DNA of 54,113 bases from Candidatus Bathycorpusculum termitum (GTDB taxonomy: Archaea; Thermoproteota; Bathyarchaeia; Bathyarchaeales; Bathycorpusculaceae). Made by a program: the position numbers and the translations under genes. Under the pieces are notes generated by a model. It ran no database searches. It saw only the letters and a list, made by a program, of their open reading frames with translations, and was not told where the DNA came from. Each line of letters opens with the position of its first letter. The first letter of the stretch is position 1. The stretch lies in assembly GCA_031254875.1 (NCBI GenBank), contig JAIRTW010000050.1, forward strand, positions 1 through 54,113. The letters are read 5' to 3'. Shown here piece after piece: positions 1 through 54,113 of this stretch.

Positions 1-367
1 GGGTTTTGGTTTTGTTGCCTTTTTGGGTTTTGCCGTCTAGTGGAGGAGTTTTTTGATTTTTTGGTTTTCGTTTTGGTTTAGTAGTTGGTTGAATTGGGTT
101 TGGTAGGTTTGGAGGTAGGCTGGGTCGAGCATGGCGAAGGCGTGTTGGATGGTGTCGTGGCTGGGGTTTTTTCATGTTTGGGAAGTATTGTTGGCGTTGG
201 GTGTGGTATATTTGTGTGAATGCGGCGATTTCTTGGAAGTCGTTGGTGTTTGCGGTCATGGCGGAGAATGTGATGCCGATTATTTCGTTTAGTTGGTATT
301 TGTTTTTTCCTTGTTGTCTTGTGTCTGCTTGGTTTATTATTGTGAGGTTTTCCAGTAGATTTTCCAT
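1..367 (-). pseudogene. ISAs1-like transposase, N-terminal fragment, frameshifted and cut by window edge
   Basis: On the minus strand an ATG at 367 opens a reading frame resembling the N-terminal domain of ISAs1/H-repeat transposases (DDE_Tnp_1-associated): an early DxRQQGKNKYxLNEII stretch, then SAMTANTNDFQEIA. The expected continuation PSHDTIQHAFAMLDP lies in another frame, entered at a run of six A (167-172), and the LDGKT motif returns in the first frame near 25-45. Two compensating shifts therefore interrupt it. Only the N-terminal third is inside the window. A TATA-like AATTTATAA lies just upstream (412-420). No terminal repeat was recognised. Homopolymer sequencing error is possible for the first shift. 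Confidence 0.6.
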
Positions 368-450
368 GGTTTCGGTTTTCGGTATCGTGTGCAATTTATG
401 GTGGTTTGTAGTTATAAATTTAACACAATATTGTCTAGTGAAATGCTAGA

Positions 451-1101
451 TTTCCAAAGTTTTATTGGGGTATTTTTGTTTGTTTATTCAGTCGATGGCT
501 GAATTATTTGTTTTAAAGCTATCTGCTCAATTTTCGTGCGTTTGTCGTGTCTGGATTTTTGAATTATATTATGGTTCTTTAGGTAAGTCTATGATTTTTG
601 CATTTCAGTGAGCATTTTTAGGCAGTGTACCAATTTAGAATAGTTAATTTAATGCAGCACCAAATTCGTGTTAGCGCCATATATGATTGGTAGGTTTTTC
701 AAGGTTTGTAGAGAAAAATCACGCTTAAATTCATGGATAGCACATAAAACACCTGACCCGTAAAAACTATTCTATATTGGCACACTACCCATTTTTATTT
801 TTTTGCGTTCAATGGCACTTAGAAGTCTTTATCGGTGTGTCATTTCGATTACTTCTCTAACTGTTGGTACTGGTCAACAAGCTTGCCCGATTCAACTGTG
901 AAATTATCTTTGAGAGCTTAAAGGCATGTTCTCGCGGATTTCTTTGGGTAGAAAAAGTTCACCTTTTGGCGTTATGATTTTCAATGCTTGCCCTTTACTG
1001 GTTAAGTGAAGTAGCAGATTGTTTTCTGTATTATCTGTGTGCTGGCTGGAGTAATTCTTAATTACTGCGCCCGCCAAGGGTTTGGCTTGAGGAATCAGAA
1101 A
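451..1101. other. intergenic, no gene recognised
   Basis: This is about 650 bp of AT-rich sequence between the transposase relic and ilvC. Both strands were read without finding a convincing coding frame or RNA gene. A 91-codon minus-strand frame overlaps the ilvC start and contains a TSKGQ...LPKEIRE-like string, but it lacks support as a gene. Confidence 0.5.
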
Positions 1102-2163
1102 ATGGCAAAGATTGATTTCGGTGGCGTTCAAGAAGACGTCATCACACGAGAAGAGTTCACAGTGGCGCAAGCCCAACAAATCCTAAAAGTTGAAGTCGTT
1201 GCCACACTTGGATACGGCATACAAGGCCGTTCTCAAGCGTTGAACATGCGTGATAACGGTGTTCAAGTGATCGTAGGTCAACGCAAAGACTCCAAAACAT
1301 ACCATAAAGCAATAGAGGACGGCTGGATTCCAGGTGAATCTCTCTTCAGCCTCGAAGAAGCCGCCCAACGCGGAACCATCAAAATGATACTGTTAACTGA
1401 TGCAGCACAAAAAGAAGAGTGGCCAAACATCAAAGGGGGCCTCAAAAAAGGCGACGCCCTCTACTTCAGTCATGGCTTTAGTATCGTATTCAAAGAACAA
1501 ACCGGTGTTATCCCACCTAACGATGTCGATGTCATTTTAGTCGCCCCAAAAGGTAGCGGCACCTCTGTACGCCGAAACTTTGTGAACGGAAGCGGCATAA
1601 ACAGTAGCTTTGCAATCTTCCAAGATGCAACAGGCAAAGCCCTAGAACGCACCAAAGCTCTAGGAATTGCCATAGGATCAGGCTACCTCTTCCCAACTAC
1701 ATTTGAAAAAGAAACCTACAGCGACCTAACCGGTGAACGTGGCACACTCATGGGTGCATTAGCAGGTATCATCGAAGCCCAATACAGTACGCTACGCGAA
1801 CATGGGCACAGCCCCAGTGAAGCCTTTAACGAAACCGTCGAAGAACTCACCCAAAGCCTCATCCGGCTAGTCGATGAAAACGGTATGGATTGGATGTACA
1901 ACAACTGTAGCGAAACCGCTCGTATCGGTGCTTTGCGTTGGAAAGAGCGGTTCCGTTCAGCAACCAAGCCCGTATTTGATTCACTCTACGAATTGACTGC
2001 CGCAGGTGAAGAGAGCCGCATCGTTTTGGAACGTAGCAAAGAAACCAACTACAAACAAAAACTCGCCGATGAACTCAAAGCCATGGGTAGTAGCGAGCTG
2101 TGGCGCACTGGTGCGACTGTGCGTAGCTTGCGCCCAAATAAACAAAAAGAAAAAAATCAATAA
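1102..2163 (+). CDS. ilvC: ketol-acid reductoisomerase, fungal/Bacteroidetes-like
   Basis: This enzyme does the NADPH-dependent isomeroreduction of acetolactate or acetohydroxybutyrate in valine, leucine and isoleucine synthesis. The Rossmann motif LGYGIQGRSQALNMRDNG is near the N-terminus, followed by FSHGFS, VAPKGSG and the metal-binding block YSDLTGERGTLMG, and then EAFNETVEE, GMDWMY and SETAR. The product from ATG 1102 is about 353 residues. A longer in-frame start exists at 1039 (GTG/ATG-type extension of 21 residues), but MAKIDFGG is the natural start. The inserted stretches (IEDGWIPG, INSSFAIFQDATG, a C-terminal VRSLRP) match the fungal Ilv5/Bacteroidetes form as I know it rather than the roughly 330-residue class I form usual in archaea. 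No other ilv or leu gene lies nearby. Horizontal acquisition is inferred. Confidence 0.93.
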   Translation: MAKIDFGGVQEDVITREEFTVAQAQQILKVEVVATLGYGIQGRSQALNMRDNGVQVIVGQRKDSKTYHKAIEDGWIPGESLFSLEEAAQRGTIKMILLTDAAQKEEWPNIKGGLKKGDALYFSHGFSIVFKEQTGVIPPNDVDVILVAPKGSGTSVRRNFVNGSGINSSFAIFQDATGKALERTKALGIAIGSGYLFPTTFEKETYSDLTGERGTLMGALAGIIEAQYSTLREHGHSPSEAFNETVEELTQSLIRLVDENGMDWMYNNCSETARIGALRWKERFRSATKPVFDSLYELTAAGEESRIVLERSKETNYKQKLADELKAMGSSELWRTGATVRSLRPNKQKEKNQ

Positions 2164-2177
2164 CCTTTTTTTGATCC

Positions 2178-2200
2178 TATCCTAAGATAGGATACTTTTT
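2178..2200 (+). terminator. hairpin plus T-run after ilvC
   Basis: TATCCT (2178-2183) pairs with AGGATA (2189-2194) around a 5-nt loop, followed by CTTTTT. It starts 15 nt after the ilvC stop and fits an intrinsic terminator. Confidence 0.6.
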
Positions 2201-2600
2201 ATGGTATGGGTGCTTGAAGTGTTACCGGTGAAGTGTATGCTGATGGGTAGGTATAAGTCAGGTTAATGTTGTTATTTGAATTTGTTATGTCCGTAACTTT
2301 TCATTGTTACGTCATAGGTTGGGTTGTTTTGTCGTGTTTTTAGTTTTTTAAGGTATTGTGTGCCAGTTGAGGGAACTGTTGCATATGGCGTAACTATGGT
2401 GTAACTGTTTTTTGAAATTTACGGTTAAAAACCAAAAAAGAGCCAAAAATCAGCTCCTAACCCGTCAACCTATGGCGTTTATGTTTGATGTGTTTGCGTC
2501 TGTGTGGGTTGAGCTTGGTTGTATATTGGGTTTTGAGTGTTGGTGTGTGTTTTGATGTTTTGTTGTAAGTTTTGTTTGCATGGTGTGTACATGTGATAAT
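2201..2600. other. intergenic, no gene recognised
   Basis: The stretch between ilvC and the adhesin is GT-rich on the plus strand. No coding frame or RNA was recognised. Confidence 0.5.
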
Positions 2601-2608
2601 GTATATAT
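2601..2608 (+). promoter_or_regulatory. TATA box of the adhesin gene
   Basis: GTATATAT lies about 27 bp before a predicted transcription start near 2630. That leaves roughly 20 nt of leader before the ATG at 2652, and argues against the upstream GTG at 2628 being the start. Confidence 0.45.
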
Positions 2609-2651
2609 GTACGGTTAACACCTAACGGTGTATGATGTATGGTGTATTAAT

Positions 2652-5621
2652 ATGTGTATTGATATTAAATCCAAAATACATGGCCTCCGTAGAGGTTCAT
2701 TGTTTGTTTTTTTGTTGATTGTGTTACTGTTTTCTTTTTTGCCCTCTTGCATATTGACGACTAGTGCTGAGACTTCTTTGGAGAGTGCGGTACATGTTGA
2801 GTCTGAGGCTGAGCTCAGAGCAGCTGTTGATAAAGCGCCATCTGGTATATCTGTGGTTATTGTCCTTGATAGCGATATTACACTTACAGGGGCGCTTGCC
2901 ATTTCTGCTAATAAAAGCATTACACTGATAAGTAATAATGATAATAGTGAATTTTTTAGGTTAATTGGTGCTCTTGGAGCGGACACTATTATTGTTGAAG
3001 ATGGCGGGGCACTGGTGCTTGCAGGAATCACTGTAACCCATACTAAAGACGTTGCCGGCAGGGGCGTAATTGTTCAGCCTGGTGGCATACTTACCCTAAC
3101 TGATGGTGTAATATCAGGTAACACAGCCAGTGGCATGTATGGCGGCGGCATACACAACAACGGCAATTTTAGCATGTTTGGTGGTGAAATTTCTGATAAC
3201 AAGGCGGTTATTAATATCGGCGGCAATGGTTATGGCGGTGGTGTATACAACGGTGGTGTCTTTAGTTTGTTTGGTGGTGTGATTTCTGGTAACACGGCTA
3301 GTGGTGGCGGTGGCGTGTACAACTCGGGTACCTTTGAGATGTTTGGTGGTATGATTTCTGGTAGCACAGCTGGCACTTATGGCGGCGGGGTATACAACTG
3401 CTTGGGCAACTTTAGTTTGTTTGGTGGTGTGATTTCTGGTAACACGGCCCGTGGTTACGGTGGCGGAGGTGTATGCAACTACTATGGTAGCTTTACTATG
3501 TCTAGCGGCATAATTTCCAATAACACAGCTACCAATGGTGGTGGGGTATACAACATCTATTATGGTGACTTTAGCTTATCTGGTGGTATGGTTTCCAGCA
3601 ACACAGCTACTAATGGCGGTGGTGTATACAACGCTGAAACTTTTGAAATGTCTGGCGGTACAATTTTCGGCAACACAGCTAGCAATAGCGGTGGCGGCGT
3701 GTATAACAACGACAATTTCGGTTTATCTGGTGGTATGGTTTCCAGTAATACCGCCGTCAGTGGCGGTGGTGTGTATAACATTGTCACTTTTGGTTTATCT
3801 GGTGGTGTGATTTCTAACAACACCGCTGATTATGGCGGCGGCATGTATATGCAGGGGGGTATTGTTGAATTGTTTGATGGCAAAATTTCGGGCAACACCG
3901 CATTAGGGAACGGCGGAGGAATCTGGGTTGCCGTTGAAAATTTTGACAGCCTTTCTGTTGCTAATGGAGTAGTGTTTTCAAATAATTATGCTTCTACTGC
4001 ATACGATAGAGATCCCGTTCATGATGACACATACCATGCGTATATAGGCGCTGATGTTGTTTGGTCGGTTCCCTTTCTTCAGGGTTATAACAATTATGAC
4101 ATCGGTTATACCAGTGGTACGCAACGTTTGTTTTATAGTGTGGCGGTGAGTGATAGTTCTGCTGTTTTCTCTGGTGCGGGGCGATATCTGCAGGGTGTGT
4201 CGGTTACTCTTGATGCTGGAACTCGTGTAGGTTATATTTTCTCTGGCTGGACAATCCATGAGGGTGATGTGGTGTTGCCCAATAGTCCCCAAGCCGTTTT
4301 CATTATGCCTGAACACAATGTCTTTGTTATAGCAAACTGGACGGAAGCTATCAACAAGTATACTATCGCCTACGAGTTAAAGGGTGGTACTAATCCAGCT
4401 GGTAACCCAACGATCTATACTGTTGCTGATCTTCCACTCAGTATAACTGACCCCTCTAAACCAGGCTTTATTTTTGCAGGCTGGACCATAGCGTATAATG
4501 ATAGTGCCATAGTAGAGAATACATTTTCCCTCATTATTCCGGCAGGCACTACAGGTAATATCACCCTAACAGCAAACTGGAAGGAAATACTGCACCTCTA
4601 CAGTATTATCTATGTGCTAGAGAACGGTAAAAATGCAGCGGGCAATCCATCCGCCTACACTATAACGGATCTTCCAGTTGCAATAGCAAATCCAATCAAG
4701 GCGGGTTATACTTTCTTGGGTTGGACGGTTGCATTCTCTGATGGTAGCCAGCCGGATGCAACGATGCCCACGGTTTCCTATGTTATCCCCCAGGGTACAA
4801 CGGGAACTGTTGTGTTAACTGCGCATTGGAAACTGATCGTCGAGGAAGATGCCATAATCGCCTACAATAAAGTGTACGCTGAGTTTAGCTCGTACTACGA
4901 CACTACGACTTGGCAGTTCAGCAGGGGTTTATTCGCTGAGTATACAGTTGAGTCGGTTTTGGAAGCTGAAAGAATCATGGACACTGCTGGTCAGGTGCAT
5001 GCATATCTTTTAGTTGTGTATGGCGGGTTTGATGCTGGGCGTTTTAGTGCAGATGCTGATGTTGAGGTCATTAAAGTCGCTACCCGTATATTCACACAAG
5101 CAATTGCCGATATGCACGCAGTCCTCAAATTTGATGTTCCAATGGTCTTTGTTGACATGTATGACCTAGGCGGTTGTATTCGTGTGTGGTTTTCCTGTCC
5201 GATTGGGATCGAGACTGTCGTAGCCGTGGTTGATGGGCAGGTAGCCGAGTTTGATGGGGTAGTTTTGAGAGGAGTTAGGACTTGGTTGTCTGGTGTTGGC
5301 TATATCGATACGTATTCTTACATTGATGTTGCTAAGGTGAATAACTGGCAGTTGATAGTGCTTACGTTGACAGTGAACGATCAGACGCTTGTACTTGAGC
5401 TTGTGAATGATTTGTATGTGTCACCGGTTGAGTGGGTGACAACTATTGTAGAGCCAACTTGTACGCTTGAGGGTTACACCGAGATCTGTTATCTGTCTAC
5501 GGGTGAAAAATGGTATTTTGATTATGTGCCTGCGTTTGGACACGATTTTACAGTTCTCTATCGTGAAGGTGATTACTTGTATGTTTTATGCACGGTCTGT
5601 GGATGGCGGGGTTATATCTAA
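2652..5621 (+). CDS. secreted beta-helix adhesin with InlB-type repeats
   Basis: This is a large predicted cell-surface protein of about 989 residues from ATG 2652 (an in-frame GTG at 2628 would add 8). It begins with a basic segment and a hydrophobic signal peptide ending near TSAET. Next come about 12 copies of an 18-26-residue repeat of the form GGxISGNTAxxGGGVYN. These resemble the GG.I..N / polymorphic outer-membrane-protein repeats that build right-handed beta-helices. After that lie at least two Listeria-Bacteroides (InlB B / Flg_new) repeats, with YTIAYELKGG...GWTI...TANW and YSIIYVLENG...GWTV...TAHW. The C-terminus carries an EPTCTLEGYTE segment and ends in CxxC. No membrane anchor was seen. 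The third codon positions are T/G-rich, unlike most neighbours. These modules are common in gut Firmicutes and Bacteroidetes, so transfer or domain borrowing is inferred. Confidence 0.85.
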   Translation: MCIDIKSKIHGLRRGSLFVFLLIVLLFSFLPSCILTTSAETSLESAVHVESEAELRAAVDKAPSGISVVIVLDSDITLTGALAISANKSITLISNNDNSEFFRLIGALGADTIIVEDGGALVLAGITVTHTKDVAGRGVIVQPGGILTLTDGVISGNTASGMYGGGIHNNGNFSMFGGEISDNKAVINIGGNGYGGGVYNGGVFSLFGGVISGNTASGGGGVYNSGTFEMFGGMISGSTAGTYGGGVYNCLGNFSLFGGVISGNTARGYGGGGVCNYYGSFTMSSGIISNNTATNGGGVYNIYYGDFSLSGGMVSSNTATNGGGVYNAETFEMSGGTIFGNTASNSGGGVYNNDNFGLSGGMVSSNTAVSGGGVYNIVTFGLSGGVISNNTADYGGGMYMQGGIVELFDGKISGNTALGNGGGIWVAVENFDSLSVANGVVFSNNYASTAYDRDPVHDDTYHAYIGADVVWSVPFLQGYNNYDIGYTSGTQRLFYSVAVSDSSAVFSGAGRYLQGVSVTLDAGTRVGYIFSGWTIHEGDVVLPNSPQAVFIMPEHNVFVIANWTEAINKYTIAYELKGGTNPAGNPTIYTVADLPLSITDPSKPGFIFAGWTIAYNDSAIVENTFSLIIPAGTTGNITLTANWKEILHLYSIIYVLENGKNAAGNPSAYTITDLPVAIANPIKAGYTFLGWTVAFSDGSQPDATMPTVSYVIPQGTTGTVVLTAHWKLIVEEDAIIAYNKVYAEFSSYYDTTTWQFSRGLFAEYTVESVLEAERIMDTAGQVHAYLLVVYGGFDAGRFSADADVEVIKVATRIFTQAIADMHAVLKFDVPMVFVDMYDLGGCIRVWFSCPIGIETVVAVVDGQVAEFDGVVLRGVRTWLSGVGYIDTYSYIDVAKVNNWQLIVLTLTVNDQTLVLELVNDLYVSPVEWVTTIVEPTCTLEGYTEICYLSTGEKWYFDYVPAFGHDFTVLYREGDYLYVLCTVCGWRGYI

Positions 5622-5879
5622 TTCTGCTACTGCTGGCTATGTTGATGATTCTGTTGTTGATTATGCGACAACTATTGTTGTTAGTTTCACCAACGGTCAC
5701 ACAGCGCAATGGTGATAAAAAATGATTTATCTATCTTACTATCCGGTGGTTTTTTTTGATAAGCTATGAATATTAAAGCATAAATTCCTTTAGATTGTTA
5801 TTACGTTTGAAGATATATTTGTGATGTTTGCTCTTTATTTTCAGTCAAACACGTTAACGGCACAGTTGCCATACATGCC

Positions 5880-6938
5880 CTACAAGCAAGATTGCTGAGT
5901 TTTCTTTGGAGCTATGGTTTGAAGAATTTCGCGGTAAATTTTTAGTGCGGTTTCTTCGTTTTTAACGCCTTTTATGAGCATGCGCCCACCGCCAAAAAGG
6001 CTGACTTCAAAGTTTCCATAGGTGAACATAAGGGATAGCTGGCTTTTTAAGCGGACCTCAAAATGCTTCTGGACAACCGGATATATCTTATCAAGTGTGA
6101 AGTTTAGGGGTGTTTGGGGATTGATATTGGCGGTGTCTTTGCCACAGAACCAAACCAGTCGCTCCCCGCCCGCCGCCGTTTCGGGTTCTCCGTGGCAGAC
6201 AGGACAACGGGGGTTCTCTGTGATGTCTATAGTGGTGAAATTCATGTCGGTAAAGTCGCATACCAAAAGCTTGCCCCTAAGAGGTTTGCCTGTTCCGGTG
6301 ATGAGTTTGATAGTTTCAAGGGCTTGAAGGTTGCCGATGGTGCCGGCTGTTGCGCCGATGATGCCTCGGGTGTCACAAGTATCGCTTCCACCTGAACCAT
6401 TTGGCATTAAGCATTCAAGGCACCCGGTTTGGGGGGGCTGAAACACGGAGAGATGGCCTTCCAAGCCGATGGCGGCGCCAAAAACATAGGGTATCCCACG
6501 CTTTATACAGGTACGATTGACAAGGTAACGTGTGGGCATGTTATCTAAACCGTCCACCACAACATCCACACCCTGCAGAAGACGCTCAGCATTGTCTTCG
6601 TTTAGGTTCTCCGAAGCTGCTTCAACTACAACAAGCGGATTGTGTTTCTGTAGCTGTTTGGCCGCAACTTCAGCTTTAGGATAGCAAAGATCGTGAGTGG
6701 TATAGAGAATCTGGCGGTGCAGATTGTGCGGTTCAAGTATGTCTTGGTCGATTACGCGGATGCAACCCACCCCCGCCAGTGCCAAATAGAGCGATGAAAT
6801 CGAACCCAAGCCGCCAATACCCACAACAGCAACGCTAGCCTTCAAAAGCTTTTCTTGTCCCCCCGCTCCCAGCTCTTTTAGCACAATTTGACGACTATAA
6901 AACTGCCCCGCAAAGCACTCTATATCCGTTGTATCCAT
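5880..6938 (-). CDS. E1-like adenylyltransferase, ThiF/MoeB/HesA family, with extra C-terminal domain
   Basis: This family activates the C-terminal glycine of ubiquitin-like sulfur carriers (ThiS, MoaD, SAMPs) by adenylation. The nucleotide loop GIGGLGS is at about residues 40-46, followed by the VIDQDILEPHNLHRQ block and the conserved Asp in VDGLDNMPTR (D132). There are two zinc CxxC pairs (C173/C176 and C245/C248), and C188 in DTCDTRG is a candidate thioester cysteine. Residues from about 260 to 352 form a further domain that I do not recognise. It is about 100 residues longer than plain MoeB/ThiF. No ThiS/MoaD-like partner or rhodanese domain is adjacent, so the substrate is unknown. A TATA box lies about 70 bp upstream. 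Confidence 0.88.
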   Translation of the reverse strand: MDTTDIECFAGQFYSRQIVLKELGAGGQEKLLKASVAVVGIGGLGSISSLYLALAGVGCIRVIDQDILEPHNLHRQILYTTHDLCYPKAEVAAKQLQKHNPLVVVEAASENLNEDNAERLLQGVDVVVDGLDNMPTRYLVNRTCIKRGIPYVFGAAIGLEGHLSVFQPPQTGCLECLMPNGSGGSDTCDTRGIIGATAGTIGNLQALETIKLITGTGKPLRGKLLVCDFTDMNFTTIDITENPRCPVCHGEPETAAGGERLVWFCGKDTANINPQTPLNFTLDKIYPVVQKHFEVRLKSQLSLMFTYGNFEVSLFGGGRMLIKGVKNEETALKIYREILQTIAPKKTQQSCL

Positions 6939-7274
6939 CCAAACCGCTTCCTAGTCAATGTTGATATTCAGTGAAATTACCAATAAAACTATTCGCCTCC
7001 TCACCGCACTTATATATAAAAACTATCCTCTAAACCCACTTTAAACAGCACTTCAAAGCAACATAAGGAAGTTTTACTTGTAGTGTCCACCTGAGTTGCC
7101 TAATCCTGCCATAGTTGCTCAAAAACCTTAAACTGAAAAAAGCCAGCGGCATCCAATTGCATTCGATCTAGATTTCCACTCCAAAATCAAGCATCGAGTT
7201 AAATTATCTTCGAAATCGAGTTCATATGTGGGGTTTCGTTGTTGCGTTGTGTGACCACTTAGGATTAAAATAGT
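6939..7274. other. divergent intergenic region
   Basis: This 336-bp gap separates the E1-like gene from the DUF2795 gene. It holds the E1-like promoter at 7010-7020. Nothing else was recognised. Confidence 0.5.
7010..7020 (-). promoter_or_regulatory. TATA box of the E1-like gene
   Basis: TTTATATATAA on the minus strand lies 72-82 nt before the ATG at 6938. It predicts a transcription start near 6988 and a leader of about 50 nt. Confidence 0.5.
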
Positions 7275-7556
7275 GTGCCCGTGGAGGTTTTGCAATCAAA
7301 AATCAGAACCAATTTTGTGGTGGAGGTGAAATATTTGGTTAGAGGTGAAGGTACAACTGCGCAAGGTTCTGCGAGTCCAACAAAAATTCAGCACAGCCTA
7401 AAAGGTGCACACTACCCATCTAGTAAAAATGATCTAGTCAGGCTTGCAAAAAATAACAGCGCTCCAAGTGATGTCTTAAGCATTTTGGATGTAATTCCTA
7501 ACAAAGAGTACAGTTCTCCAGCGGACCTTATGAAGGAAATCGGAAAAAAAGAGTAG
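7275..7556 (+). CDS. small DUF2795-domain protein
   Basis: The C-terminal half (from about residue 38) matches the DUF2795 pattern: LKGAHYPSSKNDLVRLA, then SDVLSILDVIP and NKEYSSPADLMKEI. This is a small alpha-helical fold of unknown function, found alone or with other domains and sometimes likened to DNA/RNA-binding helical domains. The start codon is uncertain: GTG at 7275 is used here, while GTGs at 7281 and near 7317 would also keep the domain. It stands alone between two divergent or spaced genes. Confidence 0.65.
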   Translation: MPVEVLQSKIRTNFVVEVKYLVRGEGTTAQGSASPTKIQHSLKGAHYPSSKNDLVRLAKNNSAPSDVLSILDVIPNKEYSSPADLMKEIGKKE

Positions 7557-7770
7557 TCTACTATTGTGGCCGTTTTCCATTTTTCCTTGTTTCCCTTTTT
7601 TATTAAAGATGAAAAAGTCGGGCCTATAGGTGGTTGACAGAGATTACCGCTTTCCAAATTGGTTTTTGTGATCGGTTATGCCGTAACCATGCCGGCGGTA
7701 TATACGCATTTCCTTACACATGTAAGGGATTGTGCATTTTTTTTGTCTGGTGTATATTCAAGTTTACATC

Positions 7771-7778
7771 AAATATAA
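7771..7778 (+). promoter_or_regulatory. possible TATA box of the S-layer-like gene
   Basis: AAATATAA lies about 28 bp before a predicted start near 7803, leaving about 50 nt of leader to the ATG at 7854. This is a weak call in AT-rich sequence. Confidence 0.35.
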
Positions 7779-7853
7779 GTATCCCGAAATCCTACCTTTC
7801 AGATGCCTAACAGGCAAGCACTTCTTCTGAAAAATTTGTTAGAAGGTAGAAAA

Positions 7854-10283
7854 ATGAAATATATAAAAAATACACAACAGAAATTTTTAGCATACATAAT
7901 AGCAACACTACTATTAGCATCAATTACATTAGCGGCAATTCCGCCGGCGCTGTCTATCTCCGGTCCAGCGCTATCCGCATCCAGCGGTAGCATTGGTGAC
8001 AAGATAACCGTGTCAGGCACCGACGCACAGCCAGGTAGCCAAATAAACATCTTCTGGGAAAACACAAACCCCCTAAACATGTTGGCTACACTCTACGCTA
8101 GCGGCTCTGGTGCTTATTCAGCTGATATACCCATCCCTGTTGCACCAGCAGGCATATACTACATAATCGTTCAGGATTTCAGCGGCACCGCCGCATCAAT
8201 GTTTACTATCGTTCCAGCGATTACTTTAACTCCAACACAGGGTATACCCAACGACAGTATCCTCATCTCCGGTACAGGATTCGCGGATAGAGCAAACATA
8301 GCCATCAATTCTGGTGCTACCCCGTTTACCACTATTCCCCAAACCATAACAACTGATGCATCAGGATCCTTCTCCGGCGTTTTTAGAGTACCTAACGAAC
8401 CATACGGCCCCTACACCATCCAAGTATCTGACTCCACAAACACTGCATTAGCCACATTCACCATCGGAGCCTCCATCACTATAGACAAACAACAAGGTCC
8501 ATCAGGATCTGTTGTAACTCTATCTGGGAGAGGCTTCGCATCCAGTGCAGATACCGATATAGCTGTAACGATTGATTCATCAGCAATTCCCAAGTTTTTG
8601 CCAATTAAGACATCCGCAGGTGGAACATTCACCGGCCAAATAATCATCCCCACCCTTGCAGTTGGTACCTACCAGATTTCAGCATCAGACGGTAACGTTG
8701 TAGCATCGACTCCCTTTAACGTCACAACCACAAGCAGTATCACGTTATCACCAAATGCAGGTTCTCCAGGCATCCAGACCGTGCGAATTTCAGGCAACGG
8801 CTTCACCGTCAGGGCAGGCACCATCGTCACCGCGCAAATCGGGCCTCTCATCTTGGGTACATACACCACCGACGCAACCGGCGCTTTCACAGGAACATTT
8901 TTGGCTCCAAACCTTTTCCCGAGTGTATACACAGTCACAGCCAAAGACGCCAACGGCTTAACTGCATCCTCTCAATTCCAGATTACCCTAACCGCCCTCG
9001 CAGTAACCCCAACCACCGGAGCAACAGGCACAGCCATCACAGTCACAGGATTCGGTTTCACTGGTAAAACAGCAAACATTACAATTAACAATGCAGTATT
9101 GTCCACAATAGATGTCGGAAGCACATCAACACCTGGAACCCTACTAGGTGGCGGAACCTTTGTTGTACCCACACTTCCAGTGGGAACCTACACAATAACT
9201 GCTACAGACAATGACGGTCTAGTTGCCCAAACCGTATTCAGCATAACCTCTACCAGTGCAGTAACCCTTAGCCCCACAAGCACATCGCCAGATACTACCG
9301 CTAATGTGACAGCGAGATGGTTCCAGCCAAACAGTGAACTTACCTTTACCCTCAGAAATGCAACATGGCACACCGCTGTCAACATGGCCCCTATGGCAGG
9401 TTTTAGTGGCACAACAACCAACGCCGCAGGCGAATACACAGGTATGTTTATGGTTCCCCTAACTTGGGCCTTTGGTAGCTATACACTCAATATTACCGGC
9501 GCAAACGGTTTAACGGCTGAAGTTCCATTCACCGTTTCACCGATGAGCATCACAGTTAACACACGTCAATCGTGGTATGTTCAGGGTGAAACCGGTACCT
9601 TCATTGTCGTAAGCGAATCAGATACACCTGGATCAATCACTCTCACAGATCCTAACGGCTTCACCTTCGGCGTGCTCCCCGTTAACTTGAAAAAGACTGG
9701 CACTGCCTACACAGACCCCTACATAACATTCAGATTGCCTAATGATGCCCCCGTCGGAACTTGGACTTGGACAGCTGACTTCACTGCACATGGCGGATAC
9801 ACAAAGACTGGCTCATTTACAGTCCTCTCAACAGCTCCAATTACCAACCCAAGTGTAACAAGTTCCACGCCCGGTGGCTCTGTCCCAGCTGGCTCATCTG
9901 GATCAACCGGTTCAACTGAAGTAGCAAACACAACTGAATCTCAATCCTCAAATTCAGGAACATCGAGTTCAACCGATTCACCCAATGCAATAGCGGCAAA
10001 CAAACCTAACGCAGAAACAGACACAAATACGGTAACTCAAAGCGAACTCAAAGCCTCTTCCAGCCCAGTAGAAACAGCCGTCAAAACACCAACCGCAACA
10101 AGTTCCGTAGCAATATCCATCGCCTTAGCAGCATTAGCCGCAGTCTCCCTAGCCGGTTTCGCCATATTTAGACTACGGTACCGAGGCGTAAAATCCTCTG
10201 CGGTAGATCAAATCATGATCCGTTGCCAGCAACTCATAAAACGGTTAGTCGCCGACGTTGCTAACATAAAAAAGCTCTTCTAA
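7854..10283 (+). CDS. S-layer-like secreted repeat protein with C-terminal anchor
   Basis: The product is about 809 residues from ATG 7854, chosen because it places a basic n-region and hydrophobic signal peptide (ending near AIPPALS) at the N-terminus; an in-frame ATG at 7803 would add 17 residues. The body is made of about seven repeats of 80-95 residues with the pattern TLSPxxGxPGxxVxISGxGF...IxVxDxxGxxAxxxFxI. These are IPT/TIG-like Ig folds, as in archaeal surface proteins. A Ser/Thr/Gly-rich linker follows (about residues 650-740), probably glycosylated. A single hydrophobic helix (SIALAALAAVSLAGFAIF) and a basic tail then anchor it to the membrane. This is the classic layout of a membrane-anchored surface-layer or adhesive protein. 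The precise role is not known. Confidence 0.82.
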   Translation: MKYIKNTQQKFLAYIIATLLLASITLAAIPPALSISGPALSASSGSIGDKITVSGTDAQPGSQINIFWENTNPLNMLATLYASGSGAYSADIPIPVAPAGIYYIIVQDFSGTAASMFTIVPAITLTPTQGIPNDSILISGTGFADRANIAINSGATPFTTIPQTITTDASGSFSGVFRVPNEPYGPYTIQVSDSTNTALATFTIGASITIDKQQGPSGSVVTLSGRGFASSADTDIAVTIDSSAIPKFLPIKTSAGGTFTGQIIIPTLAVGTYQISASDGNVVASTPFNVTTTSSITLSPNAGSPGIQTVRISGNGFTVRAGTIVTAQIGPLILGTYTTDATGAFTGTFLAPNLFPSVYTVTAKDANGLTASSQFQITLTALAVTPTTGATGTAITVTGFGFTGKTANITINNAVLSTIDVGSTSTPGTLLGGGTFVVPTLPVGTYTITATDNDGLVAQTVFSITSTSAVTLSPTSTSPDTTANVTARWFQPNSELTFTLRNATWHTAVNMAPMAGFSGTTTNAAGEYTGMFMVPLTWAFGSYTLNITGANGLTAEVPFTVSPMSITVNTRQSWYVQGETGTFIVVSESDTPGSITLTDPNGFTFGVLPVNLKKTGTAYTDPYITFRLPNDAPVGTWTWTADFTAHGGYTKTGSFTVLSTAPITNPSVTSSTPGGSVPAGSSGSTGSTEVANTTESQSSNSGTSSSTDSPNAIAANKPNAETDTNTVTQSELKASSSPVETAVKTPTATSSVAISIALAALAAVSLAGFAIFRLRYRGVKSSAVDQIMIRCQQLIKRLVADVANIKKLF

Positions 10284-10286
10284 ACC

Positions 10287-10341
10287 CCTTTTTTCATTTT
10301 TTGTTTGGCTATTTTTTGGTTTTCATTTTTTGTTTGACTAT
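10287..10341 (+). terminator. T-run terminator region with a 22-bp direct repeat
   Basis: Several T-runs follow the S-layer-like gene. A 22-bp unit beginning TTTTCATTTTTTGTTTG occurs twice (10291-10312 and 10320-10341, one mismatch). Oligo-T tracts terminate archaeal RNA polymerase, so this is the likely transcript end. Confidence 0.5.
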
Positions 10342-10570
10342 ATTAGATATTAGTCCAGATTATTATTTTGACGGTTTTATTAGTGTACTATGTAATTTTT
10401 GTGTTTTTATACATCTGTTTTAATCATTTAGTGGCACATATATCAAGTTTAAGAATACAAAAATAATAAGAGCTGCCGTCTATTATCGGCATGCATACAA
10501 CCGTTGGCCACTATGTTGCTTGGGGAAAATTCTAAATGTGAGTTCATACCAAATATGCGGTTGATGATTT

Positions 10571-10972
10571 ATGACTGAAAAAGTAGATCCGATTAAAATT
10601 CACAAAGATGCTAATGCCTTAATGGAAAGCAGCAAATATGCCGAAGCCCGTGACCTCTTTGGCAAAGCGGCTGACCTCTACTACAAAGGCCAGAACTATT
10701 TTGGATCAGCTGAGATGAACTATAAAGCTGGCGAGTGCTCTGCACAACTCAAAGAATATCAAAAAGCAGTAGAATTCTTTACTAAATCCGCCGATATCTC
10801 TTTAGCTAAGGGCTTTGAACGCTATGGCATAAGTGCACTTGAAAATGCCCAAGAGAATCAAAAAACGCTTGGCAACACCAAAGAAGCCGAAGAACTGACC
10901 AAAAAAATCGATGAACTTAACAAAAAACAACAGGAACCCGAAGACGAATCCAGCTTCTCAGTGTTTTCCTAA
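10571..10972 (+). CDS. TPR/SNAP-like helical repeat protein
   Basis: This 133-residue soluble protein is made of helical pairs with the TPR signature: ALMESSKYAEARDLFGKAADLYY, then FGSAEMNYKAGECSAQL, KEYQKAVEFFTKSADIS and a last helix pair up to residue 115. The A/Y/G spacing and the phrase GSAEMNYKAGEC resemble the SNAP subfamily of TPRs. The tail is acidic and low-complexity (EPEDESSFSVFS). It is probably a protein-interaction adaptor in the cytoplasm. It is a single gene with no operon partner, and its role is unknown. Confidence 0.75.
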   Translation: MTEKVDPIKIHKDANALMESSKYAEARDLFGKAADLYYKGQNYFGSAEMNYKAGECSAQLKEYQKAVEFFTKSADISLAKGFERYGISALENAQENQKTLGNTKEAEELTKKIDELNKKQQEPEDESSFSVFS

Positions 10973-11096
10973 CTCTGTTTCCTTTCTTGTTATATTTCTT
11001 TTCAACAATCACACTGACCCGAAAATAGCACACAAAATGTAGCTGAATGGGTAATCGAACAATTCTTAAACATCTCAGTTCACTATTCACATAGAG

Positions 11097-12047
11097 ATGC
11101 CTGATATGGAAACTTGGGATGTTATAATCATAGGCGCCGGTTCAGCAGGTCTATCTGCAGCTATCTATGCAGTACGAAGCGGACTTAAACCACTGGTTTT
11201 AGACGAGAAATTTGCAGGTGGAACAATAGCCAACGCTCCAATAATCGTTAACTATCCCGGGTTCTTAGAAATTAGTGGGTCTGAACTGGCGCAGAAGATG
11301 GCAGATCACGCACGTAAACTTGGTGCAGTTGTTCATGACGTCGAAACCGTAACTGCCCTTAACTTCCAAGGCGAGACTAAAACTGTAATCACCACTGCAA
11401 CCACATACGGTGCTAAAGCCGTCATTATTTCCATGGGTTCCCACTACAAAGAAATCGGTGCAAAAGGCGAAAAAGAATTCCGGGGCCGGGGTGTCAGTTA
11501 TTGCGGCGTTTGTGATGGACCCTTCTTCAAGGGTAAACAGGTTTTGGTGGTCGGTGGAGGAAACTCGGCCTGCATCACAACACTGTACCTCTCAGGTTTA
11601 GTTGCACAGGTTACTGTTGTCCACCGTCGCGGGAGGTTCCGGGCTGAAGAATCGCTTGCAAAAGATGTCGCAAGCAAAATGAACGTTAAAATTCTCTGGA
11701 ACACTGAAATCCAAGAAATCAAAGGTGACAAACAAGTCCGCGCTGTCACCCTGAAAAACAACAAATCGGGGCAGTTCAGTGAAATAGCGGCAGACGCAGT
11801 GTTTATCCAGATCGGTGAAACACCCAACAGCAAACTTGCAGTAGCAAGCGGCGTTGAAATAGACAAACATGGATACATAAAAACCGACATACACCAGCAA
11901 ACAAACCTTGTAGGTGTATTTGCCGCAGGTGACATAACCAATCACCCCATCAAACAGGTTGGTACCGCTGTCGGGCAAGGCATTACAGCGGCACTTGAAG
12001 CATACGCATACATCCGACGCCCATACTACAAAAATGGCGAGTGTTAG
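11097..12047 (+). CDS. trxB: thioredoxin reductase
   Basis: This FAD-dependent enzyme reduces thioredoxin with NAD(P)H. The FAD site GAGSAGLSAAIYA is at the N-terminus, the nucleotide site VVGGGNSA in the middle, and the C-terminal FAD motif GVFAAGDI near the end. The redox pair sits in YCGVCDGPFF, where most family members have CATCDG. At 316 residues it is a normal length. The ATG at 11106 is an alternative start (3 residues shorter). No thioredoxin gene is adjacent. Confidence 0.92.
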   Translation: MPDMETWDVIIIGAGSAGLSAAIYAVRSGLKPLVLDEKFAGGTIANAPIIVNYPGFLEISGSELAQKMADHARKLGAVVHDVETVTALNFQGETKTVITTATTYGAKAVIISMGSHYKEIGAKGEKEFRGRGVSYCGVCDGPFFKGKQVLVVGGGNSACITTLYLSGLVAQVTVVHRRGRFRAEESLAKDVASKMNVKILWNTEIQEIKGDKQVRAVTLKNNKSGQFSEIAADAVFIQIGETPNSKLAVASGVEIDKHGYIKTDIHQQTNLVGVFAAGDITNHPIKQVGTAVGQGITAALEAYAYIRRPYYKNGEC

Positions 12048-12423
12048 CTAACTAAAATAGCGGTATTTTATGATTCTTCGAGCAACCGTGCTAAGCCGTC
12101 ACCAAAGATTTGCTTCGTTTTTGTAGTTTACTAGCGCGTTTGAAGCGGTAGTTAAGGGTACACATGGATGTTCACATTGTTTAGTGGGATGTTTAGGAAA
12201 TTCTGCGCAATAACCCTGATAAAACTTACCAAGATCACAGCATGTAACGACACATAAGCGCACATACACTACACAGTGTGTATCAAGGTTGTTTTTAGTG
12301 TTTTTGTGTAGTCTGTAGTCTCATTTTTGCGTAGTCTGAATTTAGGCAATTAAGTTTATGTTGATGTTTTGGCTGGAAAATTGACGATTTTTGTGTTACG
12401 GTTGCTTTTTGCAACCAGCAAGA
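12048..12423. other. intergenic, no gene recognised
   Basis: No coding frame or RNA gene was recognised between trxB and the nfnA promoter. A short imperfect palindrome (ATACACT...AGTGTGTAT) lies near 12265-12285. Confidence 0.45.
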
Positions 12424-12432
12424 CTTTTATAA
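12424..12432 (+). promoter_or_regulatory. TATA box of nfnAB
   Basis: CTTTTATAA lies about 65 bp before the nfnA ATG. It predicts a start near 12455, followed by a good ribosome-binding site (AGGGAGA) just before the ATG at 12494. Confidence 0.55.
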
Positions 12433-12493
12433 CCAATATATTGCATATACCATTAACCTTACGTGCTGAGCATGTTACTAAGGGAGAACGGAA

Positions 12494-13363
12494 ATGCTGG
12501 GAACCAAGTTGCAAATCAACCAAATTACAGAAAAAGAACAATTAAATTCCGTAATCAAAAAAATCACTATTTACGCCCCTGACATAGCGGCCAAAGCCAA
12601 AGCCGGACAGTTTGTCATCTTTAAAGTCCACGAAGACAGCGAAAGAATTCCCCTCACCATATCATCATGGGATAAAGAAAACCAAACTATCTCACTTATT
12701 TTCCAAGAAATCGGCTTCTCCACCAAAGAGTTGGGTTGTCTAGAGGTAGGGCAAAAAATTCAAAGCGTTGTTGGCCCATTGGGGAATGCTAGTGAAATCA
12801 AAAATTATGGCACTGCTGTTGTTATATGCGGTGGATTGGGCACTGCAGTGGCTTATCCGGTTGCTAAGGCGCTAAAAGAAGCTGGAAACAGGGTTATATC
12901 TATCATGGGTGCCCGCTCAGAAGAGCTCTTTATACTTGAAAAGGAAATGCGTGCAATTTCGGATGAAGTTTATCTTACCTCAGATGATGGCACCAAAGGC
13001 CAAAAGGGCTTTGTAAGTGACGTTTTAAAATCGTTAATTGCGAAAAACTATAAATTTGACATAGCTTTTGCTATTGGACCCCCCATAATGATGAGTGTCA
13101 TAGCAGATATAACTCGTCCATACGGCATCAAAACCATAGCCAGTCTCAACCCCATCATGGTTGATGGGATGGGGATGTGTGGTGCTTGCCGGGTCACCAT
13201 AGATGGCAAAATACAGTTTGCTTGTGTGGATGGCCCTGAATTTGATGCGCATAAAGTTAATTTTAGGGAGCTTATGCAACGGCTCAAAAGCTACTGTGAC
13301 GAAGAAAAGTTTACCCTATCTGTTCAGTCTACTGGAGGAAACTGCCAATGTCACGGCCACTAA
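12494..13363 (+). CDS. nfnA: NfnA-type ferredoxin-NADP oxidoreductase subunit (SudB-like)
   Basis: This is the small FAD/[2Fe-2S] subunit of the NADH-dependent reduced ferredoxin:NADP oxidoreductase family. The ferredoxin-reductase-like FAD domain has IPLTISS (about residues 53-59), and the NAD-binding part has GGLGTAVAYPVAKAL. The C-terminal 2Fe-2S loop is MCGACRV...FACVDGPEFDAHKVNF, ending in a CQCHGH tail. At 289 residues it is typical. It overlaps nfnB by 16 nt, so the two subunits are translated together. In known members the FAD here bifurcates electrons. Whether this copy bifurcates or acts as a sulfide dehydrogenase cannot be read from sequence. Confidence 0.9.
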   Translation: MLGTKLQINQITEKEQLNSVIKKITIYAPDIAAKAKAGQFVIFKVHEDSERIPLTISSWDKENQTISLIFQEIGFSTKELGCLEVGQKIQSVVGPLGNASEIKNYGTAVVICGGLGTAVAYPVAKALKEAGNRVISIMGARSEELFILEKEMRAISDEVYLTSDDGTKGQKGFVSDVLKSLIAKNYKFDIAFAIGPPIMMSVIADITRPYGIKTIASLNPIMVDGMGMCGACRVTIDGKIQFACVDGPEFDAHKVNFRELMQRLKSYCDEEKFTLSVQSTGGNCQCHGH

Positions 13364-14763
13364 ACCCACCCACGAATCGGCTAAAGGCGGTTGAAGCCGC
13401 CAAACAAGAACCCTCAGTTCGTATTAAAAACTTTGAGGAAGTTGTTTTAGGTTACACCGAAGAGCAGGCGCTTGCTGAGGCTTCGCGGTGTCTAAACTGC
13501 AAAGAACCCAAATGTATTGAGGGTTGCCCTGTTGGTGTAGACATCCCTGGATTTATAGAGCTTATTAAACAGAAAAACTATGTTGCCGCTATAGCTAAGA
13601 TCAGAGAACGCAACAGTCTACCCGCCATTTGCGGCCGCGTCTGCCCACAGGAAGAGCAATGCCAAAAAAGCTGTATCCTAACCAAGCGGGGGGAGCCAGT
13701 TTCGATTGGACGGCTGGAACGGTTTGCCGCTGATATCGAGCAGATAAACGGCATCGTGGTTTCGCCGGTTAATGTATCGATGGGTAAAAAAATTGCTGTT
13801 GTCGGCGCAGGGCCAGCCGGTTTAACCGTTGCAGCGGACCTTGCCAAGTTGGGTTATCAAATCACCCTCTTTGAGGCGCTTCACTGTGGCGGCGGGGTTT
13901 TAGTGTATGGCATCCCCGAGTTCCGTCTGCCCAAGCGTATCGTTCAATCTGAAATCGACATCATTACAAAACTTGGCGTGGAATTTCGACCTGATGCTCT
14001 AATCGGCAGAATCTTTACCATAGAAGAATTGTTCGCTAAAGGCTATCAAGCAGTCTTTATCGGCACCGGTGCGGGGTTACCCAAATTTCTCTGTATCCCT
14101 GGTGAAAACCTAAACGGTATCTATAGTGCCAATGAATTTCTCATTCGCGTTAACCTCATGAAATGCTATGACTTCCCCAAAAGTAAAACGCCTATTAAAG
14201 TCGGCAAAAAAGTCGCAGTCATAGGCGGCGGTAACGTAGCTTTGGATTCAGCGCGCTGTGCACTTCGTTTAGGCGCTGAAGAAGTCTCGATAATCTATCG
14301 GCGGACCCGAAACGAAATGCCTGCGCGTCAAGAAGAACTCGAGAATGCAGACGAAGAAGGTATCATCTTTAGGTATCTAACAGCGCCACTCAAATTCAAC
14401 GGTGATGAGGAAGGCAACGTCAAATCCATGGAGACTATTTCGATGCGACTCAGTGACGAAGACGGCTCAGGAAGACGTCATGTCGTTCCAATCGAGAACT
14501 CACAAGCAATCATTGACGTGGATACGGTAATTGTTGCCATCGGACGTACCCCCAACCCTATTATACAATACACAACCCCGGGTCTCAAAACAGAACAAGG
14601 CGGTATCATAGCCAACGATGCATCATTTAAAACCAGTTTGGAAGGCGTTTACGTCGGCGGCGACATAGCAACAGGCGAAGCCACAGTCATCAGCGCAATG
14701 GGTACCGCTAAAATCGCGGCAAAAAGCATCCATGAATATCTCTCAAACTCCAAAAAAAGCTAA
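13348..14763 (+). CDS. nfnB: NfnB/GltD-like NADPH oxidoreductase subunit
   Basis: This is the large partner of the preceding gene. The N-terminal part holds the cysteines for two 4Fe-4S clusters (CLNCKEPKCIEGCP, then CGRVCPQEEQCQKSC). The FAD motif GAGPAGLTVAADLA follows at about residue 152, then the NADP motif IGGGNVALDSARCALRLGAEEV and a closing GGDIATGEATVISAMG. At 471 residues it has the length of GltD, SudA and NfnB. With no large glutamate synthase subunit nearby and with nfnA in front, an Nfn/Sud role is favoured over glutamate synthase. It probably balances NADH, NADPH and ferredoxin pools together with the hydrogenase downstream. Confidence 0.9.
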   Translation: MSRPLNPPTNRLKAVEAAKQEPSVRIKNFEEVVLGYTEEQALAEASRCLNCKEPKCIEGCPVGVDIPGFIELIKQKNYVAAIAKIRERNSLPAICGRVCPQEEQCQKSCILTKRGEPVSIGRLERFAADIEQINGIVVSPVNVSMGKKIAVVGAGPAGLTVAADLAKLGYQITLFEALHCGGGVLVYGIPEFRLPKRIVQSEIDIITKLGVEFRPDALIGRIFTIEELFAKGYQAVFIGTGAGLPKFLCIPGENLNGIYSANEFLIRVNLMKCYDFPKSKTPIKVGKKVAVIGGGNVALDSARCALRLGAEEVSIIYRRTRNEMPARQEELENADEEGIIFRYLTAPLKFNGDEEGNVKSMETISMRLSDEDGSGRRHVVPIENSQAIIDVDTVIVAIGRTPNPIIQYTTPGLKTEQGGIIANDASFKTSLEGVYVGGDIATGEATVISAMGTAKIAAKSIHEYLSNSKKS

Positions 14764-14794
14764 ACAAAAGCCTCTGGCTATGTTTAGCTTTTTT
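14753..14794 (+). terminator. strong intrinsic terminator overlapping the nfnB stop
   Basis: AAAAAAGCTAAAC (14753-14765) pairs perfectly with GTTTAGCTTTTTT (14782-14794). The 16-nt loop contains a second 4-bp stem (AGCC/GGCT). The nfnB stop codon is inside the left arm. The A-tract/T-tract layout would also work on the minus strand. Confidence 0.75.
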
Positions 14795-15255
14795 CTCATG
14801 GTTCCGATGATGCCGTTTTAAATGCCCGATTTACGGCGATTTCGGCGATATTGAAGGGTGCAGTGGGTGATGCGTTTATCCAAAGAACCTGCAGATAACG
14901 ATGGAGTAGCTAAAGAAAATAGATATGTTGACAGCTAAATTCGCTGTTAAGGTTGTGGGTGTATGGACTGACCGCTGGGGACATCAAGCTTGTGCAGTTT
15001 ATGATCCGCCTAGATGGAGGCTTTTGAGGCGTTCGAGCAAGAGCCAGAGCATCTCAAAAGAGTTCTCTTCACTGATACCAAACCAAAACTGTGACTACCC
15101 CTTCTGAAACAATTGCTTTTTTTGAGAAAATACAATAAAATGAGGACTTGCTAAAATAAAACAATAGTATACAGTACTTTCACGATACTTCTTTTTCCCT
15201 TTTTGACATATATACTCCAAATCGGTGTATGTTGGCTACCTATCCACTTTCCCCA
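14795..15255. other. intergenic, no gene recognised
   Basis: This is about 460 bp between the ends of two convergent genes (nfnB plus, aldehyde dehydrogenase minus). A 60-codon plus-strand frame at 14925 has no recognisable features and was not called. Confidence 0.45.
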
Positions 15256-17070
15256 CTAAAGTATGTCTTGCTTTTTATTCGTGTTTGTGTCGATCAGTTG
15301 ATTTACACTTTTTAAAAATTTCTCTCCTGGTTCCCTATAGTTTCCTCTTTCGTGGATCGCTTGTTTTGCCAAAGAAATCATTTCTTGGATTCGAACGGTT
15401 TCTTCTTCGGTAAGTATATTTTTGTTTCTTTTCTCTATTAATTTAATTGCTCCTTCCAAAAATTTTGGATTAGCAATAAGATCTGTTCGATATTTTACTT
15501 TAAATTTTTTCTGCACACCGTATCTGTGATTATAGTCGGTGCTTAAATACATCTTCATTATTTTTTCCCGGTTTTTGGCAACTTGTTTAATATTCATCAA
15601 ATTGTATATTCCTACGTTTTCATCACCTGAACCGCGTCCCCAAGAACCGCCGGGAAGCGTGAAGGCAGGTGTGAGAAAGTTGCGAAGACCGCCTATTGCA
15701 CCTTGCGTAGCAGGAGTACCCTCTAGGATTCGACAAGTTTTCATCCTGTTTACAAACTTTTTCATTTTTGCTTTCGCTTGTTTAGTAGACGTATTTATGT
15801 ATATTGAAGATGTATGTCCCATACCGCCGCCCTCAATCATTTTGTCAGCTATGTCAAGTGCTTTTCCGAAATTATTTGCTCTATACATGGCAAGCACAGG
15901 CGAAAGTTTTTCACGTGCGAACGGTTCTTTAGAAAAATCTGTGCTCTCTACTTCAGCTATGAGAATTTTCGTGTTTTCTTTGACTTTTATCCCGGACCAT
16001 TCAGCGATTGTTTCAGCTGACCGCCCGACTACATCAGGGTTTAAAAATGCTCCATCTTTTGTCATGAATTCCCTAACTTTTTTTGCTTCATCAGGGGTTA
16101 AAAAATGACATTCTTGTTGTATAAACTCTTCCTTGATTTTATCATACACATTATCTAAAGCTATAACAGATTGTTCAGATGCACAAATCATCCCGTTATC
16201 AAATGTTTTAGACTCAATAATTGAACTGACAGCCGAACGAATAACGCGTGTAGCCGCTTTATCGTCAAGACCGGTGATAACACTGTCATCAATAATAGCT
16301 GGAGTGTTTCCCGGACCCACACCAATAGCAGGTGTACCACTGGTATATGCAGAATCTACCATTGCATTACCTCCTGTTGCGAGTATAAAATCTGAACACC
16401 TCATAAGCGCTTGGGTAAGCTCAACACTTGGATTATCAATCCAGTCCAGAATCTCCTCAGGTGCTCCTGCTTTTACCGCAGCTTCAAGCACTATTTTTAC
16501 TGCTCCAATGGTGGACTCTTTCGCACTTGGATGAGGGCTAAATATCATACCATTACGCGTTTTAAGCGCAAGCAGGGCTTTAAATATCGCTGTAGAGGTT
16601 GGATTAGTTGTAGGGATGACAGCGGCAATAAGGCCTTTAGGTTCTGCTACATATGAGATGCCAAAAGTTTTATTATCCTCTACAATGCCACAAGTTTTTG
16701 CATTTTTATATAAATTATAAATATACTCAGCCGCTAAACGATTCTTTGCCGTTTTGTGCTCTACAACACCCCTCTTGGTGTCTTTAATTGCCCACTCAGC
16801 AAGATAAACGCTCTGCTCAAGTGCAGCAATCGCGGCGGCATGAAAAATCTTGTCCACTTTAGATTGAGAAAATTTGGCATATTTCTTTTGTGCCGTTCTA
16901 ACCCGATCAATCTTCGGTTTTAGCTCCACTTTTGCCGCTTTTAACATCTGGGTAGCTTTTAACATTTTGACTGCTTCTAACGCCTCCTCTGGTTTTAACC
17001 CTAACAAATTTGCTGCTTCTAACATTTTATTATCAATCACAGAGGGTTCTTGTTTTAACATTTTACTCAC
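15256..17070 (-). CDS. CoA-acylating aldehyde dehydrogenase, AdhE N-terminal-domain type, stand-alone
   Basis: Predicted to interconvert acetyl-CoA + NADH with acetaldehyde. The ALDH fold is clear: IPTTNPTSTAIFKALLALKTRN (cofactor/CoA region), GGNAMVDSAY, the catalytic cysteine in DNGMICASEQS (C296), GGMGHTSSIY, and the GSWGRGS...ENVGIYNLMNIK ending seen in the ALDH half of AdhE. It lacks the iron alcohol-dehydrogenase half. Instead it has about 50 extra N-terminal residues rich in MLKA/EAVKML helices and a basic tail of about 90 residues. At 604 residues it is longer than EutE/PduP-type enzymes (about 460). It is transcribed away from the hydrogenase operon and shares an upstream motif with it. 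No alcohol dehydrogenase lies in the window. A GAAGTGAG sequence precedes the ATG. Confidence 0.88.
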   Translation of the reverse strand: MSKMLKQEPSVIDNKMLEAANLLGLKPEEALEAVKMLKATQMLKAAKVELKPKIDRVRTAQKKYAKFSQSKVDKIFHAAAIAALEQSVYLAEWAIKDTKRGVVEHKTAKNRLAAEYIYNLYKNAKTCGIVEDNKTFGISYVAEPKGLIAAVIPTTNPTSTAIFKALLALKTRNGMIFSPHPSAKESTIGAVKIVLEAAVKAGAPEEILDWIDNPSVELTQALMRCSDFILATGGNAMVDSAYTSGTPAIGVGPGNTPAIIDDSVITGLDDKAATRVIRSAVSSIIESKTFDNGMICASEQSVIALDNVYDKIKEEFIQQECHFLTPDEAKKVREFMTKDGAFLNPDVVGRSAETIAEWSGIKVKENTKILIAEVESTDFSKEPFAREKLSPVLAMYRANNFGKALDIADKMIEGGGMGHTSSIYINTSTKQAKAKMKKFVNRMKTCRILEGTPATQGAIGGLRNFLTPAFTLPGGSWGRGSGDENVGIYNLMNIKQVAKNREKIMKMYLSTDYNHRYGVQKKFKVKYRTDLIANPKFLEGAIKLIEKRNKNILTEEETVRIQEMISLAKQAIHERGNYREPGEKFLKSVNQLIDTNTNKKQDIL

Positions 17071-17128
17071 TTCAATCTTTATTCATTTTTGGTCTCTCTG
17101 TAATAAAAATTGCCGTCTCAAACCTGAT

Positions 17129-17141
17129 GTCTTGTACCAAA
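17129..17141 (-). promoter_or_regulatory. shared upstream motif, aldehyde dehydrogenase copy
   Basis: Read on the minus strand this is TTTGGTACAAGAC, 59 nt before the ATG at 17070. It is preceded by GTGAATTAC, nearly the same as the flank of the hydrogenase copy. It is a candidate operator or core-promoter element. Confidence 0.55.
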
Positions 17142-17299
17142 GTAATTCACCTCTTAATAATACGTATTACGAATTATGATTGACCATCCAAACCGATTGG
17201 TAGCTACCCGGCCCCCTCAGGCCACAAACGCCTAACAAAAGCCATAACCGGCGCCTAAGCATCCACAAATTCAAAACCCCCTGAAGACAACAATATGCC

Positions 17300-17333
17300 A
17301 AACAATAAAATCATCCAAACAATAAAATCATCC
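17300..17333 (+). repeat. 17-nt tandem duplication
   Basis: The unit AAACAATAAAATCATCC occurs twice back to back, and a partial third (AAACA) follows. This is minor slippage in intergenic DNA. Confidence 0.6.
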
Positions 17334-17577
17334 AAACACCCAACTAAACCTATGATTATTGTAAAGCAGTACAAATATACTTGTCATTTGTACAATGATC
17401 CAATCCATGTGTACAAGAGACCGAGAATGTTTACGCTCATATCGGATCCAGGGTGCTCTACGCTTCTGGTTAGTGGCCCATTTCACCGTTACTTTATCTG
17501 CCGCATGCTTTTATAGACACCATTTGAGCGCTTTCTTATTTTTTGACTTTAACCAACATACTGTGGAGTGAAATTAT

Positions 17578-17590
17578 TTTGGTACAAGAC
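17578..17590 (+). promoter_or_regulatory. shared upstream motif, hydrogenase copy
   Basis: TTTGGTACAAGAC lies 80 nt before the hoxE start and is preceded by GTGAAATTAT. Over about 22 nt it matches the aldehyde dehydrogenase copy with one 1-nt indel and one substitution, in the same orientation relative to its gene. Confidence 0.55.
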
Positions 17591-17669
17591 GCAAAGCACA
17601 AATAACAGAAACACATAAAGCCAACTTACAATAAGCTTCTTTAAACTCAATCTTGAGGAGAACCTCTAT

Positions 17670-18161
17670 TTGACCACAAATGACATACGACGAACACGCC
17701 TTGAAAAAGTTCTAAAAAATCACAACTACCAAGAAAGTGCTCTCTTAGAAATACTCCACAGCGCCCAAGGAATTTACGGATATCTCGACCGAAACTTGCT
17801 CATGGACATTGCAGGATCATTAAACCTGCCACCAAGCCACGTCTATGGCGTAACCACATTTTACAGTTTCTTCAAAATGAGAAAACCAGGACAACACATA
17901 ATCACCGCCTGCCTAGGAACAGCCTGCTATGTAAAAGGTGTAGAACAAATAGTTGTTGCTATAGAAAAAGAGTTTAATCTTAAAAGAGGCGGCTCAACAG
18001 CAGATGGCAAATTGTCGCTTCTATGTACGCGCTGTATTGGAGCATGCGCAATGGCGCCAGTGGTTGTTTTAGATGATCAAGTTATTGGTAAAGCTACTAA
18101 AGAGTTGGTAATTGAGAAAATTAGAAATGTGCTTGAAGGTGTAAAAGATGAATCTGAATGA
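17670..18161 (+). CDS. hoxE: hydrogenase diaphorase subunit, HoxE/NuoE-like
   Basis: This is the [2Fe-2S] thioredoxin-fold subunit of the NAD-linked hydrogenase. An N-terminal helical bundle (LLEILHSAQGIYGYLD) leads to the cluster ligands C81, C86, C122 and C126 in ACLGTACYVKG and TRCIGACAMAPV. Translation starts at a TTG, supported by a GAGGAG ribosome-binding site 9 nt upstream. It is the first gene of a tight five-gene operon and overlaps the next by 14 nt. The 5' part uses C- and A-ending codons, unlike the following genes. The equivalent subunit in bifurcating enzymes is HydC. Confidence 0.9.
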   Translation: MTTNDIRRTRLEKVLKNHNYQESALLEILHSAQGIYGYLDRNLLMDIAGSLNLPPSHVYGVTTFYSFFKMRKPGQHIITACLGTACYVKGVEQIVVAIEKEFNLKRGGSTADGKLSLLCTRCIGACAMAPVVVLDDQVIGKATKELVIEKIRNVLEGVKDESE

Positions 18162-19797
18162 TATACAAAGGGTAGCTGAAGAGGAAAACGAGTTTCAAAG
18201 AGCCTATAAGTATCGTATTAATGTTTGCTGTTCGAGTGGTTGTGTGCCGTTTGGCGCGTTTAAGGTGCTTAAGGCTTTTGAGGATGCTGTAAAAGAGTTT
18301 GGTGTTGAGAATATTTGTAAAGTTGCTAGGACTGGGTGTGTGGGTACCTGTTCTGTTGGTCCTGCAGTGCTTGTTGATCCTGGCGAGTATCTTTATCAAT
18401 CGGTAACGCCTGAGAATGTTCGTGAAATTGTTCAGAGTCACATAGTTTCAGGGGTTCCTGTTAAAAAGTATCTTTATGTTAATGAGAGTTATTTCCGGAA
18501 GCAGCAACGTTTGGTGCTTAGGAATGCTGGTAAAATTGATCCTACGAGAATTCAGGATTATATTTCAACCGGTGGTTATTTTGCTTTAGCGAAATGTCTT
18601 TTGATTATGACTCCGCAGGGTGTAATACAGGAAATTGTTAGCAGTGGTTTGCGTGGTAGAGGTGGCGCTGGTTTTCCTGTTGGGCAGAAGTGGAGTCTTG
18701 TTGCAAGGGCGAGTAATACGCCGAAGTATATTGTTGCTAATCTTGATGAGGGTGATCCAGGGGTTTTTGCGAATCGTACGCTTGCAGAGGCTGATCCTCA
18801 TGCGATTATAGAGGGTATGATTATTGCTGGTTATGCTATTGGTGCGCAGAAGGGTTATGTTTACATCCGCTCTGAGTATCCTTTAGCTATTGAGGCTTTA
18901 CAGAAAGCTATTGCTCAAGCAAAGGAGATTAATTTATTAGGAGATAACATTTTGGGAACGCAGCACAAATTTGATCTCGAGTTGCGTTTTGGTGCGGGCG
19001 CGTTTGTTGCTGGAGAAGAAACAGCCATTTTGATGTCTGTTGAGGGCCGTAGGGCTCAACCGCGTCCTAGGCCGCCGTATCCTGCGAATCAGGGGTTGTG
19101 GAATAATCCTACGTTAATTCAAAATGTTGAATCTTTGGCTAATGCGCCGTTTATCATTTTAAATGGTGGAACGTGGTTCAAAAGTTTTGGTTTGCCTAAT
19201 TGTACGGGTACTAAGTGTTTCTCTTTGACAGGTGAGATTAATAATCCGGGTTTAATCGAGGTGCCTATGGGTATTACTTTGCGTGAGATAATTTATGATA
19301 TAGGCGGTGGAATTCCGAATGGTAAAAAGTTTAAAGCGGTTCTTGTTGGAGGTCCATCTGGTGGGTGTTTGCCTGAGAGTGTTCTTGAGGCACAGATTGA
19401 TTATGACTCGTTAAAGAGTGTGGGCGCCATTATGGGTTCCGGTGGCATAGTGGTGTTAAATGAGGATTCATGCATGGTGGATACTGCACGTTATTTTACA
19501 GATTTTTGTATAGAGGAGTCCTGTGGTAAGTGTACGCCGTGTAGAGCGGGTCTTGCACGTGTTAAAGAGATTTTTGATAAAATTACAACCGGTGAGGGCG
19601 AATTAAATAATATTGATATTTTGGAGGAGGCAAGTGAATACATTATCAATGCTAGTCTATGTGGTTTAGGGCAGACAGCGCCTAATCCTATTCTAACAAC
19701 TCTTAGGTATTTCCGGGAAGAATATCTTGAACATATTGTTAATAAGAAATGTAAAGCAGGGGTTTGTTTTAGACATGAAAACGGTGGGGGGAAGTAA
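18148..19797 (+). CDS. hoxF: hydrogenase NAD/FMN subunit, HoxF/NuoF-like
   Basis: This subunit oxidises or reduces NAD(P)(H). An N-terminal thioredoxin-like domain carries cysteines (CCSSGCVPFGA and CVGTCSVGPAV, typical of a 2Fe-2S site). It is followed by the NuoF core: GLRGRGGAGFPVGQKW, NLDEGDPG, and the FMN/NADH motif GAGAFVAGEETAILMSVEG. A SLBB-type section comes next, then the 4Fe-4S site ESCGKCTPCRAG with the last cysteine in ASLCGLGQTAPNP. At 549 residues it ends soon after CKAGVC. The extra ferredoxin domain that follows in bifurcating HydB proteins is absent, so the Hox type is favoured. Codons are T/G-ending. Confidence 0.92.
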   Translation: MNLNDIQRVAEEENEFQRAYKYRINVCCSSGCVPFGAFKVLKAFEDAVKEFGVENICKVARTGCVGTCSVGPAVLVDPGEYLYQSVTPENVREIVQSHIVSGVPVKKYLYVNESYFRKQQRLVLRNAGKIDPTRIQDYISTGGYFALAKCLLIMTPQGVIQEIVSSGLRGRGGAGFPVGQKWSLVARASNTPKYIVANLDEGDPGVFANRTLAEADPHAIIEGMIIAGYAIGAQKGYVYIRSEYPLAIEALQKAIAQAKEINLLGDNILGTQHKFDLELRFGAGAFVAGEETAILMSVEGRRAQPRPRPPYPANQGLWNNPTLIQNVESLANAPFIILNGGTWFKSFGLPNCTGTKCFSLTGEINNPGLIEVPMGITLREIIYDIGGGIPNGKKFKAVLVGGPSGGCLPESVLEAQIDYDSLKSVGAIMGSGGIVVLNEDSCMVDTARYFTDFCIEESCGKCTPCRAGLARVKEIFDKITTGEGELNNIDILEEASEYIINASLCGLGQTAPNPILTTLRYFREEYLEHIVNKKCKAGVCFRHENGGGK

Positions 19798-19799
19798 GA

Positions 19800-20510
19800 A
19801 TGACCGAAATTTCTGTGGTGTCTTTAAAAATTGACGGTGTTCAGGTTTCCGTTCCCGAGGGTACAACTATATTAAAAGCAGCTAAGGATAATGGCATATT
19901 AATTCCCACTCTCTGCGATTTAGAAGGTTTAACCCCCTATGGCGGCTGTCGTTTGTGTTTAGTGGAAGTTACGGGTTCGCCTAAGCTTTTTACGGCGTGT
20001 ACTACACAGGTGAATCCGGGTATGGAGGTTACTACTAATTCGGTGCGGTTGAAGAATTATCGGAAAATGGCTGTTCAATTACTTATGTCTGAGCGTGTTC
20101 ATATGTGTGCGGTTTGTGTTGCAAATGATCATTGTGAACTACAAGCTTTAGCTAATCAGTTAGGTGTGGACCATGTATCATTTGAGCGGCATTTTACGCG
20201 TGAGACTATTGATTCTTCTCATGATTTTTTGGTTATAGATAGGAATCGTTGCATACTTTGCACTCGTTGTATTCGTGTTTGTGATAAAATTGAAGGTGTT
20301 CACACGTTAGATCTGAAGCAGCGTAGTAAAGACACAGAGGTTATTATGGACTTAGATGAATCATGGGGTGACTCGTGTAGTTGCACGGGTTGTCGTAAAT
20401 GTGCCAAAGTTTGCCCTGTTGGAGCTATATATATTGAAGGCGAATCTGCTACTCAGACTAAGCATCGTGATGTAGCGGAATTTATAACGGAGAGGCGAAA
20501 ACGTAAATGA
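19800..20510 (+). CDS. hoxU: hydrogenase electron-transfer subunit, HoxU/NuoG N-terminal type
   Basis: This is an iron-sulfur relay between the diaphorase and the hydrogenase dimer. It has a plant-type 2Fe-2S domain (LCDLEGLTPYGGCRLCLVEV), then the His-Cys 4Fe-4S motif (HMCAVCVANDHCEL). Two further 4Fe-4S motifs follow (NRCILCTRCIRVCDK and CSCTGCRKCAKVCPVGAI). Its 236 residues equal the usual HoxU length. It starts 2 nt after hoxF and overlaps hoxY by 4 nt. Confidence 0.92.
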   Translation: MTEISVVSLKIDGVQVSVPEGTTILKAAKDNGILIPTLCDLEGLTPYGGCRLCLVEVTGSPKLFTACTTQVNPGMEVTTNSVRLKNYRKMAVQLLMSERVHMCAVCVANDHCELQALANQLGVDHVSFERHFTRETIDSSHDFLVIDRNRCILCTRCIRVCDKIEGVHTLDLKQRSKDTEVIMDLDESWGDSCSCTGCRKCAKVCPVGAIYIEGESATQTKHRDVAEFITERRKRK

Positions 20511-21070
20511 GTATTACCCCAACATCAAATAATAGCGGTAGTAAGGTACGTGTTGCAACTGTGTGGCTAAGTGGCTGTTCGGGTTGTCATATGTCATTTT
20601 TGGATCAGGATGAGCGGATAGTCGATTTAGCTAAGAAAATTCAGGTAGTTTATGGTCCATTAGTGGATGCTAAAGACTTTCCTGAAAATATTGCGGTAAC
20701 TCTTATTGAGGGTTCAGTGGCAAATGTGGAGCAACTAGAATTGTTAAAGGAGATACGAGGTAAAACACATGTGCTTATCTCGTTAGGTGACTGCGCTGTT
20801 ACGGGCAATGTTACAGCGCTGAGAAATTCTTGGGAAAATAGCGACCAAGTAGTACTAGAACGTGCTTACAAGTCACCAGAAAATTTACAGGCTACAGTGC
20901 CAAATATGGTTCCTAAATTGCTTATAAAAACAAAGCCGTTGCATGAAATTGTTAAAATTGACTTCTACATCCCCGGTTGTCCACCGTCAGCAGATTTGAT
21001 AAATTATGTATTAACAGAATTGTTGGCAGGTAAGACACCAAATATGGAGGGCAAAGCAAAATATGGATAA
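20507..21070 (+). CDS. hoxY: [NiFe] hydrogenase small subunit, HoxY-like
   Basis: The short small subunit carries only the proximal 4Fe-4S cluster. Ligands are in WLSGCSGCHMSFLD near the N-terminus, LGDCAVTGN in the middle and PGCPPSADLINYVL near the end. At 187 residues it lacks the C-terminal cluster domain and the Tat signal of membrane uptake enzymes, so it is a cytoplasmic group 3 type. It overlaps hoxH by 8 nt. Confidence 0.92.
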   Translation: MSITPTSNNSGSKVRVATVWLSGCSGCHMSFLDQDERIVDLAKKIQVVYGPLVDAKDFPENIAVTLIEGSVANVEQLELLKEIRGKTHVLISLGDCAVTGNVTALRNSWENSDQVVLERAYKSPENLQATVPNMVPKLLIKTKPLHEIVKIDFYIPGCPPSADLINYVLTELLAGKTPNMEGKAKYG

Positions 21071-22538
21071 CAATAATGAGAATAATAGTAGCAGTAACGA
21101 TAAAGTATTTGAGAAAAAGATTGTAATAAATCCAGTTACGCGAATTGAAGGGCATGCTCAGATAGATATTTTGTTAAATCAAGATAATACTGTGCGTGAG
21201 GCCAAGTTTAAAGTTACGGATTTCCGTGGGTTTGAAAAATTTACCGAAGGACGACCATATTATGAAATGCCGGCTATAACGAGCAGATCCTGCGGTATTT
21301 GTCCGGTGAGTCATATACTTGCCGCTACTAAGGCCTGCGATGGCATCGTAGGGGTAAAACCACCGAAAACCGCTGTTATGTTAAGACGTTTAATGCATAT
21401 GGGCCAAATTATTCAGTCTCATGCGTTAAACTTTTTCCATTTATCCTCGCCAGATTTACTGTTTGGATTTGACTCAGATCCCGCGAAACGTAACGTTTTT
21501 GGTTTAATAGATGCCTATCCAGATTTGGCTGTTCAAGGGGTTAAGCTTCGTCGGTTTGGTCAAGAGATAGTTGAAAAAGTTGCAGGCAGACGAGTTCATT
21601 CAAGTGAATGGGTTCAACCGGGTGGTGTGAGATGGCCTTTGTCGCGTGAACGTGCGGATTATTTGCAGAGTAAATTACCCGAAGCTTTAGAGATTGCAAA
21701 GAATACACTGTCAATGTTTAAGCAGATGCTTAATAGTTTTAATGATGAGGTTGAGAATTTTGGTAATTTTCCCTCATACTATATGGGGTTAGTTAACTCT
21801 GAGGGCGGTTTAGAGCATTACGATGGCAAATTACGCATAATAGATAACGAGGGAAGAATGGTAGCTGAATGTACAGATCCTCTAAAGTATCAAGAATATG
21901 TAGGCGAAGCAGTTGAGCCATACACATTTATGAAGTTCCCATATTTTAAAAAGGCTGGTTATCCAGAAGGTGCATATCGTGTTGGTCCATTAGCACGATT
22001 AAATGTTGCCTCACACTGCGGTACACCTCTTGCTGATGAAGAATTTAGAGAATTTAAAAAACTAGGTAAAAATGGTGGTGTAGTAGAGAGTACATTTCAT
22101 TATCATTATGCAAGATTAATTGAAACACTATTCTGCATTGAAACCACTAAAAAATTATTAGAAGACCCGGAAATTCTCTCAGAACATGTAGTTTCAAGGG
22201 CTATGGTTAACAATTATGAAGGTGTAGGCATAGCAGAAGCGCCAAGGGGAACATTAATTCACCACTACAAAGTAGACAATCAGGGCAGAATCACTTGGAA
22301 TAATATGATTATAGCAACAGAACACAATAACATAGCATACAATAAGGCAATAACACAAGTAGCCAAAAAATACGTAAAAGCTCAACAACTACAAGAAGGC
22401 ATGCTTAACCGTGTCGAAGCAGTCATCCGTGCATTTGACCCCTGCCTAAGTTGTGCAACCCACGCAGTTGGACAAATGGCCTTAATCATTAAACTCTTCG
22501 ACAACAAAGGAACACTGATAGATAGGCAAGTCAGATAA
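21063..22538 (+). CDS. hoxH: [NiFe] hydrogenase large subunit, HoxH-like
   Basis: This is the catalytic subunit with the NiFe(CN)2CO site. The L1 motif RSCGICPVSH supplies C77 and C80, and the L2 motif DPCLSCATHA supplies C461 and C464. The 24 residues after H467 are the expected peptide to be removed by a maturation endopeptidase. At 491 residues it fits group 3d. No hyp maturation gene and no HoxW-like protease lie in the window, so they must be elsewhere. The last 150 bp return to C/A-ending codons. NAD- versus NADP-specificity, and Hox versus bifurcating HydABCSL grouping, need phylogeny. Confidence 0.93.
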   Translation: MDNNNENNSSSNDKVFEKKIVINPVTRIEGHAQIDILLNQDNTVREAKFKVTDFRGFEKFTEGRPYYEMPAITSRSCGICPVSHILAATKACDGIVGVKPPKTAVMLRRLMHMGQIIQSHALNFFHLSSPDLLFGFDSDPAKRNVFGLIDAYPDLAVQGVKLRRFGQEIVEKVAGRRVHSSEWVQPGGVRWPLSRERADYLQSKLPEALEIAKNTLSMFKQMLNSFNDEVENFGNFPSYYMGLVNSEGGLEHYDGKLRIIDNEGRMVAECTDPLKYQEYVGEAVEPYTFMKFPYFKKAGYPEGAYRVGPLARLNVASHCGTPLADEEFREFKKLGKNGGVVESTFHYHYARLIETLFCIETTKKLLEDPEILSEHVVSRAMVNNYEGVGIAEAPRGTLIHHYKVDNQGRITWNNMIIATEHNNIAYNKAITQVAKKYVKAQQLQEGMLNRVEAVIRAFDPCLSCATHAVGQMALIIKLFDNKGTLIDRQVR

Positions 22539-22919
22539 ACAATTTTTCTATTTTCCTAATTTTTCCCATGATGAGCATTTTTGCTAATCCGCCGGGGTTG
22601 ATGTCCCGTGTGCTCTGTCCCAAGTACCGGCTTGATTTATACGCTCCAATAGTTTTGACGTTTTGTTGCTATTTTGTTGGCGACTACATGGTTAGGGGTA
22701 CTATTTTTTACGTGTTGGCTATTTGTTTATTTTGGGCTTAGCCATTTGCTATCAATGCTCGCTTTGGGTTCTCTTGCTTACACTTTTGGCTACCTTTCTT
22801 GTTTACTTACCTGAAAATTAATTCAGAGAAAAAAATCTCAAACTGCTGAGGGTAAGTACAAAGAAAAATCCATAGTTTTACCATACAGTAATATATCCAC
22901 CAATCAATCCCTATACCGT
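22539..22919. other. intergenic, no gene recognised
   Basis: T-runs right after hoxH probably end the operon. Nothing else was recognised in this 381-bp gap. Confidence 0.45.
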
Positions 22920-23636
22920 ATGCGCAAGATTAAAGCGTCAAGTAACTACCTCAAAAACCAAACCCGAAAAAATCTAGCCAAGGCGGTCCTTTGCGTTTTG
23001 GTTTTCCTTCTAATCTTTTCTGTAGTTATGTATAGGGCTATTTCTCGCTTTGAATGGGACATGCTGGCTTGGGTGGGACTGGTTTTTTTGTTTGTTCCTA
23101 TAGTTGCCTTCTGCTATTACCTGCGCAAATACCGCATCTTTAGCGGCGGCTGGGCAGGCGAAAAACAAGTTGCCCAGCACCTTAACAGCACACTAAGCGA
23201 CGACTACTACCTCATAAATGACCTGTATTTACGTGAGGGCGGCGGAGATATAGACCACGTGGTCTTGACGCCCGGTGGCATATTCGTGTTAGAAACCAAG
23301 AACTGGAGCGGCAACATAACCTCTAGTGGTGATGAGTGGCATCGGAAGGGTAAACGCAACTTTAACTCAAGCCCCAGTCGCCAAGTCAAACGTAATGTTC
23401 AAAAAATACAACGCATAATCGGCAGTTCACCGGTTCTGCGGTCCATGGGGATTTGGGTGGAAGGTATCGTGGTTTTAACCAATCGGCATGCATCGGTTCA
23501 CCTCACCAATCCCTCAGTGCCAGTTCTTAAGTTGCAACAGCTTCCCAGCTATATAACCTCACGGGGTAGCCCCAGGCGGTTCTCGCGTGAGCAACTTGAA
23601 GCCATCGGAAAAGAAATTACTAAACAAAAAGCTTAG
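22920..23636 (+). CDS. membrane-anchored NERD-domain protein
   Basis: Two hydrophobic helices near the N-terminus (about residues 20-65) precede a nuclease-related (NERD) domain. Its conserved parts are visible: the GGWAGEKQVAQHL start, INDLYLREGGGDIDHVVLTPGGIFVLETKNW with the D...E-K nuclease-like residues, then the SSPSRQVKRN helix. NERD proteins are thought to act on DNA but their roles are poorly known. It ends in a 17-bp convergent overlap with the next gene. Confidence 0.82.
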   Translation: MRKIKASSNYLKNQTRKNLAKAVLCVLVFLLIFSVVMYRAISRFEWDMLAWVGLVFLFVPIVAFCYYLRKYRIFSGGWAGEKQVAQHLNSTLSDDYYLINDLYLREGGGDIDHVVLTPGGIFVLETKNWSGNITSSGDEWHRKGKRNFNSSPSRQVKRNVQKIQRIIGSSPVLRSMGIWVEGIVVLTNRHASVHLTNPSVPVLKLQQLPSYITSRGSPRRFSREQLEAIGKEITKQKA

Positions 23637-24324
23637 GCGGCTTGGGCTCGGGTGGCGTAATATTGAGCCATGACCGGCGTTTTACAAGCATAAATGATGT
23701 TATACCTGTTATGAAGAGGCTGATGATGACAAAAGAGTTCGGCAGTGCCCGCGCCCCATTTTGGATTGTCGAGAACAAAATGGCGAGACTGCAGTAAAAC
23801 GCGAAAATTCCCGTTATAAACTGAGATACATGGAGCGCTATTTTTACCCGACAGGCTTTACATTTTATCCAGTTCAAACTTGTCTCCACACGCTTTGAAA
23901 CATCAGGTAAATCATCCAATAGCAACACAAAGCCTCCCAGCAAAAATACCCGTCCCACAGTCACCGCAACTGAGACGTCATCCACAAAAAAAAGACCGTG
24001 AAGTGAAACAGGCGTAAAAAAAACCACATAAGTAGAGGCGATAACTATAACAAAAATACCATAGACATAATGGTGAAAGAGGAACCTGCTGATGTGAAGG
24101 ACTCGTCCGATGGCGGCACAGTGGAAAATGTTGATTGCTGCGGCGGCAAGCGCAAGCCAGAACAGGTTACCGTTAAGCAGAAAGGGTGCGTAGGGTTGCC
24201 AGTAGGGATAAGCTCGATAGTAACCATAGATAATGCCCGCGACAGTGGCTATACTAATGAGTGCATTAAAAATTAATGCAAGACTATAAATCTTTTTTAG
24301 AATTGTCTTGACTGCACCGGCCAT
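23620..24324 (-). CDS. polytopic membrane protein, unknown function
   Basis: This 234-residue protein has about six hydrophobic helices. Charged, Cys-containing residues lie between helices 4 and 5 (NWIKCKACRVK), and the tail is proline-rich (PPEPKPPKLF). I do not recognise a family. It is convergent with the NERD gene, with 17 bp of overlap. No catalytic motif is visible. Confidence 0.65.
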   Translation of the reverse strand: MAGAVKTILKKIYSLALIFNALISIATVAGIIYGYYRAYPYWQPYAPFLLNGNLFWLALAAAAINIFHCAAIGRVLHISRFLFHHYVYGIFVIVIASTYVVFFTPVSLHGLFFVDDVSVAVTVGRVFLLGGFVLLLDDLPDVSKRVETSLNWIKCKACRVKIALHVSQFITGIFAFYCSLAILFSTIQNGARALPNSFVIISLFITGITSFMLVKRRSWLNITPPEPKPPKLFV

Positions 24325-24617
24325 GCCTAATCTTTCTGCCTTGTTTTTCTGTTTTACATGGATGGTTTGTCTGCACTCTTTTTATAATTACCGCATATCC
24401 AACTCGAAAATTCAACCTCAAAAGGCCAAGATAAGCTGGTCATAGAAACCCCTAAACTAAACGATGTGGCTGGTTATCGAGAGCAAAAAATCCTGGTCCC
24501 TCCTAAGCTCTACTCGAAGTTACCTATCTAAATTAAGGATAGATTTGACGTGTTCTTACGAGTTTGCATCCACGTTTTATTAGGTAACTAACTGATAAAC
24601 ACCCAAGAAGAGTGCGC

Positions 24618-25284
24618 ATGAAGTTCGAAATAAAATACAAACCTGCATACGCCATGTGGTTAACCTCAACCAAGGCGAAACCATAACCGCAAAGTCAGGC
24701 GCCTTAACCTACATGACGTCCAACATTGAAATCCACATACAAACGTGAAAAAGCCTGTTGGAAAGCCTGGGGGATAGACATAATGGCGGCCATCCTTCTG
24801 GGTAAACAACTACACCGCCCAGAAGGTGCAAGAGAAACCGCATTCGTCCCGGCGCCTGTGGGCGACATCAAACAACTCGAAATAACACCGGACCGGCTAT
24901 ATTATACAAAAATCTGCATACCTTGCCTCCATACTGGGCATAAATTTATCTGTCAAATGGGCGGGTTTCACTAAGGGACTCTTCGGACAAGGCTTATTCA
25001 TGATAAGCCACCGGCAACGGCCCCTATTCATCAATACATTCGACGCTATCGATACGCACATCCTCCAAACAGGACAAACTCTGTTCATAGATAATTTCCA
25101 CCTCGTGGCTTTCAGCGAATCCTGTAGCTACAAAGTCACAAGAATAGACGGCTTAAAAGAAACCCTGCTAAGCGGCGAAAGATTAGTCATCCAAATCACT
25201 GACCAGGAGAAATCCCCTCCAAACAAAAAACCTCAAGGAATTCACCAAGTGGCTCTGGACGTTGCTCTCACCCAAATTCAGTAA
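24618..25284 (+). pseudogene. AIM24-family gene, broken by frameshifts
   Basis: An ATG at 24618 starts MKFEIKYKPAYAMW, and other frames continue the AIM24 (TIGR00266-like) family in order: NLNQGETITAKSGALTYMTS, APVGDIKQLEITPDRLYY, LSVKWAGFTKGLFGQGLF-like pieces, LFINTFDAIDTH and NFHLVAFSESCSYKVT, then GLKETLLSGERLV. At least four frame changes and internal stops separate them. The family is a beta-sandwich protein of uncertain function. The remains cover the full length, so this looks like recent decay in place rather than a fragment. Confidence 0.7.
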
Positions 25285-25345
25285 TCTAACTCAAGATAGA
25301 ACAATCTTTTTATCCTATTTTTGTTTAAGCAACGGGTAACTGGAC

Positions 25346-25711
25346 GTGGAAACTTTGGGTAGCATCGGACTTAGCGCATTCACTGGATTTCTGATAACAG
25401 TTGTTATAGGTATAATTTTCCCCGGAGCCGGACACATTCTAGGTGCCTTCTTAGGCGGTATAGTAGCCGGATTAATCGCACGAGGTATAATCAGCGGAGC
25501 CATCGCAGGAATCCTATCCGGTATATGTAGTGCCATCATTTTAGTTATTCTCGCTTTTGTTGGCTTTATCCTCTATGCCCCCGCAGACTGGGGATTCACC
25601 GGTGCATTGGTCAGTGGTATCGCTGGAGCGGCATTAAGCATCATAGTTGCCGTGGTCAGCGTCATCGCTTCTGCTATAGGCGGTTTCATCGGCGGACTCA
25701 TAAGCCGATAA
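25346..25711 (+). CDS. DUF5518-like glycine-rich membrane protein, first copy
   Basis: This 121-residue protein has about four hydrophobic helices rich in Gly, Ala and Ile. GxxxG-type packing motifs occur in GAFLGGIVAGLIARG and GGFIGGLIS. The pattern resembles the archaeal DUF5518 family of unknown function. It starts at GTG and is followed 80 bp later by a close paralogue. Confidence 0.7.
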   Translation: METLGSIGLSAFTGFLITVVIGIIFPGAGHILGAFLGGIVAGLIARGIISGAIAGILSGICSAIILVILAFVGFILYAPADWGFTGALVSGIAGAALSIIVAVVSVIASAIGGFIGGLISR

Positions 25712-25791
25712 ATTCCAATGTAGTTGCACAACTACACCAACAAAACCTAAACAGCACCTTCGCTCTGGTATGTTTTGAGAGGTGAATACTT

Positions 25792-26187
25792 TTGGCTAGC
25801 ATATGGTTAGGTGCATTTGCAGGATTTCTGCTAACAACAGTTCTTGGTTTTCTAATTCCAGGACTAGGTACCTTAATAGGTGCTTTTGCAGGCGGTATCG
25901 TTGCAGGTTTAATCGCTCGAGGTGCAGGCCGTGGAGTTATTGCAGGCTTTTTAGCAGGCATATTCGGCGGTATAATCCTTGGAATGTTATCCGTATTTGG
26001 TTTGGCACTCATCGAAGGGCTCACAAGTGGTCCACTTGGTGCATTAGCCGGTGGCTTGGCAGGTTTAGCAGTCGGATTAATTGCCATTCTACTTGCGATC
26101 TTTGCAGGTATAATTTCAGCGATTGGCGGTTTAATCGGCGGCGCCCTCAGGCCACGCCATTACCACCGCGCTTATTCAACTTACTAA
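25792..26187 (+). CDS. DUF5518-like glycine-rich membrane protein, second copy
   Basis: This 131-residue paralogue of the preceding gene has the same helix order and the shared core GAFAGGIVAGLIARG and GGLIGGAL. A basic, aromatic tail RPRHYHRAYSTY is added. It starts at TTG, with a GAGAGGTGA ribosome-binding site 6 nt upstream. Tandem duplication is clear. The function is unknown. Confidence 0.7.
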   Translation: MASIWLGAFAGFLLTTVLGFLIPGLGTLIGAFAGGIVAGLIARGAGRGVIAGFLAGIFGGIILGMLSVFGLALIEGLTSGPLGALAGGLAGLAVGLIAILLAIFAGIISAIGGLIGGALRPRHYHRAYSTY

Positions 26188-26196
26188 AACCCTATT

Positions 26197-26290
26197 TATA
26201 GTGGACTAGTTTAAAACTTGGATTACAAAATCCATAAAATTCCATGTTAAACACATAGCTCTGTTCTAAAACTTAAGCTAGTCCACTATA
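26197..26290. repeat. 94-bp MITE-like element with perfect 13-bp terminal inverted repeats
   Basis: TATAGTGGACTAG at 26197-26209 is the exact reverse complement of CTAGTCCACTATA at 26278-26290. The outer TATA on both sides may be a target duplication, giving a 9-bp terminal repeat GTGGACTAG. No coding capacity is present inside. The arms continue with partial complementarity (TTTAAAACTT versus CTAAAACTTAAG). It sits 10 bp after a stop codon. Confidence 0.6.
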
Positions 26291-26562
26291 TCTGTCGAAG
26301 TTTTCTTATGTGTTGTTTTCTCCGGTAAATGTTTAGCGCAATCTTTTCCTTCGGTTTTCTGCTTAAAACAACCGGCCTCGTTGCCTGTTAATTTTAATGA
26401 CGCTTCTGATTTACGCCTTACAGGAGTCAATAATATTTTTCGTCATGTCGCGAAGGAGTTCCACCAAGAGATCCATTCGGTATCGCTATAGACACTAATT
26501 GGTGGGCGGTGTAGTTAAAGATTTTAAGGATACACCGCTAAATTAGCCCCGAGGAACAATCG

Positions 26563-27786
26563 TTGAAGTACATTGACTTTATCGACTTAATCTACAAGCC
26601 AAAAGCATCAGATTTAATCTGTACCTTCCATGTGGATCCTGAAGGTGTCAGTCTCGAGGAAGCCGCAGGAGGTGTTGCCGCAGAAAGTAGTATCGGCACA
26701 TGGACAGAACTCACCACCGAAAAGCCCTATGTGAAGAAACTAGCCGCTCACGTCTACAGCATCAAAGGTAGCACCATAAAAATCGCCTATCCTGCTGAGC
26801 TCTTCGAAAACGGTTACATGCCAAACATTCTGAGTAGCATCACAGGCAACGTATTTGGGCTCAAATCGCTCAAAAACCTTCGTCTGCTTGACATCGAATT
26901 CCCAAGAACCCTCCTTGGAAGTTTCGAGGGACCACAGTTTGGTGTAGACGGCGTTCGTAAACTCCTCAAAATCCAAAAACGCCCCCTTATCGGTACTATC
27001 ATCAAACCTAAACTGGGTTTAAACCCTGTTGATCACGCCAAGATCGCCTATGAAGCATGGCTGGGTGGTTGCGACATAGTTAAAGATGCCGAAAACCTCA
27101 GTAGCCAAAAATTCAATCCCTTCCCTGACCGTCTCACTAAAACATTAGAAGCCCGTGATAAAGTCCAATCCCAAACAGGTGAGCGTAAAGCTTACCTGAT
27201 CAATATCACTGCTGACACCAAAACCATGCTTAAGCGTGCCAAAACAGTTGAGGCCCAGGGCGGAGAATACGTTATGGTCGATATCTTGACCTGCGGATGG
27301 TCCTCACTACAGACGCTTCGTAGCCAAAAATTCAAACTCGCTATCCATGCCCACCGCGCCGGACACGTTGCCTTCACAAAAAACCCCCTAGACGGTATCT
27401 CCATAAAACCCATCTCAACCATTGCACGTATCATCGGTGTTGACCAGCTTCACGTTGGTACAGTCATCGGTAAAATGTCCGAAACCAAGCAGGAAGTGCT
27501 GGAATATATCAAAGCCTGCACAGGTAAACTCGGTGGACTCAAGTCGATACTACCGGTTGCCAGCGGTGGACTACACCCGCGGCTTGTACCAAAACTGATC
27601 GAAACGTTTGGCAACGATGTGGTGTTGCAGGCAAGCGGCGGTATTCATGGACACCCCGAAGGCACCATGGCAGGTGCAAAGGCAATGCGCCAGGCAATTG
27701 AGGCCACTTTAGAGTTGCGTTCACTAACGGACTACGCTAAAAATCATCGGGAATTGATCCTTGCCCTAAAACAATGGAAGGCATAA
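26563..27786 (+). CDS. rbcL: RuBisCO large chain, type III-like, with altered metal site (KDAE)
   Basis: In archaea type III enzymes fix CO2 on ribulose-1,5-bisphosphate derived from nucleosides. Sequence features retained are E41 (AAESSIGTWT), N96 (TGNVFGL), K148/K150 (IIKPKLGL), the carbamylated lysine K174, H264/R265 (HAHRAGH), loop-6 lysine K304 (GTVIGKM), SGGLHP and SGGIHGHPEG. However, the metal motif KDDE reads K174-D175-A176-E177, so the Mg-ligand aspartate (D203 in spinach numbering) is alanine, codon GCC at 27088-27090. The segment after loop 6 is also about 20 residues shorter than in Methanocaldococcus. At 407 residues it is short. The start is TTG with GAGG 8 nt upstream. No AMP phosphorylase or R15P isomerase lies nearby. 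It could be a slow RuBisCO or a RuBisCO-like protein. Confidence 0.9.
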   Translation: MKYIDFIDLIYKPKASDLICTFHVDPEGVSLEEAAGGVAAESSIGTWTELTTEKPYVKKLAAHVYSIKGSTIKIAYPAELFENGYMPNILSSITGNVFGLKSLKNLRLLDIEFPRTLLGSFEGPQFGVDGVRKLLKIQKRPLIGTIIKPKLGLNPVDHAKIAYEAWLGGCDIVKDAENLSSQKFNPFPDRLTKTLEARDKVQSQTGERKAYLINITADTKTMLKRAKTVEAQGGEYVMVDILTCGWSSLQTLRSQKFKLAIHAHRAGHVAFTKNPLDGISIKPISTIARIIGVDQLHVGTVIGKMSETKQEVLEYIKACTGKLGGLKSILPVASGGLHPRLVPKLIETFGNDVVLQASGGIHGHPEGTMAGAKAMRQAIEATLELRSLTDYAKNHRELILALKQWKA

Positions 27787-27931
27787 AACCTGCAATCTAA
27801 ATATCCTCCATTTTGAGTGGGTTCTCCATTTATTTAACACCAAAACAGCCTCAATCGACAAACCAACTACTCTAAATCGTTGTGCAGTTATTCGTTGGAT
27901 GGTGTTGAAAAAAAGAGCGGGCCGGTATCAT

Positions 27932-27943
27932 CTTTTATAAATA
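27932..27943 (+). promoter_or_regulatory. TATA box upstream of the proteasome-exosome operon
   Basis: CTTTTATAAATA lies about 150 bp before psmA. A second candidate, CCTTTTATAGG, lies at about 28007-28016, nearer the gene. Either could drive the operon. Confidence 0.4.
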
Positions 27944-28085
27944 GCCCTCTGCTTTTTAGGGATTAAAATTGTCTTTTTAGGGTTCCCGTGGTAGTTTGGG
28001 GGTTTTCCTTTTATAGGAAGGTTTTTAGTATAGTTATTATATGAGACTGTGAAAAGTCAATAGAGTAAAGTGAGGTTAATACGTT

Positions 28086-28814
28086 ATGTCTGTATTTGCA
28101 GCACCAGGAGCATATGACCGTGCAATAACAGTTTTCTCGCCTGATGGCAGGCTTTTCCAAGTCGAATACGCAATGGAACTCGTCAACCGGGGTGCCACAA
28201 TCTTGGGCATCCAAACCTCAGATGGAGTAGTTCTGGGGTCAGAGGAAAACATAGAAATCCTCGAAGAGGCAGGGTATTCATGGAAAATTTTCCGCGTAGA
28301 CGACCATATCGGAGCAGCCATCGTCGGTTTAAGCTCTGACGCACGTGTTCTAATCGACCAAGCACGTATCTACGCGCAGAGCAACAAACTAACCTATGAC
28401 GAACCCATCGACATAGAAGTCGTAACCAAACGTATCTGTGATATCCAGCAGATGTACACCCAGCACGCAGGCGTGCGTCCTTTTGGTGTTTCGTTGATTT
28501 TCGGCGGAGTCGACAAGACCGGTTCACGTGTGTTCGCAACACATCCAAGTGGAACATACCGCGGAGTTAAAGCCACCGCCTTAGGCGCAGGAAGAGACAC
28601 AGTCATAAATATACTGAAAGAAGAATACAAAGAAGACCTAAACTTAGACAGCACCATAAAACTGGCGGTTAAATGCCTTATTAAAGCGCTTGAGGTACGG
28701 CAGTTGCCGCCCAGAATCAAAATTGCAGTCATCCCAGCAACAACAAAGAAAATGGAAATGCTAAACGATAACACAGTGGAAGACTACATCAAAGAGCTGG
28801 GTTCAAGTAAGTGA
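28086..28814 (+). CDS. psmA: 20S proteasome alpha subunit
   Basis: This forms the outer rings of the 20S core particle and the gate for regulatory ATPases. The N-terminal gating segment includes YDRAITVFSPDGRLFQVEYAMELVNRG, the alpha-type signature, followed by the fold core up to HPSGTYRGVKATALGAGRD. At 242 residues it is normal. It is the first gene of an archaeal superoperon (proteasome, SBDS, exosome, L37Ae, Pcc1). The SBDS gene starts 7 nt downstream. Confidence 0.96.
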   Translation: MSVFAAPGAYDRAITVFSPDGRLFQVEYAMELVNRGATILGIQTSDGVVLGSEENIEILEEAGYSWKIFRVDDHIGAAIVGLSSDARVLIDQARIYAQSNKLTYDEPIDIEVVTKRICDIQQMYTQHAGVRPFGVSLIFGGVDKTGSRVFATHPSGTYRGVKATALGAGRDTVINILKEEYKEDLNLDSTIKLAVKCLIKALEVRQLPPRIKIAVIPATTKKMEMLNDNTVEDYIKELGSSK

Positions 28815-28821
28815 CAATGAC

Positions 28822-29508
28822 ATGAGCGAAAAGTTCACCGTTGCACGCTTAACTAGAGAGAACGAACACTTTGAGATCCTAGTCAAACCCAACAAAGCAC
28901 TAGAATACCGCAACGGTAAAATCTCCGCAATAACGGAGGTTTTAGCCGCTGAAACAGTTTTCAGCGACGCGAACAAGGGTACTAAAGTCTCCGAAGATGC
29001 TATGAACAAAGCGTTCAAAACGGTGGATCCGCTCAAAATTGCAGATGAAATTCTAAAAAAAGGAACCCTCCAGCTTACAACCGACCAAAGAAGAAAGATG
29101 GTCGAGGATAAGCGTAGGCAAGTAATTGACTTCATTTCCCGACAGGCAGTTGACCCAAAAACCAATCTACCCCATCCGCCCCTGCGCATCGAAAATGCTA
29201 TGGAGCAAATCCGTTATCCTATTGACCCATACAAATCCATTGAAGAGCAGGCTAAAGACATCGTAAGGCTTCTTCGTCCGATTCTGCCGCTAAAAGTCGA
29301 GCAGATCAAAGTTGCCATTAAGATTCCCACACAATACGCCGCTAGAGCATACGGGACCGTCAAAACATTGGGCACTATAAAACATGAAGAATGGCGCGGC
29401 GACGGTTCATGGTATGGCGAGATAGAATTGCCTGCAGGTTCATACGCTTCGCTTCTAACCAAAGTAGGCGACGCGACCAAGGGAAGTGGAGAAGCAAAAA
29501 TAATCTAA
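28822..29508 (+). CDS. SBDS family ribosome maturation protein
   Basis: This is the archaeal Sdo1/SBDS protein, which in eukaryotes releases eIF6 from the 60S subunit. It has the FYSH domain (KFTVARLTRENEHFEILVKPNKALEYRNGK), the helical middle domain (TDQRRKMVEDKRRQVIDFISRQAVDP) and the ferredoxin-like C-terminal domain. At 228 residues it is typical, and its place between psmA and rrp4 is conserved in archaea. Confidence 0.95.
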   Translation: MSEKFTVARLTRENEHFEILVKPNKALEYRNGKISAITEVLAAETVFSDANKGTKVSEDAMNKAFKTVDPLKIADEILKKGTLQLTTDQRRKMVEDKRRQVIDFISRQAVDPKTNLPHPPLRIENAMEQIRYPIDPYKSIEEQAKDIVRLLRPILPLKVEQIKVAIKIPTQYAARAYGTVKTLGTIKHEEWRGDGSWYGEIELPAGSYASLLTKVGDATKGSGEAKII

Positions 29509-29536
29509 ATAATAAATATGAAGAAAAGGTGATTTT

Positions 29537-30250
29537 ATGCCAACATTCTTTGAAAAAAAACAACTCGTAACACCTGGAGAATTACTCGCTGAAGGCGACT
29601 ATTTACCTGGTGAAAATTCGTATGTAGAAAACGGTAAAATTTACGCCTCAAGGATTGGACTCGTGGACAGCGACAACAAAAAGGTCAACGTGGTTGCACT
29701 TAGAGCTTTTTATATGCCTAAAACGGGTGACATCATCATCGGCACAGTCGTCGAAGTAGGTTTCAACGGCTGGACCGTAAATATTCAAGCGCCCTACACA
29801 GCACTCTTGCGTGCCTCAGACGTATTGAGTAGACCCTTTAAACCTCAAAACGACGAATTATCCGCAGTTCTCAATGCAGGTGACTTAATCGTTGCCAAAA
29901 TCGCATCCTACGACCGTGCACATGACCCTCAGCTCACAGTTGCTGAACCTGGATTGGGGAAAATTACACGCGGCCAAATCCTCCAGGTGACTCCAACAAA
30001 GATTCCTCGTATCATCGGCCGTAAAGGTTCCATGATATCTATGATTAAGCAGGAAACCAACTGCCAAATCATCCTCGGTCTCAACGGCGTAATTCTAGTC
30101 ACCGGCAAAACCCCTGAAAATGAAGAGGTCGCCATAATGGCTATCCGTAAAATCGAAGAGGAATCTCACACCAGCGGTTTAACCGATCGCATCACACAGT
30201 TATTAAAAGAACAAAAACAACCAGTTAACTTGGAGGAAACACAACAATGA
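29537..30250 (+). CDS. rrp4: exosome cap protein Rrp4
   Basis: This RNA-binding cap subunit feeds substrate RNA to the exosome ring. It has an N-terminal domain ([19 protein letters not shown]), an S1 domain ([22 protein letters not shown]) and a KH domain with [16 protein letters not shown]. At 237 residues it is usual. It overlaps rrp41 by 4 nt. Confidence 0.95.
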
Positions 30251-30981
30251 ATGAAAAATCCGATAAATTAATCGACAAAAAAGGCATCCGTGGAGATGGA
30301 AGAAAAGCGGATGAGCTTCGCTCAGTTAAACTTCAAGTCGGCGTACTTCCAAACGCAGACGGTTCAGCATACATTGAACACGGCAAAAACAAAATTTTAG
30401 CCGCTGCATTCGGTCCAAGAGAAATGCATCCCAAACATCTAGCACAAGCAGATCGAATGGTTCTAAGATGCCGCTACCATATGGCGCCCTTTAGCGTACC
30501 GGAACGCAAATCTCCTGCACCTTCACGCCGTGAAGTCGAGTTATCTAAAGTCATAAAAGAATCTCTTGAACCCGCACTGTTTTTGGAACTCTATCCACGA
30601 ACAGGTGTGGATGTCTTTATTGAGGTTCTGCAGGCAGACGGCGGAACTCGATGTGCAAGTATCACTGCTGCTGCTCTAGCAATCGCTGATGCGGGCGTCC
30701 CCATGAAGGACCTTGTTGTTGCATGTGCCGCAGGTAAAATTGACGACACAGTTGTTCTTGACCTCTATGATGCAGAAGACAAATTGGGCTCCGCGGATGT
30801 TCCAGTTGCATACATGCCCAATCTAAACGCTGTTACATTGCTTCAGATGGACGGTATTTTGTCGCCTGATGAATTCGAGAAAGCAGTTAACATGGCCATG
30901 GAAGGATGCAAAAAAATCTACGAGATTCAGAAAGAAGCATTAAAAACAAAATACATGGTTGTTAAAGAGGTTGAGGAATAA
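30247..30981 (+). CDS. rrp41: exosome catalytic subunit Rrp41
   Basis: This phosphorolytic 3'-5' RNase subunit has the RNase PH fold. Motifs are [11 protein letters not shown], the ring-contact block [11 protein letters not shown], the phosphate/RNA region [27 protein letters not shown], and the catalytic acid region [20 protein letters not shown]. At 244 residues, it overlaps rrp42 by one base. Confidence 0.96.
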
Positions 30982-31772
30982 TGTCTTCACTTGTAACTAA
31001 AGTTAAACTAAAACAAATAGAACAACTGGTCGAAAAAGGCAGACGTCTTGACGACCGCGGATTAACCGAAACCAGAGAAATCAAGATTGAACAGGGTATA
31101 ATTGAAAAAGCCGAAGGTTCAGCCCGTGTTTTTCTGGGCAAAACCGAGGTTCTTGTCGGCGTTAAAGTCGAAACTGGCGAACCATTCCCAGACACCCCAA
31201 ACGATGGTGTCATGACCGTCAACGCAGAACTTGTGCCGCTTGCACATCCTGACTTTGAGCCCGGACCACCTGATGAAAACAGCATTGAACTCGCCCGTGT
31301 CGTTGACCGCGGTATAAGAGAATCTCGCGCTATCAATACGGAAAAACTCTGCATTGAACCAGGTAAGAAAGTCTTTGTCGTATTCGTTGATATCTATGTT
31401 CTAAACCATGACGGCAACCTCATTGATGCATCCGCGATCGCAGCTATGGCTGCACTGATGAACACCAAGATACCAAACTATGAAATTAAAGATGGTGAAC
31501 TCAAAATCAAACAGGGTTACACCCCATTGCCAATGAAAAGCCACCCCGTTACAGTCACCATAGGCAAAATCAATAACAAACTCATCGTTGACCCTGAACA
31601 GGAAGAAGAATCCGTTATGGACTCGCGCATAACCTTTGCCATTAACGAAGATGGTAACATCTGTGCCATCCAGAAAGGTGGCTCAAGCTTTTTTACACCG
31701 CAACAGATTTTAGAAGCATCAAAGATTGCTCTGGATAAAGCCACAGAACTGCGTAAAAAACTTAACTGGTGA
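30981..31772 (+). CDS. rrp42: exosome subunit Rrp42
   Basis: This RNase PH-fold partner alternates with Rrp41 in the hexameric ring and lacks activity by itself. It shows GRRLDDRGLTETREI, then LGKTEVLVGVKVETGEPF, ELARVVDRGIRESRAI and IYVLNHDGNLIDASAIAAMAAL. At 263 residues, it overlaps the L37Ae gene by 4 nt. Confidence 0.96.
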   Translation: MSSLVTKVKLKQIEQLVEKGRRLDDRGLTETREIKIEQGIIEKAEGSARVFLGKTEVLVGVKVETGEPFPDTPNDGVMTVNAELVPLAHPDFEPGPPDENSIELARVVDRGIRESRAINTEKLCIEPGKKVFVVFVDIYVLNHDGNLIDASAIAAMAALMNTKIPNYEIKDGELKIKQGYTPLPMKSHPVTVTIGKINNKLIVDPEQEEESVMDSRITFAINEDGNICAIQKGGSSFFTPQQILEASKIALDKATELRKKLNW

Positions 31773-32122
31773 AAAAGTTGCCTAAGACAAAGAAAGTAGG
31801 TCCAACCCGAGGTTTAGGTCCTCGTTACGGCTCCACCGTTCGAAAACGATACGTTAAAGTAATAAAAGATCTCAAGAAACCCCACAGATGCCCCCAATGT
31901 GGCTTTGTCCGCGTTAAACGCGTAAGCGTCGGCGTCTGGCGATGCCGCAAATGCGAGTTCACCTTCGCAGGAGGAGCATACATGCCTAACACGAAACTCG
32001 GAGCAATTGCAAGGCGTGCAGCAAAAGGCGTACACGTTGAAGCCGTCCACAAAGAGGTTGCCGTTGTCGAAACTGAATCAGTCGAGCCGGCAATCGAAGA
32101 AGAAACAGAAATCGCCGAGTAA
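31769..32122 (+). CDS. rpl37ae: ribosomal protein L37Ae (eL43)
   Basis: This zinc-ribbon protein of the large subunit has the site CPQCGFVRVKRVSVGVWRCRKC, preceded by GPTRGLGPRYGSTVRKRY and followed by FAGGAYMPNT. The core is about 90 residues, and a 25-residue acidic Val/Glu-rich tail is added. It starts at GTG within the rrp42 stop. In many archaea rpoP follows, but no rpoP frame fits between this gene and pcc1. Confidence 0.94.
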   Translation: MKKLPKTKKVGPTRGLGPRYGSTVRKRYVKVIKDLKKPHRCPQCGFVRVKRVSVGVWRCRKCEFTFAGGAYMPNTKLGAIARRAAKGVHVEAVHKEVAVVETESVEPAIEEETEIAE

Positions 32123-32185
32123 GCCTTCTTTCCCCTTTTCAATTTATTTTATTTATTACATTTATCTTTAATGATAGTGAATACT

Positions 32186-32461
32186 ATGTCAAAGGGTGCG
32201 GTTGCTTCTATCTGTTTAAACTTCAATTCAGAAAAGCAGCTTGACACTTTACTGGTTGCTTTGGCACCGGAAGCAGAGGTATCTCCAACATACCGCTCAA
32301 CAGTAAAACTCAAAAAAGAAGGGCGTTGTCTCACTTTGATGGTTGTAGCGGAAGATGCCATTGCACTTCGTGCCACTCTGAATGCCTATCTGCGCTGGGT
32401 TCATTCTATCCTAAAAATAATCGACGTCGTCGAAAAAGTCCAAGTTTGTTGTGCTCAATAG
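32186..32461 (+). CDS. pcc1: KEOPS complex subunit Pcc1-like
   Basis: This small dimerisation subunit of the KEOPS complex makes t6A37 in tRNA. About 91 residues from ATG 32186 show the Pcc1 pattern, with VSPTYRSTVKLKKEGRCLTLMVVAEDAIALRATLNAYLRWV. An in-frame ATG at 32171 would add five residues. It is the last gene of the proteasome-exosome operon. Confidence 0.85.
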   Translation: MSKGAVASICLNFNSEKQLDTLLVALAPEAEVSPTYRSTVKLKKEGRCLTLMVVAEDAIALRATLNAYLRWVHSILKIIDVVEKVQVCCAQ

Positions 32462-32782
32462 TTACGCCATTATTTGTAGATGGTGTTAGTCAATTTTAGT
32501 TTAAACTTTCTGTCGATATTTCTTGATTATAGCAATTAGTTTTTGTCAGTCCAAAACTACTGATGCTTTGCTTGTTTTCTGCTGTCGGTATGTGGCAATT
32601 TTTTCCGTTTGATGTTGATTTGGAGGGGATAATGATTGATTACGCCATCCAGCTTGGACTATAAAAAGTTACAGTGCTATAATTAACAGTATTGTAGTTT
32701 TTAGCTATATGAATGGTTATCTCAGACATCTGTCACTTGACTGCGTTTGTAGTCTCTAATCATTTGATTCTCCTCCTTCTCA

Positions 32783-32810
32783 CCGATTCATCAGGTGGTG
32801 AATGAGTCGG
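32783..32810 (+). other. hairpin upstream of the rps13 promoter
   Basis: CCGATTCAT pairs with ATGAGTCGG (one G-T pair) around a 10-nt loop. It is flanked by pyrimidine-rich TCCTCC stretches. It lies before the TATA box, so it is not an rps13 leader. Its role is unknown. Confidence 0.4.
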
Positions 32811-32830
32811 GTTCCTCCTCATGGGGAAGG

Positions 32831-32838
32831 TTTAAATA
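32831..32838 (+). promoter_or_regulatory. TATA box of the ribosomal/RNAP operon
   Basis: TTTAAATA is preceded by the purine-rich GGGGAAGG that suits a BRE. It predicts a start near 32860, about 30 nt before rps13. Confidence 0.6.
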
Positions 32839-32892
32839 AACACTGGCTCATTTCGTATATGCTTCAAGCTAAAAAACGGATGAAAATTCAGC

Positions 32893-33375
32893 ATGTCACA
32901 GGAATACCGTTATATTGTTCGTATCATGGGCACAGATGTGCAGGGTACCCTTAAGGTATCTTACGCAGTTGCACATGTCAAAGGCATCAGCTCCAGCCTC
33001 TCAAATGCAGTCATCAGAAAGGCAGGCGTAAACCCTGACCTTCGCGTCGGTTTAATAGCTGACGCTGATATCGGTAAAATCGAGGATGTTATCCGGGATC
33101 CAGTTAAATACAGTATCCCCGGCTGGATGTACAATCGCCGAAAAGACAGCGACACCGGGAAAGATATGCATGTTTTAGGAGCAGAATTGGCATTTAAAAT
33201 TAAAACTGACATTGATGGCGCCAAAGAAATCAGGTCTTGGCGTGGATACCGCCATGCTTACAGCCTGAAAGTCAGAGGTCAAAGAACCAAAACCACCGGT
33301 AGAGCAGGCAAAGCGTTAGGTGTTAAGAAGAAGACTCTGATGCAGAAGCCGGGCTCTTCTGACGGGGGCAAATAA
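32893..33375 (+). CDS. rps13: ribosomal protein uS13
   Basis: This small-subunit head protein contacts tRNA and the large subunit. Visible features are YIVRIMGTDVQGTLKVSYAV, the helix-two-turn-helix region and the basic C-terminus SWRGYRHAYSLKVRGQRT. The archaeal length is 160 residues. It opens the conserved order uS13-uS4-uS11-RpoD-eL18-uL13-uS9-RpoN. Confidence 0.96.
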   Translation: MSQEYRYIVRIMGTDVQGTLKVSYAVAHVKGISSSLSNAVIRKAGVNPDLRVGLIADADIGKIEDVIRDPVKYSIPGWMYNRRKDSDTGKDMHVLGAELAFKIKTDIDGAKEIRSWRGYRHAYSLKVRGQRTKTTGRAGKALGVKKKTLMQKPGSSDGGK

Positions 33376-33378
33376 GCA

Positions 33379-33969
33379 ATGGGAGATCCAAAGAAACAGC
33401 GTAAGAAATTTGATACGCCGCGTTTCCGCTGGCGTAAAGATGTCCTTCAAGAAGAACTTAAACTCTTGGGGCAGTATGGTTTACGTAATAAGCATGAACT
33501 CTGGAGGCATAAAACTACTCTATCAAAAGCCAGAGGTATTGCCCGCTCGCTGATCAGCGAATCCGCTGAAGCGCGCGCAAAGATGGAAAACGAGCTTCTC
33601 GCTCAGCTTAAAAAGAAGGGTATTCTACAGGAAACTGCAGTGCTTGACAATGTGCTCGACTTGACCATCGAAGACATCTTGGAACGCAGACTGCAAACCA
33701 TAGTTTTCCGCAAAGGGCTCGCACGTACTATCTTCCAAGCCCGTCAGCTTATTACCCATGGGCATGTAACTATTGATAACCGCCGAGTAACTATCCCCGG
33801 CTATATCGTACCTAAAGAGGAAGAAGCAAAAATCATCTACTCGCCTGAAAGTGCAGTAGCGCAGCAGGAACATCCCCTGCGTCTTGGTCTTACGGTTGTT
33901 GTTAAACAGCGTGAAATCCGGCAACCTATGAGAGGACGCAGAGGTGGACGTGGAGGCGGTAGATTTTGA
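33379..33969 (+). CDS. rps4: ribosomal protein uS4
   Basis: This 16S rRNA-binding assembly protein has the S4 RNA-binding domain in [21 protein letters not shown] and [20 protein letters not shown]. The C-terminal tail [11 protein letters not shown] is Arg/Gly-rich. It has 196 residues, and its stop overlaps the TTG start of uS11. Confidence 0.96.
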
Positions 33970-34376
33970 GTAACATAGCAAACAATAAACGAAACGAAAA
34001 ATGGGCTATTGTTCACATCTTTAGCTCCTACAACAATACCTTAATCCACATAACTGACATATCTGGAGCAGAAACTATCGCACGTACTACGGGCGGTATG
34101 TTTGTCAAAGCTGATCGTATGGAATCCTCACCATATGCCGCTATGCGCGCTGCAACAGGTGCCGCAGAAATTGCACGAGACAAAGGCGTCACAGCTATCC
34201 ACATCAAGGTTCGTGCTCCCGGTGGGAGCGGCCCAAGGACCCCTGGGCCAGGTGCGCAAGCAGCCATCCGTGCCTTGGCAAGGTTTGGTTTCCGTATTGA
34301 ACGCATTGAAGAAGTTACGCCGATTCCCCACGATGGAACACGTCGACCCGGTGGCAGAAGGGGACGAAGAGTTTAA
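33966..34376 (+). CDS. rps11: ribosomal protein uS11
   Basis: This platform protein of the small subunit shows [49 protein letters not shown] and the conserved end [16 protein letters not shown]. It starts at TTG overlapping the uS4 stop (TTTTGA). It has 136 residues. Confidence 0.96.
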
Positions 34377-34479
34377 ACTCTTTAATCTCCACTATTTAAA
34401 GGAAAAATACAAATAATGCATCAAAATATCCCTATTGACCGTATAAAAATTATCGTAACCTTATTGGAGTGTTGGGCAA

Positions 34480-35295
34480 GTGAAGATAGAAGTCTTGGAG
34501 AAAAACGATACTAACTTCCGTATAGTCGTTAAGGATGCGGACGTTCCCTTAATGAATGCTCTGCGCCGCTTAGCCCTCGCTGAGGTTCCTTGTATGGCAA
34601 TCGAAGAAGTCGTTATGATAGAAAACAGCTCTATTCTCCAAGATGAAATCATCGCGCACCGTCTCGGTTTAACACCGCTCCGAACTAATCTTGACACCTA
34701 CAACACTCCTGAAGAATGTGAATGCCAAAGTGAATTCGGATGCCAAAAATGTCGTGTTACTCTAACCCTGGATGCAGAGGCCAAAGACGCCGCGCGCACT
34801 GTTTACAGCGGTGAGATCGTCTCTGAAAACCCCGAGATTCTTCCAGTATCTGAAAAGGTTCCAATCGTAAAACTGGCTAAAAACCAAAAACTCAAACTTG
34901 AAGCATACGCGCGGCTCGGCAAAGGCAAAATCCATGCTAAATGGCAACCTGTGTCCATGTGCGCCTACAAGTACTACCCAAAAATCACCGTGCCAGAAGG
35001 AAAATGCCTGGGATGCCAAAAATGTGTCGATATCTGTCCCAGACGGGTTTTTGCAATCAAGGATGAAAAGGTGGAAGTCAAAGACCTCTTGAGTTGTACG
35101 ATGTGCCTGGACTGTATCGAATCCTGCCCACAGAAACCTGCTCTACTAAAAATTGAGTGGGAAAAAAACCAGTTCGTTCTGAACATTGAATCTACCGGTA
35201 CGCTTTCTCCTGAACGTGTCTTACAGGAAGCGACGAAACTTTTAGCTAAACAACTAAACGAGTTTGAAGAACAAATCAAGGCTGAACAACAATGA
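34480..35295 (+). CDS. rpoD: RNA polymerase subunit D with two 4Fe-4S motifs
   Basis: This homologue of Rpb3 and the bacterial alpha N-terminus assembles with L, N and P. The dimerisation part begins NALRRLALAEVPCMAIEEV. An inserted ferredoxin-like domain has two complete CxxCxxCxxxCP motifs (CLGCQKCVDICP and CTMCLDCIESCP), so both clusters could form. A further cysteine set (CECQSEFGCQKC) precedes it. It has 271 residues and a GTG start. It overlaps eL18 by 4 nt. Confidence 0.95.
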   Translation: MKIEVLEKNDTNFRIVVKDADVPLMNALRRLALAEVPCMAIEEVVMIENSSILQDEIIAHRLGLTPLRTNLDTYNTPEECECQSEFGCQKCRVTLTLDAEAKDAARTVYSGEIVSENPEILPVSEKVPIVKLAKNQKLKLEAYARLGKGKIHAKWQPVSMCAYKYYPKITVPEGKCLGCQKCVDICPRRVFAIKDEKVEVKDLLSCTMCLDCIESCPQKPALLKIEWEKNQFVLNIESTGTLSPERVLQEATKLLAKQLNEFEEQIKAEQQ

Positions 35296-35654
35296 GAGAA
35301 ACCAAAACAACCAATCCCCAGTTAATCGAACTTATCAGTGTGTTGCGTAAAACAAGCCGCGAACAGGAAGCGCCAATCTGGCTTGACATAGCAGATTACT
35401 TGGCTAAAACACGTAGCCGTCGTGTCGCCGTAAACCTGAGCAATATCAACAGACACACAGAGGAAGCCGATGTAGTGGTTGTTCCAGGCAAGATTCTTGC
35501 TTCAGGTACACTTAATCACTCCATAACTGTTGCTTCCTTTGAAGTTTCTACTGCTACAAAAGCCAAACTGGCAACCTCAAAATCCACATATATTACAATT
35601 TCGGAGCTTTTGGAGCGAAATCCCAAGGGCTCAAAAGTAAAAATCATCCGGTGA
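35292..35654 (+). CDS. rpl18e: ribosomal protein eL18
   Basis: This archaeal/eukaryotic large-subunit protein has 120 residues. Features are TNPQLIELISVLRKTSREQEAPIWLDIA, SRRVAVNLSNINRHTEEADVVVVPGKILASG and the C-terminal NPKGSKVKIIR. It sits in the conserved position after rpoD. Confidence 0.95.
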   Translation: MRETKTTNPQLIELISVLRKTSREQEAPIWLDIADYLAKTRSRRVAVNLSNINRHTEEADVVVVPGKILASGTLNHSITVASFEVSTATKAKLATSKSTYITISELLERNPKGSKVKIIR

Positions 35655-35661
35655 AAAAGAA

Positions 35662-36126
35662 ATGTCCCAAACAATAGCTAAACGCGTAAAATCACCCAAG
35701 GTCACTATAGTGAACGCTGAAGGCCAAATCGTAGGTCGTATGTGCAGTAAAATCGCCAAGCTACTCCTAAGTGGCGAAGAAGTTATTATTCTCAACGCTG
35801 AAAAAGCAGTTTTCAGCGGCAAGAAGAAAAGTAAAGTCGCCGAAGCGCACCTCTTTCTAGAAGTAGGTGCCCCCGCGCGCGGGCCCTTCCATTACCGCAG
35901 ACCCGACCGTTATCTGCGCAAAACAGTCCGCGGTATGTTGCCGTTCAAACAGCCTAAGGGCCAAGTAGCTTACAAACGGGTCAAAGTTTTTATGGGTGTC
36001 CCAGCAGAGTACCGAGATCAAAAAATGATATCTTTCACTGATGCTCAATCAAGTGATTTAAAAGGGCCGCATTTCACCCTTGGTGAGCTCGCAACCGAAA
36101 TCGGATGGAGAAACAGGATGGAATAA
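35662..36126 (+). CDS. rpl13: ribosomal protein uL13
   Basis: This large-subunit protein has the start VNAEGQIVGRMCSKIAKLLLSGEEVIILNAE and the RGPFHYRRPDRYLRKTVRGMLP core. It has 154 residues. The uS9 gene starts 2 nt after its stop codon. Confidence 0.95.
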   Translation: MSQTIAKRVKSPKVTIVNAEGQIVGRMCSKIAKLLLSGEEVIILNAEKAVFSGKKKSKVAEAHLFLEVGAPARGPFHYRRPDRYLRKTVRGMLPFKQPKGQVAYKRVKVFMGVPAEYRDQKMISFTDAQSSDLKGPHFTLGELATEIGWRNRME

Positions 36127-36128
36127 TC

Positions 36129-36542
36129 ATGCCAACAACTAAAAAAGTCCTTGTAGTGAGTGGAAAACGAAAAACTGCAGTTGCCCGCGCCATCATAAAA
36201 TCCGGCGTCGGCAAAGTCCGCATAAACCTAACCCCCGTTGAAATTTACGAACCCGATATCGCCAAAGCCAAAATCATGGAGCCGCTCCTGCAGGCAGGCG
36301 GAGATGTCTGGCAACAGCTCGATATGGATGTAAAAACAAGTGGTGGCGGCTACATGGGACAGGCAGAAGCCGCTCGCATGGCCATAGCCAATGGTCTGCT
36401 TAAATGGACCAAGAGCACTCATCTGCGCACTGTCTTTAGCGAATACGATCGTACAATGATTGCAGGCGACAGCCGTGCCAAAGAAACCAAAAAATTCGGC
36501 GGCGCAGGTGCCCGTTCCAAAGAACAGAAAAGCTACCGATAA
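36129..36542 (+). CDS. rps9: ribosomal protein uS9
   Basis: This small-subunit protein has a C-terminal tail that reaches the P-site tRNA. SGKRKTAVARAIIKSGVGKVRINL is at the N-terminus, GGGYMGQAEAARMAIANGLL in the middle, and the tail is GARSKEQKSYR. The ATG at 36129 is chosen over one at 36105, which overlaps uL13 and adds eight unconserved residues. Confidence 0.95.
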   Translation: MPTTKKVLVVSGKRKTAVARAIIKSGVGKVRINLTPVEIYEPDIAKAKIMEPLLQAGGDVWQQLDMDVKTSGGGYMGQAEAARMAIANGLLKWTKSTHLRTVFSEYDRTMIAGDSRAKETKKFGGAGARSKEQKSYR

Positions 36543-36557
36543 GGAGAGAAAATAAAC

Positions 36558-36788
36558 GTGATTATCCCAGTAAGATGCTTCACCTGCGGCAAGTTGGTTG
36601 GAGACCGATGGGACGAATTCACACGTAGAATCAAAACAGGCGAAAATGTAATTGATGTTCTTGACAGCCTCGGACTAAAACGTTACTGTTGCAGACGTAT
36701 GTTGCTCTCAAACGTTGAAATTATCGACGAAGTACTCCGATTCTACGAAGAAGCTGAGAAACGCAAAGAAGCTCGTAGCTTTTACTAA
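36558..36788 (+). CDS. rpoN: RNA polymerase subunit N (Rpb10)
   Basis: This small zinc-binding assembly subunit has the signature [14 protein letters not shown] and the paired cysteines in [11 protein letters not shown]. It has 76 residues and a GTG start. It closes the operon. The rpoK, enolase and uS2 genes that often follow in archaea are not present. Confidence 0.95.
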
Positions 36789-36845
36789 ACTTCCTTTATT
36801 TTTACTTATCGACTAATTTATATCGGGACAATCAAACATTTCATG

Positions 36846-37559
36846 TTAGAAAAAGCTTGTCAGTGTCATATTCTCAGACGGCGGCTCAGCAGTACCCAGT
36901 ATATATGTCGGATGCTTTTCTAGGTTTAATTCTGCAGTATATGGTGTTTTATAGTAGGATAGCACTGTACTTGCTTTGTTCAGTGTCATTTCTTTGAGGC
37001 CGTCATTTCTTCTGTTGTATTTATGGATGGGATATGTTACGACAACTATGATTTGATTTTTCTTGGCGAAGCTCGCAAGGTAACCCACGATTTGTCCATA
37101 GACCTTTTGTACTTCTTCTCTTGGGATTGTATTGTCCAAGAATAAGCCGGCTATATCGGATATGATTACGAGTTTTGCGTTGTAGCTTTTCACTTTTTCT
37201 TCCAGTTTGTCCATTATAAGTGAGGCTAACTGGTAAGCCGTGAACGCTACAAAATTGAAAATGCGTTTACGCGCGGTGACTGGGTTTAGGTGGTTAATTT
37301 GCGCTAATCGGCTGATGCTGTCTTGTGAAAATGTGTTTCCACAATCAATAACTATGACATTGCTTCCTAATCCGCCCAGCTGAGTTGAAAGCTGTGCTCT
37401 GATGCAGAGCGGTGCTGTCATGGAGATAACGGAGGCTGAACCGTGAATAACCGCAAATTCACCCAAGGTGAATCCTGGAAAAAGATCATCGATTTCCGGC
37501 GTGTTAAAAGCCAGTTTCTGCTGGGCAGCTTGGGATTCAACCATTATGTGTTGCATCAT
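36846..37559 (-). CDS. RecA/RadB-like ATPase-fold protein with degenerate P-loop
   Basis: The product from ATG 37559 has 237 residues. A longer frame reaches 37748, but it would overlap the next small gene and its 63 extra residues look non-coding. The lead-in FNTPEIDDLFPGFTLGEFAVIHG is like RadA/RadB. At the P-loop place (residues 40-48) it reads GSASVISMT instead of GxxGxGKT, so ATP binding by the usual route is unlikely. A Walker B-like strand (AKLVIISDIAGLFLD) and the following KKNQIIVVVTYPIHK strand are kept. It could be a regulatory paralogue in recombination or a KaiC/RadB-like adaptor. This is inference. Confidence 0.65.
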   Translation of the reverse strand: MMQHIMVESQAAQQKLAFNTPEIDDLFPGFTLGEFAVIHGSASVISMTAPLCIRAQLSTQLGGLGSNVIVIDCGNTFSQDSISRLAQINHLNPVTARKRIFNFVAFTAYQLASLIMDKLEEKVKSYNAKLVIISDIAGLFLDNTIPREEVQKVYGQIVGYLASFAKKNQIIVVVTYPIHKYNRRNDGLKEMTLNKASTVLSYYKTPYTAELNLEKHPTYILGTAEPPSENMTLTSFF

Positions 37560-37668
37560 CTTTTTTGATCTCCGTTTATTTACAGAAATACATCGGCGTG
37601 AGATCCTTTTTAAAGCATCCACAAAACGACAGTGCCCGAGAGGAGAGGGGTAACTGAAAGTAAAAATA

Positions 37669-37890
37669 TCAAATCTGTTTAACTTGCCGTTCTCGAAGTT
37701 CCTTCTGTTGTCTAAGTATGGCTGTCGCCAAAGTTGACAAGAAAACAACTACAACCGAAAATACGGCGATGCATACTTTGTATGTGAACTCTATATCCAC
37801 ATAAAAAATCACTAACATAGTCACCATCATCAGAGCTAAAATAAGAACTTCTTGGATTCCGTTAAAGACTTTAAGGTTTCCAAAACTCAC
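37669..37890 (-). CDS. small two-helix membrane protein
   Basis: This 73-residue frame starts at GTG with AAGGTG 5 nt upstream. It has two hydrophobic helices (LILALMMVTMLVIFYV and VCIAVFSVVVVFLSTLATAI) and a basic, charged C-terminus (RQQKELRERQVK). No family was recognised. It probably forms a unit with the RecA-like gene downstream. Confidence 0.55.
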   Translation of the reverse strand: MSFGNLKVFNGIQEVLILALMMVTMLVIFYVDIEFTYKVCIAVFSVVVVFLSTLATAILRQQKELRERQVKQI

Positions 37891-38429
37891 TCAAACACCT
37901 TCTATTCTATCTGCAGTGTACCGGTGCCGCATATTAATTTTCTGTTCCTATACCTTAATTGCCGTTGATGCGCCATTTACCTATTTGTCAATTACCGAAG
38001 CTGTTTTTTTACCTGAATTCCCGGAAAAAATTTAACCTACACTGACTAAAAGAGGTAAAAACGTCATAAATACGTGAAACCTGTATGATAATCGCTTCTT
38101 CTGTAGGATAAAATATTTTAATCTGCAAAAATCAGAAATTTTAATGATGATATAATTCACTAATTCACAATATTCATTCCAAATTAGTCCGATAATTGAA
38201 AGCTTTTTAAAAATTTTAATAAATAGTCCTTCATAGATTAAAATTTCCGGAAACAGGTGTTTAACTCAAAAGACAACAGGCTTGAAACCAGAATTCTGAC
38301 CGATAATTCAACACAAGTTTCAACAGATTCACAGCAAACATCTAAACCCCCGCGTGATAACATAAGCTTTTATACGTATGTTGACGAATGTTAAAAAAGA
38401 GCAAGCTTCAGTGAAGGGAAAGGGACTAA
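37891..38429. other. divergent intergenic region before smc
   Basis: This 539-bp, strongly AT-rich region has no recognised gene. It contains the smc TATA box at 38367-38375. Confidence 0.5.
38367..38375 (+). promoter_or_regulatory. TATA box of smc-scpA-scpB
   Basis: CTTTTATAC lies 55-63 nt before the smc ATG. It predicts a start near 38398, followed by a purine-rich GAAGGGAAAGGGA ribosome-binding region. Confidence 0.5.
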
Positions 38430-41400
38430 ATGCCGTACATCAAAAAAATCGAATTAAAAGGCTTTAAGTCTTTTGGGCCCCAAACAATCAAGGTCAACCT
38501 TGACAAAGGCTTTACAGCCATAACAGGGCCCAACGGAAGCGGCAAAACCAACATCATGGACGCGTTGCTCTTCTCACTGGGTGAACTCAGCACCAAACGG
38601 CTCCGCGCAGAAAACAGCGCCAAACTGATTTTTCACGGCTCTGAAAAAGGCGGACTAGAAAAAGCAAAAATGGCAAAGGTAGTAGTTCAATTCGACAACA
38701 CCGACGGCTTAATGCCCGTAGACACAACAACCATCACCATCTCACGAGAGGTATACCGTAACGGGCAAAGCGTTTATCGCCTAAACGGACGCCGTATGAG
38801 TCGTACACACATAACTGAAACTCTCTCGATGGCGGCCATATCCAGCATGAGCCAAAATATCATCCCGCAAGGCACAATCACCCGCCTAACAGACCTCACT
38901 GCACCCGAACGACGTAAAATCATCGAAGACCTTATCGGTATCGCCCAATACGATTCAGAAAAAACCGAGGCAGAAGAGAAACTAAGAGCTGCCGACATTT
39001 CCATCCGTACCGCTATGGGCAGGATCGACGAGGTGCAAAAACGCCTCGACGACCTTGAACGCGAACGCAACCAGTTGTTGCGCTACAACTTTATCCAAAC
39101 GGAAACCCGCAAATTCCAAGCCGTAAGAATCTCCAGCGACATAACCCAGCAGAACCAAAAAGTCGCCGAAAACACGGTGCAGACACAAAAGGTGCAAAGC
39201 CGTGTCGACAAACTCAAAGAGCAACGAGACCTGCGGCGAAACCGGCGCCACGAGATTGAAGGTGAATGGCGTAAACTCAGCGGAGAAGGCCTAGAACAAG
39301 GCGGTAGCGAAGTGCTACGGATACAGATTAAAATCGGCGAATTAAAATCCAAACTCACCGAGCTTAACTCCAAAATTAATTCAGGCCAAGCTAGCCTCGA
39401 CAGCTTCAAGCGGGTGAGAGAAAATAATGTTGCACAGCATGAGTCTCTACAAAAGGAAATTCATGAAAACCGCCTAAAAATCCGCCAGTTCCGTAGTGAA
39501 CTTGAAAAACTTAAAATTCAGCTCACCGAAAAACAGGTACAGCATGAAACGCTGGCTAAGGAAACCGCTCAACTCTGGGCAGGTTTAGATGGCAATAATC
39601 AGCAGATCCATAAATTTAACGGCGAAATCGAGGGTTACGTGAAGCGTTTGGCGTTTCTGCGTTCTGAATACAAACAGGACAAGACAGCTCTGCGGCTTTG
39701 TGTGGGTAGAATAAAAAATCTAACCGCTCGAAAAGAAAAATTTATCCAAAGTCAAGCTGAAATCGAGAAATCACTGGCGGAACTTGAGCAGGTGCAGAGG
39801 GACCAGAAAGCTCAACTTAGAAACCTAGAAAACACTATCGAACGTAAAAACCTCCAAAGAGATACGGTATCAAAAGAAATCCTCGAAGCAGAAAAAATCG
39901 CCAGCTCAGCCAAAGATGCAGTTATCGAATTTGCCACCCAGCGGAACCTCGCCGCAACCATCGCCGCCGAAGAAAAAGCATTACGTAGTATCGAGGAAAT
40001 GGGTAAAGTCGGCGCCATCAACGGCATCCACGGCAGACTCCGTGAGCTCGTTAAAATCGACAAAAGCTATAAAAAAGCCATCGACGCCGCTGCAACAGGA
40101 TGGATGGATGCCCTTATCGTCAAAGATATCGATACAGCTTTCACCTGTACTGAAACGCTTCGGCGTATGAAGCTGGGCAGAATCAAAATCATTCCCATGC
40201 AGGGTGCAATAAACCCCAAGAATAAGCCGGCGCCCAAACGCGACGGTATCATGGGTCCCTTGAGTGGTTTCATGAAGTATTCAGGTAACTTTGACTTTGC
40301 CGTGAACTATGTGTTCGGAGACACTGTGGTTGCTACTAATGATAAAACAGCGTTTGCACTCTCTAACGAAGGTTTTCGTGTAGTCACCATCAACGGTGAT
40401 CTCTACGAACCCGGTGCATTTGAAAGCGGTTACTATCGTGCCCCCATAGATTTTTCCACCATAATCCCAAGCGAGAATGCGCTCAAAAGTCTCGACGAAG
40501 CTGTCAGGGCGCTTCAAACCCATCTCACCCAGCGGAGCACCGATATTGTAGATATCGAGGAAGAGCTTGAACATGCCAAAACAGATATGATCCGTCTGGC
40601 CGAAGGTATCGCCACCTTGGAGCGAGAAATCATCCGTATTCGCCGTGGTGTCAAACGCACCCAATTCAACATCCGTCATATCGATAAATACGGTGGCAAA
40701 CTCGAACGTGAGGCGGCTGCCTTCAAAGGTCGTATGACCGTTTACCGTAACGAGCGTAGCAACATCCAAGCCGGCCTCAAACGTATCCACACTGAAATCG
40801 CCGCTCTGAGACTAAAAACCGATGTGGAACACATCAAGGAACTAGAGGTACAGCGTGAAAAATTCGGAGAAGAAGCCAACACTCTGCGCCAGCGTATAGG
40901 TTCCCTTCAGACTGAAATCAACACAAACCAATCCCAATTTGATCATGTCCTGCGTATCAGCTACAAAAACACCAAAATCCAGCTAACCAAAATGGATCAG
41001 CAACAGGCAAAACTACAAAGAGAAGTTACTGACGCTATCGCTGAACGTGACGTAGCCAAAAAAGAGGTTGATGAACTGGAAAAAAACCGTGTGGAGCTCT
41101 CTAAAGTGTTGCTCTCAGCACGGGAAGAATCCCAAAAGTTTACTTCTCAAATTGACTCAATAGACGCTGAACTGCGTCTGCTCGATGTAGAGTATGACCA
41201 AGCAGACCGGTTGCGGAATCAGCTTCAGCTCAGCATGGAAACTGCGCAGATGCGTCTACAGCAACTTCAAGCCCAGCTCAAACAGTATGGGTATGAGCAG
41301 TCCTTGGAGGTTAATGAGCGGCAGGTACAGGACGCTGAAACAACCATTCGTATGATGCAGTTCGAAATGGACCGCATCGGCGCCGTCAACCAGCTTGCAG

Positions 41401-41984
41401 CCCAGCACTACGCCGACCAAATCAGCCGTTACCGTGAGCTGTCGGTACGTCTAAACGAACTTGAGCGGGAAAAACAAGCTATCGTCGCGTTCATGGATGA
41501 AATCGAAGCAAAAAAACGCAAGGTTTTCATGACAGCGTTTGATAAAATCAACGCTAGTTTGACCGTTTACTTCAGCAAAATGACAGGTGGCGGCGAAGCT
41601 ACCCTGCGACTAGAAAACCCTGATGACCCCTTCACCGGTGGTATCGAGATGATTGTCCAGTTCCCCAACAAACCCGCTATTGTCGTCAGCGGTGCCAGTG
41701 GCGGCGAGCGCTCCATCTCTGCAGTTGCTTTCATATTCTCGCTTAAAGAGTTCTCGCCTGCCTCATTCTATATTCTTGACGAAGTAGACGCCCACTTAGA
41801 CGCTTTTCACACCACCAAACTCGCTGAAACCCTGCTTGAAGAAGCCGGCAAAACGCAGTTTATAGTTATTAGCCTGCGTCCTGAAATGGTTAACAAAGCT
41901 CAGAAAGTCTATGGTGTCTATGAACGTAACGGTATCTCAAACGTGGTAACCGCCAAGTTCCCAGCGGAGGTGCCTGCCCAGTAA
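38430..41984 (+). CDS. smc: chromosome segregation SMC protein
   Basis: This ATPase of the SMC-ScpAB condensin loops and compacts DNA. The N-terminal head has Walker A GPNGSGKT (residues 33-40). A long coiled coil runs to about 520, the hinge covers about 520-670 (VGAINGIHGRLRELVKID to NGDLYEPGAF), and a second coiled coil runs to about 1010. The C-terminal head has a signature around residue 1086 (VSGASGGERS in place of the usual LSGGE) and Walker B FYILDEVDAHLD near 1112. It has 1184 residues. Its stop codon overlaps the scpA start by one base. Confidence 0.95.
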   Translation: MPYIKKIELKGFKSFGPQTIKVNLDKGFTAITGPNGSGKTNIMDALLFSLGELSTKRLRAENSAKLIFHGSEKGGLEKAKMAKVVVQFDNTDGLMPVDTTTITISREVYRNGQSVYRLNGRRMSRTHITETLSMAAISSMSQNIIPQGTITRLTDLTAPERRKIIEDLIGIAQYDSEKTEAEEKLRAADISIRTAMGRIDEVQKRLDDLERERNQLLRYNFIQTETRKFQAVRISSDITQQNQKVAENTVQTQKVQSRVDKLKEQRDLRRNRRHEIEGEWRKLSGEGLEQGGSEVLRIQIKIGELKSKLTELNSKINSGQASLDSFKRVRENNVAQHESLQKEIHENRLKIRQFRSELEKLKIQLTEKQVQHETLAKETAQLWAGLDGNNQQIHKFNGEIEGYVKRLAFLRSEYKQDKTALRLCVGRIKNLTARKEKFIQSQAEIEKSLAELEQVQRDQKAQLRNLENTIERKNLQRDTVSKEILEAEKIASSAKDAVIEFATQRNLAATIAAEEKALRSIEEMGKVGAINGIHGRLRELVKIDKSYKKAIDAAATGWMDALIVKDIDTAFTCTETLRRMKLGRIKIIPMQGAINPKNKPAPKRDGIMGPLSGFMKYSGNFDFAVNYVFGDTVVATNDKTAFALSNEGFRVVTINGDLYEPGAFESGYYRAPIDFSTIIPSENALKSLDEAVRALQTHLTQRSTDIVDIEEELEHAKTDMIRLAEGIATLEREIIRIRRGVKRTQFNIRHIDKYGGKLEREAAAFKGRMTVYRNERSNIQAGLKRIHTEIAALRLKTDVEHIKELEVQREKFGEEANTLRQRIGSLQTEINTNQSQFDHVLRISYKNTKIQLTKMDQQQAKLQREVTDAIAERDVAKKEVDELEKNRVELSKVLLSAREESQKFTSQIDSIDAELRLLDVEYDQADRLRNQLQLSMETAQMRLQQLQAQLKQYGYEQSLEVNERQVQDAETTIRMMQFEMDRIGAVNQLAAQHYADQISRYRELSVRLNELEREKQAIVAFMDEIEAKKRKVFMTAFDKINASLTVYFSKMTGGGEATLRLENPDDPFTGGIEMIVQFPNKPAIVVSGASGGERSISAVAFIFSLKEFSPASFYILDEVDAHLDAFHTTKLAETLLEEAGKTQFIVISLRPEMVNKAQKVYGVYERNGISNVVTAKFPAEVPAQ

Positions 41985-42706
41985 TGGCATCAGCTACATC
42001 CACGGTAACTCGGCGTCCCTTCTATTTGCGTCCGCCTTGGAATATCCTATTCGAAATCAGCAAACTCGAAAAGCTTACACCCTGGAACGTCAACATAGCC
42101 TATTTGTTGCGCACCTTTCTCATAGAGATGGAGAAAACTGGACCTGAAAAGGTGGATTTCCGGGCCTCAGGTGTCGCATTGGATTCTTCGGCACTAATTT
42201 ACCTCATGAAATCCAAACTGCTATTGACGTTGCAGGAGCCGCCGCCTCAGCCGCCCAGAGTGCCCACCGATTTCGTTCCGCCGCCTCTGTTCTTGCCCCT
42301 CCGCCATGAACTCACATCCACCACCATTCAGCATTTACTTGAGGTTTTAGACGATGTCTTAAAGGGTGAAAAATTGTTGTCTCTGCGTCCGGTGATTGAG
42401 TCGCATCCGGTTCTGCCCGCTGTTACTGACCTGTTGCCAAAATTCGATAAGTTTATCGCTGAACTCGAAATGCAAGTGGACAAACTCTATGCATTGTTGG
42501 TGGAGCGTACTGGCGGGCAGGGTATCATCGATTTTAGCACCCTCTCCAGAGGTGCAACCCGTATCGAAGCGCTTAGAATGTTTATTTATTTATTGTTCCT
42601 TGCACAGGATGGCTTAGTCAGTCTGTGGCAGAATGAAGAAACCGAAGAACTCTACATAGCTGTGGGGAAACTAAACGTTGGAAAAGCTGAACAACCAACC
42701 CGTTGA
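41984..42706 (+). CDS. scpA: segregation and condensation protein A
   Basis: This kleisin subunit bridges the SMC heads. The N-terminal helices include LFEISKLEKLTPWNVNIAYLL and the FRASGVALDSSALIYLMKSKLLL helix typical of ScpA. The middle is proline-rich (EPPPQPPRVPTDFVPPP). The C-terminal winged helix contains RGATRIEALRMFIYLLFLAQDGLVSLWQ. It has 240 residues and overlaps both neighbours. Confidence 0.9.
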   Translation: MASATSTVTRRPFYLRPPWNILFEISKLEKLTPWNVNIAYLLRTFLIEMEKTGPEKVDFRASGVALDSSALIYLMKSKLLLTLQEPPPQPPRVPTDFVPPPLFLPLRHELTSTTIQHLLEVLDDVLKGEKLLSLRPVIESHPVLPAVTDLLPKFDKFIAELEMQVDKLYALLVERTGGQGIIDFSTLSRGATRIEALRMFIYLLFLAQDGLVSLWQNEETEELYIAVGKLNVGKAEQPTR

Positions 42707-43463
42707 AGAAAACCAATCTAACACGTTTGCTTCAGATGTTCAAACGTCTGTTGCATCGGAGTCTGATAAAACCTCTAAGGTAGTACAGACGTCACTACCT
42801 GAAAATACTGAGTCCTCTTTGGACACTGAGCAACGCCGCATACAGACCCTAAATCTGCTTGAAGCCGCTCTCTATGTTGCGGGACGTCCGCTGGATATAA
42901 ACGAGATGTGTCAAGCTGTGGGTAGCCGTAGCAAGAAGCGTGTCATAAGCTATGCGCAGACCCTTATGGAGCAGTATAAGGCCCGTAACAGTCCCATGGA
43001 GATATTGGCGCTCAAAGACGAGCGCTACGTGTTGCAGGTCAAAGCCGAGTTTACGCCGCTGATTAAGCGACTGGTTAATCGCCCTTTGCTGTCGTCGGGG
43101 CCCCTCAAAACGTTGTCCTATATTGCTTACCGTCAGCCCATAACCCAAAAAAGAGTCATCCAAATCCGTGGACAGCACGCCTACGGCCACATAAAATTGC
43201 TAAAGGATATGGGTTTAATTATAGCTGAGCGGAGCGGACGTTCTTTGGTGCTTAAAACCACCGATTACTTTGCCGATTACTTTGGGCTAACACAGGATAT
43301 GGCGACGATGAAACGAGATTTGCGAAAAATATTTGGCGGGGCCATCAAAGAAGATGCGATTGAGCGGGCGCATAGGGAAGCTGAGGAAGAGAAACGGGCC
43401 ATGCAGGAGATAGATGGGTCTCAAGAAGAGGCTGACACGCCTGAAGATCAGGGGCAACAGTGA
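42678..43463 (+). CDS. scpB: segregation and condensation protein B
   Basis: This winged-helix dimer binds the kleisin. Two winged-helix domains cover about residues 50-190, with ALYVAGRPLDINEMCQAVGS and GPLKTLSYIAYRQPITQKRVIQIRGQHAYGHIKLL. The N-terminal 45 residues are Ser/Thr/Glu-rich and the tail is acidic. The first start is a TTG at 42678 overlapping scpA by 29 bp; a later start is possible because the leader is not conserved. Confidence 0.88.
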   Translation: MEKLNNQPVEENQSNTFASDVQTSVASESDKTSKVVQTSLPENTESSLDTEQRRIQTLNLLEAALYVAGRPLDINEMCQAVGSRSKKRVISYAQTLMEQYKARNSPMEILALKDERYVLQVKAEFTPLIKRLVNRPLLSSGPLKTLSYIAYRQPITQKRVIQIRGQHAYGHIKLLKDMGLIIAERSGRSLVLKTTDYFADYFGLTQDMATMKRDLRKIFGGAIKEDAIERAHREAEEEKRAMQEIDGSQEEADTPEDQGQQ

Positions 43464-43664
43464 TTATTACGTCATAGATTCTGTTGATTTTGAGCACACA
43501 AGATATTTGTAACAAATATGTCAATTTTTCAGGGTATTAACTTTGTATGTACTCGTTGTTGGCGCTTCTGTCTCGTTTGATGTTGGTTGCCTAAAAAGGG
43601 TTAACTTTTGTGACGTTTGCGAAAAATAGGAAGAAACAAGAGCTTTTTAAGGTCTCTGAAATCC

Positions 43665-46076
43665 TTATCTTCGGTTTTTATCCTCACCAGCAACGAGGTA
43701 CTCTTTGAGTTTATCTGCCATCTCCCCCAAGGCTTTATCCACCCGATAGTTGATGGTGTCTTTCTCATAGGTTCCGTCTGGTTGTGGTTGCCCCGCTTTT
43801 TTGCCTGTTAATACTTCGATGCCCTCATCAACGGTTTTAACCGAATAGATGTTGAATTTGCCCTCTTTTACAGCATCTACGACTTCCTCTTTTAGCATCA
43901 GATTCTGCACGTTACTCTCGGGAATCATCACAGCATGCTCGCCAGTCAAGCCTTTGGCTTTGCAAACTTCATAGAAACCCTCGATTTTCTCATTAACGCC
44001 GCCGATAGCTTGCACTTCGCCCTTCTGATTCACCGAACCTGTGACGGCTATGTTCTGCTTGATTGGGATGCCGCTGAGCGAGGACAGGATACTGTAGAGT
44101 TCAGTGCTCGAGGCGCTGTCGCCTTCCACGCCTGAATAACTTTGTTCAAATACCAATCGGGCGCTAAGACTAAGAGGCTTGTCTCGGGCATATTTGTCGT
44201 TGATGTAGCCACTTAAAATCAGGACACCTTTAGTATGGATGGGTCCGCCCATTTTGGCTTCCCGTTCGATGTCCACGACGCCTTCACGGCCCAAACCGAT
44301 ACTGGCGGTAACACGTGAGGGTATACCGAAAGAAAAGTCGCCTAAACTCATCACTGATAAGCCGTTGACCTGCCCCACTTTCTGCTCCGTTGTGTCGATG
44401 AGGAAGAAGCCGCGGCTAATCATCTCCTGGATCTTTTCCTGAACAAGTTTACTGCGGAAAATTTTTTCTTCAACGGCTCTTTTGATGTGTTCTGCAGTTA
44501 TGACTTCTGATTTATCCTCAGAAGCGTAAAAGTTGGATTCGCGAATGACATCGGCTATGAGGGAGAATTGAGTAGAGAGTTTTTGTTGGTCTTCGACGAT
44601 ACGGGAGCTATACTCGATGATCTTGGCTAAACCGCTACCGTCGAGGTGCTTTAGGTGTTCTCTGTCGCAGAGGGTACAAACAAAGGTAGCGTACGCTTTG
44701 ACTCTTTCGTCGGTTCGAGGCATGGTGGTATCAAATTCCGCTTTAATTTTGAAGAGTTCCCGAAAGTCAGGGTCTAGGCTGAACATCATCTGATAGATAT
44801 TAGGGTCGCCGATGAGGATGATTTTTGCTGTAAGGGGAATGGGCTGGGGTTTGATTGTTTTTACGCTCAAAAAGCCATAGCGCTCTTCAGGTTCCTCGAT
44901 GATCATGTGTCCATCTTTGAGGTTCCGTTTTAAACCGTCGTAACTAAACGGGCTACGGAGCAGTTCTTCAACAGGGACGATAAGGTAGCCACCGTTGGCT
45001 TTATGGATGCTACCGCCTCGTATCATGCTGAAATCGGTGGTTAGAGAACCGAATTGTGCTTCTTTTTCGGTTCTACCCAGCAGGTTGTGGTAGGTGGGAT
45101 TGGTTTCCATGATGACGGGGGCACCTTTGGTTTCCGAGTTGTCGATAACAACGTTAACTTCATATTTCTTATAGGGATCCTCACGCATCCAAGGCATCGG
45201 AAGCGGCATTTGTTGCTGGGGTTCGTTATTTCTTCGGGTGAATTGCTGGAGGTTATCTAAAATGTCATTTTCAACCGTTTCAAGGTAGGCTGTGACTTCA
45301 GATACTGTCTGATACTTCTCAAGAATACTCTGTACTTGGTTGCCTATGGCGTAGAGAGCCACTTCCTTGTTGAGCTTCTTGAGGGTATTGTGGATCTGGC
45401 GTTCCATATCGATGAGCTGTCGCATGGTATAGCTGAATTCTTTTTCGAGTTTCTCCCGTTTCTCTGAGAGCTTTATTTTGATATCCTGCGGAAGTGCCAG
45501 CATCTCCTCCTCACTGAGCGGTTTGCCGTCGAGAACTGGAATGAGGAGCAGACCCACGGGGGTAGTTTGAATTACAAAACCTTCACTTTGGGCTTTGGTG
45601 GTTAACTGGTCGATTAGTTGCTTGCGTTTGTTCTCGATTCCGCGCAGGGTGGCTTCCCGTTTGGTTATGTAGTCTTCGCTTTCAAAGGCTTTGGGAAGGG
45701 CGTTTTTGATGTTTTCGATAAAATTTTTCATATCGTCGCGAAATTCTTTACCTTTGCCCTGCGGTAACTCAATCGCTTTAGGCTCATATTGGTTGCTAAA
45801 ATTGTTGACGTAGAGCCAATCAGAGGGTACAGGTTGCACTTTGGCTTGGGCTTCCACAAAGTTCTTCACCGCAGTTTTTCTACCGGTTCCCGGATAACCC
45901 GCCACATATACATTGAAGCCGTGATCTTTGATACCTAACCCAAATTTGAGTGCCCGCACCGCGCGGTCCTGCCCGATGATTTCTGTGAGCGGCCTGAGAT
46001 CTTGGGTAGATTCACAATGCATAACACTAGCATCACAGACATTTCTCAATTTCTCTACTGATAACTTGTTTACCAA
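43665..46076 (-). CDS. Lon-related ATP-dependent protease (AAA_32 / LonC type)
   Basis: This cytoplasmic AAA+ serine protease has a split ATPase part. Walker A is GYPGTGRKT at residues 60-68, a long helical insertion runs from about residue 130 to 300, and the second half includes GGYLIVPVEELLRSP and ILIGDPNIYQMM. The C-terminal Lon protease domain has the Ser-Lys dyad in GVEGDSASST (S654) and GGVNEKIEGF (K697). At 803 residues it is the AAA_32 Lon-related kind common in bacteria, not the membrane-bound LonB usual in archaea (no membrane helices seen). It is convergent with scpB. Confidence 0.92.
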   Translation of the reverse strand: MVNKLSVEKLRNVCDASVMHCESTQDLRPLTEIIGQDRAVRALKFGLGIKDHGFNVYVAGYPGTGRKTAVKNFVEAQAKVQPVPSDWLYVNNFSNQYEPKAIELPQGKGKEFRDDMKNFIENIKNALPKAFESEDYITKREATLRGIENKRKQLIDQLTTKAQSEGFVIQTTPVGLLLIPVLDGKPLSEEEMLALPQDIKIKLSEKREKLEKEFSYTMRQLIDMERQIHNTLKKLNKEVALYAIGNQVQSILEKYQTVSEVTAYLETVENDILDNLQQFTRRNNEPQQQMPLPMPWMREDPYKKYEVNVVIDNSETKGAPVIMETNPTYHNLLGRTEKEAQFGSLTTDFSMIRGGSIHKANGGYLIVPVEELLRSPFSYDGLKRNLKDGHMIIEEPEERYGFLSVKTIKPQPIPLTAKIILIGDPNIYQMMFSLDPDFRELFKIKAEFDTTMPRTDERVKAYATFVCTLCDREHLKHLDGSGLAKIIEYSSRIVEDQQKLSTQFSLIADVIRESNFYASEDKSEVITAEHIKRAVEEKIFRSKLVQEKIQEMISRGFFLIDTTEQKVGQVNGLSVMSLGDFSFGIPSRVTASIGLGREGVVDIEREAKMGGPIHTKGVLILSGYINDKYARDKPLSLSARLVFEQSYSGVEGDSASSTELYSILSSLSGIPIKQNIAVTGSVNQKGEVQAIGGVNEKIEGFYEVCKAKGLTGEHAVMIPESNVQNLMLKEEVVDAVKEGKFNIYSVKTVDEGIEVLTGKKAGQPQPDGTYEKDTINYRVDKALGEMADKLKEYLVAGEDKNRR

Positions 46077-46403
46077 TCAAAATCCTCCTATAAAACTCAA
46101 TTAAAAGAATAGGTTTTTGGGCTTTTAACTTTTTTCACCAGCTATTCGTGCCATCTGAATTAACAGTAAAGCGTTTTTAGCGTAGCGAAGCGGTGGAAAG
46201 TGTCTTGATTTCTGCCTTCGGGATGGAACAATACACATAGATGGTTTCTGCTTGTGTTTTACGGCTTGGATACACCTGAAGATTTAGCAAATACCTTAAA
46301 CGAGGGGGCGAAGGGAGTCAATGGGTTAACCATCGTCAAGATAGATTCACAAACCTATTATATGCACGTGAATTAAACTTCCAATTAGTGTCGTCTATAC
46401 GTA
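46077..46403. other. intergenic, no gene recognised
   Basis: This 327-bp gap separates the Lon-related gene from the Dph6-like gene. Nothing was recognised. Confidence 0.45.
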
Positions 46404-47084
46404 TCATTTGGGTGCCAGTCGGGCTGTTTTTATGATATAAACGCCGGAGCTTCCCTGCCACTCCGTTGCGGAATTTGTAATTTCGATTTTTTGCTTAAAC
46501 AGTGGGGCGTCAAGAACGGTTGTTTCGATTTCCCCGCCTTCCCCTGAGGGACTGACGCCATATCTGCACTGTAGTTCTGCCAGCTGTGCAATCATATCTG
46601 TGTTGATTTGTTTGCCCAACCATGTCTCGTTGAGAGGGTAAGCAAAGACACCTGAGATGATGACTTGAAATTTTTTTGCAAGGAGGGCTTCAAGGAGGCC
46701 TTTTTGGTCGTGTTTCCAGAGGGGATTAAACTGTTCGAGATTGAGTTTATTGCAGATGCGCTGGACACGGGATGTCTGATAGACCGATTCAACTGCGCCT
46801 GTGACGACACCTTCGATGCCGAATCTGCTCTTTGCTTCAGCTATGGCGCATTCCAAATCGGCTAGTTCCGCCTCTTTTTTGCCCTCTGTTTGCATGGAAA
46901 CCAGTGGTAATCCCAAAGCCTGTGCCTGCAGTGTGGTCACATTGATGTTGGGGGTGTGGAACATGAAACTTTCCTTGTTCTTGGAGGTGACGGTGATCAG
47001 GCAGGTGGCGGCTTTTTTTTCTGCTACCATGTGGAGGGCAAGGGTCGAGTCTTTACCGCCTGAAAACAATATACCAAGTCGCAT
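46404..47084 (-). CDS. dph6: Dph6-type ATP-PPase (diphthine-ammonia ligase family)
   Basis: This is the predicted last enzyme of diphthamide synthesis on elongation factor 2, amidating diphthine. The PP-loop SGGKDSTLAL is at residues 8-17. Family features include MFHTPN, GIEGVVTGAV, NPLWKHDQ and GVSPSGEGGEIETTVLDAPLF. At 226 residues it has the archaeal length. It stands alone on the minus strand, 57 bp after serA. Confidence 0.9.
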   Translation of the reverse strand: MRLGILFSGGKDSTLALHMVAEKKAATCLITVTSKNKESFMFHTPNINVTTLQAQALGLPLVSMQTEGKKEAELADLECAIAEAKSRFGIEGVVTGAVESVYQTSRVQRICNKLNLEQFNPLWKHDQKGLLEALLAKKFQVIISGVFAYPLNETWLGKQINTDMIAQLAELQCRYGVSPSGEGGEIETTVLDAPLFKQKIEITNSATEWQGSSGVYIIKTARLAPK

Positions 47085-47140
47085 AGAAAGTACAAAAGAA
47101 GATAGATGTTAATATGCCTGCTTGAAAAAAGGCAGGTTAG

Positions 47141-48322
47141 TTAAATTTTGATGTCGGAGATGTTGGGGATGGTTTTGAGGGCGGTTATGATTTCAGGTGT
47201 CACTTTCTGATGTAGCACATAAACAGAGATGGCATATCCCGCGTTGATTTGGCGGCTATAGTTGGCACGGATGTTGATGTTGTTATCGGCGAGGACTTTG
47301 TCGATGTTGGCGAAAACTCCGGGGACGTCTTTGTGGTGTATGAAGAGTGTGAAGACCTGTTTTTCTTCAACTTCTATGGATTCACCTGCATTGACAGCGT
47401 TGGTAAAGTCGCCGCCCCGCAAGTAGCCGGAGAGAACTTTGGCGATTTCAGTGGAGGTTTCCCGTTGTGCCTCAACGGTGGATGCGCCGAGGTGGCTACT
47501 TAAAACGACGTTGTCAAGTTCTTTAAGTTTGTCTATAAACGAGTCACCTTCGCCTTTGGGTTCTTCTTTGTAGACGTCTGTGCCATAGCCCGCGATTTTG
47601 CTGTCTCTGAGTGCAATATAGAGTGCCTGCTGGTCGATGTTATTACCTCTGCTGGTGTTGATGATGTAGGCAGTGGACTTCATGAGGGCAAACTCGTTGG
47701 CGCCTATAACGATATCTTTGCCGCCGGTGTGGATACTGATATAGTCAGCTTGCTGGAGTACTTCTTCTTTGGACAGGAATTTAATGCCGCTTTCAAAGCA
47801 GGGTTTTAGGTCATAGCCGATGACTTCCATACCAAAGCCCAGCTTGGCGATGCGGGCGACTTTCTGCCCGATTCTGCCACAACCTAGTAATCCCAGTGTT
47901 TTGAAAGCCAATTCTCTACCTTCTAGTTTCTTTTTAATCCAAACACCATTCTTGAGTGAGTGATGTGCTTGGGGTATGTTGCGTGAAAGGGCCAGCATCA
48001 AACCGAATGCTAATTCGGCTACAGCGTTGGTACTGCCGTAAGGTGCAATCTTGACGACCACGCCATATTCTGAAGCGGCAATTGCGTCGATGTTGTCATA
48101 TCCTACGCCTGCCCGTCCGATGATTTTGAGTTTACCTTTTGTGCCTGCTTCAATGATTTCTCGCGTGACTTTGGTGGCGCTACGCACGACCAATGCATCG
48201 AATTGACCGATTTCTGAGAGCAACTGGGCAACATCCCGTTTTTTAGTATCGGTTTCTATGCCTGCCTGCTGGAAAACAGCTAAGCCTTCTTTCTCTAAGC
48301 CATCGTTTATCAGTACCTTCAT
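47141..48322 (-). CDS. serA: D-3-phosphoglycerate dehydrogenase
   Basis: This is the first step of serine synthesis from 3-phosphoglycerate. It has the substrate part [13 protein letters not shown], the NAD motif [17 protein letters not shown], and catalytic Arg, Glu and His in [14 protein letters not shown] and [10 protein letters not shown]-terminal ACT regulatory domain ([19 protein letters not shown]) follows. It has 393 residues from ATG 48322. This start is supported by AAAGGTGA 8 nt upstream and preferred over a GTG at 48334 that falls inside that site. With glyA nearby it supplies serine, glycine and C1 units. Confidence 0.94.
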
Positions 48323-48437
48323 GTGACAATTCACCTTTAACTTGATTGAGATGTCATTGTTGATGTAAATAATAAAGTTCTCGTATGTGTTAGCTCTTTG
48401 GTTTTCTTAATAGGCTAGGTTACATAACCACTATATG

Positions 48438-48445
48438 TATAAATA
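48438..48445 (+). promoter_or_regulatory. TATA box of the DUF2080-like gene
   Basis: TATAAATA lies about 20 nt before the ATG at 48461. That implies a leaderless or nearly leaderless transcript, and supports 48461 over the ATG at 48446. Confidence 0.5.
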
Positions 48446-48460
48446 TTGTTTATACGTTTT

Positions 48461-48643
48461 ATGTCTGGTAGCAAAAAACTAAAACCCCAAATAACCCTCA
48501 CAGTAACCAACATAACCGGATACCTTGAAGGCATAGTTACACCCATAGGCAACGGAGCCAAAATAGGTTGCCCAAAAGAATACATCGGACACAAAACCTG
48601 CATCATAATCCTGCCTAAAAAAACACCCCGCCACCCCATCTGA
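48461..48643 (+). CDS. DUF2080-like transposon-associated small protein
   Basis: This 60-residue protein contains ITGYLEGIVTPIGNGAKIGCPKEYIGHKTCIIILP cut in pieces here: ITGYLEGIV, TPIGNGAKIGCPKEYIGHK, CIIILP. This is the AbrB-like DUF2080 pattern (xVxxIGNGAxxxxPKEYIGxK) of small proteins encoded within archaeal transposons, possibly DNA-binding. No intact transposase follows, only a relic about 210 bp downstream. The frame looks intact. Confidence 0.6.
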   Translation: MSGSKKLKPQITLTVTNITGYLEGIVTPIGNGAKIGCPKEYIGHKTCIIILPKKTPRHPI

Positions 48644-48855
48644 TCCGCCATGATCTGTACAACTACCCAACAGCAACAATGCTAAACATGCAAAAAGTAT
48701 AACAACTCACATAACACAATAAAGAACTCAAAACAGAATAGACATATTAACACGCGCCCATACAGCAACCCGTACTTATCCAGCCTATAGACTGCAAAGG
48801 AAAAATCCATACGCACAAGCATAGTTTAGAGCTTTCAAGTAAGTATCATCTCTGA

Positions 48856-49050
48856 CACCTTAGACAGCCCGCCCTGTCTGTGGTGCCTGCTTTTAAAATC
48901 GCCAACCGCATAAGTGATGATCTCACACCCCAATACCAAAGCAGAACGGCTCAAATTCGTGCTTCTATAGTGGTTAATGTGGATGAGTCAGGTGTTAAGG
49001 TGGATGGGGTGAATTATTGGATATGAGTCTTTGTAACTTCGGCTCCCATT
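48856..49050 (+). pseudogene. DDE transposase remnant (IS66-like)
   Basis: One frame reads FKIANRISDDLTPQYQ, then QIRASIVVNVDESGVKVDG, then VNYWI-stop-VFVT. The VVNVDESGVKVDG...YWI.VF string is the first catalytic-Asp region of IS66-like DDE transposases. An in-frame TGA at 49024 interrupts it, and both flanks are missing. It probably belonged with the DUF2080-like gene upstream. Confidence 0.45.
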
Positions 49051-49104
49051 GTAAGAAGTTGAACCTTTTGAAGGCTGGGTAACCTGCATTTGAGCATTGT
49101 AGTG

Positions 49105-49398
49105 TTATGCGTTGCCTCTGGTTTTAGGTGGTCTTGCAGTGCGCACTCGGGTTGCGGCTACATCGAAGGTGGATTTTTTGTGACAATAGGGACATTTTAG
49201 GACACGATAATTGCGCTGAATCAAAGAAGCTATAGTGGCGCCGGGTATCCAATGAAAATTAAACGATTTGTGGCAACTGGGGCACATCAGCTTTGATGTG
49301 TAGTGGGGGCCATATCTTGGTAGCAGAAAAAACAAAAGTACAAAACCTATGGCGGCACCAAAAAACAATATTGCAAGAGGTTCCAACGTCAAGGACAT
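49105..49398 (-). CDS. membrane-anchored zinc-ribbon protein
   Basis: This 97-residue protein has one N-terminal hydrophobic helix (LAILFFGAAIGFVLLFFLLP) followed by a zinc ribbon with two knuckles (CPSCHKSF and CPYCHKKS) and a basic tail (RVRTARPPKTRG). The ribbon should face the cytoplasm. The family was not recognised beyond that. It lies 74 bp downstream of glyA on the same strand, so it may share its transcript. Confidence 0.65.
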   Translation of the reverse strand: MSLTLEPLAILFFGAAIGFVLLFFLLPRYGPHYTSKLMCPSCHKSFNFHWIPGATIASLIQRNYRVLKCPYCHKKSTFDVAATRVRTARPPKTRGNA

Positions 49399-49472
49399 GG
49401 CTTTTCAATGCTGAAATTTAAGTGTACATTAATTAAGTTTGTTTAAAGAAAGAGAAAAGTCCATCGGAGAGG

Positions 49473-50810
49473 TTAAGCTTTTTGGACGTGCTTTAATGCT
49501 TCTTCCACTGTTTGGAAGCCATATTTGACGCCGCAAAACTCTTTTTTAAGAGCCAAAACATCCGCCTTGACTTCTTCGGGTTTGCGTTTACCCTTAATGA
49601 CATCAAGCATGAGATCGCAGAGGTACTTTACCTCACCTTCACGGAAACCGTGGCGGGTGACATCGTGGAAACCCACACGCAAGCCCGAGGGGTTTTCTTT
49701 GCTACTTTGGTCATCGTATGGTAACAGGTTCTTGTTGAGGATGATGTTAACATCTTCGAGATCCTGTGCAACTTTATTACCGCCGCCGAAACCGCTGACG
49801 TCCAAGGCTATTTGGTGACTTTTTGTGAAGCCTTTATGCTCAGCGACAACTTTGACGCCGTTTTCGCAGAGATACTGCCCTGCGGTCTGCGCGTTCTTGA
49901 CGATTTGAGCGGCTAATTCTTGACCGAAAAGCTTCATTTCCAAACAAGCGATGCCCAAAGCCGGGAGTCTGCCCAGATGTGTGCTGGAGGCGCTAAGTGG
50001 AAACACAGCATACTGGATTTTGCGAGTTGCTCTCTCTTTTGCAGGTGTGTCTATGTTGCCCATGATGACCCCGCCCTGTGGACCCGGGAAAGTTTTGTGT
50101 GTGGATGCAGTGATAAAATCTGCGCCTTCACGGAGTGGGTCTTGGAATTGTCCGCCTGCAATCAAGCCTAGTACGTGGGCTGCGTCGTATGCAACGTATG
50201 CACCTACTTCGTCACAGACTGCTTTAAGCTCCTTAACGGGGTGCGGGAAGAGAAAGAGGCTACCGCCGAAGGTGACGATGCCGGGTTTCGCCGCCCGGAT
50301 AACATAGGCGGATTTTTCGGGATCAATGTTGAATTCGTTTATGTCGTAGACATGGTTTATGTTGTCTATGCCAAGTATACTTCCTGCCAATCCAGTATAG
50401 TCATGGCTTATGTGAGCGCCGCAACTCAGGGGGGTTACAACCATTTTGTTGTTTTTGGATGCCAATGATAAGCCTTTAAATGTGGCTGTGTTGGCATGAG
50501 TTCCTGAGATTAAACGGATATCTGCCCATGTTGTATGGAACAGATTTTTAATGGCATCGCAGGCGAGATTCTCAATTTTGGACATGTATTTCTGCCCTTG
50601 ATAGAAACGCTTCTTTACATGCCCTGACCGGTCGTTTTCGCCTTCTGCATAGCGTGTGGCGAGGTCGTGGCTCATGTCAAGCATCTGGCAGACAGCAGGG
50701 GATTTGATGCCTTCGCTGGCTATCATGTTTATACATTCCCGATCGCGATACTGCTCATGCCTTTTGGATGCTTCGACTAATTCTGCGATTAACTCGGGCA
50801 TATCCGTCAT
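49473..50810 (-). CDS. glyA: serine hydroxymethyltransferase
   Basis: This PLP enzyme converts serine and a tetrahydropterin to glycine and a methylene-pterin. It shows the N-terminal block RECINMIASEGIKSPAV, RFYQGQKYMSKIENLA, the Asp of AYDAAHVLGLI, and the PLP-lysine motif TASTHKTFPGPQGG. The C-terminal block SGLRVGFHDVTRHGFRE follows. It has 445 residues. The pterin cofactor (folate or methanopterin type) cannot be told from the sequence. Confidence 0.95.
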   Translation of the reverse strand: MTDMPELIAELVEASKRHEQYRDRECINMIASEGIKSPAVCQMLDMSHDLATRYAEGENDRSGHVKKRFYQGQKYMSKIENLACDAIKNLFHTTWADIRLISGTHANTATFKGLSLASKNNKMVVTPLSCGAHISHDYTGLAGSILGIDNINHVYDINEFNIDPEKSAYVIRAAKPGIVTFGGSLFLFPHPVKELKAVCDEVGAYVAYDAAHVLGLIAGGQFQDPLREGADFITASTHKTFPGPQGGVIMGNIDTPAKERATRKIQYAVFPLSASSTHLGRLPALGIACLEMKLFGQELAAQIVKNAQTAGQYLCENGVKVVAEHKGFTKSHQIALDVSGFGGGNKVAQDLEDVNIILNKNLLPYDDQSSKENPSGLRVGFHDVTRHGFREGEVKYLCDLMLDVIKGKRKPEEVKADVLALKKEFCGVKYGFQTVEEALKHVQKA

Positions 50811-51511
50811 TATGTTACCCCGCTAGATATCAACGCATGTGGTTGTTGTTGTATTTAGCCGTTACTAAAGCCAAAACAGCGTCTGAGGGTGATTACCGAC
50901 GTGTTGAATCTACCGACTAGATCATGTGCATCTGTGGATCTGTCGATTCTTGTCCTTATCTTAAATGGCTTGAGTGCGATACGCAAGAAGTTTGTACTCA
51001 TCGGTGCAGTGGCTAACTTGGGAGCTGCTAACCTGTTGATAGGATTTACGTTCGTGTAGCTATACTCACGGTCTGGTTGTTATGCTCTATCTGTATGTGT
51101 CTCGACTTATGGTGATTTTGGTAAAGAGCCGGTTGGAAGGCCGTTCATAATATCTGCAATCAACTGGGTGTTGCTCTGTTGATTGGCAGGTTAGTGTTTT
51201 AAGTTGCTATTCTGTTTGTTTCAGTTTAACTGTCATTAATTGACATCTTCTCTTTATTTGTTGCCATTGGTTGCATAATGTCTAAAAAAAGCAATTTATG
51301 GTTGAAAAAGTTGTTTATGGGTTTTTTTTGAAGTTTAGGAGAGTTTTTTATAATGTGATAATTTATGTGTGTTGGGTTGTGTTTTGGTCATTTTTGCTTT
51401 GGTGGAGAAATGCTCTTTTTATGTGGCAATTTTGCCGTAACTTGACAAGATTTATATCGATGTGTGTAGCGTATAGCTGTTGAGCAGAAACTCAAAGAAA
51501 GGGGAGGATGT
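50811..51511. other. divergent intergenic region, no gene recognised
   Basis: This 700-bp region lies between glyA and the PadR gene. It holds the padR promoter. A 61-codon hydrophobic frame at 51298 in T-rich DNA was not accepted as a gene. Confidence 0.5.
51451..51458 (+). promoter_or_regulatory. TATA box of the PadR gene
   Basis: TTTATATC lies about 55 nt before the ATG. It is followed by a strong ribosome-binding site GGGGAGG at 51501-51507. Confidence 0.5.
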
Positions 51512-51829
51512 ATGTTCAAAGCAAGTACTCAAAAAGAGGTTTCCATAAAGCTCACCAAAGGCCTGCTTGATGTGATTATTCTAAAGTTCCTTAGTTCGGA
51601 GTCTATGCATGGTTATCAAATTATAACTCAGCTTCGCAAAAATTTTGGCGTTTATTTTGGGCCCAGTACTATCTATCCGTTGCTGGGTATACTTGAAAAG
51701 AAAGGCTTCATAGACAGCGAATGGGATATGGCTTGTGATCGTCCAAAGAAAATATACCGTTTAACTGCTGACGGGCAGAGTGTGCTTGATTTTACTGAGG
51801 AGTCACTTACGCTTATCTGTAAAAGATGA
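51512..51829 (+). CDS. PadR-family transcriptional regulator
   Basis: This 105-residue winged-helix regulator has LTKGLLDVIILKFLSSESMHGYQIITQLR as its helix-turn-helix start, then VYFGPSTIYPLLGILEKKGFI and the wing PKKIYRLTADGQSVL. PadR proteins usually repress genes for stress, transport or antimicrobial response. The target is unknown; no transporter is adjacent, and the convergent neighbour is an MscS channel. Confidence 0.85.
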   Translation: MFKASTQKEVSIKLTKGLLDVIILKFLSSESMHGYQIITQLRKNFGVYFGPSTIYPLLGILEKKGFIDSEWDMACDRPKKIYRLTADGQSVLDFTEESLTLICKR

Positions 51830-51984
51830 GGTCTCCATCCGACGGTTGCGCAATCACCCGCGGATTTTTATTGGTTAAAAACGGTTGCCCTCTCTGTAAA
51901 ATTGTCCTGATCTGATAAACCTTGGGATTTACGAATTATGTTCTATGTGTTGTGCTGGTTGGCGCTTTTTTGTCTTTTGCCGGT

Positions 51985-53028
51985 TTAATTGGATTTCATG
52001 TTGTCCATGTACTGTGTTATAGAGTGTGGTAGTGCTTTTTCTTCACCCTGTATGGTGATAAGCGTGGGTGTCGCGATGACGATGCCTGCCTTCTTAAGTT
52101 CTATGAGCATATTGCTGATGAGGTCGCTTCTAACTTGAGCAAGCCGATTAGGCTCGTTGGTGTACGTGTAGAGTTCATAAGTTATCGAGAATGACCCAAG
52201 TTCCCGCAATAAGACAAACGGCGCTTTATCAGCTGAAGACACAACCCCGTTGGTTTTACGGGCGGCTTCGATGAGAGTTTTCTGTGCATAATCCTTATCA
52301 ACATCATACCCAAGGGTTACCTGTACGTGGAGTGCAACTTCTCGCATGGCACTAAAGTTATGAATTTCTCGGTTCATAACCGTCAAGTTGGGAATGCCTA
52401 TGATTTCATCTCTTATAGTTCTTATGTGGATAAAGAAGAAGCTAATATCAATTATATCACCATGGATGTCACCGATTTGTACACGATCGCCGACTTTGAA
52501 TTCATGTGTTCCGCCCAGAATGGCGTAGCCCAAAATATTGCCCAAGACGCTAGAGGAAAATAAACCCAAAATGAAGGTTAACATTATAACTAAACCGTTT
52601 CCAAGAAGGCCTGTAACCCATCCGAGTGACGTGTGTGCCCAAATGTAAACAAGCGCCCCTATCGCGATGATGTAGACAAAGTAGGTTAAGTATTGGGTTA
52701 TGGATTTATTGGATTTTTTAGCCGCAATTGGGTCGCGAACTATTTTTCCAAGTGCAGGCGTAACTGTGAGCATGGCGGTGGGTACGATTATTTTTTTAGA
52801 GAACGCCAAAAAGAACCATACAACAAGAGAGAACATAGTGTTCTGCAGGATGGTGTAAACTAGCTGTTGTGTGTCTTCAGATCCGAGAACCTCAAAACCA
52901 CGAATATGATAAACCGTTTGCAACACAATAAATAATGCAATAAGGGCAACTGCTCGGATTGTTATCCAGCCTATATATTTGCCTATGATGGAAACGCGTG
53001 TACGCCGTTTTGTCTGCTTAGTTGTCAT
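51985..53028 (-). CDS. small-conductance mechanosensitive channel, MscS family
   Basis: This osmotic-release channel has four or five hydrophobic helices before the pore helix (VMLTFILGLFSSSVLGNILGYAILG, written here in part as GLFSSSVLGNILGYAI). The beta domain follows with HEFKVGDRVQIGDIHGDIIDIS and IGIPNLTVMNREIHNFS. A C-terminal alpha-beta domain covers about residues 245-330. At 347 residues it is a mid-sized MscS. Confidence 0.88.
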   Translation of the reverse strand: MTTKQTKRRTRVSIIGKYIGWITIRAVALIALFIVLQTVYHIRGFEVLGSEDTQQLVYTILQNTMFSLVVWFFLAFSKKIIVPTAMLTVTPALGKIVRDPIAAKKSNKSITQYLTYFVYIIAIGALVYIWAHTSLGWVTGLLGNGLVIMLTFILGLFSSSVLGNILGYAILGGTHEFKVGDRVQIGDIHGDIIDISFFFIHIRTIRDEIIGIPNLTVMNREIHNFSAMREVALHVQVTLGYDVDKDYAQKTLIEAARKTNGVVSSADKAPFVLLRELGSFSITYELYTYTNEPNRLAQVRSDLISNMLIELKKAGIVIATPTLITIQGEEKALPHSITQYMDNMKSN

Positions 53029-53097
53029 ACATCTCTCGGCAATTCTTCTTACGGTTGCCCTGATATTTAAAATTTTGGGAAGATAAGGTTTTGCTGT

Positions 53098-53118
53098 GGT
53101 GTCCCGAAATTATTTCGC
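53098..53118 (+). repeat. left terminal inverted repeat of the IS481-like element
   Basis: This 21-bp arm begins GGTGTCCCGAAATTATTTCG. It is identical to the reverse complement of 54090-54110. Confidence 0.8.
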
Positions 53119-53139
53119 TAGTTTTGCTATATAGCCTGC

Positions 53140-54061
53140 ATGGTTAAGTTAACCGATGAGCGCAAATTGAAGTGGTGCTTACTTCACTATGACGCTGGAG
53201 ACACCACAAGCAAATGGGACGCCAGCCACCTAGAATTTCCCAGAGAAGATTCCAACAAATCCACAAACAATACCCAACAACCAAGAAATACCGTCCATTG
53301 GAAAAAACGTAGGCAGACCCAAAAAACAATCCCCCAAGAATACAAAACCCTAATCAAACAACAATATGAAAAAACCTGGTGTGGCGCAGTCTATTTAGAG
53401 AAAAAATAGCCATCAAACATAAACTGTAGCTTTCGTATAATATGATTCACAAGGTTCTGTTAGAATTGGGTTATGTTAAACAAGAAGAATCAAAACAGAA
53501 ATGTAGAAAACCTTGGATATGGTATGAACGAAAACATTGTCTATCCTTAGTTCACCAGATTATCATTATACTGCAGATGGCGGGTATTTTTGTACATATT
53601 GGATGATGCGTCACGAAAGGTTTTAGCGGTTGGTGAATTTGATAGTAAGACCGCAGTTTGGTCTTTTGGTTCTAAAGCAGGCTATGGGTGAGTGTGTGTC
53701 TTGGAATCATCCTGTTTTGGCGGTGCTTACGGATTATGGGTCGGAGTTTTATGCTAATAAGTGTGATGCTAAAGGTCATGCGGATCATGGGTATGAGCGG
53801 TTTTTTTGTGGTCAGGGGTTTAGGTAGATTTTGTGTGGGGTGAATCATTCTCAGACGTATGGTGAGTTGGAAAAGTTTCATGATTTCTGTATTTGTCATG
53901 GGGGGCGGTTTGGGTGTTTGGGGGATTTTTTGGGTGGTATGATGAGGTGAAGCTTCATGGTTCGCTTAATTGGGATTGCGGAAACGCTGAGTCAAGCGTT
54001 TATTCGTAAAATGAGGTCTGAGGTTTGGTTGGGTTTAGCGGCAAAGTTGTTTGAATGGTGA
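53140..54061 (+). pseudogene. IS481-like transposase, multiply frameshifted
   Basis: The N-terminus MVKLTDERKLKW...DAGDTTSKW is intact, and IPQEYKTLIKQQYEKTWCG follows after a shift away and back. Another frame gives HKVLLELGYVKQEESKQK. The rve/DDE part is split: LDDASRKVLAVGEF, then VLTDYGSEFYANK with the second Asp, then GELEKFHDFC with the catalytic Glu. The C-terminus AFIRKMRSEVWLGLAAKLFEW ends at a TGA. At least four frameshifts and stop codons make it non-functional. Confidence 0.75.
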
Positions 54062-54089
54062 AAAACATGGAAAAAAACATATATAAACG

Positions 54090-54110
54090 GCGAAATAATT
54101 TCGGGACACC
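54090..54110 (-). repeat. right terminal inverted repeat of the IS481-like element
   Basis: This is the reverse complement of 53098-53118, with no mismatch over 21 bp. Confidence 0.8.
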
Positions 54111-54113
54111 ATA

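Follow-up and report, generated by a model that had tools for sequence, protein, structure and literature searches.

In Thermococcus, AMP phosphorylase yields ribose-1,5-bisphosphate (R15P), which is converted to RuBP by R15P isomerase. The archaeal form III RuBisCOs of the AMP/NMP pathway are represented here by 2cwx and 1geh, which we take to be the enzymes of P. horikoshii and T. kodakarensis, respectively. For Bathyarchaeia, the available text of PMC8407382 describes form III RuBisCO together with AMP phosphorylase and without phosphoribulokinase. Rubisco without an NMP phosphorylase is one of three variants among haloarchaea and has been proposed to work (PMC9700705, available text). Within the active site, Mg is coordinated by D203 and E204, and the carbamate is located on K201 (PMC8920986, available text). 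The superfamily also comprises form IV RuBisCO-like proteins such as the enolase MtnW and OiaX, the active sites of which are altered.

The window, i.e., the whole stretch of 54,113 bp analysed from the genome of Candidatus Bathycorpusculum termitum (G000), displays an archaeal gene content including proteasome alpha and an archaeal LonB. At 26563..27786 on the forward strand it harbours a gene for a form III RuBisCO large subunit of 407 aa, which starts with TTG, retains an open frame over its entire length, as the preliminary description had stated, and has the metal-ligand Asp replaced. The encoded protein shares with the archaeal form III enzymes of the AMP/NMP pathway (2cwx, 1geh) a full-length match, the catalytic lysines and both Pfam domains (RuBisCO N-terminal and catalytic), and passes the TIGR03326 (rubisco_III) model with 534.3 bits against a cut-off of 497.45; it differs from them in Ala for the Mg-ligand Asp and Ser for the phosphate-site Gly. 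An altered active site and the superfamily are shared with the form IV proteins, but both RuBisCO-like models scored on the window protein stayed far below their cut-offs (TIGR03332 MtnW, 214 of 514 bits; OiaX, 211 of 700 bits). In a tree of 30 RuBisCO sequences, which is confined to relatives from the same order and leaves out forms I, II and IV, the protein clusters with those of G004, G014 and G028 (100 % support), all of which possess KDDE at the metal site. Three of the relatives are 85 % identical to it. The nearest solved enzyme, 2cwx, aligns without gaps to residues 306-403 and the lengths of 29 relatives range from 406 to 411 aa, so the segment following loop 6 is not some 20 residues short, as had been suggested; 6hun has additional residues in this segment. 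A promoter-like leader, tagttaaagattttaagg (26512..26529, forward strand), is kept in the window and is identical in eight of the nine leaders compared, that of G004 having one mismatch. Non-ATG starts are conserved in the RuBisCO gene; with the starts assigned by aligning all sequences to that of the window at 26563, 28 of 30 begin with TTG and the other two with GTG. Elsewhere in the window, a cluster of four genes at 18148-22538 encodes NuoF-like, NuoG/ferredoxin-like, 20-kDa-subunit-like and nickel-hydrogenase-like proteins, a 997-aa and perhaps surface-exposed protein with InlB-like and Listeria-Bacteroides repeats is encoded at 2628-5621, and a 604-aa protein (15256-17070, reverse strand) resembles aldehyde dehydrogenase only weakly, with 44 bits across its first half.

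Codons 174-177 of the RuBisCO gene (AAA GAT GCC GAA, 27082-27093) read K-D-A-E, in agreement with the preliminary description, and the alignment to KDDE of 2cwx and 6hun is gapless, placing Ala in the spinach D203 column as proposed. As Mg is bound by D203 together with E204, the substitution hits a metal ligand; the position of the carbamylated Lys and the Glu are present, the Asp is Ala, and the metal-ligand set is incomplete. Codon 176 (GCC, 27088..27090, forward strand) corresponds to GAC or GAT in each of the 29 fetched relatives and to GAC in the close relatives G014 and G028, and a single A-to-C change at 27089 is enough where at least two substitutions had been assumed. The motifs with K175, K177, K201, E204, H294, R295 and K334 (presumed spinach numbering) are preserved. 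The earlier view that all other catalytic residues are kept did not hold at codon 358 (AGC, 27634..27636, forward strand), which encodes Ser where the 29 fetched relatives uniformly have Gly (QAGGG); this position presumably equals spinach G403, a phosphate-binding glycine. D193 of the R. rubrum enzyme is taken here as the residue equivalent to spinach D203. Because substitutions at this equivalent residue are dead in R. rubrum and the phosphate glycine is altered as well, the window protein is predicted, also with reference to the solved enzymes, to be unable to carboxylate RuBP. The deep mutational scan of the R. rubrum enzyme has every D193 mutation in its catalytically dead reference set (PMC11839469, available text).

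RuBisCO was searched for in 61 genomes and matched in 33, of which the best 30, the window's own among them, were fetched; the three left out were G034 (a fragment ending short of the site) as well as G039 and G044 (distant, 34-35 % identity). According to the preliminary description, KDDE in the homologues of all close relatives would point to a sequencing error or private decay, and KDDE is indeed what all 29 other fetched RuBisCOs carry (28 distinct sequences, those of G048 and G057 being the same), among them the three with 85 % identity. Within the genus, 20 of 32 species possess RuBisCO, and KDAE occurs among these in G000 only. A species-level genome collection, which may omit the window's genome or its near kin, was scanned for the exact DNA motif GG-x-D-[FLIMV]-x-KDAE-[NSTI] (codon before Lys, NYN) and yielded five matches, none of them in a RuBisCO frame as judged by translation; the positive control gave one match in the window and zero in 100 shuffles. 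Literature searched for a RuBisCO with Ala at the D203 site revealed none in titles or abstract openings. With KDDE in the 29 relatives and motif matches that are not RuBisCOs, a KDAE clade of RuBisCOs was not found in the searched set, and nothing points to a new RuBisCO class. Of the two possibilities first raised for the protein, the changed metal site stands, and the unrecognised RuBisCO-like group is disfavoured by the TIGR03326 score and by the lack of any KDAE group in the searched set. In the RuBisCO of G014 (L004), Arg replaces the otherwise invariant His of QLHVGT (H297R, presumably spinach H327); the AMP phosphorylase of this genome is a single open frame.

As in other archaeal AMP/NMP-pathway systems, AMP phosphorylase is the genomic partner of RuBisCO in most relatives from the genus. 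TIGR03327 exceeded its cut-off in 17 of 20 RuBisCO-positive and in 0 of 12 RuBisCO-negative genus genomes, and the gene lies divergently at a distance of about 90 bp from RuBisCO in 16 of these 17 genomes (about 2 kb off in G025). The three exceptions without a full AMP phosphorylase, G000, G004 and G028, all belong to the window's clade. In G028 the gene is split over two frames (a real break or an assembly fault), and in G004 it is gone, with a stretch of about 260 bp still similar to its 3' end. Unlike the archaeal AMP/NMP-pathway systems, no AMP phosphorylase was found in the assembly of the window's genome (93 % complete), the best TIGR03327 match reaching 44 bits against the 535-bit cut-off. 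At the former place of the gene, the far side of which is marked by two DUF5518 genes (25346..26187, forward strand), the conserved flanks are separated by about 360 bp. A relic of the 3' end of AMP phosphorylase is located here (113 bp, 26300..26412, reverse strand), which agrees with the 3' part of AMP phosphorylase from G028 in 82 of 116 columns (E 1e-9 in a small search), is syntenic in position and has its frame disrupted by gaps. AMP phosphorylase was thus deleted in the window's lineage. The relic is adjoined by a MITE-like element (26197..26290, no strand assigned; 94 bp, terminal inverted repeats of 18 nt). Including this one, the genome contains five copies, of which the others are 98, 97, 90 and 79 % identical to it, and G023 has a match of 57 bp. 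The downstream block (28086..32122, forward strand) starts with proteasome alpha (psmA), the one gene of the block assigned on the basis of Pfam, and presumably also contains SBDS and exosome genes. In G004 (L036, reversed), the place of AMP phosphorylase (about 7400-8900) is taken by an ORF of about 320 codons that is unrelated to it. RuBisCO and the psmA block of G004 are some 1.9 kb apart (about 10100-12000), and about 670 bp of this interval are similar to the repeat protein encoded at 2.7-3.8 kb in the window.

Both genes are absent from G023, which is probably a sister species of the window's that has lost the two of them. G023 and G000 are sisters in the LonB tree (99 %) and in a tree of eight concatenated proteins other than RuBisCO (100 %); single-gene support for this pair is 52 % for psmA and 76-95 % for five other small genes, the rrp41 tree places G023 elsewhere (67 %), and the tree of the R15P isomerase-like protein places it with G004, G014 and G028 (80 %). 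The G023 genome is collinear with the window over 22.9-42.7 kb, except that position 26156 (DUF5518) is joined to 27957 with about 450 bp between, followed by the psmA block. Neither blastn nor tblastn detected a remnant of RuBisCO or AMP phosphorylase at this junction, and the genome as a whole has no RuBisCO match and AMP phosphorylase matches of at most 46 bits, far below the cut-off.

A route of RuBP supply in the window's genome is doubtful, because AMP phosphorylase was not found and phosphoribulokinase (PF00485) was detected in none of the 32 genus genomes at E 0.001 (control positive in 11 of 14). An R15P isomerase-like gene of G000 scores 289.6 bits against a cut-off of 314.1 that only five of 61 genomes pass; a gene of this type is also found in RuBisCO-less relatives and is not diagnostic. 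That this gene is decaying too is unsupported, given two private changes in G000. RuBisCO may stay in use after its partner is lost, since a working Rubisco in the absence of NMP phosphorylase has been proposed for halophiles, and sources of R15P other than AMP phosphorylase are possible. The window resembles this haloarchaeal variant in that RuBisCO is present and the phosphorylase absent, but the haloarchaeal proposal, in the available text, concerns a working enzyme with another R15P source, whereas in the window the active site itself is altered (PMC9700705).

The damage to the window RuBisCO extends beyond the metal site. It is changed at 10 columns that do not vary among the other 29 sequences (N85Y, T155P, D176A, A201V, H277D, M281I, V302I, N315Y, G358S and V379I), against 0-4 such private changes in every other sequence (n=30). 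Within the set of 20 genus sequences only, the window has 13 private changes and the fast-evolving G025 has 12. Simulation on the fitted 30-sequence tree (500 replicates under each of two models) gave means of 2.27 (maximum 7) and 1.67 (maximum 6) for the window branch; the resulting P values are approximate, as simulated alignments had 86 and 123 invariant columns on average against 151 observed, and the next lowest after that of the window was 0.034 (G022, uncorrected). The control genes of G000 are inconspicuous, with four private changes in LonB (P 0.21), two in the R15P isomerase-like gene and changes in five of 1001 columns of the psmA block, which served as sequence-quality control (5-33 in eight other genomes). 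Poor sequence quality is unlikely, as these controls show no excess of private changes. A rough Fisher comparison, in which branch lengths are taken as change counts, gave p about 1e-6 for RuBisCO and 0.07 for LonB. Protein branch lengths were also summed from the node that G000 and G004 have in common. G000 lies nearer to this node than G004 does in LonB (0.065 vs 0.105) and in the concatenation (0.058 vs 0.074), but farther from it in RuBisCO (0.127 vs 0.102).

Whole-branch neutrality of the window RuBisCO is rejected, omega = 1 being excluded with p 3.7e-5 in a branch codon model covering 9 of the 30 sequences; in the same model, dN/dS on the G000 branch is 0.076 vs a background of 0.059, which is not a significant rise (p 0.44). 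What sets the gene apart is the excess at particular sites. RuBisCO omega lies under background in G018 (p 0.008) and G011 (p 0.018), and omega of the LonB control is raised on G000 (0.104 vs 0.053, p 0.03). These results are reasonably read as purifying selection that acted along the greater part of the branch and relaxed late, or only partially. As whole-branch purifying selection and the open frame remain, any decay would be recent or partial. With 0.047 nonsense per missense change in the neutral spectrum, the about 12 excess missense changes estimated from the two omegas correspond to about 0.6 expected stops, to which indels would add, and since so few stops are expected the open frame is indecisive.

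Private decay is indicated by two features, the loss of the neighbouring AMP phosphorylase gene by deletion and the surplus of changes at sites that are invariant elsewhere. The gene is, with good confidence, regarded as a form III RuBisCO from the AMP/NMP degradation route that has begun to decay, stranded without its partner gene. In this genus, RuBisCO usually stands head-to-head with AMP phosphorylase; the latter was deleted in the window's lineage, which would have been the first step. RuBisCO, partly freed from constraint, would then have gathered changes at otherwise fixed sites, among them D203A, removing a Mg ligand, and G403S at the phosphate site; order and cause of these steps are what we infer. 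The end point may be seen in the probable sister G023 with both genes gone. Simple decay is countered by G004, which is without AMP phosphorylase yet has KDDE, and KDAE is known from one assembly.

Exaptation, i.e., retention of the protein as a non-carboxylating RuBisCO-like protein with a binding or structural role or with metal-independent sugar-phosphate chemistry, is unlikely; D203A, G403S and the other private changes would in that case belong to the new role. It would agree with the open 407-aa frame, the retained promoter-like leader, the low branch dN/dS and an excess of private changes confined to RuBisCO. The frame is weak evidence, however, in view of the 0.6 expected stops, and the changes are restricted to one species, with no clade sharing them among the fetched relatives; moreover, a Pfam scan of the surroundings revealed no new partner gene beside RuBisCO, and the gene was lost outright in G023. 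An error in base calling or assembly at 27089 of an otherwise working RuBisCO is rather improbable: a lone A-to-C difference in a single draft assembly (123 contigs) would fit, but nine further private changes at invariant columns of the same gene, controls without such an excess and the loss of the partner gene as an independent sign at the locus do not. An active RuBisCO with a changed metal site, in which water or another residue takes the place of the Asp ligand, is highly improbable despite the intact motifs of K175, K177, K201, E204, H294, R295 and K334, as KDAE is private to one genome, the phosphate-site glycine is also altered, the partner gene is deleted, and loss of this ligand is among the variants that the R. 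rubrum scan cited above uses as its dead reference.

Early decay as the preferred reading guards against claiming a new RuBisCO class from a single private substitution, and warns against counting the genome of the window as RuBisCO-capable on an annotation threshold alone. Should exaptation be true instead, the locus would capture a form III enzyme turning into a RuBisCO-like protein, with the pathway less far lost in some relatives and further lost in others. The window and its relatives form a natural series, from the intact pair via a frame-broken partner (G028), a deleted partner with KDDE (G004) and a deleted partner with damaged RuBisCO (G000) to the deletion of both genes (G023), which is useful for understanding how archaea shed the route from nucleotides to 3-phosphoglycerate.
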